From positions 5,337,333-5,401,332 of the forward strand of contig JACYXH010000429.1 of assembly GCA_026745465.1 (NCBI GenBank): a DNA stretch of 64,000 bases. The letters run 5' to 3'. The notes under the pieces are model-generated. The model searched no databases and was not told the origin of the DNA. It saw nothing but the letters and a program-made list of their open reading frames with translations. The stretch is from Lota lota. Lineage: Eukaryota > Chordata > Actinopteri > Gadiformes > Lotidae. Within the stretch, counting starts at the first letter, position 1. The number at the start of each line of letters is the position of its first letter. Positions 1-64,000 of the stretch are shown here, piece after piece. The translations under genes and the position numbers were made by a program.

Positions 1-156
1 ACGGCAGCCATCGCGGTTCTGACCCACTACCTTTAGAACCCAACACCTAGACCGCCCTGCCCCCCCATCGTTTAACGAATAACCACGGTCACTGTCGTGC
101 CAGTCCCTGCAGTGATGCTAGGCGTCTAATGGCCTTTAACCTTCTCCCCATTATAC

Positions 157-264
157 CTTAGCTCCGGCGCGACTCAGGTGCACGAGCGTGGCGGAAGCCT
201 CATGGATCTCTGTGCCATCATACACTCCACAGCCAGATAGCAGCACTGCGACACGCTTCACCAT
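157..264 (-). CDS. gatd3: GATD3/ES1-like protein, first coding exon (gene runs off the left edge)
   Basis: GATD3/ES1 proteins belong to the DJ-1/PfpI glutamine-amidotransferase-like superfamily; many vertebrate forms are mitochondrial and their biochemical role is poorly defined. This exon codes 36 residues starting [17 protein letters not shown] and continuing [19 protein letters not shown], which I recognise as the conserved start of the ES1 domain. The acceptor (AG at 270-271, after a short pyrimidine run) and the donor (AAG then GTATAA at 156) frame it, and it ends in phase 0. The ATG at 264-262 is the first in the inferred transcript: the upstream exon (991 to about 1062) has no ATG. There is no obvious mitochondrial leader here, so either this isoform is cytosolic or another first exon supplies one. 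The remaining exons lie left of position 1. Family assignment is confident; completeness cannot be judged. Confidence 0.85.
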
Positions 265-990
265 GTTTCCTGTAGGACAAACCCGCGTTGAACACACATG
301 GAACTGAATCTGTCTGGGTGCACACACAGAGCCACTGTATATGAAGAAGAAACTGTTTATATTTTTGTATGATTAATTATTATATAGATAGATAATAAAT
401 TAATCAAATTATTATATGATAAAATATTGTTATGTACTAACTACCTATTATATTTTATATTATATTATATATAGGCTTGTATATACGTTTTTTTCTATCA
501 TATACTTCTAAGATTAATATGTTATAGGCCAATATATATATTAAATAGTTATAGTAATTCAATAATAATTGAAGTCTTTTCTTTAGTCATGTTGATGAAT
601 TCTGTGCCTGTGTAAGCATGATATGTTCACATTAAAGATTTACTAAGGCAGGTGCGAAGCAATGAATCCACTAGAGATCTGTTGCCAGGTAATGCATTTC
701 TGGCTCTGCGCAAACAACCTCTTTACGGGAAAGAGTCGTTATCTAGTTTAGTCAGCTCGGATCAGACTCCCAGGTCTATGTCGTTTACACAATAAAAGGC
801 CTAGATGTATGATGGGTAAAGCAAAATGATTAAAACTACTAAAACTACTAAACTACTCAAATAAAAACATAATTCATCCATTTAGTCTACCTGGTTTACA
901 AATTAGGCAGAAGTAGCCTGTTCACCTTCAATCAACATCGTCTCAGCAACCTTGTTTGCGAAGCTGTAATATTAAGTTAACCTCACTTAC

Positions 991-1092
991 CTTCGGGGGT
1001 TGCTTTATGTGGCTTAAAGATGAGATGCGTGCAGGTTACGTTGTAGAGCGGCGTTGAATACCGTCTTGAACAATGAAGCAGAGAGTTTTATA
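991..1092 (-). promoter_or_regulatory. TATA promoter and non-coding exon 1 of the gatd3-like gene
   Basis: On the minus strand CCTATAAAACT (TATAAAA at 1092-1086) lies about 30 bases before an inferred start site near 1062. The transcript would run to a perfect donor, GAAG followed by GTAAGTGAGG, with the exon ending at 991. This exon has no ATG, which fits translation starting in the next exon (269-157). The intron spans 270-990 and is AT-rich in its middle (about 350-560). The start site is inferred from spacing, not observed. Confidence 0.6.
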
Positions 1093-1628
1093 GGCTTCTC
1101 CTCTTCCTTGAACGTCCGGGTTCCTCCCACTCATATGAATGTTAGTCATTAAGGAAGTGACCTTGTAAAAAATTGTTAACGCTTAGTGTAGGCCTACCGG
1201 AAAAAAAAAAAGTGTATTAAATTGTAAATAACAGCCGAGCAAACGTTTGACATAGTAAGGGTTAGTAAGACTATGATTACAATTTACAATATATCCACCG
1301 GTGGTAACGGATATTAAGTATAGGCTACTACTATAACACAATATCATGTACTTTAAATAACGCGGCCATAAAGGTAATATGTGTAAATGAATTGGAGGAT
1401 TTAATTAGCTAATGCATAGGCCCAATTACTAACTTTCAACCTATAATGCATATAAAAAAAAGTTTAAAAGTGGTTTAGAGAAATAACCAGTTTGAGGAAA
1501 TTCTCCATCTCTATTACCAAGTTTCCGTAGAGGGTGCGCCTCATTCTCTCCGAAAAGGCGTGACGTCAGGGATTGGGTGTCCAGAGTGAATATAAAGCGC
1601 GTTCCTCGTACAACATTACATTCTAAGC
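1093..1628. promoter_or_regulatory. Divergent promoter region, gatd3-like gene / gene A, with CRE and TATA box
   Basis: This roughly 0.5 kb separates two head-to-head genes. On the plus strand, gene A has a perfect palindromic cAMP-response element TGACGTCA (1561-1568) and a TATA box (TATAAAG, 1591-1597) inside CCAGAGTGAATATAAA (1581-1596). The ATG at 1629 is only 38 bases beyond the TATA box, so the 5' UTR must be very short. The same 16 bases recur upstream of paralogue gene B (17388-17373, minus), which supports this as a true core promoter. Confidence 0.65.
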
Positions 1629-4600
1629 ATGGCTCAAGACTCGCGCGTTGTTCATTTTCCAGTTGGCATTTTAGGGATCTCCAGTGGTAAGAATATATTT
1701 ATAATTTTGATGCGTACGGTTTTACCTCTAATTTGATAACACTTATCTAAAGTAGACCATATATGTAAGTATAATATTACAGAATAATTATTATATAATA
1801 TATTAATTAATATTCATCAGTTAATTATGTTTAATTGTGGAGATATTAAAAAAATAATTAACTGTAGACCTAATTGAAAAACCTTATAGGGCTATGCCTG
1901 CAATGAAATCCCGCTATTAATGCAAGCATAGTTAGAAATTATTCATACAGAAAAAAAATACATAAAACATAAAACAATTAAATAAAGTATTATTGTTACA
2001 AAGTAAAACAAAAAGGTAGGACCCTTAACTCAATTGCAGTGTAGCCTACTGCGTTGGTCATTGGCAGGTGCAGCCCGTGTATAAGTCTGAGGGAATTGTA
2101 TTTTCAAATGACGGTGATGCAGATAGAAATCTGATATCACTTTTTATGTTGAACAACAGGTTCCCTGCTGCTTCTAGTAAACAACTATGCCAGCACTCCT
2201 GGGGAAGACTTCATCCCCCAGACTGCACTGGGGATTCTGCTCCTAGTGATTGCTGCTGTTTTAGCAAATGCTGGTTTGTTTCACGTTCTACTCAACTGGA
2301 ATATTAGCAGATTTCCTTCATTAATGTACTCATATTTGTGAAACTTACTCCACTTCCCTTCCTCTTTTATTTTCCTCCAGGTGTCCTTGGTCTCTCCCAT
2401 GGCCAACTGTTTTCCCTTGTGTGTCTGACAGTGTCTGGGCTATGGTGCGGCTCAGGCCTGGTGTACATTCTAGCAGGACAAGGGGTCCTTCAGCCCGATG
2501 ACTTAAAACCATCCCTGGTTCCTGGCCTGGCTGCTTTCACCCTGGCACTCATCCTAATAGCTATTGTAGCACTCTTAGCAAAGAGAGCTGTTCTCTTTAT
2601 CATAGCGCTAAGCATTAGCCTAGCATGCGCCCATCAAATAGCAAGCCTGTCGGCCACCGGCTTTGGCCGATCCGCCACGGCCGCTAACTACCTCTTTGTC
2701 AGTATGGTGGGGGTCTACTTTGGCGTTGGACACCTGTTGTCTTACATCACCCATGGTAAGGTGGAACTGGTCGCAACGTGGGCGAAAGAGAAGTCTGTTC
2801 AGAAAACGCAGCAGGACCCAGAATGCACCAGCATGATGTTAGTAAGCCTGGTGATGAACCTACTGGCTGCTTCCGTGCTAGCTTGTCCGCTGCTAGGTGT
2901 GGTTCCTCAGCTCTCCACGGGTCACGTGCCCTGGCTGTGGACGGCCGGCGTGTTTCAGCTGGGCATGTGCGTCCTCTCCTACCGTGCCATGGACACGCTC
3001 GGAGCCACCTTCTCCGGCTTCATGGCTCTGCTGAGGTTTGCCGAGGGCTACACTGCGCTCCTGACCCTATACTCCATCCAGCCCTATTCCCCCGTTCCTT
3101 TCCCCGTCGTCTTCTCCGTGCTGCTCTTCATCACGGCCGTGTTCAGCAGTCAGAAGAGTCTGCTGGAGGGCGTGTACCAGCTGTTCTTTGTGGCTTACTG
3201 TATCGCCATCGCTGTAGAGCCCCGCGGCTTCCTCCAAGGAGGCACCCAAGGCGTGCAGGCGGCCATTTTTGTAGTCTCCGCTGGCGTGTTGTTTGTTTAT
3301 GCTCTTAATATGCACTTTAGCAGGAGGATTCCTACAGGACAGGGCCTGTTGAAGGCTTTGGTGAGCAGGATGAATGCTCTCACTCTTAGACCCCAGGACA
3401 AAGACCTTCACACGCCTTATCTGGGCCTCTCCAAGTACGCTGACGCGGAGGTGTTGGGACATGCTTGCAGTGTGCTGGCTGCTTTCGCCATCACGGCCAC
3501 CGTCGGTGACAAAGGTCCGCTCTTTGTGCTGGTCCTCCCCTGGGCGGTGGTGGCTGGCGGGGTGCTGCAGATGCTTTGTGGCAGTGTGTGTTTTGCGCGG
3601 GGTAAGACCTTTGAGAGCACAGCCTTTATTCTTTATGGCGTGATGTGGGTCGTATGGGGGCTGACGCGATACGGCGGCCTGTATGGTGAAAGCAGAGGGT
3701 TTAACGTGGCTGTAGGAATCATTTGCTTCATGCTGTTCAACGTTTTGGTTACCGTTGCGGCGCTGTTCCTGAACGTGGCTTGGTTTGCCTATGCGCTGGC
3801 CTTCCAACTCATTCTGATTAGCTTCCTGCTCGACGCAATTGGGTCCCTGCCGTACGGCTATGACATCGGGGTCACTATCATCTTTGGCCTAGTCAGTTTC
3901 TATTGTTTCCTGGCTCACCTGTTCAACGGCACATTCCAGTCCCCCCAGATCCCTTTGGGACAAGCTCTGGTCAAGTTGAGTGGTACAGGGGGAAGCAGAG
4001 ATGTTTGCCTGCATGTACCAGCTCGGAAGGCTGCCTCTGTCAACCAGATTGCAGGTGAGGGAGCGTAGGCACAGTTCCATAGAAGTATTCCTTGGTGAAA
4101 TCTTCACGTTGTAATTTATTGAATATGTCATTAAACTATGTATCTTCCTTCTCTTGCAGAAATCATGAAAAATGGTGGTATATGTGGAATGCCGACAGAT
4201 ACAGTCTACGTGCTTGTGGCAGCTTGCAACAGGCCGGATGCTGTTGTCAAAGCTTACAAGTCAGCTCATTATTGTTTTGATTATGTAGTTTATTCTGATG
4301 CATACATATATTGCATTTTCCCCGTTGCCCCATTGTCTAATGATTGCATTGGATGTACTTGCAGAGTGAAAAAGCAGGCCCAGGATCGGCCCATGTCAAT
4401 GTGGATCTCGTCCATAAAGCAGCTGGAGCCGGTCAAGCACCTATTGAGCCCCCTGCTGCTAGATTTCATGCAGGCTGCATGGCCTTCCTCTATAAGCATG
4501 GTTATACCCAGAGGTAATGACCATATGTGGGTATGACTGCATATGTTTATATTTTGTGCTCTGCAAAAAAAAAAGATGTGCATGTGAAATAACAACAATA

Positions 4601-5488
4601 ATATGTGGGCTGTGTGTGTACCACTCCAAGATTTACATTTGATTCCTCTTTCAGGGCCCTGGCTGGATGCCTTTGGTTTAGGAGAGGCAGCGAAACACAT
4701 TGGAACCCCACAGAGCATTGCAATCAGAAACCCAGACTGTACTGTTGCCACACATCTCATTAATATGGTAATCCCTCAGACTGAAGTCATGGTCTCGCTG
4801 ATTTCCACAGTGGCACATTCATCCCACAGGCAGAATGCTATATTCTCTTGACTAAACTATGGCTTTATTATAGGTAGGACCAATAGCTGTTACATCGGCT
4901 AACCCTACAGGGGAAGCAGACACAACTCATCACAATCAAGTGTACGCCAAACTGGGAGACAAGGTGATTGCATGGAATTATATACTTTTTACTTTAATGA
5001 ATCACTATTGAAATAATTAATTGGAATCAAATCAAATGTCATAACGATAAGTAATTCAACTCCATAAAGATGAAAATAAAGGAAATAACTATAATATATC
5101 AACTCATCTAGGTCAATGGCATACTATGTGATGGGCCATCTCCAGAAAACATTGCTTCTACTGTGGTAGACTGCACCAAGATTGAAATGGGACATATTGG
5201 TTTCTTCAGGGTGGGTCTCATCCCAAAATCAAAGGTAAAATATTTCCCTTAAGTTGAATTCCTTTAGAAGAAAAACACAAGTATTCTTTCTTGCATGCTT
5301 TTGTTGTGAGTTCACCACATTCTTGTATGCATCTTTCCTGAAAGGTTCTGCACATTTTTGAAGAGGTTCGAAGACGACACAGGCATGGGGAAATGAATCC
5401 TGCTTTTGAGGGGGATATTTCAGACACACAAAGAAACGCTGGTATAGATGGAGAGATCACAGAGGAGCCTGAACAAAGAAATGAGTGA
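1629..5488 (+). CDS. Gene A: triple AceTr (SatP/Gpr1/Fun34/YaaH-like) membrane protein fused to a degenerate YrdC-like domain
   Basis: Nine exons join in consistent phase: 1629-1686, 2160-2273, 2381-4054, 4160-4259, 4365-4513, 4655-4767, 4874-4963, 5112-5234, 5345-5488, giving 854 residues. Residues 1-590 are very hydrophobic and hold three repeats related to acetate/succinate channels. The core motif appears as DTLGATFSGFMALLRF (about 262) and KTFESTAFILYGVMW (about 467), and repeats end in IPxGQxLxK-type segments (about 375 and 584). Residues 616-807 resemble YrdC/Sua5: PTDTVY (627-632) and SANPTGE (744-750). Those enzymes make threonylcarbamoyl-AMP for tRNA t6A. Here the expected K-x-R motif reads QDR and a second lysine is lost, so that activity is doubtful. 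The donor of exon 2 (GCTG then GTTTGT) is weak, but it is in phase and keeps alignment with gene B. The large exon 3 covers what is four exons in gene B. Product role unknown. Confidence 0.8.
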
Positions 5489-5518
5489 ACCACAACTCCA
5501 ATGAACACTTTCACCTGA

Positions 5519-5524
5519 ATAAAA
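5519..5524 (+). terminator. Candidate poly(A) signal of gene A
   Basis: AATAAA lies 31 bases after the gene A stop codon. A cluster of further AATAAA-type signals is near 6045-6060, so a longer 3' UTR is also possible. Confidence 0.4.
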
Positions 5525-7025
<1,501 letters not shown>

Positions 7026-7183
7026 TCCACATTTTTTTTAGTCTCCGGGTCCACTTTAAATCCGTCCTCTACAAATATACTATGAGGCAAATATACATAC
7101 CTCTAAACTGTGCCAAATATAACAAACTGAAACACAGAGTATTACCCAATGCTGGTAATGTTTATTGACTATTATCTTATATA
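7026..7183. repeat. Direct repeat R1 (158 bp) flanking a copied exon
   Basis: Almost identical to 7443-7600; one difference seen (gtcctctac against gtactctac). Between the two copies sits a duplicate of the last exon of gene A. Confidence 0.9.
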
Positions 7184-7446
7184 AAATATTTCCCTTAAGT
7201 TGAATTCCTTTAGAAGAAAAACACAAGTATTCTTTCTTGCATGCTTTTGTTGTGAGTTCACCACATTCTTGTATGCATCTTTCCTGAAAGGTTCTGCACA
7301 TTTTTGAAGAGGTTCGAAGACGACACAGGCATGGGGAAATGAATCCTGCTTTTGAGGGGGATATTTCAGACACACAAAGAAACGCTGGTATAGATGGAGA
7401 GATCACAGAGGAGCCTGAACAAAGAAATGAGTGAAACACAACTCCA
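7182..7446 (+). pseudogene. Duplicate of the last exon of gene A
   Basis: These 265 bases match 5236-5500 with one visible mismatch. They cover the end of gene A intron 8, its acceptor (TTTCCTGAAAG) and all of exon 9 through the stop codon. No other gene A exon is nearby, so it is an orphan exon, though it could in principle act as an alternative terminal exon. The near-identity implies a very recent event or an assembly/haplotype artefact. Confidence 0.9.
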
Positions 7447-7600
7447 CATTTTTTTTAGTCTCCGGGTCCACTTTAAATCCGTACTCTACAAATATACTAT
7501 GAGGCAAATATACATACCTCTAAACTGTGCCAAATATAACAAACTGAAACACAGAGTATTACCCAATGCTGGTAATGTTTATTGACTATTATCTTATATA
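7443..7600. repeat. Direct repeat R2 (158 bp), partner of R1
   Basis: Second copy of 7026-7183. Its first bases (TCCA) overlap the end of the copied exon segment, consistent with a microhomology join. Confidence 0.9.
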
Positions 7601-8207
7601 AGCACAGGAAAATAAATTTTCCTAATTTGATTAACATGTATTACAAGAATATTTTCTTAAAAAAGGAAAATAAATCTGAAATGCAGTTAAGTAACTGCTG
7701 ACTGAAAATGTAACTACTTCAATATTTTACAAACACGCTCTAAATAAACAATGGTTGGTTCACACAATGAATCTGGATTATTATTATAACACCATGTGTT
7801 AAATAATAATTAATGCAGTTATACATTTATTTCAAAGGGTCATGGACCCTATTCTTTCTATATTTTAAAGAAACGTTGAATGGTTTCGTCCTTATTTCGG
7901 GCAGATTTTCCATCACACACTTTTGAGATCCTTTAATTTCGTTGTATTTGAGTCGTAGGCCTCCTGCAGTTTCTGTGGTGCGGAGTTACTTTTGTTTACA
8001 GAAGTCCACACAATGCATGTTGTTGAACATGATCCACTTCACTCCAGGTTGCGGTTACCCCACCATATTCCACTGGAAATTCCTACACAAAGCCCTTCTT
8101 TACATTCATAGGCTAACTTCCTTTTACAACATTCTTTTGTAATTGCTCATGAGAAGACACAATATAGTTAATATAACAATTAATGTATTCCAAACCGCTT
8201 AGACTTA
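7601..8207. other. Intergenic AT-rich DNA
   Basis: Nothing recognised on either strand; no splice-framed exon or repeat unit stands out. Confidence 0.5.
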
Positions 8208-8498
8208 GACTTAGATTTAGATAAACTTTAATGCCCTCAAAGAGGCAATTTGTGGTACAGCTCAGAACACACAGACACATCAACATCAAAAGCACATCAG
8301 ACAAACAAAAACAACAGTTCATAGCACCCATCATAAACAACATTACAGTTCAGACTTAGATTTAGATAAACTTTAATGTCCTCAAAGAGGCAGTTTGTGG
8401 TACAGCTCAGAACACACAGACACATCAACATCAAAAGCACATCAGACAAACAAAAACAACAGTCCATAGCAGCCATCATAAACAACATTACAGTTCAG
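8208..8498. repeat. Tandem duplication of a 145-bp unit (2 copies)
   Basis: Copies at 8208-8352 and 8353-8498 differ at only a few bases. Each starts with a GACTTAGATTTAGATAAAC-type sequence. The unit resembles 3' tails of fish non-LTR elements, but that origin is a guess. Confidence 0.85.
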
Positions 8499-8609
8499 GC
8501 AGGCATTTAAAGTGCATGTCCAGAACTGCACACCAACAATTACCACAAAAAGAAATAGCAAGTACACTGCACATCCCCTATATATACATGTATATCACAT
8601 CCCCTAGTC

Positions 8610-10749
8610 CAGTGGTTCCCAACCTGGGGTGGCCAGGGGGAGCGCCAAAGAGCACAGTCTATCTGGTTTGAGGTTGAGGTAAAGAAATATTAGCACGTTA
8701 AAAAATTATGATAATACACCAGAATAGATAATGTATACAAAAGTCTGTATAAAAACTATATTTTTTGTATATAGAAAATATATATATATATACAATATAC
8801 AATTGTGGGCAAGCTACTTAGTAGGTCAAACCTCCGTGACCTCTTAACCTGTGACCCTTGCTGTCATCAGGTCAGGTGCTAGCTGCTGCTATCATATTTG
8901 TTTTTCCTGCCGCCACGGCATTATTTTATGAACGAAACATGGCGGAGAAACGTAGAAGTGCTGATGACTCCTCTGTATCAAAAAAGAAAGTAAGGCTATA
9001 TCTTGAGAGTTACCTCAACTTCGGTTTTATGGAAGGACAGGACAAGTTTCGGCCAGAATGTGTCATTTGTGGCGAGAAGCTAGCTAATGACAGCATGAAG
9101 CCAAGCAAAATGAAACGACACCAAGAAACAAAACACCAGGAGACTGTTGGTGAATGCCAGGACTTTTTTGAGAGGAAAAAGCAACATGCACTATCAAAAA
9201 GATCAACGGACATCAGAAAAGCATTTAAAAGAGCTGGCAGTGATTTACACAGAGCCACGGAGGCGTCATTTGAGTGTTCGCTATTAATTGCCAAGGCTAA
9301 AAAGCCACACACTATTGGAGAGCAGCTAATCAAACCCGCCTGCCTGAAAATTGTAGAGACTGTGTGGCCCACAGGTGGTGGATACAGTGAAAACTGTCCC
9401 ACACTCTGACAACACTGTCAAAGACAGAATTGATAAAATGACTGGAGATTGTCAAAACCAGCTGCACAAGACACTTATAAATGTTCCCTTTGCCATTCAG
9501 TTGGATGAAACGACAACAGTGTCAGACGAGTCCGTGCTCATCGTTTATGTGCAATATATTCACGGTGAGGACTTGAAACAAGACATTCTTATGTCTACCA
9601 ATCTAACCACAACAACAACAGGATAAGATATTTTTATGGCTGTTGACTCTTACCTCTCATCAAACAACCTGCCCTACGAGAATCTTGTTGCATGCTGCAC
9701 TGATGGCGCTGCAGCGATGATGGGAAAAAACAAGGGATTTAACAGCAGATTGAAGGAAAAAGCCCCGGGATGCGCAATTTTTCACTGTATGTTACATCGC
9801 CAAGCCTTAGCCAGTAAAAAAACTTTCAGAAGACCTCAGTGACACCCTGGCAAGTGTTGTTAAAGTTGTAAACTTCATCAAAGCTCGCCCTACGAACAAG
9901 AGACTGTTTGCCCAGCTGTGTGAGGATGAAGTGCATCAAACACTGCTGTTACACACAGAGGTACGTTGGTTGTCGCGTGGACAAGTGCTTGTGCGTTTTA
10001 TGGAACTGCAGGGAAAAATAAAGGAATTCTTGCAAGATCACAATCGACAACTGTGCGAACAGCTGACTGACACATTCTGGATCAAAACGGCATACCTAGC
10101 AGACATATTTGCTCTCTATAATGAGACAAACAAGCGGATGCAAGGCCCCGAATCAAACGTTATGCAGTGCAAAGATGCTCTCAGCACTTTTGTGCGCAAA
10201 ATGGAATACAGAGTTGGGAAAATGTCAAAAGGAGAGCTGCAACAATTTCCACTGCTGATGAAACAGTCTGGTGGCACTATGCGTGCGTCTTTACGCACTG
10301 AGTTTACCCAACACATGAACTTGCTCCAGGAGGAAGTTAAGTCCCGTTTTGCTGATGTTGACGAGTACTTATCAAAAGAGTCGTGGGTGATGGACCCCTA
10401 CATTTCCAGCATGGAGGAAGTGGAATATATCAGCTGTGAAGATGAGCTTGCTGAACTTCAAGCTGATTCTGCGTCAAAGAAATATTTCCAGGAGAACGGA
10501 TACAAAAGGTTTTGGATCGTCAAAGGACACGCTGTTGCACCAAGACTGGCCAAACACGCAATTACAAGGATTATTCTCCCATTCAGCACCACGCATCTGT
10601 CTGAGACGGCCTTTAGCGCCCTTGTAACAATAAAAACAAAGGCCCGTAACAGGCTCGATGTACACCAGGAGTTTAGGCTGGCTGTCACTAACCTCACACC
10701 GGACACTCCATCACTAGTCAGAGGTATGCAAGCCCAAGGTGGCCATTAG
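8610..10749 (+). mobile_element. Degraded hAT-superfamily transposon (ZBED5-like transposase)
   Basis: The left end CAGTGGTTCCCAACCTGGGG (8610-8629) is a typical hAT/Charlie inverted terminal repeat. The transposase reads from about 8938. A BED-like zinc finger lies near 9055-9150 (C-x2-C, then H-x4-H in RHQETKH). The catalytic-region signature LDETTTVSDES is near 9500, CCTDGAAAMMG near 9695 and the C-terminal dimerisation part ends at 10749. The frame is broken three times: a shift near 9365, an in-frame TAA at 9624-9626 and a shift near 9820-9840. It cannot encode a full transposase. No matching right terminal repeat was found before the LINE-like sequence at 10940, so the right end is lost. 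Confidence 0.88.
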
Positions 10750-10939
10750 TTCATGAATGAACAGGATGACACAGAGTAAAACATGTTCATAAGAGTTTAA
10801 TAAGTTATTGATTATTAGTGTTACATTAGAGCCAAATTAACACATATTGTACATCATGATTAACAGGTTTATCATGATGTATATTTGCATAAAAACATAA
10901 GAAAGACTGATTGGTATTGTTACTGAGCCAAATACATTC

Positions 10940-11120
10940 TTAATAGCTTTGTCAAAACCACATCCTGTACACATCCTGTTTGTGGACTTCAGCTCTGCCT
11001 TCAACACCATCATCCCGGCTCTGCTTCAGGAGAAACTCTCCCAGCTTGGTGTGCCTGACTCCACCTGTAGGTGGATCACTGACTTCCTGTCTGACAGGAA
11101 CAGGGCATGGAGACGTCCCT
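10940..11120 (+). mobile_element. LINE reverse-transcriptase fragment
   Basis: The plus frame reads HILFVDFSSAFNTIIPALL, the conserved RT palm A motif of non-LTR retrotransposons, then about 30 related residues before similarity ends. Only a short 5'- and 3'-truncated piece remains, abutting the gag-like segment. Confidence 0.8.
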
Positions 11121-11159
11121 GTTCCCTGGACATTGGCGGGCGATATGACCCGTCTGGCC

Positions 11160-11960
11160 ACAACTAAAACAGCGCCACTCGTCTTGGGGCTCCAGGGAGG
11201 GGCCCGGCGGTCTCGGCGTGGGAGGACGTCGCTGTGGGTCTGGTCCACGCCCGTCAATCCGGGGTTCGGTGGGTCGGACCTGGGAGCTAGCAGTTGCGCT
11301 TAGCGGTTGGGCAACCTGCCAGTTCTCCAGCTAGTGGATCAACTCATCCACAGTGTCAGGGTGGTGGGTGGCGAGGGTCCTCCGGGCGTCCAGCGGGAGC
11401 TCGCGAGGGTATTGTCAATTAGGACCCGGTCCAGAATGCTGGCTCCGTCCTCGGCCGTGAGCCACCTCTTGATGAGTCGTGCGTGTTGCGAGATCTGGGC
11501 CCTCACTGCACCCCTGGGATCAAACCGCCAGTCATGGAATCGCTGGGCTCGGGCGGCGAGGTTATGTCCATAGTAGGCTAAAATTGCCTGTTTCAGCACG
11601 GAGTACTGACTAGCACGATCCGGGGTTAGGTCCTGACTCGCCTGCTGGGCAGGTCCAGTAAGGAAGGGGGCCAGTATGTGGGCCCACTGCTCCTCCGGCC
11701 AGCGCTCTCGTCGGGCCGTCCTTTCAAAGACCTCCAGGTACGCCTCTACGTCGTCATCGGGGCCTTGTTTGGTGAGGCGGCATGTCGGGGCGGAAATCGG
11801 GGGGTCACGCGCCGACTGTCGTGTGAGGTGTAGGACTGCCTCCCGGAGGAGGGCTATGCTTTCGGCGGTATCTCTCTGTGCTGCCGCGGCCATGGCTTGG
11901 TCCTGCTGCTGGCGTTGGCTGCCGATCGTGTCGGCCGCTCCGCCGGGGTTCTGCATTACT
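11160..11960 (-). mobile_element. Ty3/gypsy-like retrotransposon gag fragment
   Basis: A minus-strand frame (11339-11956) codes about 205 residues. The N-terminus is rich in Gln and Ala, followed by an alpha-helical capsid-like region containing VEAYLEVFERTARRERWP and QYSVLKQAILAYYG. This is the SCAN/gag-like fold of fish gypsy elements. No zinc knuckle, protease, reverse transcriptase or LTR was found beside it, so it is an isolated piece. It is markedly more GC-rich than its surroundings. Confidence 0.7.
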
Positions 11961-11984
11961 GTTCGTTTGGTCTAAAATTGAATA

Positions 11985-12395
11985 TCAGTTCTTTGGTCTT
12001 GAATATGTTCAAATTCAAATGTGAGGCCTCACACCAGTTGACGAGGTCATTTCAAACTGGACCATGTTCTACTTCATCCTGCTCCAATAAGCTGACCAAA
12101 GCTGTGTCATCCGCAAACGTAATTAGATGGTGTCCAGGGTATCTGCTGCGACATCAGTACGTGTATGAAAAATATATTAAAGGTGACAGCACACTGCCCT
12201 GTGGTGTGCCAATAGAGGTAAAACGCACCTCTGACATAATATTGCCTACCCTTACCCTTTGAGATCTGCCCATAAGGAAATCCAAAATCCATGTGATCAG
12301 TTTTGAGTCTAATCCAAACTCTTTCAGTCTGTCAGCCAGGATTAATGGGTGGATTGTATTAAACGCAGATGAAAAATCGTATGAATCGCTTATTC
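11985..12395 (-). mobile_element. Second LINE reverse-transcriptase fragment, opposite strand
   Basis: The minus strand reads FSSAFNTIHPLILADRL, then a stretch ending GTPQGSVLSP, which are RT motifs A and B of a non-LTR element. It differs from the plus-strand fragment at 10940 and so represents another family or insertion. Confidence 0.8.
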
Positions 12396-13462
12396 AGTTC
12401 ATATGTGTTGTTTTTCTTCACCAGTCAAGGGGGGTTTTTCCTAATTTGTATGGTGGGAAATTGTGTACGTCCCAATAATGGTTTGCAAGGCACCACTCAG
12501 GGAATAATAAACCATTTATATTTGACGTAAATGTATTGATTTTCTTTTTGGAACATACATTAAGTAATTGCCTAAACAATTATAACACTAACATTAACAA
12601 GATATACAACATTAACAACAGATTTTTCTCAAGCTTAAAATAATTACAATAATTGCTGGCATCTCTAGCTACTTCTACATTTACATTTCTACATTTGACA
12701 AAGTTCCTGCAAGGCACCGTTTGCTAATCATTTTCAAAAAGCGTTGTTTGTTGGTAAAAAAAAATGCCGGTTTTACTTTTATTTAAACTCTGCAGCAAAA
12801 ATAGAATGAAGATCTTCGTGGCATTCAACAATCATCAAAGATCTTGAGCCCTTGAGTGTGATATCACTGCGAGATTTTCACATAGGTTCACGTTTCAAAA
12901 ATTTGTGTAAACTAGTCTTTCAGCTTCACATGCTTTGTAGAGAGCCTTGAACACTGTCTCATTTGCATTTTGGAGAAAAGTTTATACAGCAACGGCTGTG
13001 TAAACTAGTACATGTATAATTTGTGATTGAGGACTTGCTTTGCAGTGCCAGAACTCACTTAATATTATCAACAATATCAACTTTGAGAAGATGTTTCAAA
13101 AACATATCTTCTGTATTCTTAACTTTTTGTGGAAGCCTGTCTCGGGCTATATGTCTCAACTCAACATATTTGAGTTGGTGGTGTACAAGTACAACTCAAA
13201 CTAACAATGTATTTTTTTTGGACATCATTAGTAACACCATATCAGACAAAACAATTTATTTGCAATGAATACCAGAATAAACCATAATTCAAAATATATA
13301 CAATAGAAGCAGAAAAAGCATAAGCAAACCATTTTTAAATGCAGATTTTCAAAATACTTTGAATTTACATCTATATCAACCATGGGTAGAGTTCTAGAAA
13401 ACAGCCAGCGAGAACTTCTCGAGATATTCTCTGAGAAAGACAGAAAAGGTCTGTGCAATTAT
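12396..13462. other. Intergenic DNA downstream of gene B
   Basis: AT-rich; nothing recognised. The part next to 13463 is expected to hold the gene B 3' UTR. Confidence 0.5.
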
Positions 13463-16400
13463 TCACAGCATATGACGTTTCACTCTCTCAAAGATCTGTT
13501 GGACCTTCACAGCAGGGACACACCCCTCCCTTACAATGCCAATGGTACCTGTGGGGAACAAACAAATAAAAACGGTGATGGTTTAATGTGATGCAGGATC
13601 GTCACTGGATTGGTTCAGAATTTGTTGGGTAAAAGATGGTATTCATTGTACCTTCATCTATCTTCAGGCAGTTGACCACTGTGGAGGCCACGACTTCGTT
13701 AGAGTCCCCGTCACACAAAACCCCTTGGATCTTGTGTCCTAATCGGCTGCAAGCAAATGCAACAACAATATAATGAATTACAATGAACAACAAAACCAAA
13801 ATGATTCAAGAACAATGGTGTAGATGTGTGAGGGGCTCCACTCACCTGAGGACCATGGAGTGGTGAGTGCTGTCAGGCTCTCCGCTTGGATTGGCTGACG
13901 TAATGGCAAGAGGTCCGGTGAGATCGCACAGATGTCCGGTGACGGTGTGGTCAGGGACTCGGATCATGATGCTGTCTTTGGTTCCCACGCGGTCGTACGC
14001 CGCCCCGACACCTATGCAGGACAAGTGAACATTAAAGTCAATCCTGAAACTCTCATTCAAATCCTCCCTCCCCCCTTACTATCATATCAGCAGCCAAGTC
14101 CTACCCAGTTTGTAGAGCCAGTCGCTTTTGCTCACGATGCAGCTGACGCCTCCAGGATAGACGCTCCTCATGAACTCCCACAGCAGAGGGCTGAAGGGTG
14201 GCTTGGCTGCGATCAGCTGTTCCACGCTGGAAATGCAAATACAGATGGGCTTTTCTGCGGGTCTATCCTGAAACAAGGACACGGAGCACAAGTTTAGCAT
14301 GTCCACGTACGCCAGCCTTCTTGAAAATGATCTTTCTTCAAAGTATGGATTTCGCTTACTTTGATGTTGTAGATCTTCTCGATGGCCTGGGGATTCTTGC
14401 AGGAGGCAGCCAGGGCATACACTGTGTCAGTGGGAATACCACAGACTCCACCTTCATCCAGGAGTTTGGTTATCGTCAAGAGGCCACTGGTGAGCCGGGA
14501 TTCAGCCACAGGGCAAGGGAGCAGAGGTTTCTCCTCGTGTTTCTTCTGATCCTAAAATCATTGGAGATTTGTGGTTAATCAAATGTATTTTGTAGAATAG
14601 CATAAAACAGAATATAATATAATATTCAGTCACCTTGAGTAGGGCTTGACCCATTGGTAGAAATCTCTGTGTGAAGATGCAATTCACCAATGATGCAAGG
14701 GCTCCATATATACAGATGATGGAAAGTATGGTAAGCATGGCAACTGAAATAGAAACAGCAAGAATGTGTATTAGAAAATACTTTCACAAATGGATTGTAA
14801 TAATATTACACATCAACAAGGGGGGGGGGGGGAAGGTTGAGGGTTGCCTACTTTCTAATTTGTATGGAAGTTGCTGCAGGGTGGAGAGCAGAAAACACAC
14901 CAGTACCACCTCCATGATTGCTGTTAAAAACAGCAAAACCAGGTTCCTATATGAAGCTGCCAAAAATAAAAGTAAATACCAGTTAATCAAAATACTGATA
15001 TATCCATCTTTATCTTTGAAATAAGTTTGTATCTGAGCTTACCGATTAGCATAAGGAATCCATTGATAACCAGGAATGCAATAGCACCTGCTGTGAACCC
15101 ATGGGCTGCCATTGAAGACAACTGGATCAGAACACCTGTAATGGAAATATGTGTCACTTAAGATCAAGCCAGTCCCACTGAGAATACAAACGACAAATAA
15201 ATAAACCCCAAATACAAACAAATGAATAGCCTACCTGCAAATCTAAACCAGGTCCATGTGGCCCACACCACTGCATAGAAGAAAGGGATGACAGACCCAA
15301 ATCGCCCTCCGCCACGGATCTGCACCTGGCTCACGTATCCCTGGATAATAGCTCCAGATATCAATACCCAAGGCACGGTCAGATGCAGGAAGTTGGAGTT
15401 AGTGCTGGTCGAACTGGCATGTAGCGCAGAGAGAGCCGCCACTCCGTTGGAGATGTAGAAAAGAGCTTCTGGGATCTGGTCGTTTTGAGGAGCCTCCCCC
15501 GGGTCTCTGTGGTCAGATCGGCCGCAGCTCAGGATCCTTTTGAGCTGGTCCGTGGAGACCGGCTGGGTTCCTACCGGGATCAGGGACTTCTCGGCAATGG
15601 TGTTGATGAGGCGTGAGAAGGTGCCATAGAGGGAGGCTGCAGTGAACAGGGAACAGGCCACACCAAAGAAGATGTAGTATCCCTGCAGGGGGATCTGAGG
15701 GATGCTGGAGATTGTGAGCAGGAGGAAGAGCGTGTTGTGGCTCAGCTCCAGGCAATCTGTGTTCAGGCTTCCCACGCAGAGCACCAAGGCTGCAGCCACA
15801 AAGAACCAGTTCCCCACCATTGCTTCCCGTCCTGAGGACACTTTATTAGCATCATGAATTAGCACAGATGCTATGAATTCCTCCCAGGCCTTGATAAGCC
15901 AGTAGGTCACATGGAGACCAAATTTGGTAGCATGGTAGCAGTCTTGGCGGAGGTGGGCGTAGTAGGTGGCGAATAGCTGGGCAGCGGAGATTATCGACAC
16001 CCATGCAACTCCTAATCCAAAGGATTTCACATAGCCGAAGCAGTAAAAAGCGAAGATGAATGAAGAGACAGTGTCACAGAAGGAGCCCAATGCCATTGGC
16101 TCGGCATACTTTGTGTTCTTCTTCTTTTCCTGGCCGATGCTCTGTGCGCTGGCTGAGTTAGCTGTTCCAAGAAGAAGGACATTGAATAGGGGGGTCCCAA
16201 AGCCTTTCAGGGCTAGGCGCTGAGTCAGCCCTTTAACCAGAAGTGCAGCTGAGCCATAGATGGCAAATATCAGAATGAGAAGCTCCAAGATCCCAGCGAT
16301 CACTAGGGCCCACGAGTTGGCCACCAGTGCCACTGCTTCAAAGATTAATGTTAGTGTGATTGCTCCAAACACAAAGGGCATGATGTAGTTTACTGTGGCA

Positions 16401-17054
16401 GAGCAAAATGCAAGGAGAAACGAGAGGAGGATATAAGGCACCAGACCAGAAATAGCTGCAGATTCCTGTATTGACAAAGACGAAAGTAAATCAGGGGTAA
16501 CTGAAGTGGTATTTATGTGAGACAGGTTGCTCATCAGGTTGGTTGACATATTGTTTATCATATCATGTTGCACTAGTATTGTTGTTGTGACAGCTCCAGT
16601 TGCAACACCGTTGTATATTCTGGTAGCACCATAACTACCCCAGAGAGCAGCATAGCCAATAAAGGCGGTTCCACTCAAATGGTCATATTTGCGAAAGGAA
16701 AGCAACCCGGCGACCAATTGACAAATTCCACCAATCAAAATAAGGTGTACACCTAAAAAATAGATGGGAGAGAACAACAATTGTTAGAATTGGAATATAG
16801 GTAGAATTAGATATAAAGATTAGGTGCACGATTTTTGCTCAATATCTCTTCGTTAGTACTATAGACAAGTAAAAGACAAATAGGTGGGACGATTTACCTG
16901 CAAGAATGTTCTCTACCCCTACTGGGGAGATTCCAGTCTGCGCTGCATTGAAGTTTTGTAGAAGTACAAGAAATGCACTGATGCCATTGGCTAACATGCC
17001 TAGAACCCCTGGTTCGCCATAAAAACTGGCAGGAAAACCGTTTGAATTTGCCAT
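13463..17054 (-). CDS. Gene B: triple AceTr (SatP/Gpr1/Fun34/YaaH-like) membrane protein fused to a YrdC/Sua5-like domain
   Basis: Ten exons join in phase: 17054-16898, 16752-15235, 15135-15043, 14956-14852, 14743-14634, 14551-14360, 14267-14105, 14011-13846, 13746-13652, 13548-13463, giving 894 residues. Residues 60-83, GGICQLVAGLL then SFRKYDHLSGTAF, closely match the bacterial acetate/succinate channel SatP around its GGIxQxxAG and K-x-NTFG-x-TAF motifs. A second repeat starts with AEPMALGSF (about 267; SatP has NPAPLG) and ends LIPVG (about 445); a third ends RFLPMGQALLK (651-661). Some 18 membrane spans are expected. Residues 675-892 are YrdC-like: PTDTVY (701-706), KDRP at an exon junction (K-x-R motif kept), RVPDH and TSANPSGE (817-824). 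Family activities are carboxylate uptake and threonylcarbamoyl-AMP synthesis; why they are fused is unknown. It lies head-to-head with acod1. Confidence 0.85.
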
Positions 17055-17371
17055 GTCGAGTTTCTGTTGACTGTTGCCTTTTGGGTTTAAACAGAAACAA
17101 TAATCACATTCATGAAACGTAAATGAATGAATTGTTTATAGGCCCACATATTATCAGTAATATATATTAAGTAACTTTAAGTAAGATTTGAGATAAATTC
17201 ATGTTTCAGGTATTTTTACTTGGGTAAGTGGAGAAAATGTTCCCTCCCCATACCACAACACAGTGTCTCTACAACTGCCTCTGTCCTCCTCTACACATTG
17301 GCAACAAGTGGGCCGGCTCTAATAAGGCACTGTTGTCATGTAAGAGCAGGGCGAGCCAAAGATTAACAGGT

Positions 17372-17388
17372 TTTTATATTCACTCTGG
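17372..17388 (-). promoter_or_regulatory. Core promoter of gene B
   Basis: CCAGAGTGAATATAAA on the minus strand (17388-17373) is identical over 16 bases to the gene A promoter (1581-1596), including the TATA box. The start site would be near 17345, leaving a 5' UTR of about 290 bases or a short 5' UTR intron; a possible acceptor (CCCAAAAG) is at about 17079. Confidence 0.6.
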
Positions 17389-18061
17389 CTAACGCTGCTT
17401 AATGGGAAGGAAGCAGCCGTCAGCATTAAGCATTTATTCAAAACTCAGAGGGAAGACAGAGATGAATACCCACAGAGGTAATGTAGTTATTTAATCAGTT
17501 TAAATAATTAGGATTTACAAAGTTATTTTTTACGAATAAGATGACAAAAAGTAATCAATTTAAAATTGATATTGTTTTTATTCCCTTTATTATGTTTAAC
17601 TTTACTGCCCATTTTAAAGATACAAGCTACCTGTAAAGTACATTAGTGGTGTAGCTATGGTTAAAACTGCTTGGTTTAAAACAGTGTCTTAACACACGTG
17701 ACCTAATGTGATACAGGTACACAAAATATACAACGTTTCCTACCTGGTGAGATGAGAGTATACCCAGGTAGCTGAAGTGATGCTTCTTATTTTGAGGTAG
17801 AGGTAGAAGCTCGTCATAAATAAGGATTTCCAGAGTCGGGGAGGGGTTTCAGAAAAATACCTGAGACCCACCCAGTTATTGTCCTCGATTGCATCAGGAC
17901 AATGAACTCCTCCTCCTCCAACCCCTCTTACGATGAGGGTGATGACGATGTTGATCTTTTATTAAGCATCTCATTTTTCTTCTGGGAATGTTTCGTGATG
18001 ACAAAATGGAAATCCTGTGTTTCCTTCAGAGCCAATGGGCTGGGCCGAGTGCTATAAAAGG
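17389..18061. promoter_or_regulatory. Shared upstream region of gene B and acod1; acod1 TATA box and STAT-like site
   Basis: The acod1 side has a strong TATA box, CTATAAAAGG (TATAAAAG at 18054-18061), placing the start near 18085. TTCTGGGAA (17980-17988) fits the TTCN3GAA STAT/GAS half-palindrome about 70 bases upstream. The two TATA boxes are about 0.68 kb apart and point away from each other. That the STAT-like site works is inference; mammalian ACOD1 is strongly induced by interferon and TLR signals. Confidence 0.5.
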
Positions 18062-18225
18062 CAGGTCGCCTGTCACCCAGAAGACATTGGAATCCCTCAG
18101 CACATCTTCATCGAGGAGAACTGCTTCAAATCAGACGGAAAGGGCACCCTCATCCAAAAGAGAGAGAGAAAGAATAAACCAAGGAAAAGAAAATCAACAT
18201 TGGAAAGAAAGAACGAATCTCTGAC

Positions 18226-20118
18226 ATGATGATCTCCAAACTACAGGTAAAGATGAAGCAACTTTATCAATAAATGTACCAACCTCCTACTTGGGCTTTA
18301 GTTCTTGAATCACATTTGGGAAACTGTGTTGAGAAGTTTTACTCCTTAATTGACACTCTGTATAGAGTCTCGGTCCACATCTTGAAAGACCATCTGTATT
18401 ATCAAATGTTTCAATGTGGAGAGCAAAACTAAAATAATTATCTGTTTTTGGTTATGTTATGGGTGAACATCATAACTTTGTTTTATGAGTGCCTGTGTTG
18501 CACTTCATAAACATGGCACACACATAAAATCATTTTATTTAATAAGATGTGTGTCTGACAGAGTGTTTCGTTTTACTTGTAATTACATTAAAAGTACTCT
18601 TGAAAACAAACACACATTGACTTTTGAACTCTCTTTGTGTTCCACAGAAAACCACAAGGTCAGTGGGCGCAATGAGGTGCATGCATCGATCAGGAACTAA
18701 AGGTAAAAAAAAGGTTTATTTATTCTGTTTATTCTGTTTATTTATTCACACTGATAATGATGAAGTAAAAAGTATGGCTTATCTTAATATATGACTGATT
18801 GTCTTATTTCAACTGATAAGAGACATGAGTAATTTAGATTTGCTTTTATAAATCCTCTCTTTCCCTGGAGCACCTCTCTTCTCCACGTTCTTGTTGGATG
18901 CACCTGCACACCTCTCCTTTGTTGCTCATCTCTTATCAATTCCACATTCCTTGGCTTCACATCAGCTCTCCCGGCGTCGGCCCAGCATGCGGTCGTGGAG
19001 CGCCCTGCCCCCGAAGAGACGGTGACCGCCAGCTTCGGGAGGTTCATCAGCGGCCTGAAGGCCCAGCACCTGACCCCTACCGTGCTCCACCGCAGCAAGA
19101 GGATGGTGCTGGACAGCCTGGGGGTGGGCCTGCTTGGCAGCACCACAGACGTGTTTGAGCTGGCTCTGCAGCACTGCCAGGTGAGGTCTTCTAAAAATGT
19201 ACCGCTTCACCGTCGTGATGAGATGCATGGCCTTATGAGGAACTACGATCAAATGAGCTCATATGCCATCAGCTGTTTCTATGTGATTGCATGACATTGG
19301 CTGCATTTCTTCGTGGTGACCTTAAAGGCAGACTGTGCTAGACAGCTCCCGCTCCACACAGACAGAGAATGGCCATGGAAATGAGGGTTGGGTTAGGGTT
19401 CGTTATTTGAGCCTAAAAATGGACACAATGAGTAGTTGGGTTTCAGTGCTTGATTGAGTCACTTGATTTGTATTCATCCATTGTGCATAATCATCCATTC
19501 TCTACTGCAGCAAATGTACGCACCTGATGACATCAGCTCTGTCTACGGCCGCAATGGGACTAAACTGTCCCCATTATTGGCGGCCTTCGTCAACGGAGTG
19601 GCAGTAAGTATTGCAAACGTGAAACGCATTCAAAAACTGTGAGATGTGTAATGTGATGTCAAAAGCATTGAGACCGATACGAAGTATATATCAGAGTATT
19701 ATGAGGTCATATATATGCTTTATATGTACCAATTGCATATCATTCCTTCCTTTTTGTTGTAGGTTCACTCCATGGACTTTGATGACACGTGGCATCCAGC
19801 AACTCACCCATCAGGAGCAGTTCTTCCAGCCCTGCTGGCCGTCAGTGACATGATGCCCCCGAACAGGAAGCCCAGTGGCCTGGACCTACTGCTTGCCTTC
19901 AATGTTGGCATTGAGATCCAAGGTCGATTGATGAGGTTCTCCAACGGCGCCAGCAACATCCCCAAGAAGTGAGTTGAGCACAGAAATTCCCAGGATGACT
20001 TTGATGAAATCTTGGCAGAACCTGCAGTGTTTCTTGTCTTGTTGTGCACTGCAATTCAGTAGGTCAAAGACACCTTTACGCCACTAGGTGCACACAGTTG
20101 AAATGCACTTGCTCATCT

Positions 20119-20200
<82 letters not shown>

Positions 20201-21133
20201 GCCAGGTTCCATCCTCCCAGTGTGGTTGGCCCTATGGGAGGTGCAGCAGCGTGTGCTCATCTCTTGTCTCTGGACCCCTCCCAGTGCAGCCACGCCTTGG
20301 CCATCGCTGCCTCTCTAGCTGGCGCCCCAATGGCTAACGCCGCCACTCAGTCCAAACCGCTCCACATCGGCAATGCTTCCCGCCTGGGTATGGAGGCTGC
20401 GCTGTTGGCATCCAGGGGTCTGGAAGCTAGTCCTTTAATCTTGGACTCTGTCACTGGCGTGGCTGGCTTCAACGCCTTCTATGAAGACTACATGCCACTG
20501 CCATTGAATTTAGCCAAACCTGAGGGCCACAGCTTCTTAATAGAGGATCAGGACATTGCGTTCAAACGCTTCCCCGCCCACCTGGGCATGCACTGGGTGG
20601 TCGACGCTGCAGCCTCTGTCCATAAGCTTATTGTGGGGGTTGATTCCGGAACAGTCTCTGCCTCCCAGGTCAAGGACATCCTGCTGAGGGTCCCCCGCTC
20701 CAAGTACATCAACCGGCCCTTCCCAGAGTGCGAGCACCAGGCGCGCCATTCCTTCCAGTTCAACGCCTGCAGCGCCCTCTTGGACGGGGAGGTGACAGTG
20801 CAGTCCTTCACTACAGGTGCCATAATGCGGCCGGAGCTGGCGGCACTGCTGAGCCTGGTCCGCGTGGAGCACCCGGCCGACAACCCTGCAAACTTTGACC
20901 TCATGTACGGCGAGGTCCAGGTGACGCTCGACGGCGGAGACGTTCTCAGGGGGCGGTGTGACACCTTCTACGGACACTGGCGTAACCCGCTGACCAATGA
21001 GAGCCTGAGGAAGAAGTTCCGGAGCAACGCGGGGGCAGTGCTGCCTCCGGAGAAGGTGGAGGACCTGATTGAGACAGTGGAAGCTCTGGATGAGCTACCA
21101 GACTGCACACCTCTCCTCTTAAAACTGCAGTGA
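18226..21133 (+). CDS. acod1: cis-Aconitate decarboxylase (immunoresponsive gene 1)
   Basis: ACOD1/IRG1 converts cis-aconitate to itaconate in the mitochondria of activated macrophages; itaconate is antimicrobial and dampens inflammation. Six exons join in phase: 18226-18246, 18648-18702, 18966-19180, 19511-19603, 19763-19968, 20206-21133, giving 505 residues (human 481). The N-terminus, MMISKLQKTTRSVG then MRCMHRSGTK, is basic with no acidic residue, as in a mitochondrial targeting peptide, and is longer than in mammals. The MmgE/PrpD-family core is intact: SMDFDDTWHPATHPSG holds the equivalents of human D93, T97 and H103. RFHPPSVVG, KPLHIGNA, AFKRFPAHL and KYINRPFP carry the equivalents of H159, K207, K272/H277 and Y318. 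It should be an active enzyme. The last intron ends in a very long CT repeat. It is divergently arranged with gene B. Confidence 0.96.
20120..20198. repeat. (CT)n repeat acting as the polypyrimidine tract of acod1 intron 5
   Basis: About 39 CT units end seven bases before the acceptor CCGCCAG at 20199-20205. Confidence 0.95.
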
Positions 21134-21387
21134 AGGTTTCCCTGAAGGTGCATCATTTGACGTGATTTTAATCTTTAATAATGCTTATGGATTTGAAGAC
21201 AATGTCGGTGTTCGCATTTTACAATGATCTGCAATCGTTGTCAGTTACTGTCATGTTTCAATGTACAACATTTATCTTTGTAAATACTATGCCTGTAGCT
21301 GTGTACCTAGAAGGACCTCTTTCAGAGAGTTTAGTTTTATATTCAAATCAAATGAGTATTTAGTTCACTGAAGTTGATACATATGAT

Positions 21388-21525
21388 TGTTAATAAACTA
21401 TTTCAATATAAATGTAGAGGTCACTTGAAGCTTTGAAATATAGAACTTAGTTGTCTATATACATTCAATATGACAATGAAAGACATCTATTAATGTTGAC
21501 ACTGTTCTATTTATTAAATAAAACG
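21388..21525 (+). terminator. Candidate acod1 poly(A) signals
   Basis: AATAAA occurs in TTAATAAAC near 21391 and in AAATAAAACG near 21517, about 260 and 385 bases after the stop codon. Confidence 0.5.
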
Positions 21526-21579
21526 CTTCACAATTACTTTTTCGAGTTTGTCTTCAACCACAATTATGTGTTCATTAAA

Positions 21580-21580
<1 letters not shown>

Positions 21581-21657
<77 letters not shown>

Positions 21658-21665
21658 GGATAGAT
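21581..21665. repeat. (TAGA)n tetranucleotide microsatellite, about 20 units
   Basis: Pure TAGA/GATA run with one TGGA variant near its right end. Confidence 0.97.
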
Positions 21666-21699
21666 TCGATATGATATTTGATATCAATTTTAAGAACTG

Positions 21700-22375
21700 T
21701 GGTAAATATAGTCATTAGTCATCCATAATCAGTTCCCACAATCACTCCTTAAAAGTGTTTGTTTCACTCAGTGTATCATTAATATGGAAACAGAAGCTCA
21801 GGGTTATTTTACGGGAATGTGCATTGTCAAAACATTCTGACTTCCTTCTCAGCGCTGTCTGGTCCAGCAGGTAAGTGTTAAAGTCCCCCTAGACTCACAC
21901 AAGTGGGAAACCATGCCCATTTACAGATTAACAGGTAGATCTGCCCTGTCGGTATTGACCCAGTAAAATAAGTTGAAAGATAGAGAGTGCATCCACCTTA
22001 GAGTTTATCAATACAGCACTCAGAACAAAAGGTAACACATTACACTTTACTTTAATTTTATTTACATTAATTAATGCAGTCATTAACGTACAATTAACTA
22101 ACAGTCAATTAACAGTTATCTAATGGTGTAGTAATTATCTACTAATGATGTTTATGTTGACTAATGGTGTTCATGTCAACTAAGGTAATGGTGTTAAAGT
22201 TAACTAAGGTATTAAATTAAAGTTCAGTACTTGTAGCTTTCTCATCACCCTCATTTTTCATGTTGTGTTAACGTTTGTTAAAGCTGGGTGGTGAAAATAA
22301 GTATTTGTTCCAATAGTTTTTATATTTCATATGCAAACAGAAACTCAAGGGTACTTTATGGGGAATGTGTATGGG
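21700..22375. other. AT-rich DNA with a diverged repeat fragment
   Basis: No gene. Around 21725-21905 (ATCAGTTCCCACAATCACTCC onward) it resembles 24150-24285 and 28795-28935, so it is a further, more diverged copy of the local repeat. Confidence 0.6.
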
Positions 22376-22384
22376 GAACTCAGT

Positions 22385-22660
22385 TCTGTTTTTGCGGACA
22401 GTTCCCACCATTGTGAGCCATCTTTTTAGAAGCTCCTGGCCCAGGTTGTACGATGTGATAAAATTGCGACATTATATTATTATAATGTGACGTGTTATAT
22501 TGTGCCATGTCGAGCACGACCCTCATGCCCTGATTCTTCTCTGGGGCACCTCCAAGCGGCTTTCCGGTATAAACATGCATGCTCAATGCATAGCTAGAGT
22601 CTGCAACATGGTTGAAGAAGAGTTCCAAGCTTCCCATGGCCATGACCTTTTATATATTAA
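22385..22660 (-). mobile_element. piggyBac transposase fragment (copy 1)
   Basis: The minus frame contains SYALSMHVYTGKPLGGAPEK and then NQGMRVVLDMAQ, a conserved stretch of fish PGBD-type transposases. The frame breaks just after, and a LGQELLKR-like remnant is not intact. No terminal repeats were identified. Confidence 0.75.
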
Positions 22661-24339
22661 ATAATTGAATTGGTTCACTTGTTCCCCCATTCCTTAATCC
22701 CTATATAGTGAACACTATATAGTGCACTATTTAGGGAACAAGTAAGGCATGGAATCCTGACACAAATTATGTGTGGGAACTCTATTCCACCTTTATTGAT
22801 GAGACCAATGTAAATGAAAACCGCTATTCCTCATGGGATATAGTGTGGAAATAAGCAAACATTGGTTGTACACTTATTTTATGGTGCATTATTGGTATTA
22901 AGTAGTGCACTATAAAATAGGGAAACAGATTTGAACACTCAAATTTCGGACATCACTAGAAAATGACAACGCCCCAAATATTGCATTTTAAATTGATGTG
23001 TGAATCAATTAGAAAACGGCAAAGTTCATTCATGAGGTCAATGAAGAGAAAACTCAGCAGTTCCAGCCCACTAGGCTTATCATTTTCATCGTTAAATTTG
23101 TTTTGGCGTCAGTAGTGCATGCAGTTTATTATATGCAAACATAAACTCTTTCATAGGAAGTGTGTACTGTTAAGGGGTATATAAATGTTTGACGTCCTTG
23201 TGGCGCTGTCTGGATGAAAACAAACACTGAAACCATGACTCTAGTAACAAGAAACTCCATTTGCCACGTCATATCCATCTTAACAATCAAGCACTGTGCA
23301 GACCTGGAAGGAATGCAAAAAACACACCCCTTCCATTTTATCGTCATCTGCGTTCAATTTTCTCAGAAGGAAATGTTATGATTATCTTATTTTTTACAAA
23401 GGACAAGGAAACAATAAATAAACTAAATTGCTATATTGTATCCTTGATATCAATAACCATTAATCTATTTTATCAAAGCAATTGATTAGAAATAACAGAT
23501 TAAAGGATTCCTTACAATCAATCATAAAGTGTGTACTGTATGTACAAAATAAAAAGCCATCCAATCATAAAGAAATACAATATATTGTATTTCCCCTCCC
23601 ACAGAGAGGGTTAATTGAGGAGAATCACGCCTTTAACACTTTAAATCACACAATTAATACTTGATGTTTCGCTTAAAACAATTAAGTGCCACACACCTTA
23701 CAGGAACTAAAATACCTGCAGAAATAGTTGAATTTATTTATGAATTAAAATACACTGTTTGTTTTCATGATGTCATGTCACGCCTGCACACACAACCAGT
23801 CACACATTATGGATAAGGAACAGCACATGAAAGAAAAATTTTTTACTGAGTTGTTGAGTTACCCTCAACCACCACTAAAAACTCATAAACTCCATCTAGC
23901 TTTTTACAAGGATGTAGAGGTGAATAGTGCTGGGCAAAGTACATTAACTGAGAATCGCACATCACAATATTTGTGTAACCCTTTTAATTTTTGTAATTGA
24001 ACATTACACTGTAACCTGTCTGATGAACACAGACACCCAAGAGTCTCGTGACGATTTGATGTTTTTTTCCATTGCAATGCACATTTCTTAATATTTTCGT
24101 GGTGTGTTAAAGATTTTGAAAGACGGGAGGTGAAAATAAGTAATCAGTAATCAGTTTCCTCAATCACTCCTCAAAAGGGTTTGTTTCAGTAAGTGTATCT
24201 TTCAAATGCAAACAGAAACTTCCTTGTCATCTCTAGGTCAGAGATAGGTAAGAGTAAGACCTGGACTCACACAAACAGGAAACCCTGCATAAAGACTATA
24301 AAGGTATAATCATTATCCCTATTGCTATTGTCCCTAGAC

Positions 24340-24925
24340 AATAGCAACGACGAGATGGTGAACATATTGTTGTGACTGATGACATCTTCCTTTCTGGAGT
24401 AACTTAAGTAAAGTGAAAAATGTATGTTACAGCTGAAATGCAGCACCATTGAGAGTCAACACGATGGGATCAGGTTATTGATGGACTGAAGCTGTGTATA
24501 ATGCACACGGAAGAGGTTATGTTACAATAACGCACACTAAAAGAGTAGGAAAGGTGTGGAGGAAGCTGTGGAGGATGAATGGATCAAACACAGGACTTTT
24601 ACCCTGGAGACTGCGGTTCATGTCTATAAAATTTTGACTTAATATATATTTAATGTGTTTTTTTGTTTTCGTTTGGATAGGTTAAACAACACAACTGCTT
24701 GATTAAGTTAAGGCAACAAAACTTATGTTTAGGGTGCATTATTGTAACATAACATGCATAATACACAGTTTCAGGCCATCAATTACCTGATCCCCTCGTG
24801 TTGACTCTCAATGGTGCTGCATTTCAGCTGTGACATACATCTTTCACTTTACTCAAGTTCACCAGGAAGGAAGATGTTATCAGCCACAACAGTATGTACA
24901 CCATCTCGTCGTTTCTGTCAACCCA
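24340..24925. repeat. Large foldback (inverted repeat), arms about 190 bp
   Basis: Arm 24340-24535 is the reverse complement, with a few mismatches, of arm 24733-24925; the loop is about 200 bases. Shared landmarks are ACAGCTGAAATGCAGCACC in arm 1 and its complement in arm 2. Copy 2 of the duplication keeps the right arm (about 29465-29665) but not the left. Confidence 0.85.
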
Positions 24926-26179
24926 TAGGAAAGAATGATCAAGTCAGTCTTTAACGTCACTGTTTTTTCTCTAATATACAAAGGCTGTGTTTTTTTATGT
25001 ACCATTTGCTGCCATGTCCATATATGGCTGGGAGACATACAGACTTCCTGTGCAACATGGATTGCAGATCATGGCATCTTTCGGCACCTGTGAGAACGTG
25101 TTTGCTTTCTCCGCTATGCAGTGAAGAAGGTGTCAACTTATCATCTGAAAAAAATAGCTCTATCAACATTTCCCCAAAATAAAATGTTGTTTTCATGAAA
25201 TGCCAAACGGTCAAAAATATCAAATTATACTAAATTGATTATATTAATATTAACAAACAGAGCACCGTAGCAATCAGAGATGAAAAAAGTTTGTACCCAT
25301 GTCTTTGTTTAAGGACAATGTGATGATCTGTTGTGGTGTGTCTTCCAAAATACACTAGAGTGTCTCACTCAACACCCCAACTCATAACAATAAAGCAATG
25401 GTCACCACTTGAAGTATTGTAAAAAGTACACCACTTTTCTTGTTTTTCTTGATTATGAATGATCCTAATAGTATTTTCTTAAAATGAACATAAGATGTGG
25501 TGCATCACGGTCTTCAAAAAGACACTGAAACTAAACAAGAAACTCCATTTGTTATACTTCATTTCTATCTTAAGAATCAAGCAATGTCCAGACCTGGAAG
25601 GAATGCTAATCTTCCGGATTATCTTCGTCTTTATTCATTCTCAGAAGGAAGTGTGATGATTATGTTAGGTGACACACATTGGTGCAGTTTTCCAAAGGAC
25701 ACTGAAACATCTAAAAACGAAATTGCTTAATGATGTCCCTCATAACAAAAACCATCCATCCCTCTTATCAAAGCAATAGATTAAAATGAACAGATTAAAC
25801 GTTTTTAAAATACAACTTTGTTTTTTTTTTGGTCAGAGATGTTAAACTTGACCCCTTTACAACCTTTAATCACACAATTAATACTTGAGTTTCGCTTATA
25901 ACAATAACGTGACTACACACCTTCCAGGAACTAATACACCCCCTTTATGCATGAATTAAAGTAAACCATTGTTGTCGTGATATAATGTTATGCCTTTGTC
26001 TTGGTCAACACATTCACCACATTAGACCTACAAAAAATGGTTTCTTATGTGATATTAAAAGTCCATGCCAAAACAAAAACATTTCAGGTTATTTTTTATT
26101 GAGGTATCACATAAAAAGATATTGATGTTTTTACTAAGTATTATGTTCTCTAAGTAGGGCTTTTCTCGTGATGACGTGC

Positions 26180-26530
<351 letters not shown>

Positions 26531-27831
26531 AGTCATGACAAGGAAGTGAAAAATGGTTAAATACATTTACAATACACGACTCATGACCCAAGTCTATAAA
26601 CGTAGATATCCCTTCTTTTGATTTGTTCAGATTTAATCCAGTAGTCCGGTGACACTTTCGAATAAATTTCAGTCATACGTTTTTTATAAGCCTTTAGTTA
26701 ATGATTAACTAATCATAAGAAAAACATGAATACGCATTTATAGATGAATAATAAGTGCTGAGCCTACCAGCCTATCCAGTGGACTGTACCAACTGGCTGA
26801 TCTATTCATCATACATCTGTGTGGACACGCCTAACACAGCACTTATAAATAATCTACAAATGTATATTAATGGTTTGTTAACCCTTATGTTCATTAGTCA
26901 TGAACAACAAAAATGTTCTTGTTAGAACTAGGTACAACTGGGAAAAAAAGGACTAAAAAACACGACTCGGAGGTAACAGTCTGGATAGTAAGAATGGTCT
27001 TTACTAAGAAGGAAGGGTCGGTACACGGGTAATCATGACAATCAGGCAAACAATCCGGTAGGGCGTAGACTGGCATAGTGGTTCGGTACACGGGTAATCA
27101 GTTGGAGGTCAGGCAAACAATCTGGTAGGGAGAAGGCAAAGGCGTAGTCAGGAATAACAGGCAGGAATCAAAAACCAGGAATCGTAAAATAATCACTAGG
27201 AGTAATGCTGGAACGTTTGACACAGAGGAACAAAGATGAACTGGCACAGAGGAAGGGAAATACACAGACTAAATACACTAGAAGGGTACTGTTAATGAGG
27301 GACAGGTGAAAACAAGCAAGGTGAGTGGGAACAATTAGAACCAGGAAACACAAGGAGAGAGTGAAGTCTTCAATGAAGGGGGCGGGATGTGACAGTTCTT
27401 GGGTCAATTTGACCCGGTGCATGTTAAAATATCCAAAAAACTTCAGAAACCAAAAAATCCCAAAACACATATTTTGTACCTCATTATTAACACCATTGCT
27501 AACAATCAATTTATATTTAGTGCAATAGTGTTAACCTCTCACAGATCATTGTTCCATTAGGATAACATAACACACTCGTTTTTCAGCAAAAAAAACGTGT
27601 TCAAACGTTTTTTATGTACTTTGGAAAAACTTTGATATAAAATATATTAGTTTTACATAACATTAGCTTTTTTTAAATGTGTGTTCCACTTTATTATAAT
27701 TTATTTTTATGGGATGATGTAGATAAATATAAATGAGACACCTCTTCTGTTCAGGATAAATTTGACCCGTTCACTTTAAAAAAAATTACATAGAACCAGA
27801 AATGAAAAATCTGAGATTAACAATATGGTGG

Positions 27832-27832
<1 letters not shown>
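26531..27832. other. Unduplicated spacer between the two duplication copies
   Basis: No gene found. It has a short direct repeat (GGTACACGGGTAATCA at about 27016 and 27085, each followed by CAGGCAAACAAT) and a palindrome, GGGTCAATTTGACCC (about 27402-27416). A related GACCCG-type sequence near 27760 may mark decayed ends of a DNA transposon. Confidence 0.5.

Positions 27833-27833
<1 letters not shown>

Positions 27834-27884
<51 letters not shown>
27834..27884. repeat. (GT)n microsatellite, about 25 units
   Basis: Pure GT run. Confidence 0.96.
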
Positions 27885-27890
<6 letters not shown>

Positions 27891-27999
27891 TTCTTTTTCC
27901 ATTTTTCGGAACATAAAAAGTGAAGTTCAAGGTAGCGACTGTTGATTGGACAATTGAGGGGCCCTATTCTTGATCACTAACAATTCGGCAGGAAGCTCA

Positions 28000-28280
28000 G
28001 TTCAGTTTTTTCGGACAGTACCCTCAATTGTGAGGTCATCTTTTTAGCAGCTCCTGGCCCAGGTTGTACGATGTGATTTTTTTTTCACATCATATTATTA
28101 TAATGTGACGTGTTATATTGTGCCACCTGAAACCCTGTGCCATGTCGAGAACGACCCTCATGCCTTGATTCTTCTCTGGGGCACCTCCAAGCGGCTTTCC
28201 GGTATAAACATGCATGTTCAATGCATAGCTGGAGTCTGCAACATGGTTGAAGAAGAGTACCAAGCTTCCCATGGCCATGA
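28000..28280 (-). mobile_element. piggyBac transposase fragment (copy 2)
   Basis: Same conserved stretch as copy 1 (SYALNMHVYTGKPLGGAPEK), continuing with an HNIT motif. After a frame break a TSYNLGQELLKR segment is readable in another frame, so this copy is slightly longer but still dead. Confidence 0.78.
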
Positions 28281-28414
28281 CCCTTTGTATATTAAATTAT
28301 TTAATTGGTTCACTTGTTCCCCCATTCCTTAATCCCTATATAGTGAACACTATAAACCATGACTCGAGTAACTAGAAACTCCATTTGCTACGTCATATCC
28401 ATCTTAACAATCAA

Positions 28415-28608
28415 GCACTGTGCAGACCTGGAAGGAATGCAAAAAGTACACCCCGTCCATCTTATCTTCATCTGCATTCAATTTTCTCAGAAGAAAATGT
28501 GATGATTATTGTAGGTGTCATCACATTTTCTTCTGAGAAAATTGAATGCAGATGAAGATAAAATGGAAGGGGTGTATTTTTTGCATTCCTTCTAGGTCTG
28601 CACAGTGC
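28415..28608. repeat. Near-perfect palindrome, 91-bp arms and 12-base spacer
   Basis: Arm 28415-28505 is the reverse complement of 28518-28608 with only a few mismatches (such as CCGTCC against CCTTCC). Copy 1 of the duplication (23290-23380) has only the left arm, so the inverted arm arose after the duplication. Confidence 0.92.
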
Positions 28609-30898
28609 AGTTTTACAAAGGACACAGAACCCTTTTCATTTTTGTGATTGAAGATAACACTAACCTGTCTGATGAACACTGACACCCAAGAGTCTAATGA
28701 CGATTTGACGTTTTTTTTCCATTGCAATGCACATTTCGTAATATGTTCGTGGCATGTTAAAGATTTTGAAAGACAGGTGGTGAAAATAAGTAATCAGTTT
28801 TCAGTTTCCTCAATCACTCCTCACAAGGGTTTGTGTCAGTAAGTGTATCTTTCAAATGCAAACAGGAACTTCCTTGTCATCTCTGGCTCAGAGGTAGGTA
28901 AGAGTAAGACCTGGACTCACAAGCGGGAAACCCTGCACAAAGACTATAAAGGTATAATCATTATCCGTATTGCTAATGTCCCTGAAAAATACAAACATTG
29001 GATGGAATGTGTCAATGCAGTGAAGTACCGATAACACAAAGAATAAGGCTACAAAGATACACACCAGATAAGATATTTACAGTAAATCACGCATACAGGG
29101 GAAGTTTGCTTTCAGGGCTTCCTGCCAGCAAGCCATTTCTGAAAGCCTTTTCCCAGAAAGCCCCCTCTATCATAAAGGCTTTAGGAAGTCAGGTTATGTG
29201 GTAAAAAGTGCAAGAAAGGTATGGAGGAGGCTGTGGTGGATGAGTGGTGGATGAATGGATCAAACACAAGACTTTCACCCTGGAGACCGCGGTTCATGTC
29301 CTATATTATTTTTAGACTTAGTTTACCTATTCTTTTTAGTTTTTATTTATGTATTTTCTTTGTTTTCAGTCGCAGTTTGGATAGGTTTAGGCAACACAAC
29401 TAGGTTAGGATTAAGAAACACAACTACTTGGTTAAGTTAAGGCAACAAAACATATGTTTAGGGTGCATTATTGTAACATAACCTCTCCCGTGTGCGTAAC
29501 ACACAGCTTCAGGCCATCAATAACCTGATCCCATCCTGTTGACTCTCAATGGCGCTGCATATCAGCTGTAACATACATCTTTCACTTTACTCAAGTTACT
29601 CCAGAAAGGAAGATGTTATCAGCCACAACAATATACTACACCATCTCATCATTTCTGTCAACCCATAGGAAAGAATGATCAAGTCGGTCTTTAACATCAC
29701 TGTTTTTTCTCTAATATACAAAGGTTGTGTTTTATTATGTACCGTTTGCTGCCATGTCCATATATGGTTGGGAGACATACAGACTTCCTGTGCAACATGG
29801 ATTGCAGATCATGGCATCTTTCGGCACCTGTGAGAACGTGTCTGCTTTCTCCGCTATGCAGTGAAGAAGGTGTCAACTTATCATCTGGAAAAAATAGCTC
29901 TACCAGCATTTTTCCAAAATAAAATGTAGATGTTTTCATTAAATGCCAAACAGAAAAAAATAACTAATTAAACTAAATTGATTATATTAATATAAACAAA
30001 TAGAGCATCGTAGCAATCTGAGACGAAAAATGTTGTACCCGTGTCTTCGTTTAAGGACAATGTGATGATCTGTTGTGGTGTGTCTTCCAAAAGACACTAG
30101 TGTCTCACTCAACACCCCAACTCATAACAATAAAGCAATGGTTACCACTTGAAGTATTGTAAAAAGTACACCACTTTTCTTGTTTTTCTTGATTATGAAT
30201 GATCCTAATAGTATTTTCTTAAAATGAACATAAGTTGTTCACGGTTTTCAAAAAGACACTGAAAATAAACAAGAAACTCCATTTGTTATATGTCATATCT
30301 ATTATAAGAATGAAGCAATGTTCAGACCTGGAAGGAATGCTAATCTATTTATTTTATTTTAGTCTTCATTCATTCATCCTTTGATTTTCTCAGAAGGAAG
30401 TGTGATGATTATGTTAGGTGACACACAGGTGCAGTTTTCCAAAGGACACTGAAACATCAAAAAACTAAATTGCTTAATGATGTCCCTCATAACAAAAAAC
30501 ATCCATCCGGCTTATCAAAGAAATAGATTAAAATTAACAGATTAAAGGTTTTTACAACCTTTAATCACACAATTAATACTTGAGTTTAGCTTCTAACAAT
30601 AAAGTGACTACACACCTTCCAGGAACTAATACACCCCCTTTATGTATGAATTAAAGTAATCCATTGTTGTCGTGATGTAATGTCTTCACATACAACCAGA
30701 ATGGGTCTACCTTTGTCTTGGTCAACACATTCACCACATTAGACCTACAAAAAAATAGTTTCTTATGTGATATTAAAAGTTCATGCCAAAAAAAAAACAT
30801 TTCAGGTAAATTTTTTATTGAGGTATCGCATACAAAAATATTGATGTTTTTAGTAAGTATTATATTCTCTAAGTAGGGCTTTTCTCGCGATGACGTGC

Positions 30899-31786
<888 letters not shown>

Positions 31787-31789
31787 CTT

Positions 31790-33700
31790 TTTCTTACTCA
31801 CTTCCTTATTTGTCCGCTGCAATTCCAAAGTACATTACCGTAATACGCTCTATATAACGTTATAAAGATGTAAGTCTCAATAATTCTGGTAATAGCTCAA
31901 AGGTTTTAGAGAACGCAGAAGCCACCAAATTATATACATTGATTAAACATTATTGGCAGGATTAATAAAAAGGGTAATTGTTAATATATTAGTGTGGCAA
32001 ATGTCAAACATTGTTTTCTGCCTTCCAAGATCCTTCCAATTGCTTTGTAAATAAGACCAGAATCGTAATGTCCTCTCATCCATAACTCCACAGCAAATCT
32101 GTCAAATTATATATTTATATGCCTATATGTAACAGACCATTCATAATTTCCCAATGATATGAAACTGTAAAACATGCCAGTTCATATTACCTTACTGTCC
32201 TCAAATCACATGATCAGAACTAATTAAAACAAAATACACACAAAAAGTAACAAGTATTTATTTAAGCGATCTTAACAGTCTACAATAGTTAAGGAATACT
32301 ATACACATTTATATTATGGTTTGTGTTTATCTAATTTCAGGTTTCGTGTTTTTTTCTTTAAGTATTGCACACCGACATTCCAGATATGGAGCATTCACAC
32401 GTGAAGCAGTACGGGAACAGAGTTGAGAAAACATGTTTAAGAGTCTTCCAGAAGGAAGACATTTTACACTCAAAACATCTCAGGTTAGGAATGGAAGAAT
32501 GGTACACTGAGGTAAGACCTGAACCCAACCGGCAGTCGGACAGGCCTACCGACACTTCATCTCATGTAGCTAGATACACAAATAGCACTTTATGCCATTA
32601 CCGATTCAGACTACTTTATTTTAAAGTCTGAGAACAATTTCGAATACATTCTTTTTACACAGCTACAAAGAAGTATGGCAGTATCAAGGTGATGGGAAGG
32701 AGATGTTTGAAAACAGATTCTATATTGAAGAGAACCAACAAGTGTGACATGACAGGAAACATCCCATGTTTTTTTCTGCAGAATGTAGATGGAAAGTACT
32801 TGTTAACTACTCTTGATACTTGACCTTAGTAATAAAGAAAAATCGGACACCTTGTTTTAAAACCTGGTGTTAAAGTAATGCATGTATTGGAACATCTTTA
32901 ATTGCAGAAATGGAAATAATTTTACATGATTGTATAAAGATGCAATAAGATCCCAAAATAAACTCACATTCCAAAATAACTTTTGCACATCTTCCCCAAA
33001 CACTGTACAACCTTCTACATTTTGTATTTAAAAGAATTCAACAAGCTTTGACATTTGACAGTTCATGCCTCTCGAAAAAATATTGATATTCTTTCTTACA
33101 TTTGACATATGAAGGGAAATTGACAGTTCATAGCATCCTTTAAGAGTTCCATGTCCAAGTAGATGTTTAATCAGCTCTGTGTAAATCGGAGTATTTAGAT
33201 ATGAAAAACTATGGGATACTCTGATTTATGACCCATGTACTCCAATCTCACTCCTGTCGCTCTCACAACAAAAACACCATTATATTGATGGAAAGTATCT
33301 CTTCAATCTTTTTTACTTTTTACTTTCAGGCAATGACTCTTAACTGCATGCAGTGAAAAAATAGTTTCAAAACACTTTCAAACTTATGGGAATAAATAAT
33401 AGTTACGGTCTATTAGGCACATATGAGCGCTAATACAAAATATTTTATAATATGAAGTGCTGAAACTACAAGCTGGTTTGTAGTCTCTCTAAAAGTAGTT
33501 TTTTTTGTCATTAAGAGAAAAAAACTGACAAAACCTGGGATAGAGCGCCTTGGCTTAGGACAATGGGAAAAAAGCTGACCACTAAGAGTAAAAACAAAAT
33601 TTTGGTTAATAAATATCGGAGATGCACTGCCGCCTAACCATAACACATAACCGCCGACACAAATCTGCTGAGCATCCGGAACCACCACTCATCACTGCAT
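31790..33700. other. Intergenic DNA between glod5 and rlim
   Basis: It contains the glod5 promoter side and the rlim 3' UTR. A plus-strand open frame at 32365-32631 preceded by a good acceptor (CTAATTTCAG, ending 32340) and followed by AATAAA at about 32829 could be an exon of an unrecognised transcript, but I match it to no family. Confidence 0.4.
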
Positions 33701-33701
33701 T

Positions 33702-33728
33702 TGGGGGGGGGGGGGGGGGGAGAGAGAG
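33702..33728. repeat. G-run and GA repeat in the rlim 3' UTR
   Basis: About 19 consecutive G (C on the rlim sense strand), then four GA units. Confidence 0.9.
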
Positions 33729-33870
33729 ATACAAATACGTGGGGAAATAAAATTAAAATAACCAAAGCTGGGGAATAATTTCCCAACCACCTGTCACAGA
33801 AATTAGGCCCACCCTACTCTTCAGAGTGCCACCGCCCGCTGTATCTACAATGCGGCTCCATTACATTACA

Positions 33871-36711
33871 TTAAACCACGCTCTCACGGTTGGCCGACAC
33901 AAGCACAGCCCGGCGACAGATAGGACAGGTGGAGTTCTCCGAGAGCCAGCGGTCGATGCAGTGCACGTGGTATTCATGAGAGCAGGGCAGCTTCCTCAGC
34001 TTGTTGCCCTCGGCGTACTCTGTTATGCACACGCTGCAAGTCTTCAAGGCGTCGCTCTCGCCAAAGTTACGCATAGCGAGGTTGTCGATCTGCTCTTTGG
34101 TCAACCCCTGCGGCTGGTCCTCGTCATCGTCGTTGAGGAGGAAGAAGTGGGCGAGCCGGAGGAACGGCAGAGAGCTGGGCTCCTCCATGCTGATGGGGGG
34201 TCTGGGCCTAGCCCTGAAGCCACCGCCCCCACCTTCCCTTCCGGCCGGGCCTGAGGTCAAACCTTCCTCTAAGTCCCTCTCAGCTGTCCGTGCCTCCCCT
34301 GCACTAACAGCGCGCACGGATGGCTCCTCCGACACAGGCACGCTCGCGCCTTCTGGGTTGTTGAGGGTCTCGGTTGGTTCTGCGGGCGTGCCGGCTCCGC
34401 GGTTTGAGTCCGAGGACTCGGAGTCTGAGTCCATGAGGTAGCTGAGCTCACCGAAGCCGGTCATGATCTGACGGATCATCGACTGGAGCGCCATGGAGGT
34501 GGCCTCGCCCAGGCCGGCGTCGGAGATCCTCCGGATCGGGATGCGGATGGTGCTGACGTAGGTCCTCACGCCAGCGCGCTCTGAGCGCGAGAAGGTCCTA
34601 CGAAAGCCGCCCCGCTCGCTCTCATACAGGAAGGTATTGTTTGAGTTCTGGGAACGGGAGCGCGTACGATTTGCAATGCTGTCTCTTTGGCGGTACTCGC
34701 CTGGCCGCACGCGACGCACCTGGAGGTCCAGCATGATGGTGGGAGGCCGTCGGCCCCCTGCCCCCCCTTCTGCACCCCCGGCCTCACCTTCTTGAGGTCC
34801 TGCACTCGGGGCTTCCGTCATGGGCGCCGCTTCAGCCGCTGGCGGCTGTGCTTCGTACTCGGGATTGCTCTGCCTAGAGGGCACGTGTTGTCGAGTCCTA
34901 GAACTGCCCTCGGCAGGCACCACAGGGGCCGGCATGGGGCGGGGGGCGTGGCGAAGGTGAGGAAGACCGTCCAGCCTTTCCAGGCTGAGAGGGGAGCGAC
35001 TCCGGGCTGTGCGAGCCCTGGTTCTGCGGGGTTCTGGACTGGGGCTGCGGGCTCTCCTTTGTGCTCGACGTTGGGGGGGGCTAGGGGGGGACTGGACTGG
35101 TGGCTCGGTGGGGACGGGGCTCGGATCTGGTTGCACCTCCTGCATCACAGCGTCTTCTAATTCAGGCTCCGGTTCCACTATGACAGCCAACTCTTCTACG
35201 ACTGGTTCTTCAACCACCTCCTCCACCTCCATGGACACAGCCTGTGGCTCCGGCTCAGCTTCGGCCTCAGGCACCGGTGGTGGAGGTGCCGCTGGTGCCG
35301 TCACCCCTGGTGCAGTCACCCCTGGTGCAGTCACCCCTGCTGCATTCACCCCTGCTGCAGCCACCTCCCCTGGGGCCCCTGGAGCCTCCGGGGTCTCCTG
35401 CCCGCCCTCCGCTGCCGCCTGCTGCTCGGCCAGGTTGCGGTTCACATTGATTTCTAGACTGAAGCGGAAGTCACCACTGTTCGGGTTGGTCTGGCTCACG
35501 GCCCGCCATGACTGGTTGCCGCGGTGACCACTTCTCGTCGTGTTTCCCGTGCGCCGTACGGTGTTCAACCAGTCCAAAAGCGTGTCACCGTTGGAAGAGT
35601 CCTCTGAGCCCCCTGGGGTTTCTATGGAAATATTGGAAGGAAGGATTTTTTATATTTGGGCTGGAATGTTTTCGTTAATTTCAACAACACTTTAAAAAAG
35701 CATTTGGTAGACTCACCACCGGTGGCATCTCCAGTTTCAGCGCTGGGGTTGCTATTCGGCTGCTCTGGACCATCTTTGATTTGTTGAAGTCGACTCAAAA
35801 GCTCATCCTCCGTTACCTCACCTAGGAAAACAATGTTATTTAAATATTTTAATCAAGCATTGGTTGTCTTAGGTCTCATCTATAGACCTCTCGCACGAAT
35901 GCAGCTGAAAGCAAGCTATGGCGATTCACAGGAAAGATCTGTCAATGTGACTGTAGACTTGCCTGACTTATATGCATTGCAAAAATGTCCAAAAATGGAT
36001 TACAAATCTTTCTAACGGATTGGACTGTAGAGCAGTTTGGTCTTTTGCTGTGCACAAAAACAGGACAGTACTGAAAGCCACCAGACTTACCAGGACAAGC
36101 CACTGCCCATTCAAAGCGCTCTCCTTGCACGATGCCTTGCTAAAGGATGCTCCGAACTTACATTCCCCCTCCCACTGTCCTGGGACAGAAACGGACGGTG
36201 TCTTCAGTAGTCCACTGGCTGCTGCTTGTTTAGAATTGTGTCAATGTACTAAAGCCGAAGACTTGCTTCCTTAACCAAAAGTCCACCAAATCACACCTAT
36301 TTAACTAGAAAATGACGACATGGCAATGCCAAACCCGGGCTGATAAAACCATGCAATAGCAATACTGTGAATGTGTAATAGAACTACAAGACACCCAAGC
36401 GTGTCACAGGCCTGGTGAGTACATGCCTTTGGTTTGTGGCCCATAATCATAGCTCACCTGGAGTTAAAATCAACACATCTTCACATGATCAACATTGAGG
36501 CTCAGTTTAAATATTTGTCACCATCAGGTCAATATTTATTACCTGGGGTGCCCAAAAGGTTGTTGTCTCTCATGAGGCGATAATCCTCATCGCTAAGATT
36601 ATTGACAAACTGGTAGAAGGCCTCTTCCCTGTCCAGGCGGTCCAGCTGTCTTCGCCGCTGTGATTCTGACTGGTCACTGCCACTTTGCTCTGAGCCGTCA
36701 GACCCCTCCAT
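33871..36711 (-). CDS. rlim: E3 ubiquitin-protein ligase RLIM (RNF12)
   Basis: RLIM is a nuclear RING-H2 ubiquitin ligase that targets LIM-domain cofactors and REX1. Coding exons 36711-36543, 35821-35717 and 35621-33871 join in phase 1, giving 674 residues. The N-terminus has RREEAFYQF-like ([20 protein letters not shown]) and [15 protein letters not shown] motifs. The middle has [20 protein letters not shown], the basic Arg/Ser region and [20 protein letters not shown]. The C-terminal RING finger runs C620-C660 ([17 protein letters not shown]) and the protein ends ESVV. A fish-specific Ala/Pro/Val-rich insert ([16 protein letters not shown], coded at about 35290-35360 by a 15-base repeat) lies in the linker. 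The start follows a splice acceptor (CTTTCCCACAG, exon from 36760). It lies downstream of nexmif on the same strand, as in human. Confidence 0.97.
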
Positions 36712-36760
36712 TGATACAGAAATGGAGAGAGGTCAAGGTTCCGCAACCAGGATCCAGTTA

Positions 36761-37920
36761 CTGTGGGAAAGAGCAACAACGTGTAATTTCAACACATTTT
36801 GTATTGTGAAAACGTAATTGTCATCGGTGATGTTCACAGGATCTACTGATGGATCATATTGACAACAGGCACATGGCAAACATTTATTGATATAAAGAAG
36901 TATCCTTCCAAGGTTTGTACAAAGCATGGAGACTACATCACACTATATGCATGTTCCCGAATCAAGCATTCATCCTGTTAAGCTTACCATTGTTGCACCT
37001 TTTTCTGCTTTACAGAAAACCAGCACCCATTTTTTGGTTACATTCGGATTTGTAATGTGACAAATTACCAAATAGATCCAAATAGTGCAATCCGAAGTCA
37101 AATGTATGGAGAGCATACTACTCCAACGCTGGCTCTATCGTTTGTTTACAACATACAGACCAAATGGATATCGCAACATCACAAACACATGCACACGTGT
37201 ATGGCCTTACTCGACCGAAAGACGCATAGCCAGTTATCTATTGAGTCTGAAGGCCCCGTGAAACAAGGAATTGGTCGTAATTGGGGGAAAAAAAACCAAA
37301 ACAAAATGGCATCATCCAACCAGCCATTGCTACGCTAATAGTTTAGCCACCTAGCTTATGTTCTCAGCCCATAGTAAGTTTCTAACGCATTAGCCGCTAT
37401 TAGCGAGCACAACAACCCATTCCCACAGCGGTTTCCAAATAGCTTAATATAAAAAACCCTCCATACATCTATTTCCACATCGTTCTAACACAACCGACAC
37501 GCCAATGATCCGTAGTTTTAAGTGGGCTACCTGGTTCTATTCAAGTGACCAATACGAGCCATCAACCTGTAACAACCCAAGAGCTATACTGTGGTTAGCA
37601 TAGCGGTGCTAATCATCTGTGGCTAAAAGGTGCAACTTGGGGACGAGCAGCTGTTCACACCGACGCATCCCAGGTCTTTAAACTAGAACACGTCATGAGC
37701 ATGGGTTGTGCGGAACACACGCCCGAATTGGACTCGTACAAAGCCAAGGCGTTGTTCTACAAATGCATTATTAAAACGTGTTAGCTTACGTTAGCCGAAC
37801 TAGCGGCGTCAAACAACGATAATGACGATGATGACCGCTACCTTAGCATTAGCCGGCGAATTATTGATCATTAATACATCATAGGGTGTAACAGTGTGAA
37901 GCAAATCGTGTTCATGTTAC
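36761..37920 (-). other. Intron 1 of rlim (5' UTR intron)
   Basis: It runs between the acceptor at 36761-36762 and a strong donor (CGACAG then GTAACATG) at 37920-37919. No coding content is seen. Confidence 0.5.
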
Positions 37921-38110
37921 CTGTCGAGTCTGTGGGTGCCTTATTTGGACGTACTTCAACGTGGTTGCTAAAAAAAAAACACTACGAATTTCGCTTGGAT
38001 AATAGTGGGCAATCTCAGGAGTCCATTTTCTCTCGTATAAGCTTAGCAGTGATATTCCGGAAACTGGGGGAGAGCATGAGTATGGAAGGAGATGTTTGTT
38101 TCGGAATTCC
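37921..38110 (-). promoter_or_regulatory. Probable non-coding exon 1 and promoter of rlim
   Basis: The minus-strand sequence ends in a near-consensus donor (ACAG then GTAACA at 37920). An ETS-type core (TTCCGGAA, about 38055) and a second CCGGAATTCCG element (about 38101) lie in its upstream part. No TATA box is seen. The left limit is firm; the start site is a guess. Confidence 0.4.
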
Positions 38111-38159
38111 GGGTACTTTCACTAAACTATAGCGCCATGGTGCGACCGTAAAATGTAAT

Positions 38160-41100
38160 GCTCATGTGACATCGACATGTTACTGCCGTTGAAGACAATA
38201 GAGCAAGCAGAACATAGAATATGTGTGCATACTTTAAGATATTTTGCAGTTATGGTAGCTTAGTATTATTACTTTTGAAATTACCCGATTAGACCTAATA
38301 CAATCGTGGAATAAATGTCACAAGAAATTGATGGATTTTTCTGGTGCTCATAAAATGCGACATTCTTTAGTCTTGAGTTATTGGTATTTTCATTGTAGAA
38401 CAGATTGTAAGTAGTCCACATATCAGTGTTATTTGTGTGCCAATTTTTTAATGGCTATATCTGACAAAAAACAACATGATTTTCAGTGCAGTAGGCCTAC
38501 AGTAGCCAGTTTAACAGTTAATTGTATATATTTTTACTCAACAAAAGCATATAGAATAAAGGGTTAGGCTAGCTGGAAACATGTTGTGTATCACTTGGTT
38601 GGATACCAACTCTGGTTGCACAGGATTAGCCAATTTCTGCTACTTCCTTTTTTTTTTTTTTTTTACATTTTTGTCTTCTTTCTCTAAAAACACAATTGAC
38701 TCAATTAGAGAACTCAGGGCCTACCAGGCATCCAGATCCTGGAATGAAACATGTGACATGCTACCTGATCAGTTGTACCACACATTACAAAACATTCTGT
38801 CTTCTTTAATTTGCACGCCCCCCTGATTCGCTATGGATGACTTAAGAGCAACAACAAAGCTGATACTACCTGACTGACTGAATTATTTTTTGGAGCACAT
38901 CACAGGGTGTGTTTATGATGTGAGGCAGAATCTTCCACTCCAATTAAGCATGCCAAAATGTGTTCCACAGCAGACCGCAGCAGAGTTATGGATGAGCAAT
39001 CACTCTCGCAATGCCTGACCCTGTGTGCTAATTAGTTATGGCATTAAAAATCAAGAGTTGGGCAGAAATGATATGCCTTTTGTCTAGGAATCCTCAGATT
39101 AACACCTTGGTAGCATGTAGTTGGCGCTCCTTCTTCTTATGATACCATGTTGCCAATTTTGTTGTTTAAACAATATTCAGACATACCTTATCGTGCTATT
39201 TGATTAACTGTTAGCTCAATATATTAAGCTGTTAAATCATTCCTCTTTCTTTTACGCAATCATTCAGACATAAAGACGCCTGGAAAGAGCTATTCTTGAA
39301 TGCACAGTAATTGAATGTAATTTATTATAAGTGGAAAAAACACAACTCGACTCTCTTCAAAAAGCAGCATTCAAAATCGTATTTTAATTTGTATATTTAC
39401 TCCATAAACATTATTACAAAACTCAGCAAGTTACCAATATTACATTATCACCATACAGGCTTGATCACAAATATTTAAAACCTTTGCAACAGTTACAACA
39501 AAAACAAACAAAACAAAAAACAAAATTATACTCAAATAATTTACATGAAAATCTATAAAACAGCAAATTCTTCACAAATGAGATTTTTTTGCAAGTAATT
39601 TTTTCTTTGCTTATTTGTGTTTTGCACAGTAACACAACACTCTCACAACAAGATCATGGTCTTATTACAAAACTTCCAACAAAATGTAAATATTTCTAGT
39701 TTTCTGTCAATACTTTCATATTTTGGTTTTTAAAACCAGAAACTTGTCATTGTATATCCTTTCCACTGCCTGTAGAGGCGCATAAAAGGTTACTCACACA
39801 CACAAATACTTCACAGCACTTTCTAAGAAAAATATACACTTACAAAATATGTTACAAATTGGCACACAAAAAATATACAAGATTTTGTAGTGTCAAGAGT
39901 TCATTAAGATCCTTTCTGGTGACTCTAGACAGTATATATAAAGCTCGGTATTCTTTTAATGAAAAGACCAAAGTAATTTCAAATAATTTCATTGAATCAT
40001 GGTGTGAACACATCAAACATAAAATAACAATATAATATACATTCATAAAGAGGGTTAGGTACCTAATGTATTTTGCATTTCTTTTTTGTTATCTCTGGGA
40101 AAATGAAATAAAACAAAACAAAACGAATTGTCAACTTTCTTAGCACCATTAACATGAGGCAGCTCAACAGTGGCACATAAAAGAAAATAAAGAAAAAAAG
40201 AAAACGACAATTATGAACACAGAAAAGTACATTCAATTTTGACAATAGGCAGAAATGAGTGAAGGCAGACTAAGTGTGGCGCTTTCCTTCAGCAGCTTGT
40301 CTTGGACCTAACCCTGATACACTAGTGACAAAGGAACAACCAAAGTAGTATGGCACAGAGAGAAAAACAAAACATGGACAGAACAGTTTGATTATGATTC
40401 TTGCCTTTATGCAAAATCCTCCGTCCTCCTGTGCTTCAGAATTACCATAGCCAAAGTGACAAGGCTTTTTTCATAAATCAAGTGTCGATATGTTGGCACA
40501 TCTTCATGCAGTTGTAGTTAATTAGTGCTCGGTTTAAACAGATATTGGAGAAGGAAATTAAAGGCATACAGTCGAGGAAGATTGAAAGGAGATTTGTAGT
40601 TAAAATATTCAGCAAAAAGTGATTGTATTGGCTCTTTATTTCTATTCTCAATAAATGTATATTGGTAGTATGGATGCATATAGTATTAAATGAATCTAGA
40701 AAACATATTGTATGGTACTTCTACCATACAGTGTATCTGAATTACAATATCCATTTAATGTAGTATGTCTTAACAGTATTTCTTTATTTTTTTATTTTGA
40801 AAAATGTACATAATCGCATACGCTTGTTGCAATAGGGTGACATTAAAATTGCCTTTTGTTGCAAACATTATGACAGTCTTGTTTTCCATCAATTTACAAC
40901 TGATTATATGGATCCACAACCCATTTTACTATGGATGTTCTGATGTGATGTTCACTTCAATGCAATGAGGCAGCAAATATGACCAGACTGTAATTTATAT
41001 GACTGATTTGGGGACATTTTGCTTCTATTGACATTATATGATTAATACATGAAAGAAATAGAGACCAAATTAACTTGTTATATAACGACTACTATATTCA

Positions 41101-42480
41101 TTAAACAAAGTTCTATCCAAAAAAACAAATCAGGCAATAAAATAACAGAAATTCTCATGCGGAGTAAAAATGTAAAGACACTTCCTTTCATTAATATTAC
41201 TGATTCCATTCTCACCTTTTATGCATTCACATGAAATCTGACTGTGGAGAACATTATGTCATGATTGCATTTACTGTTAATGCCTGCATTGACAAATAAG
41301 TTAATAAGTCGCCTTTCATTTCAAGTGCCCCACCCTGGACAAACTGCGCTGCACTCCTGTCGGTCCAGCCCCATTTCCTTTTTCCTCTTCCATCACCGTA
41401 GCCTTAATAATAATAATAATCTTTCATTAACCCTTTTTAAGCTACTCAGAGCCAGGCAGATGTCAAGGTAAACTGAATTTGGCAAACAACGAGTGGGAAA
41501 GAAGGATTCAGAGTCTTTCTGTTTTGGTTTAGTGAGTGGCTTTTTACCACTGACAGCTTGGTTGTTGCCTTTCATCAGAGGTGAGAAAAGTCCAAAATGA
41601 AGGAGCGGCAAGTCACTATCAGGATATTCTAACCCGAGCAGCCAATATTCAAATGGATAAAAAAGAGGAATAGCCAATATTCACACATATATAAGAGGTC
41701 ATTTACACAGCATTGTTACTTTTGGCACATTGATTTTAAGATAATAATTATTTTTTTCTTCTTTTTTTGTTGCAAATATTGCATGTCCCTGTACAACAAC
41801 ATTGACAAAAATACTCTTTTGTAGGAGCTTTTGTGAATTTGCAAACATTAACCTGTAAATTTAGATCAACAGTTGGTCTTTAAACTCCAGAAAAAAAAAT
41901 GCTTGATAAAAAACAAAACAAAATGGGGAGTCATTGCAACATTGAGAGAAGAAAAAAGGCTCAAGACAATGTTTGATATGTAATCGATTACAAAATGGTC
42001 CCATCCTGTGGAAAATATGTCTTGGGCTTAAACAAGGCTCATTACTTGTCGTTTTCCCTCTTGAAATAAGCCAGGCAGTGTATGAAGGACAGCAACAACA
42101 GGACATCCATTTTCTGCATACAAAAACAGATGAGGAGGAGGGGTGCGTAGATGTCACTCAATGCATTTGTTTTAAATAGCTACATCTTTAGGGGAAAATG
42201 GGGGAATAAATACATAATTCAGGGCAGCTAATTATGCTGAGAAATACAAAAACAAAAGTTATTCAAAAAGGCGACATAACAGTTTTTTCAAGGCTCATTA
42301 TCTTTTTTTTCAGACAAAAAATAAAACTGAAACAACTATAGGAACAACCAAAGCAGAAACAACAAAAGCAAGAAAAATGCAGCCATGGTCATTTCAAATC
42401 TCAATCAAGCTTGACACAATCACTCAATAGGTAGTTTGCAAAGTACAAGAAGTTTTTCTCATGCAGATAATAATTTCCTC
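38160..42480. other. AT-rich DNA, including the probable long nexmif 3' UTR
   Basis: No coding exon was recognised. The part next to nexmif (about 39320-42700) is T-rich and A-rich with many TTTATT (AATAAA on the minus strand), including near 39321 and 40633. It would fit a 3 kb 3' UTR, which is usual for this gene. The portion 38160-39300 is featureless apart from a T-run near 38650. Confidence 0.45.
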
Positions 42481-42606
42481 TTCAGGGGTTAAAAGGTAGT
42501 GGGGGGTAATCAGGGGGAACGTAGAAGTCATGCAGCTCTGGCATAGCATCAGTGTAGGTATGCTTGGGGAGGGGAGGCTGAGCAGGTAGTGGGGGTAGGT
42601 GAGAAG

Positions 42607-42681
42607 TGGGGGTGGGGTGGGGGGTGGGGGGTGGGGGGTGGGGGTGGGGTGGGAGGGGGTGTTGGGTGTTGGGTGTTGGGT
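42607..42681 (+). repeat. G-rich tract with G-quadruplex potential just downstream of nexmif
   Basis: At least eight runs of four or more G separated by single T, then a GGGTGTT triplet. On the nexmif sense strand it is C-rich, about 25 bases past the stop codon. Confidence 0.85.
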
Positions 42682-42705
42682 GCAACAGCAGTCAATAACA
42701 AAATA

Positions 42706-45700
42706 TTACCTCAGTGTCTCAAAAGAGGCCATCAGAGCTATGTCCTTATTTGGGTCTCTCTCAGCTCGCTTCCCCTTCAGTGTCTCAATCCGAGGGAACT
42801 TTGCACTGGTCTTGTGGCGGTACAACTTTTTGTGTGCAGGCCCGGGGTTAATAAAGTTAGGCTTGTCAAACATATTACAGCCCAGAGCAAGTTGCGGGAA
42901 TAAGGGGTGGGACGGATTGAATTTGGCCTGGTTTTTGCCTCCCTTTCCCCCAGCCTTTCTCCCTCTCCCAGCCCCTGTTAGCAGGGCTCCTTTTTTCTTC
43001 AGGTCAGCTTCTGTGCCTGCCAAGATTTTGAGGGTCTTAAGGTTGAGGCTATTAGCCTCAGGGGTTATACAGGCCTCAGCCATTGGGTCCCATAATGGCT
43101 CAATGGAGGCCATCATGAATCTCTGGACTTCGGCCATGCCAGAGACAATGTTGGACAGAATGTTGGAGGGTTCCTCGAATTCTCTCTGGTCATCTCCTAC
43201 CAGACTGTTGTTCTCTGACCATCCGGTGCCAGACCAGTCACCAGTGCTGCTACTGTCAGTTAGGCCTGTGCCACAACCGCCTGCCTGATTCTTTGCAGCC
43301 TTACCCTCTAACATGGCCTTGATCTTTTTGGTGGAGCGAGAGTTCTGTTTGGGAGCTTTGACCTTTTCTGTCTTGGTTGCTTTAGGAGCCCGGCTCTTCT
43401 TAGGGCCTTGACCTGCAGGGGTTTGTTTGTAACTGCCTTTTTTCTTTGTCTTTGTGCTTTTCATACCATTCATCTCAGTAGTGTGTTCATCAAAGTCAGT
43501 ACTAACCAACACCTTTTTATCTAAACCTCCCTCGCTGTTAAAGTGTTGCAGTGTGAACTGGCCATCTTCCGCTGTGTACGGACCGCTGTGCTCCTGCTGC
43601 TGAATAACATCACAGTTCCACTTCACCTCCCTACTGTTGTCCTGTGTTGAATCATTCCCCTCCTGATATTCCCCAGCTTTCCCCGCCATCTTTATCTCAC
43701 GCCACACCACCTGGGGGGACAGATTGGGGGTCTCGGGAGGGGAGAGCTCTGACAGTGACGAGTGCCTAAACTTGTCAGGGGTGAAGTTGGAGATATCTAG
43801 TAGGTCTGAAGACTCCCTGAGAGGAGTGAGGGCGTCCACACTCTGCTGAATCACCACTTTCGGACTGCAGTGAGCTAAGAAGTTGTCTCGGCCCTCTTCC
43901 TCACCCTCGCGCTCGCAAGACTTGAGGCTCAGAGAGCTGTAATTGCTGGAGGAGGCTGACAGAGAGCCCACTGAGTCATAGCTGATGAGCCTGCCATTGT
44001 CTGTGCACAGCGATCCTCTCTGGTATTGCACCTGGCCATCCAGAGCAGCAGACTGACACACTTGCATATCTGCCCCGGGCTGCAGTCCAGCCTCGGCTAG
44101 GTAGCTCTTTTCATAAAGCATCCTGTCAGCCTCAGAACTCAGTTGGTTATAGTTAGATACGGGCAAGCTGTCATTCAGGGGTAATGTAGCAGGGCAGTTG
44201 TTGGGTAAAATGGGAGTTTCATTGGTCTCAGGCCCAAAGCTCTGGCTGTGACTGGGGCAAAGCTGAGGATGCCACAGCTGGGAAAAGTTAGGGCAGTTCT
44301 GGGGTGACTGTTGGAGCTCAGACTCTGAGGGAGGAGAGAGGACGCAGCTCTGAGCGAGCTGCATTGAAGTAAACTGTTTCTCCTCTAGGGACGTACCCAG
44401 AGGATACTGCTGCCTCGAGGGTTGTTGGGGGAAATAAGAGATGGCTGCTCCACCAGAGGAGTCTGTGCCATCTAACAGGGTCTGCAGGTAGCCCCCGGGG
44501 ATAACAGATACCCCATCCTCCACCTCCTCTGATGATGTAGCTTTGTCAGGGGAGCAAGTTGAGGAAACAAAAGGAAATTTCTCATCAGGTGTGTTATTAG
44601 TGGCAGAGGTGTCAGAGAAATGGGTTGTGACTGTGTTTGAGCTTGCCTCTCCTAACCCTGCAGTAGGGCCCTCAATCTGTGCCACAGTGGCACATGCATC
44701 CATTACATTTGTCACACTCCTCCCCTCCTTTCCCTCAGCTCCTATCATTTTCATGCTCCTCAGTCGGGCTTCACTTTTGAATTTCCTTATCCTGCCTGTT
44801 GCATTTCCTCCCAGTCTTGCCTCCCTCTCTTCCCTCTCCTGGGAGCGACTCTTGGCTGTGACTGCCTGTGCAATGGCGTTAGAGTCTAATGTGAGTGGGC
44901 AGGTGGGGGCTTCAATTACTCCTGCTATGTCCATGGGGGTGGTCTCCTCTTTAGTGACACCTTGATCAGAGGGACAGGAGCCCGGTGTTGTTGCTGATTG
45001 CTCCACTGTGTGAATCCTCTGAACCTTAAGCCTATTTGCAATCTTATATTTCCTTTTGGGGTGACTGGAATTGAATGGGCGATGATGGCGTCCATTTAGA
45101 TGGAAACTGCGTTGCCGTTTATCTCTGGCAGCCAGCTTAAGCTGCTCCTCTCTTTCCCTTTGCCTCTCTTGCCAGAATTCTTTTAGAGGAGCCAATGTTT
45201 CATACTTGCTCACTGAGTCTGCGTTTAAGCTCACACTATCTTCCACAGGATCCATTCTTCCCAATTTCACTGACATGTGTTTTTCTCCTTTAAACCTGTT
45301 GATAATAATGTACTTGATGACCACGGGGGGCTCTTTACGGCAGGATTTCCGGCGTTTCTTCGGACACCAGTCTACGTCCTCCTCTTCCTTTTGACCCGAT
45401 GGTGCCTTTTCTTTCTTCTCTGTGTTTTTCTCACTCTCAATTGAATCAACATCATATAGGTAGTCATCGCTGTATCGGACCTTCCTCTTTGAGCGCAAGC
45501 CATAGTTGAGAGGATTTGAGGGGCTTAGAAACCTTCTGGAGTGGCCTTTCTTAATTTTGCCCTCCTGCAGAGTTTCTGAAGAAGAGCCGGTGCAGGAACT
45601 GTCGTCACTATACTCGCCTGACTCCTCGGTGGAGTTGAAGTCCAGTAGGTAATTTACTTTAGGGGTGGACATGGGTGAGCCTTGGGAGCCATCAAGGGGA

Positions 45701-48700
45701 CTTCCACTACTGCAGTCCCCAGTTTTCTCAACCTGCTCGGCCACTAGTATGAGGTCTTCAGATTTTGGTGGGTGTTTCTCTGCACCCCTTTTTGGCACCA
45801 CCACTCCCTCTTCCTTTTTGCCACAATTGGCCAGGACACTCGGGAAGAAATTGAACTGGGTCTCCTCCTGGAGAACATTTGTTTTCTCCCTCACGTTGTC
45901 CTGGAAAGACTCATAGCGAATCTTTAGGGAACAAACATCACTGCTTAAAGTGGAGTCATCATCTTCATCGTCAAATAGGTTATCGACATCCTCCTCAGAG
46001 AAGAGGTTCACTGACAGTTCATTCTTGGAGCACAGGTCCAGGAGCTCCATCTTGCTTTCACTGATGAAAGACTCAAAATAGCCCCAATCCTGACCAGCAT
46101 TAGCTAACAGAACCTCCTCTCCGTTCACCTTGTCCAGTAACAACCCCTCATATAGATTTTTTGTGGTTGCATCATCTTCTGGGTCATCACAGTCTGTTAT
46201 TTTGTCCCCATCCCCTCTCTTGCCCTCGCCAGGGGCTTTAGGTAGGGGGAAGTTGAGGAGCTGATCAGAAAGGAGCTGTTCTCCATAGTGGCTACCTGCT
46301 TCCCCAGCATGGCTCAGGCACTGGATGCTTATGTTGCTGATGTCAGAGAAGTCCTCTCGACCCACATCGCCTATCCTCACACTTAATCCAGGCTCTGGGT
46401 CAGGGTTGGTGGTAGGGTCGTGGGGGGTTTCGTGGATGGAGTTATGGTCTGTAGTCTCAATGAAACAGCCAAGGCAGGTTCGGCTGGGCTGTAGAAGACA
46501 CTCGTCTGTCAGGACAGAAACAGTGCCAGGCTCCATCATTGTGGATGACAGGGGCAGGGAAACAGGCAGTGGTAGGGTTGACTTGTGAGGATCATCCGTT
46601 GGGACCCAGGAACTTATGGCCAGGCTAGGAAGCGAGGTGGGAAGCGGAGTGCAGTGCACGTGATGGGCTATAGGTTGAGCCTCATGGGCTAGAGGGCAGG
46701 GGACCAAAGTCAGGCTCAGAGAAGATTCAGTGTCAAGGGGTAGGGGAAGGATGGGAGATGCAGGTGTGGACCTCTGGTGGGTGGGGTAGACCCTCTGTGA
46801 TGTCCCTGCGGCGAGGGGTGGAGAGGATGGGGGATGAGCAGCATCAACTAGTCCACCGAGCCTCAGTTCTCCACTCTGATCACATAGTCCTACAGGATAA
46901 ACAAGAACAGGGTTCAGTTTGTATGTTCTCAATAAACATTGAGAGTGGATAACAAGAGTTGTTCACTTCATGCCTTAAACTATGAAAGTGCATGGGTCAT
47001 TATGTTAATGTTTTTTGACATGTTTTTTTCTCATGATGAGAAAAACATTGTAGTAACGTGTAGAGAACGATATTATTTAATTAAGTTCTGATTCATCCTC
47101 AATATTCAGACTTAAAATGTCTTCAGATTCACAAATGAACATATATTTCAAATTAATAAAACAAATTGGGTGTAATGCACAAAGGATCACATAACATATG
47201 GCTATAATGAATGGTAACATAATGTTTATTAAAGGAGACCCTGAACACGTAGACAAAACTGTGTTACACTCTTTAAAGCAAGTCATTTTAATTAATTAGA
47301 CAACACACCTTTATTCAAATATGATTTGAGTACCTTGTTGTTGTTGTTTTTTCAGAAACAGGATGGATAAACTGTAAATCTAAATACAAAGTGCCTTCTG
47401 GCACAACAACATGCGATACGATTAATTGCTGTCATCCTGCTGAACTCCTTCTCAGCATGTTATCCTCAGCATATTATCTATGTGCTAGCAAACCTGGCTT
47501 TACAAAATAACATATATTTACCAAGATTGTCTACAACAATTGCTTAGTAATGACTCAATTGAGTGTCAGGTTAATGTCCTAAAGGTTTGGCTTGGTACAA
47601 TGTTTTAATCAGCTAAAGAGATCCATTAGATGAGTAACTATCACAATCCACAGAAGCTTGCTTGCAGCAGCAGCAGCAACAGAAGCAGCCGGCAAATTGC
47701 TTTGTTTGCTCTGCATAATTAGATGACAGCAGCGGAGGCAGGTACGTACACATGGGACACGACAGGCCTATATGTTGGAGACTGTATAACCCATATAATC
47801 TACACCTGCCTCTCCTAACACTCTCAGGCACACGGCTCATGCATTTGTCTTACAGGCCGGTAAGTGCGAAAACAATTCAATAAAATGGGTTATTCGTCAC
47901 CACAATTAATGCATTATCATAGGTTAACAACAACCACGTTCACCCATTTTAGAGTGGATGTGATCACTCACTGGAGTGCTTTAGGGGGTTAACTGCTTTG
48001 ACATACACTACATTCAACATAGCCGCATCACTAAAGTAAGCAAAGCTTGGAACAATTGGCTACAATTTGAGTGATTTAACAAGGTAATGACATTTCTGAG
48101 AGGAGGTCCCAGTAGGTCTGAAGCCTGCAGACACACATTGGAGCGAAACTGTATGCCTACTAAGATCTTACAATAGCACTTCTATCATACTTAATGAAGG
48201 AAACCTCTGGAGAAATAAGCATCTCCTTCTTTTTTTTCGCCGGCAACAACACAGAGAACTGTTATGGCAGCAAATTCTGAGAGGCTGCAGGAGAATAACA
48301 GGGAGGGCTTTGTGACTGGTTACCTTTGAGTCATTCCGCCACTAGGATCACACAGCCAAACGCCACAGTATTGACACATGTTCTCTCAGGCGAGATTCGG
48401 GAAGGACATCTTTTCTCTTTGCTCTATTCAACAAACATGGTTTCATTCCGCATAACTTTAACAACATAAGCAGAACATGGAACTATGGGAAAAGGTTGCT
48501 AACCCTAATACAACAATTTACAATTAAGATGCATTTCCCCTTGTGTGATTGAAGATAAACTTATTTGAAGTAAAAATAATCGTGGTATTGGTTTTCGTTG
48601 TGCAAGTATATTGTGTAAGACTCTAATCTAATATTCATCTCCTTTGCCGCATCAGCATTTGTTCCAGACAGCAGTTAGGCTACAGCTACAGTAAAAACGA

Positions 48701-48944
48701 AAAAGAAAAAAGAAAGCAATGATCTTTCTATTTTTTTCTCTGGTGTTTGTATAAAAGCCAAGTTGTCACCAAGGTTTGCCCAAAGATTGTTCAGAACCAC
48801 CTTGAAAATTTACACTCAAATTGAACAATGTGTTACCATAGGGTTTTTAATGGCTGAACAATCTACCCTATCCAGTTGGTGTGTGTACTGTATGTGTCCT
48901 CACATTGGCTGTTTTTGTATCTGGTGTCTCCGTAAACAGTATAT

Positions 48945-48982
<38 letters not shown>

Positions 48983-49320
48983 AGAGCGCATACACGTGCG
49001 TGTGTGTTTGTGTGTGCATGTGTATGTGCGTATGTGTGTTCACATGTATGTGTGTGTCTGTGTGCATGTGTGTGTGTGTATGTGTGCATGGGTGCACGTG
49101 CCTGTGTGTGTGTGTGCGTGTGTTTGTGTTAGTGTGTGTGTGTTTGTGTGTTAGTGTGTTAGTGTGCGTGTGTGTGTTTGAGTGAGAGAATGATAGAGTG
49201 TGAGTATGTTTGGGGGGTATAGTGTTATCGAGAGGCCATCTGTCACCAGCTGGACCATTAGCTCTTCAGCTGTTCTCTATGTGCCTCAGATCCGTCAGTC
49301 AGACAGGTACACACACACAC

Positions 49321-49361
<41 letters not shown>

Positions 49362-49932
49362 ATCTCACAGCAATGGCCGATACAACAAATTGGCATAACG
49401 GGTCAAAAGGGGATAAGAGGAACCAACATTTATAGATAAGCCTCAGCAAGATACATTTAACCTGGCAGAAACACTGCCGTATGTTTACCATGTACTGCTT
49501 CCTGCACTACCGACCCATGTCTCCCATGAAACTATACGCTACACACGGTTTGAGGACAATCTCATTTCTAGACACACCTCTAATTTTGCAATTGCATCCA
49601 TAAGGAGAGAGAGAGATGCTGTGGAAACATGGGTTGGATCCGACACATCCGAGCCACACTGGCACAGACCTCCAGCGCTGAGCATATGGTAGGACTCTGG
49701 CTGCTGGCAGGTGGTGGTGATCACCCATAACCCCAGGCCTGCCTAGCCCAGCCATGCTAGACACAGTCTGACCAATGTCAAACTAGACCCTACTGAACCA
49801 GGTCCAGCTCAGTCCAGCCCACACCAGTTAAGACGCTGAGGTTTGCTGCGGCTCTGTGTGGTGCGACGAGAACTCTCTCCCACCTGAGGTAAAGGCATGA
49901 GTATTCTCAGCAAGCCCACGCCCAGGGACATG

Positions 49933-49978
<46 letters not shown>

Positions 49979-51911
49979 CCTACACACACACATATGGAGA
50001 GAGGCAAGCTGGCAACTGTAGCCCATCTAATGGTTTGTCAGATCCCCCCTCCCCACACACACACACATGCATGCATACTCAGATAATCACACAAATGTGT
50101 GTGCGTGCACACTCACACACACACACACACACACACAGAAACACCCGCTCTCCCGCATGCATACTCACACACACACACACACACACAGACAGTCATGCCC
50201 AAGCTCAAACTTTTTCATGATTATTTGCACTTGACCACAATAATGGAATAATATATTTGAAATTGATCATTAGGGGTTTTATGTGAATTGAGGATTATGT
50301 ATAACCTGCCATTGATACTAATTTAATTCAACATATTGTTTATGTCATTCCCTATTTACAAAAAGCTCAAACATATCAAATGATGTAATGAATCTGATTC
50401 ATTATTTTGGACATCCCATATATTTCTTCTCACTCCATGCTTGCCAATTTTCTCTTGTTCCATCTGCTTGACTTCTGAGAAGCCTGCTCCTTAGCCATGC
50501 TACATGTCTAAATTACCCAGGCTGCCGTTAGGCTAGCTTCATGCTGCCTACTCCTCTACCTTTCCTCTCTGACAATGGATGAATGGAGCGTGAGGAGGAT
50601 GAGAGTGGGGGGTAGAGGTTAAGACTGTACTGCTGGTTCACATTAAGTGGTGAGTAACTGTGTTATGATTCATAACCGTCTGCCACAGAGAAGTGGCCTA
50701 TTGCTGTTCAACCAAACCCATTTCAACCTTTATTCTCATTTGTTTTTAATCCCCCTGTTCTTTGTAACTCAACCCGTTCCTCCCTCTTTTTTCCTCCCAT
50801 CTTTTTCTGTGTTAATCTCTGTCTCCACCTTCCCCTGGACTCCTCCCTCCTTCACGCTCGTCAAGGCACAGATAATCTGTGTGATTCTACCAGCAAGAAG
50901 GGGCGTGGAAGTGGATGGTGGTGGGGGGGAGGTGTCTGCGAGGACCCCCCCCCCCCCTCCCCCCCGACCCCCCCGACCCCCATGAGTGGAGCAAGGCTGG
51001 ACTAGGGAGTTAAACCCAAGCTAAGGAACAACTGGCCCTGGGCAGAGATGGAGCTTTGGGACCTGGGAAGGAAGGTAAAGACAACAGGGGGCGCTAGGGA
51101 GTGGCTGATTTGAGGCTTAGCAAATAGGCATCACAGGGATTTTCAGCCAGTGATGGTCGAGAGTCTATAACCGGATCGGCTGCCATGGCTTCTAATCCAC
51201 TGATACACACTGCACCGAAGCCGTACCCGGTTTCCCATCGATGCTGATCCACACTGACAGTGTATCAGCGAGTGGTGTCCTATCAATCTGTACTCTGGTC
51301 ATGTGTGGAATAATTTTTGTTGTGCTTCATTTCCTTAAAAATAAAGTGTTTTGGCGTGGTTGAGAGAGAAACCGGTCACACTTTCTTTTATGAAAAATCT
51401 TCATTCGACGAAACAGACGTCAAACGTTACACGACAATAGAGAGGATTTGCATTTGTTAAAGAATACCTTTTCTTTTTTAAACACTTTTAACACAAAAAA
51501 GACACCCTCACCCCTATCTTCGAAAAAGAGCTTAAGACAAATATGCCCAGAAATCAAATTCCACGGTACTTAGCATTAATGATTGTCTTTTCAAATGTCA
51601 GTGTGCTTTGTCAATTCAGTTTTATTAGGCTTTCATTTATTCGGATTAGAGTATTAATAATTCTGTAAATTGAGTTTTCTTTGCCTATTCCAACAAAGAA
51701 GCTGAATGGATTATTTTTCTATAAGATTAAAGAAAATTATTTCTGAGCAAAGAAGGAAGGCTTCATTGCCGATCTAATGTAAAAGTAACAACACAAAAAG
51801 CAGAGAATGTGAGGATAAATTCTTCTCACCTGTGTTCTCCACTAGATCGACATCCTCTGGTTGTGTTGTCTTCACGTTAAATGTGAGACCGCTGACTGTT
51901 AGTACATCCAT
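42706..51911 (-). CDS. nexmif: Neurite extension and migration factor (KIAA2022/NEXMIF)
   Basis: NEXMIF is a nuclear neuronal protein needed for neurite outgrowth; human loss causes X-linked intellectual disability and epilepsy. The main exon is 46889-42706. Recognised conserved blocks include QPSRTCLGCFIE, GEQLLSDQLLNFPL, QDWGYFESFISESK, ELLDLCSKNELSVNLFSEED, VCSLKIRYESFQDNVR, DWCPKKRRKSCRKEPP and VIKYIIINRFKGEKHM, ending NKDIALMASFETLR. A first coding exon is proposed at 51911-51830: MDVLTVSGLTFNVK then TTQPEDVDLVENT. Its donor (ACAG then GTGAGA) is phase 1, matching the acceptor TTATCCTGTAG before 46889, and an in-frame TAA lies 12 bases before the ATG. Total 1421 residues (human 1516). 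The stop TAA overlaps a donor-like AG/GTAATA, so an extra 3' exon cannot be excluded. The main exon is certain, the first exon likely. Confidence 0.93.
48950..49185. repeat. Imperfect (TG)n minisatellite-like tract
   Basis: TG units with frequent TGTGCATG, TGTGTTTG and TGCG interruptions. The Cys/Val and His/Thr open frames across it are artefacts. Confidence 0.9.
49311..49359. repeat. (CA)n microsatellite
   Basis: About 24 CA units with one interruption. Confidence 0.93.
49929..50195. repeat. Cluster of (CA)n tracts
   Basis: Several CA runs separated by unique sequence. Confidence 0.88.
50946..50982. repeat. C-rich tract
   Basis: Runs of 4-12 C broken by T or GA; G-rich on the nexmif sense strand. 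Confidence 0.85.
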
Positions 51912-51960
51912 CAAAACGGCTTAACATTCTACCGCCTATGCAGCATTTCGGCAGACCCAC
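51912..51960 (-). promoter_or_regulatory. nexmif 5' UTR segment with an overlapping upstream ORF
   Basis: A strong acceptor (CTTTCTTTCCCTGCC then ACTTTCAACAG) precedes 51960. Between it and the proposed start codon an upstream ATG (minus, 51926-51924) opens a 16-codon frame that runs past the main ATG in another frame. That would reduce initiation at the main ATG if this exon is used. Confidence 0.5.
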
Positions 51961-53400
51961 CTGTTGAAAGTGGCAGGGAAAGAAAGGAAGAAAGAAAGGT
52001 ATAGACAGAAGACAAAGAAAACGAGAGTTAGATAAATGTGAGTAAAAGTGAGAACCTGCCATGTCTGTTTGTGTGATGAGTGCCTTGTGTGTAGTGAAGA
52101 TGAACACAAAAATGCAAAATAGAAAAAGGTCAGCCAAATAAAAAAATAATCAAGGGAGGAGAGGGATAGATACAGACATAGGCTATATGAGAGTCCTATG
52201 AAAAAGCTCCGAAAATCATATATAGATGTCAGAAGGGGCTCCTGGGGAGGCACAACAATCTCTCATTTCTGGTCTAATTGTAAAACAGATTCTTGTCTTA
52301 GATTAATTTCAACTCTGCCAACCAATAAAGTACACAAAGATTCCCTGCAGACATCTCTATGGCAACTGTATGCCACACTCTCCTATTTTAAGCTTCATTT
52401 AACATTTATAGCAGAGTTGTTAACCTATGAGAACCTTACATAGGAGGCTCCGAGCATATTTGTTTATCGTAATTAGCTGCACTCCCCCATTCTAACTAGG
52501 AGCTGCATGGAAACCCAACCCGGCCCAACGATGCCAGATGAGAGAGCTGCGAACGATGACAGTACTTTTTACTGTTGCCCTGCAAGGCAATGTTGCAGGG
52601 GTGGGGGGGGGTAATTGGTATCCGGGTCCTTCATGTATATGAAGCAGCAGTAACCCAATAGACTGTTAGAGAATAAAACATGTTGCTGTACTTAGCAAAG
52701 GGAGAGAACAGGTGGGAGTGGCAATGTAGTGAGCGTGGGTGAGCTTGCAGGTGTTGAAAGGTAAAAAATAAAAGACATCTCATTAATCCAAAATTGATGA
52801 GTATAAACACAGAAAAAAGGATTGTGAAACGTTGTGTAAACGATTCTATACGCTGGCTGCGGCGGACGTGGGTGAGGCCTGATGACTACGTATGCCGGCT
52901 TTTCTTTCTTCCCCTGCTCGCCCATAAGCATGCCTACCTGCTTTGTTTAGCTGTGTTTGATTTGTTCCTGTCTAACTGCAGTCTATGCTAGCGGTCGGGA
53001 TGACAAATGAGCCAGGAGAGGGGCTGTAATAACAGCGGCGTCTGCCAGCGCGGTGCAAACCCATCGCTAGAAGCATAGGACCTACTGAGGACAACATGAT
53101 GAGGACAGTGAGTTTTGGACTGCAAACAAGAACCATCTACCTTATACCTTATCATCTCCCTCCGCCGCCACCATGTCCTCGCCTCCAGATTTCATTAGCT
53201 CGCCACCGGCCAGAGCGGTGAGATGGAGGAGAGCTACCTGCAGGGAACCCCTGGTTTGCTGTGCGCCGCAAACACCGTCGCTGGGTAATTGCCTCCTAAA
53301 CCATTGCATCTGCTGCTCATGTGCTGCTACCGAGCGGCATGGTCCAACTAGCATTCAACTCAACAGTGTTCGGTAAATGGAGGCCAGCATAGCTATATCA
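51961..53400. other. nexmif upstream or 5' UTR intron DNA, part 1
   Basis: No exon recognised. The minus strand near 53150-53350 is more GC-rich and has a donor-like CTGCAG/GTAGCT (53235 area), a possible but unsupported untranslated exon. Confidence 0.3.
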
Positions 53401-53439
53401 ATGTATACGTGTGTATCCTTCACCCCTATGTGCTTTATA

Positions 53440-53455
53440 TATATATATATATATG
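53440..53455. repeat. (TA)n short microsatellite
   Basis: Eight TA units. Confidence 0.85.
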
Positions 53456-53681
53456 GCCATCAGACACATTTGATATTCCTTCCAACAACTACCACAGGCT
53501 CTTTGAGGCTGAAGGCTAGAGGAAGTGGCCGGCTATTTATAAGAACGGGAAAGTAATGAGCAGTGCACCAGAGGCAGTCACACAGCGACGGGTTCACTCA
53601 CACCACACAGCGGGCTGCTTGTCGAGGCCCTGCCTCAACACGAGCTGCTGCTGCTGCTGGAAGATGTGCAGCAGGGGCAGT

Positions 53682-53700
53682 GTGTGTTTGTGCATGTGTG

Positions 53701-53735
<35 letters not shown>

Positions 53736-54095
53736 GAGTATATGAGTGTGTGTATGTGAAGGTGTGCTTGTGTGTGTGCGTGTGTGTGCATGTGTGTATA
53801 TGAGTGTGTTTGTATGTGTGTGCATGTGTGTGCGTGTGTGTGTGCATGTGTATGAGTGTGTGCATGTATGTGTGTGCATGTGGGTCTGAGTGCGTGTGTG
53901 TGTGTGTGTGCGTGTGTGTGCATGTGTATGAGTGTGTTCATGTGTATATGTGCGTGTGTGTGTGCATGATGTGTGTGTACATGTGTGTTTGTGCGTGTGT
54001 ATGAGTGTGTTTATGTGTGTCTGAGTGTGTGAATGGTGTGTGTGTGCATGTGTGTTTGTGCGTGTGTATGAGTGTGTTCATGTGTGTGGGTGGGT
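53682..54095. repeat. Long imperfect (TG)n tract, about 400 bp
   Basis: TG repeats with regular CATG, TATGAG and TGCG variants, ending in GGTGGGTGGG. All open frames inside it are repeat artefacts. Confidence 0.92.
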
Positions 54096-54099
54096 GGGT

Positions 54100-54993
54100 G
54101 TATACGTGTTAGACAAGGCCCCAAGGCTGACGATCCACAGCATCAGCATCCGCTGGCAGGAGCTGCACATACAAACACAGGGAGGTGTGGGGGGGAGGGT
54201 GAAAGAGAGGGAGAGAGAGCCAAAGCCAAACGTTCCAGAGGCTCCCTATAACACAACCCCCCTCCCCCCATGCACCCTCCTTTCGGTGCCTCAAATGTGT
54301 TTATTTTCACATTATTCATGATTTTCCCGTACATGCTCTCTCGCCCTCGTTCTCTCTCTCTTTTTCTTATTTGCTCTTCCCTCTCATCCGACCTCCAGCA
54401 TCGCTCTCTGTCAGAATCCAACGAGGGGGGCTATTTCAATAATGAAGACGGACTAACTGCAATAGCCAGTGCACATAAATCGGAGCTACAGCCAACAAGC
54501 ATGTCCAATTTGCCAAGCGGTTAAGCCTGGGCGTCTGTAGTGCGGTAGTGCAGCTTTAAGGGAAGGAGCGGCTGCCGCCAACAGGTCCGCGGCCAGCCCG
54601 ATTCATCCATCCACAACATTGATACTTGTGCACCGCACATTAGCCAGAAACACAACGGCTCCCCGTGCACTCTGCTCGGACGCATTCAGCAGGTGCAGGG
54701 AAACGGTTGGTCCTTCTGACCCCTTCAATTGTTTCCAACGGACTAGCCACTGTTCTCTTCCCGGCAGAAAACAAAAATTGAGTCAAAGGAGCTGAGAACG
54801 GGCAAAGCCAGAATGATTAGGTTTTGATGTATCCTTTTATTTCTCTTCTTTTTTTAATCCTCTGTGACCTCCTTCGCGGCTTGCGTTAACGTGTCTGCTG
54901 AATAACAAGATAAGAACATGTTTACGCTGCTCTATATGGCACTTATCAGCCCGGTTAATCTAATTTCTGCAAGCCTCTTCTCCAGAGCACCCC

Positions 54994-55024
<31 letters not shown>

Positions 55025-55680
55025 CACCTCCCTCCAACGTTTTACCGTAGTCTTCTGCGAGCTGATACAAAACCGTCAAGAAATGGAAGGAAAGGCAAGG
55101 CATGGCTAGTTCGCCTGTGGTGGTGTTGATGGTGGTGTTGTTGGTGGTGGTGGATGTGGGGTGGAGGAAACACACCCAGCTCCATGCGCTGGCAGGTTAT
55201 GCACATACAAAGCGCTCCATTGTGGGAACAGCAGGATGGAAGCAGGGGCCAAGGGATAGATCTCCACAGAAGGCTACTCTCAAACAGAGGAGGGCCCATC
55301 AGGGGGTGGGGTCATGGTGCACTGATCCCATCACACAGAGCTAGAATGGCAGCAAAGTCCTCCTTAACAGAGCAGGTGTATGGTTTCAGAACTGCTTCAC
55401 TGGCTGCATGAGGCAGCTCACTTCAGGGCTAAAACTGCTTCTTGCACATGTCCTGGCGTCACACGATTCCCCCTTACTATTACCTCTCGGTAATATACAC
55501 TAGACGGTGATACCGTGTGGGAAGAAAATGAAACAGGGTCGGCAATATAAAATACTTTGGTTGCGTTCTTTTTTTTTCTACAGTCTTGGCATGCCGTCAG
55601 AATACATGCACCAAAAACCTAAAGAAATGAAATACACACTTAACACTTGAACGCATGACATGAACAAACACACTGTATGC
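54100..55680. other. Intergenic or intronic DNA with a CA repeat at 54990-55023
   Basis: No coding exon recognised. 54530-54720 is a relatively GC-rich, low-repeat block that could be regulatory, but nothing specific supports this. Confidence 0.35.
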
Positions 55681-55689
55681 ACACACACA

Positions 55690-55762
55690 CAAAGAGAGAG
55701 ACGAGAGCGATAGAGAGGGCTAGATAGAGAGAGAGAGCGAGAGAGAGAAAGAGAGAGAGAGT
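55690..55762. repeat. (GA)n-rich tract
   Basis: GA units with interruptions. Confidence 0.9.
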
Positions 55763-56614
55763 ACAAGGCTTTCATTTTGAAAGCCGGCATTCAACCTCTC
55801 GCCTTTCATAAACTTTGGATGAATTCCTTCTACCCCACCTCTTACTCAACTCTTCTGTCTCGTTAGCGGCAACGTCTCTCTGGGGGCTGGCATGTGCTAA
55901 GCCATGTGCTAGGTAAGCCTGATGGATATCAAGTTTGGATGAAAGAAAAAATATATAATCATTTGAGAATCTGGATTCTTTACTTCTACAATGCTTCCAC
56001 AATACCGTCCACAATACCGTCGATGCATTGTTAATGCATCGACTTTGTTCTGTTCTGTTCGGCCACATTTATTTAAGAAATAATGGCAGACCTGTAGAAC
56101 CCGAATCCTGATGTTAAACCACACAAATTATAAACTCACAGATAAAAAAACGGAATATTGTATCGGAATATTTAGTGAATCGCAATATTTACAGAATCAC
56201 AAGTCATATCGTATCGGCACTAAACGTTGTAATATCGTATCATGTGTGTGTGTGTCTGTGTGTGTGTGTCTGTATTTTAGTTCTGCATCTAAAATGCTGC
56301 GGACGAACAAAAGCCTCTTCCTCCTCTCATTTTCTCTCACCATTCCTCTCTCCGTACATCTCGGTCTCTCCTGCTAGCTATTGCACAAACCATCCATTGT
56401 TCAGTCGAAGGTTAGAAAAGCATTGAAAGAGCTATCCTCTGCTCAGCTGAGAGCTCAAAGAACTTGGCTCCCACCATGTTTCAGTGTTTAGTTTCAGCTA
56501 TCAACTCCGCCTTCCAAAACTAACATTTGGCCCACTGTCGTGGAAACTGCACGCTACTTGGTATCTGCAATGGCAGTTGACAAGTGGGCACGTGAAAGCT
56601 CCCGTCATACAAAC

Positions 56615-56617
<3 letters not shown>

Positions 56618-56656
<39 letters not shown>
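56618..56656. repeat. (GA)n microsatellite
   Basis: About 18 GA units. Confidence 0.93.
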
Positions 56657-56659
<3 letters not shown>

Positions 56660-58230
56660 CCCTTATCCTTTTTTTATTATTTCGACAGTGCCCACTCCTG
56701 TTGGCCTTCTCTGATAGCTTGTTTGATGCTGGTTTTTGATCCCAAAAATCCTTCTCACCTCAAAGCCCCCGCGACATGGCAAGATAGGTGATGGTGAAGA
56801 TATGCTGCCACTGCTCCAAATAAACATTGGCAATCACCAGGCAGAGGAGATGCCCAGGATACGCAGGCAGCTGATAGACAGAGATACAGTACCATTTAGG
56901 ATTACAGAGTGGGATCCTTATCGCTGGCCAGCAGCTCAACATTTTGCTGTGCAGCATTGCAAAGGACACGTATCTGCAGCAACTGTTCAGTTTAGGAAGG
57001 AGATGGGGGGAGGGCTTTATGTTTGCACTAATAGATGCTGGGGAGACAATCGTTTTGTTGGAAACCATTTAGTGAAATGGATTACTTACCACAATAACCT
57101 TTTCACACTGATATACAAGGAAAGATACATTGGGTAAAACGCGTTTAAGAGAGCAGAAGCTTAAAAGTATAAGATTATGATTAGGATGAATGATGATAAT
57201 GAGTTAATGAGTCAATGACACCAGGGATACGTTTAGTATCCCTGGTGTCTAGAGGCAGGGGCCAGCTGTTAACATCTGTACCAGAATAGATTACATCTGC
57301 AGCTTCCTGGGTTTGAGAGAGCTTGTTCAAAAGCATATTAAAATATGTTACAATACCATTGTAATAATGTTGTGTGTGTGCACAGTAATATCGTATGAAG
57401 CTGTCAAATCTATCTTTCATTAAAATCACAATCCATATGGCTCCTCTCCAAAAAACATGACCATAAAAATGACAACAAACACATTGCAGCTGTACTACCA
57501 ACAACCTCCTGTCGCGTCGAATCATCACACACCCAATCACAACGCATTATGGATGCCTGGGACGTCTTCGTTTGCCAGCGCGACTGCGATCAGAGGACCA
57601 CTGTGTCTCTGTCCTCGATGTATAACACAAGACGGCCAGTTAAGGACAGAGAGGAGAATGGAGATGACGCCAATGCAGGCAGTAGGTGAGGTGTTAAAAG
57701 TTGATTAGACTGTTAAAGGTCACAGAGGCCGGCCTCATCAGCTGTCCCAGTGGAGTGCAGGAGGGAGCTGTGGGTCACAGCATTGCTGCTAATGAGACGT
57801 ACGCATGGCTGTCCGCGCTATAACATATGGATACAGTTAGCCTATTTCAGTTGCTGTGAACTATTACGATGCAGAGGAAATGCACGCGTAAAGATGGCGA
57901 TGGTTGTTCATGCCAAAAAGACACAACTTTCCACGTGTTAGATATTGTTTCTTTGCAATGAAGTGTGAATAATCTATTGCGGTCGGAAAGATTAGAGATG
58001 CACCTGTTCGCTCATTCGACGGTTGATGTTAATTGTGCGAATAGCAAACACAGAAATAAATGCAGCTACACACAAACACAAGGCTAAGGCTATGCTATTT
58101 TCACATTTCAGAATCATCTGCTCATTTGAACAAATGTATGAGTCCACCCACATACAGCATTCTCTCTCTGACTCTTGCAGGGTCAGTCTTACTATTGTGT
58201 AATTAATGAGACTCTGCACAACGCCTGCTC
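56660..58230. other. Intergenic or intronic DNA
   Basis: No exon recognised. It contains the perfect 14-bp hairpin at 57217-57249 listed separately. Confidence 0.4.
57217..57249. repeat. Perfect short hairpin, 14-bp stem and 5-base loop
   Basis: GACACCAGGGATAC (57217-57230) pairs with GTATCCCTGGTGTC (57236-57249) around GTTTA. Confidence 0.9.
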
Positions 58231-58237
58231 TGAATGC

Positions 58238-58442
58238 ACGCGCACGCACACACACACAACAGCATACACACAAACACTAAAAACATACCCAAATACACAC
58301 ACACATACACACATACACAATGTACAAACACACACCGTACAAACACACAGACACACAACAACAAAAAAACTGACACAGGAAAACACAAACACACACAATA
58401 CAATCACACAAAAACACTTAAAAAAAGACACACACACACAAA
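58238..58442. repeat. Imperfect (CA)n tract
   Basis: CA repeats with AAAC and TACA variants. Confidence 0.9.
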
Positions 58443-58513
58443 AAAGGCATTAATTGACTCGGATAGAACATAGAAACATGACTTGCATAGAAACGACTCA
58501 CACACGCTCACAC

Positions 58514-58632
58514 ACTGGAAGGTAGATGTGCCATGCACACATGTTTACACTGGAAGGCAGATGTGCAGTGCACGGATGCACACACTGGAAGGCAGATGTT
58601 CAGTGCACAGATGCACACACTGGAAGGCACAT
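58514..58632. repeat. 35-bp minisatellite, about 3.4 copies
   Basis: ACTGGAAGG recurs at 58514, 58549, 58584 and 58619, exactly 35 bases apart; units share ACTGGAAGGCAGATGT. Confidence 0.9.
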
Positions 58633-58740
58633 CTTCTACTCCACCCAGCATACACATGCTGATGGTGGTAGAGCACCTGTTTAGGAGAATAAATCAAGGC
58701 GCTAGAAAACCACCTACCAGAACAAAACCCAAAACCACAT

Positions 58741-58945
58741 CAGTCTACCAATCCGGGCCAATCCTCTCACACACACACACACACATGCATGCATGCATCT
58801 CATGCATGTGTGTGCGCAGTTATCAGTGCAGTTTGTTTGATTTGCTGAATGCAAACCGTGGGGAAGGTGCAAGGTGTGGTGGAGGGTAGGGTTGGTGTGT
58901 GTGTGTGTGTGTGTGTGTGAGAGGATTGGCCCGGATTGGTAGACT

Positions 58946-58946
<1 letters not shown>
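58741..58946. repeat. Inverted repeat, arms about 44-51 bp, loop about 110 bp
   Basis: CAGTCTACCAATCCGGGCCA (from 58741), running on to 58784, is perfectly complementary to the sequence ending GGATTGGTAGACTG at 58946. Unique sequence pairs over 31 bases and the rest is CA against TG repeat. Confidence 0.92.

Positions 58947-58948
<2 letters not shown>

Positions 58949-58976
<28 letters not shown>
58949..58976. repeat. Poly-G run of 28
   Basis: Uninterrupted G directly after the right arm of the inverted repeat; length may be unreliable in an assembly. Confidence 0.9.
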
Positions 58977-58981
<5 letters not shown>

Positions 58982-59934
58982 ATCGGTGCAATACATGCTC
59001 ATTATGTCTGGCAGGTTTGAACAGCCCCCTATTGCCACTCTATCAATGCTTCTTTCTGCCGTGACAACATTGCGACACATTATGGGCTGCTACGATCAAT
59101 ATTTTTTATTACCTCCACTTTGTTCCACCTCACCCACTAAAGGCTGCAGAATAATTGACATTTATGTCATTTAAGGGCCCACTGCTCATTCTTTCGTTTT
59201 TTCCTGTGTGTGTGTTTGTGTGTGTGTGTGCACGTATCTGCGTTAAAATAAATGGAGCAAGGAACATTTATTATTAGACGGTATCTCTCGTTTTGTGTTA
59301 TCTAAGTGTGTAAGCTTGCTTAATGTCGCATGAGGAATAGGGTCCTCATGATGTGTGTGTGTGTGTGTGCAAGGTAGGGGGTGTGGTGGCGGAGGGTGTA
59401 TGGGGGGGCTGTATATTCTGTGTGTATGTGTGTGTGTGCATACATGCATATGCTCATTCCTGTGGGCATGTGTGTGTGTGCGCAATAGGGCTTTTGCGAT
59501 TGCACGGCGTGTATGTGTGAGATCTAAGGGGAGACAGAGTTCCACTTAATGAGAAGCTCTTGGAGGTGAGATTGGATCACAGGTAAAGGGCATCGGAACC
59601 AGAAGCGATGACGGTCACCAAGGTGTTAGCCATTGAGACAGCTAATTCCAGCTAAGAATACAAGAGTTGACAGGGACACTCGGATACCACGAGACATGAG
59701 AGAGAGAGTCATTGTACAGTTCAGAAGGTTATGTCTATGGAAATGGATAAAGTCTCAGTCTGCGGCCCAGTTCAGGGAAATAGTTTGATTCACCATTACC
59801 TAATTTATTGCACTGTGCTTGTACTGATTATCGATGTGTATTACCTCTTTCCAGCACTACTTTTCCTATGTTACATTTTTAACGGCAATTTAAATGTTTA
59901 TTTCCTTGTCAATAAAATATATTTTGTATTGTAT

Positions 59935-60690
59935 TGAATTTATTGTCTATCTATTTGAGCTAATCTGAATCTTACAACAATTCTGCGGTATCTAGTTCAG
60001 TAAAAGCAATTAAGTGTGTGTTTGTGTATGTGTGTATATATATGTGTGTGCGTGTTAGTGTGATTTAGAAGCTATAACACCTTGTGTGGCGAGGAATAGA
60101 TATTTGAGAGAGATGGAGAGAGGGAGAGAGAGAGAGACGGAAAAAGAGAGAGGTGTACAGTACACACCTTGGGGGAGCGCAGAAAGAGCAAAATCACACT
60201 CAATATCAGTGTCGGCTACAACTGTCATCAATGGCTAATCAATAAAGCAGCCCCAATGGAAGACATGTTCCATTTGGCCTGTGAGTCAATGTGTTTTCCT
60301 GCAGATGAACCTGGTTTACTTTCCCTGGCACCCCGCCTCTGTACCCATGATTGGCTAGCCCCGCCTATGTCCATTGATGTGTCTCAAATGGTCACCTCCT
60401 GAGAGCTATCAGTCAGCCTGTGCTGGGAAGGCACTGGGCAAAGACAGGTGACCCCTGACCTATGCCCCCCTGACCCTGGATTGATTATGCGTGTGTTAAC
60501 CAAATATCTGCTCCTCGCCACACAAGGTATTATAGCTTCTAAATCACACTAACACGCACGCACATATATATATATATATGTATATATATACACACATACA
60601 CACACACACACACTTAATTGCTTTTACTGAACTAGATACCGCAGAATTGTTGTAAGATTCAGATTAGCTCAAATAAATAGACAATGAATT
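59935..60690. repeat. Large inverted repeat, arms about 170-190 bp, loop about 394 bp
   Basis: The left arm 59935-60106 and right arm 60501-60690 are reverse complements apart from a few bases and different lengths of an internal TG/TA microsatellite. Shared unique blocks include TTGAGCTAATCTGAATCTTA, GCGGTATCTAGTTCAGTAAA and TTGTGTGGCGAGGA (left-arm strand). The loop holds GA repeats and a GC-box/CCAAT-like block near 60345. Confidence 0.93.
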
Positions 60691-60699
60691 GGAATCGTT

Positions 60700-61560
60700 G
60701 TACTTGAACAGTTCAACAGAAAATCATAATTTGCATACTTTTCTTGGCTGCTCAAAGCAAGCACATTAAAGAAATTGGGCTGTGGTCATCTGTGATAGGT
60801 ATTTGACATATTTATGACATTTTTTTTTACAAATAATCAACAGCAACAACAAAAAATAATCGATAAAATAATCAAACAACAAAAAGAATCAGTTAGTTGC
60901 TGGCCTAATTGTAGTATGTGTATCCTTTATTTTAATTTTTTTCAAAGTAATTTGCCAGCACATCGCCGTGCCGATTGACAAACAGACTGAGGGGCAGACG
61001 AGCAACACATAGCAGTCACTAATTAATGAATAACCTCCGTAAGCCGCACCTGTAGTGGCCCCTCCCCTTGATAACTGAATAACACACAACTATTCCTCTA
61101 ACTCTCTTTCTCACACACACACACACGCGCGCGCGCACACACACAAACACAATTGTGTGTGTACCTATACAAACACACATAGATACAGATATAGGTAAAC
61201 ACACAAACACGCACTTAAACAGAACACCTGCCGGTTGCTGCTAGAAAATGCCTATTACTATACATTACAGTACGCTCACTGCACCACAAGTGTGTTTGGA
61301 ATAACAACGTTGCTCGTGATGTGGTCAGGTGAACCCTCGGGTTTAGGGAGGTGGGGTTTACGAAGAGCCGAGAATGGGGGAGAAAAAAAAAGACAGGGAA
61401 AAGCCACGGATTGCTACAATGAGATAGACGGAGAGAGGTAGCAGCATGGAAAATACATAGACCAGGAAGAAGGAGCTGTTGGGGGGGGGGGGAGGGTGGA
61501 GACAAGAAGAAGCAAGGAAGGGTGAAAAAGGGAAACACTGGAGGCAGGGGGCTCTCTGGC
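60700..61560. other. Intergenic DNA with small CA/CG repeats
   Basis: No exon recognised; (CA)n/(CG)n near 61116-61150 and a G-run at 61480-61491. Confidence 0.4.
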
Positions 61561-61799
61561 AAGGCGACGAGGCAGAGAGAGCAGGGAGAGACTGAGAGCT
61601 AGCTGAGTGACACTCACTCTCATATCCGCCCCCCTCAGGGGAAATAACCCCCTTAATCCAGCATGCTCTTTCAGATAGACAAGACCCCCCCCCCCTTCTC
61701 CTCCCAGCAAGGATATGAAACGCTCCCCCTTGTGATTCAAATACAGGAGAGATGGGGTGGAAATCGAATAGACAACAATGTGACGCACCGTAGCCAAGA

Positions 61800-61930
61800 G
61801 AGAGACATCAATGTTCCTGTCTATTCCTTCCTGGCGGCTTACTGGCTGTGCCGGCAGGAGACGGAGAGCCATTGGTTGCCACGGGAGGAGGTGGTGTGCT
61901 ATTGGCCGGCGGAGGGAGGATGGCAGTCGA
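61800..61930 (-). promoter_or_regulatory. Possible leftward promoter with two CCAAT boxes
   Basis: Two inverted ATTGG motifs exactly 30 bases apart (61871 and 61901; CCAAT on the minus strand, GGCCAATAGC and CAACCAATGG) lie in a local GC-rich block. A CRE-like GTGCGTCAC on the minus strand is near 61785. Direction and position fit an upstream nexmif promoter, but no transcript evidence is visible. Confidence 0.3.
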
Positions 61931-63030
61931 TTCCGAGGTATAATATTAGATGACAGCGATGTCAAGACGACATACTTTCAATGCAGCTACAAGACCTGTC
62001 ACATTTGAAATCAATGCCTATTGCCTTTGTTTTGTTAAAATAAAACACTATATCCGCGTTGCTGTCGTCAAGCTATGTAACGTAATTATGTCCATAATAT
62101 CCCTCATCCTTCAATATTGCTTCCCACATTATGTGGAGAACATTCCGAGACAGAGTTAATTAACAGCACACAGGACTTGCATGGAATCAAATGGAAGTAA
62201 GGGCTTGTCCAATCACAGCAAGGGAAACGTCAGGACCGACCAACCACACAGCCCTTTCACCTCGAACCCAGGGAGGTCTTTTAGTCTCCATACCGGTAAA
62301 TCACTCCACGGCCAGGCTGCTTGGTACACAAAACAAACCGCAGTGCTAGGACCGACACAGTGTGATATTATATTAGCATTACAAAGGCTTCCCCACCATC
62401 TGTGATACCACTTTCCCATTCCCCAAGCCCCAAGAGCTGACGTTTCCATAGGTTCTGTGGGGAGAGAATGATGAGGAGCGTGTCTCAGGATGTCAAACAC
62501 AACACGACCACGGCATTTACAAGACCCCTGGCTGACATGTATGGTTCACCTACATTCACCACACATACACTCGCAAGGGCTTCAACGTCAACCAATCTTT
62601 CAAAGCCTCCTTTTATCTTACGGGTGAAACATGGCCTCTTTCATGAGGCGGTTAGAGGATGCTACACTATCACCGCAGATCTATTAGCAACGAAAACAGG
62701 CGTGTGCACGTTCGTTGCGGTAGAATCGGGAGCGTTTCCTATAGCGCTAGCATCGCACAGGACATGACATTGAGTAACATAATTCATAAAGAGTCGCTCG
62801 CCCCCGTCGGTTCTCCCTGAGCGCGGGGAGAAGAGAGAGGCTTCTGTGCTTTGCTTGGCCGGCTTTAGGGGAATGAATAGACTTGGCTTATCCCCACCGC
62901 TCTGCTTGCTTCCCACTGTAGCCTGTTGTCACTAGCCCCTGGTCGCATGCCCGTCGCCGTCTTGGCAGAGTGAGGCGCTCCACAAAGCAACTGGCAGGTC
63001 TGGTAAATAGTGCTGATGGAGTGCGATAGA
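61931..63030. other. Intergenic DNA at the right end
   Basis: No exon or mobile element recognised on either strand. Confidence 0.4.

Positions 63031-63035
<5 letters not shown>

Positions 63036-63096
<61 letters not shown>
63036..63096. repeat. (GA)n microsatellite, about 30 units
   Basis: Pure GA run. Confidence 0.96.
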
Positions 63097-63099
<3 letters not shown>

Positions 63100-63523
63100 G
63101 AGGAGGAGGGAGCGAGAGAGAGAGAAGCTTCTCCATTATTTCACACTGCTACTCTATCTGTTTTCAGTGGGGCAGAGACCAGGAGACAAAAGGCCTCCTT
63201 TGCCTTTCGCTCTCGCCACACTAGACGTAGAATAGGCTCACCGTGTGAGCTCTGTTGCCTTGCCTGCGTTATCTCGAACGATTCTGGACTGAGGAAAATA
63301 GACGCAAAAGGAGAAAGAAAAATACAAAAAAAGGAAAACCCTCATCCAGTGGCTTTCCATAATATGCTAGAAGCCGCCAACAGTCAAGATTCCCAGTTTA
63401 AACTTCATGCATACAATTACACAGATGAAGAGCGGGACAAGTGGACAATAGCAATGCAGCGCTGAGCAGAAACACTCATACAGGCAATCATGAAAAGCCC
63501 TCTACTTAGTGTGCTCAGCAACA

Positions 63524-63524
<1 letters not shown>

Positions 63525-63573
<49 letters not shown>

Positions 63574-63574
63574 C

Positions 63575-63606
<32 letters not shown>

Positions 63607-63607
63607 C
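63525..63607. repeat. (GA)n microsatellite with CAGA interruptions
   Basis: About 40 GA units broken by three ACAG variants, followed by (CA)n at 63621-63632. Confidence 0.94.
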
Positions 63608-64000
63608 GCGAGAGAAAGAGACACACACACACATAGGGATAAAGAGAGATGATTATCGTGACAGTCTCTGCATAACGGGGCAGCAGCACCTCCGAGTCCA
63701 CAGCACCTACAGGTGCTGTAGGTCAGGTGCTTCCTCAACATGACCGCCCGACATAGTGGAGCACCAGGAGAAATGGCCACCTCTAGACTGTTGGAATGCA
63801 CATATCGTACGTTGTTCCATTGCCGTAGGGAACCCCTCCCACCAAGCAAGACCTGAAACCGGGGCAAGGAGCTAAACGTTGTCCATTCTCTCCCTGTATA
63901 CACACCTGACGCATGGACATGCGCCAAAACACGGTGTCGAGCTGTAGAGAATTTGAGGCGGTTTCGTTGCTTTTCAGGCAGATGATGTTAATGGACAGCA

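What the first reader, a model, noticed from the sequence alone, without database searches (positions are those of the whole stretch)
13463..17054. Animal fusion of three SatP-type channel repeats with a YrdC/Sua5-like domain (gene B)
The first repeat has the SatP signature almost unchanged (GGICQLVAGLL, then SFRKYDHLSGTAF), and the C-terminus has PTDTVY, K-x-R, RVPDH and TSANPSGE of the threonylcarbamoyl-AMP synthase fold. AceTr channels are known in bacteria, archaea and fungi; YrdC is a soluble tRNA-modification enzyme. I know of no described pairing of the two. Ten splice-consistent exons with an open frame throughout show it is a real gene. It could couple carboxylate or bicarbonate transport to a carbamoyl-type reaction, or the YrdC fold could be a nucleotide sensor; both are speculation.
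Basis: partly seen in the sequence, partly recalled or inferred. Interest (0 to 1): 0.9.

Follow-up and report, generated by a model that had tools for sequence, protein, structure and literature searches.

The report
Fish fused channel-enzyme gene beside itaconate synthase
This fish gene really does join bacterial-type acid-channel units to a tRNA-modification-type enzyme domain; such fused proteins were described in vertebrates in 2026, and the less expected part is that the gene sits back-to-back with the gene that makes the antibacterial acid itaconate, which suggests what it might carry.

Summary
Ten exons on the minus strand (17054..13463) join into one open frame of 894 aa. Pfam places PF01184 (SatP/Ato/YaaH) at the N-terminus and PF01300 (Sua5/YrdC) at the C-terminus, both above cut-off. 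Gene A (1629..5488) is a paralogue of the same layout. A profile of the six repeats of A and B finds the solved SatP structures first (E 7e-11; next 0.17). The A-B-acod1 block is duplicated 31-34 kb upstream, splice sites kept, no stops, dN/dS 0.10-0.26.

The pairing is not new: an iScience paper of June 2026 (PMC13316224) describes vertebrate Ato proteins with three channel units and a Sua5/YrdC tail. Its main text does not mention acod1 or itaconate.

What this window adds is linkage. Gene B lies head-to-head with an intact cis-aconitate decarboxylase (itaconate synthase) gene in two of two blocks, and zebrafish genes of this type by name are co-expressed with irg1l. My working hypothesis is an infection-induced carboxylate channel, possibly for itaconate, with a cytosolic YrdC domain. 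Neither substrate nor catalysis is shown.

The parts
16898..17054 (-). gene B exon 1 (start codon, first helix and start of second helix of SatP-like unit 1)
   Evidence: ORF and splice check; kept in tandem copy
15235..16752 (-). gene B exon 2 (rest of unit 1, all of unit 2, start of unit 3); N-glycosylation sequons at aa 120, 128 and 133
15043..15135 (-). gene B exon 3 (unit 3)
14852..14956 (-). gene B exon 4 (unit 3)
14634..14743 (-). gene B exon 5 (end of unit 3, LPMGQALLK, corresponds to SatP LPIGE end)
14360..14551 (-). gene B exon 6 (linker and start of YrdC domain; PTDTVY, Lys725 of KxR)
14105..14267 (-). gene B exon 7 (YrdC; Arg727 of KxR)
13846..14011 (-). gene B exon 8 (YrdC; Ser818-Ala-Asn820 of SxN)
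13652..13746 (-). gene B exon 9 (YrdC; Ser856)
13463..13548 (-). gene B exon 10 (YrdC; Arg873; stop)
17373..17388 (-). putative TATA element of gene B, CCAGAGTGAATATAAA
   Evidence: exact 16-mer shared with gene A; 2 matches in the window at up to 3 mismatches; longest shared word in 500 Markov shuffles 14; not exact in the upstream copy of B
1581..1596 (+). putative TATA element of gene A, same 16-mer
   Evidence: exact in upstream copy of A
1629..5488 (+). gene A, paralogue with the same layout, 9 exons (1629-1686, 2160-2273, 2381-4054, 4160-4259, 4365-4513, 4655-4767, 4874-4963, 5112-5234, 5345-5488), 854 aa; YrdC domain lacks Arg of KxR
18226..21133 (+). acod1/irg1-like gene (cis-aconitate decarboxylase), 6 exons (18226-18246, 18648-18702, 18966-19180, 19511-19603, 19763-19968, 20206-21133), 505 aa, divergent from gene B
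18052..18061 (+). putative TATA element of the acod1-like gene (CTATAAAAGG), about 660 bp from that of gene B

Best explanation
Gene B (and its paralogue A) is an intact, selected member of the vertebrate Ato-Sua5/YrdC fusion family: three tandem SatP-like six-helix units (about 18 helices) followed by a TsaC-type YrdC domain. Like SatP it should form anion pores, and two proteins could make the six-unit SatP ring (published idea, PMC13316224). If the topology is that of SatP (recalled: both ends cytosolic), the YrdC domain is cytosolic and the sequon-rich loop of unit 1 is outside. I think it most likely works as an inflammation-induced carboxylate channel that serves the itaconate response: acod1 makes itaconate from cis-aconitate, and the co-regulated neighbour moves it (or another TCA-derived acid) across a membrane, while the YrdC domain binds ATP, threonine or bicarbonate and either gates the pore or uses a substrate. 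Shown here: gene structure, domain identity, selection, linkage, retained YrdC substrate residues in B. Inferred: transport, substrate, direction, membrane, gating or catalysis. My own split: family identity about 0.95; still an anion or carboxylate channel about 0.6; itaconate pathway role about 0.3. The confidence below is for the whole statement.
For: Identity; layout repeated in gene A. Real coding genes: upstream copies keep the splice sites without stops, dN/dS A 0.235, B 0.262, acod1 0.096. YrdC substrate residues of Pa-Sua5 as listed in PMC10321239 (K56, R58, S143, N145, T33, S181, R195): 7 of 7 in B, 6 of 7 in A. Itaconate link: intact acod1-like gene (551.6 bits to a solved cis-aconitate decarboxylase) head-to-head with B, ATGs 1172 bp apart; 2 of 2 blocks keep the A-B-acod1 order; no further Ato-like gene came up in the 575 Mb assembly (exon-by-exon searches, of which one search also missed gene B itself). 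[quoted passage not shown] .3 and .5 share a hub module with irg1l.4 and .5 are among the top up-regulated genes with irg1l under PFOS.4.3 and .5 correlate with irg1l over 18 exposure conditions (r 0.90, 0.88, 0.86). AceTr pores can be made to carry succinate by one constriction change (SatP L131A).
Against: No assay, no RNA, and no structure run here. NPAPLGL is intact in 0 of 6 repeats and Phe17 in 0 of 6; changes in NPAPLGL impair yeast Ato1 (PMC13316224), so the pores may be dead or altered. The engineered AceTr variants tested for succinate seem to move the monovalent anion (PMC9409672), whereas itaconate is divalent at neutral pH (recalled). The second acod1 paralogue (C592, 54-61% identical by segment) has no Ato-like gene in 732000-781999, so acod1 does not always go with it. 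Two other genes track irg1l as closely. NF-kB, C/EBP and AP-1 consensus scans show no excess. Linkage was examined in one genome only, and orthology of the zebrafish genes was not tested. dN/dS for the YrdC part of B alone is 0.38 on 4 synonymous and 5 non-synonymous codon changes, too few to be decisive.
Confidence: 0.35

Rival explanations
1. An acetate or other monocarboxylate channel, like its microbial relatives; the neighbouring acod1 is coincidental or only shares inflammatory regulation.
For: Known AceTr members carry acetate by H+ symport or as anion channels (PMC13316224 and PMC8471396). The acod1 paralogue on C592 has no such neighbour in the 50 kb read. Other genes also track irg1l closely (sult5a1 r 0.91; si:ch211-207n23.2, identity unknown to me, r 0.90).
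Against: The constriction Phe17 is absent in 6 of 6 repeats and NPAPLGL is broken in 6 of 6. The block is kept together in two tandem copies.
Confidence: 0.25
2. The membrane part has lost transport and serves as an anchor or sensor; the YrdC domain is a membrane-held nucleotide, threonine or bicarbonate sensor.
For: Channel signature motifs lost; unit 2 is hardly recognisable on its own; gene A keeps the domain but lacks Arg of KxR.
Against: dN/dS of the membrane part is 0.24 in B and 0.28 in A, and Tyr72 is kept in B1, B3 and A3.
Confidence: 0.2
3. A membrane-tethered TC-AMP synthase that makes t6A precursor, with the pores supplying bicarbonate or a substrate.
For: 7 of 7 substrate-binding residues kept in B and the TsaC-type Thr before SxN; TIGR00057 120.4 bits.
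Against: A separate yrdc-like gene exists on C826, so t6A probably does not need B (inference). B falls just under the TIGR00057 cut-off of 123.2. Gene A has KKQ in place of KxR.
Confidence: 0.15
4. Gene-model artefact: two neighbouring genes wrongly joined.
For: No transcript evidence was available here.
Against: Matching phases and splice sites, same layout in paralogue A, junctions kept in the tandem copy, published family of the same layout.
Confidence: 0.03

Closest known systems
Vertebrate Ato (AceTr) - Sua5/YciO/YrdC fusion proteins, PMC13316224 (iScience 2026)
   Same: About 900 aa, Gpr1/Fun34/YaaH units (three by the published model), C-terminal Sua5/YrdC domain, fish members, two clades (here A and B differ strongly: 140 of 589 aligned membrane positions and 97 of 210 aligned YrdC positions identical)
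   Different: The paper gives no genomic neighbourhood or YrdC active-site analysis in the sections I read (8, 14, 15); this locus adds acod1 linkage, tandem duplication of the block, and loss of KxR in gene A. Whether A and B fall into its two clades was not tested.
SatP / YaaH (E. coli, C. koseri; PDB 5zug, 5ys3)
   Same: Six-helix unit; pooled repeat profile finds it first (E 7e-11); end motif LPIGE ~ LPMGQ
   Different: Single unit of 188 aa, no YrdC, intact NPAPLGL and Phe17/Tyr72/Leu131; the fish repeats lack NPAPLGL and Phe17
TsaC/Sua5 threonylcarbamoyl-AMP synthase (PDB 9d3h, 6f89; separate yrdc-like gene at C826:5299462)
   Same: YrdC domain, KxR/SxN and threonine-site residues in gene B
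   Different: Attached to a channel; no SUA5 domain; below the TIGR00057 equivalog cut-off; gene A lacks the Arg of KxR
HypF and TobZ (YrdC fused to Kae1-like domain; PMC9654439, passages)
   Same: Precedent for YrdC-like domains working inside multidomain proteins on carbamoyl chemistry
   Different: Partner there is a Kae1 transferase domain, not a membrane channel
ABCG2 and SLC13A3, mammalian itaconate exporter and importer (review PMC13307414, passages and reference titles)
   Same: Would fill a similar role if the itaconate reading is right
   Different: Unrelated families (recalled)

Membership tests
Vertebrate Ato-Sua5/YrdC fusion family (PMC13316224) | C-terminal Sua5/YciO/YrdC domain behind Gpr1/Fun34/YaaH units in one protein of about 900 aa | tested here: met
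   894 aa, PF01184 and PF01300 both above cut-off
Vertebrate Ato-Sua5/YrdC fusion family (PMC13316224) | Three six-helix units in tandem | tested here: inconclusive
   18 or 19 hydropathy peaks and pooled profile to SatP E 7e-11, but only 2 of 6 single repeats pass Pfam; structure prediction unavailable
AceTr family (PF01184) as a sequence family | Profile score above the curated cut-off | tested here: met
   B 31.3 bits, A exon 3 29.4 bits, cut-off 25
Canonical AceTr transporter (SatP, Ato1) | NPAPLGL motif at the start of TM1 | tested here: not met
   Intact in 0 of 6 repeats; best B1 EPGVLGM and B2 EPMALGS, 3 of 7
Canonical AceTr transporter (SatP, Ato1) | FLY constriction (Phe17, Tyr72, Leu131 in E. 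coli SatP) | tested here: not met
   Phe17 0 of 6; Tyr72 in 3 of 6 (B1, B3, A3); Leu131 in 2 of 6 (B3, A2); residue numbers recalled, letters checked in the sequence
Canonical AceTr transporter (SatP, Ato1) | Carboxylate transport | not testable with these tools
   needs flux assay
TsaC/Sua5 TC-AMP synthase | KxR/SxN tetrad plus Thr33, Ser181, Arg195 (Pa-Sua5 numbering) | tested here: met
   Gene B 7 of 7; gene A 6 of 7, so not met there (Arg58 is Gln)
TsaC/Sua5 TC-AMP synthase | NCBIfam TIGR00057 equivalog cut-off 123.2 bits | tested here: not met
   B 120.4, A 102.2
TsaC/Sua5 TC-AMP synthase | TC-AMP synthesis | not testable with these tools
   needs enzyme assay
ACOD1 / cis-aconitate decarboxylase (neighbour gene) | Full-length match to solved ACOD1 | tested here: met
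   E 1.8e-164, aa 44-501 aligned to 5-456 of 7br9; activity not testable

The most novel reading that the evidence does not exclude
The vertebrate Ato-YrdC proteins are itaconate channels: acod1 and a head-to-head, co-induced 18-helix channel with a cytosolic ATP/threonine/bicarbonate-binding domain form a two-part antibacterial module (make the acid, move it), and mammals, which keep ACOD1 but are reported to lack these channels, had to use unrelated transporters.
Probability: 0.25. Interest if true: 0.88.

Novelty: new member of a known kind. Interest (0 to 1): 0.58.

Why it matters
The vertebrate family was reported only in 2026, and that paper leaves its function open. The genomic and expression link to itaconate synthase gives a concrete, cheap test of what vertebrate Ato-YrdC proteins do, and of how fish move an antimicrobial dicarboxylate. 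If right, it would explain why a microbial-type acid channel was kept in vertebrates, and it would raise the question of what replaced it in mammals.

Tried and rejected
Mis-joined genes: rejected. Pair profiles A1/B1 and A2/B2 alone do not find SatP (it is not among the 8 best targets shown, which are mostly shuffles), and A3/B3 does so only barely (E 0.01 against 0.019 for the best of 5000 shuffles). The profile of A1-A3 does not separate it (SatP E 0.61, behind 5 shuffles). Only the three-repeat profile of B (7.8e-8 against 0.067) and the six-repeat profile do. phmmer of gene B exon 2 alone against solved structures gave no SatP; gene A as a single query gave SatP only at E 0.24 and 1.5. 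The PF06284 hit is below cut-off and taken as chance. NF-kB, C/EBP and AP-1 scans show no excess. A second acod1 locus was checked for Ato genes: none within the 50 kb read. Intron positions of A and B do not coincide at any site in one alignment (closest pair 2.3 columns apart), so a recent A/B duplication was rejected.

Literature searches that bear on an acod1-Ato or itaconate-YrdC link: (the other two answered searches, 74 and 80, were for SatP and Sua5). I saw listings only, and capped ones for (20 of 38 papers; 20 of 976; 30 of 967; 12 of 54). In these I found nothing beyond co-listing of gene names. One search returned one amino-acid review, which I did not open.
Full report
What is there. 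The minus-strand gene B runs from 17054 to 13463. Ten exons with GT donors, AG acceptors and matching phases give 894 aa without a stop. Pfam finds PF01184 (GPR1/FUN34/YaaH, 31.3 bits, cut-off 25) at aa 11-98 and PF01300 (Sua5/YciO/YrdC, 124.7 bits) at aa 691-875. A second gene, A, on the plus strand (1629-5488, nine exons, 854 aa) has the same order of parts. A and B are identical at 140 of 589 aligned membrane positions and 97 of 210 aligned YrdC positions, and none of their introns coincide in that alignment (closest pair 2.3 columns apart), so they are probably old paralogues.

Is the membrane part SatP-like? Single repeats are weak: 2 of 6 pass Pfam (B1, A3) and 4 of 6 give no PF01184 hit. 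Single-sequence searches of solved structures do not reach SatP either (gene B exon 2; gene A, E 0.24 and 1.5). An alignment of the six repeats turned into a profile and run against 177635 solved sequences returns SatP of 5zug (E 7e-11) and 5ys3 (2.4e-10), then nothing better than 0.17. The profile of the three B repeats also finds E. coli SatP (7.8e-8; best of 5000 shuffles 0.067), while the profile of the three A repeats does not (SatP E 0.61), nor do the pair profiles A1/B1 and A2/B2. Hydropathy gives 18 peaks in A and 19 in B at thresholds 0.6-0.9. The signature motifs of working transporters are degraded: NPAPLGL intact in 0 of 6, Phe17 in 0 of 6, Tyr72 in 3 of 6, Leu131 in 2 of 6 (one alignment of divergent sequences). 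So the part is SatP-derived, but not a canonical AceTr transporter, and its substrate cannot be read from the motifs.

Is the YrdC part able to work? PMC10321239 (passages) lists K56, R58, S143, N145, T33, S181 and R195 as the ATP- and threonine-binding residues of Pa-Sua5. Gene B keeps 7 of 7; gene A keeps 6 of 7, with Gln for R58. Both have Thr before SxN, the residue which that paper gives as typical of TsaC rather than Sua5. Gene B scores 120.4 bits against the 123.2 cut-off of TIGR00057. A separate yrdc-like gene lies on another contig of the assembly.

Is it a real gene? The assembly that holds the window (575 Mb, 867 contigs; window = C429:5337333-5401332) has a second copy of the block 31-34 kb upstream. 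Copies of A, B and acod1 there keep the splice sites of all modelled exons and have no stop; dN/dS is 0.235, 0.262 and 0.096 (no significance test was made). Split by part: B membrane 0.24, B YrdC 0.38 (4 synonymous, 5 non-synonymous codon changes), A membrane 0.28, A YrdC 0.15 (4 and 2). Exons of B are 98.4% and introns 97.4% identical between copies. A stretch at about window 8354-11966 is missing from the upstream copy. I cannot exclude that the second copy is a haplotype placed in tandem by the assembler. Either way it is a diverged allele or copy that keeps the gene model.

Surroundings. The acod1-like gene (18226-21133, six exons, 505 aa, open) matches solved cis-aconitate decarboxylase along aa 44-501 (E 1.8e-164). 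It is divergent from gene B: start codons 1172 bp apart, putative TATA elements about 660 bp apart. Genes A and B share an exact 16-mer around their putative TATA boxes; the longest word shared in 500 Markov shuffles was 14. It is exact in the upstream copy of A but not of B. In the assembly, PF01184 matches only A and its copy at E 0.001 (gene B, split by introns, is missed), and the B membrane sequence matches only A, B and their copies among the candidates scored. A second acod1 paralogue on C592 (54-61% identical by segment) has no Ato-like gene in the 50 kb read around it.

Expression from the literature. Six papers hold the zebrafish-type names si:ch211-153b23.3.4 or .5. In 4 of 6, irg1l appears in the same gene list or table: Shigella infection (PMC6980646, section 7 read.4 is labelled YrdC domain-containing protein-like), an iron-oxide nanoparticle module (PMC11140123, passages), PFOS exposure (PMC9228135, passages) and a three-chemical exposure table (PMC8877790, passages and section 33). 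In 2 of 6 the main text names neither irg1 nor acod1. In Table 2 of PMC8877790 (66 rows; 63 with 18 values used, 3 with missing values dropped) irg1l correlates with .4.3 and .5 at r 0.90, 0.88 and 0.86; of the 59 other rows 2 are as high (sult5a1 0.91, si:ch211-207n23.2 0.90), the next is tcp1 at 0.62, and the lowest is -0.51. The rows are genes pre-selected as responsive. That .4 and .5 are orthologues of A and B is inferred from names and labels, not tested.

Known or new? PMC13316224 (sections 8, 14 and 15 read, other passages) reports vertebrate Ato proteins with three units and, in almost all sequences, a Sua5/YrdC tail, in two clades with representatives of every major vertebrate lineage except mammals, and superposes a fish member on SatP (TM-score 0.82). 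So the fusion is already described and this gene is a further member. Its main text contains none of itacon, irg1, acod1, synteny, neighbo or zebrafish. I found no paper linking the family to itaconate (searches and their caps listed under Tried and rejected).

Mechanism. My reading is an inflammation-induced carboxylate channel whose substrate may be itaconate. AceTr pores can be made to carry succinate by one change (SatP L131A), but the variants tested appear to move the monovalent anion (PMC9409672, passages), which would suit acidic compartments such as phagosomes better than neutral ones (inference). Three N-glycosylation sequons lie in the loop after the third helix of unit 1 of B (aa 120, 128, 133), which the SatP topology (recalled) puts outside; this favours a membrane of the secretory pathway over mitochondria (inference). 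The YrdC domain would then be cytosolic. All of this needs the assays listed.

Noticed in passing
window 1-26921 and C429:5306146-5330501: The A-B-acod1 block is duplicated 31-34 kb upstream at roughly 90-97% identity by segment, either a recent tandem duplication or a haplotype placed in tandem by the assembler.
   Followed up: partly
window 7182-7446 and 5236-5500: The last exon of gene A with flanks is duplicated downstream (99.6% identical), with a further short repeat 7026-7184 / 7443-7601.
   Followed up: no
window 8354-11966: Stretch missing from the upstream copy. Two ORFs looked hAT-like and one gag-like to me by eye (no Pfam hit at E 0.001); an RVT_1 fragment lies just outside at 12154-12393 minus.
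   Followed up: no
window 18226-18702: The acod1-like protein begins with a basic leader lacking acidic residues (MMISKLQKTTRSVGAMRCMHRSGTK), possibly a mitochondrial targeting signal.
   Followed up: no
window 33871-35649 and 42706-46962, minus strand: A RING-finger ORF (RLIM-like by recall) and a PF15735/DUF4683 ORF (NEXMIF-like by recall), neighbours in mammals too as I recall.
   Followed up: no
gene A exons 4-5, window 4160-4513: The YrdC domain of gene A has KKQ in place of KxR in both tandem copies, suggesting a catalytically impaired partner of B.
   Followed up: partly
window 24673-25819 and 29377-30552: Both stretches match the same part of the upstream copy, so they are local repeats.
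   Followed up: no
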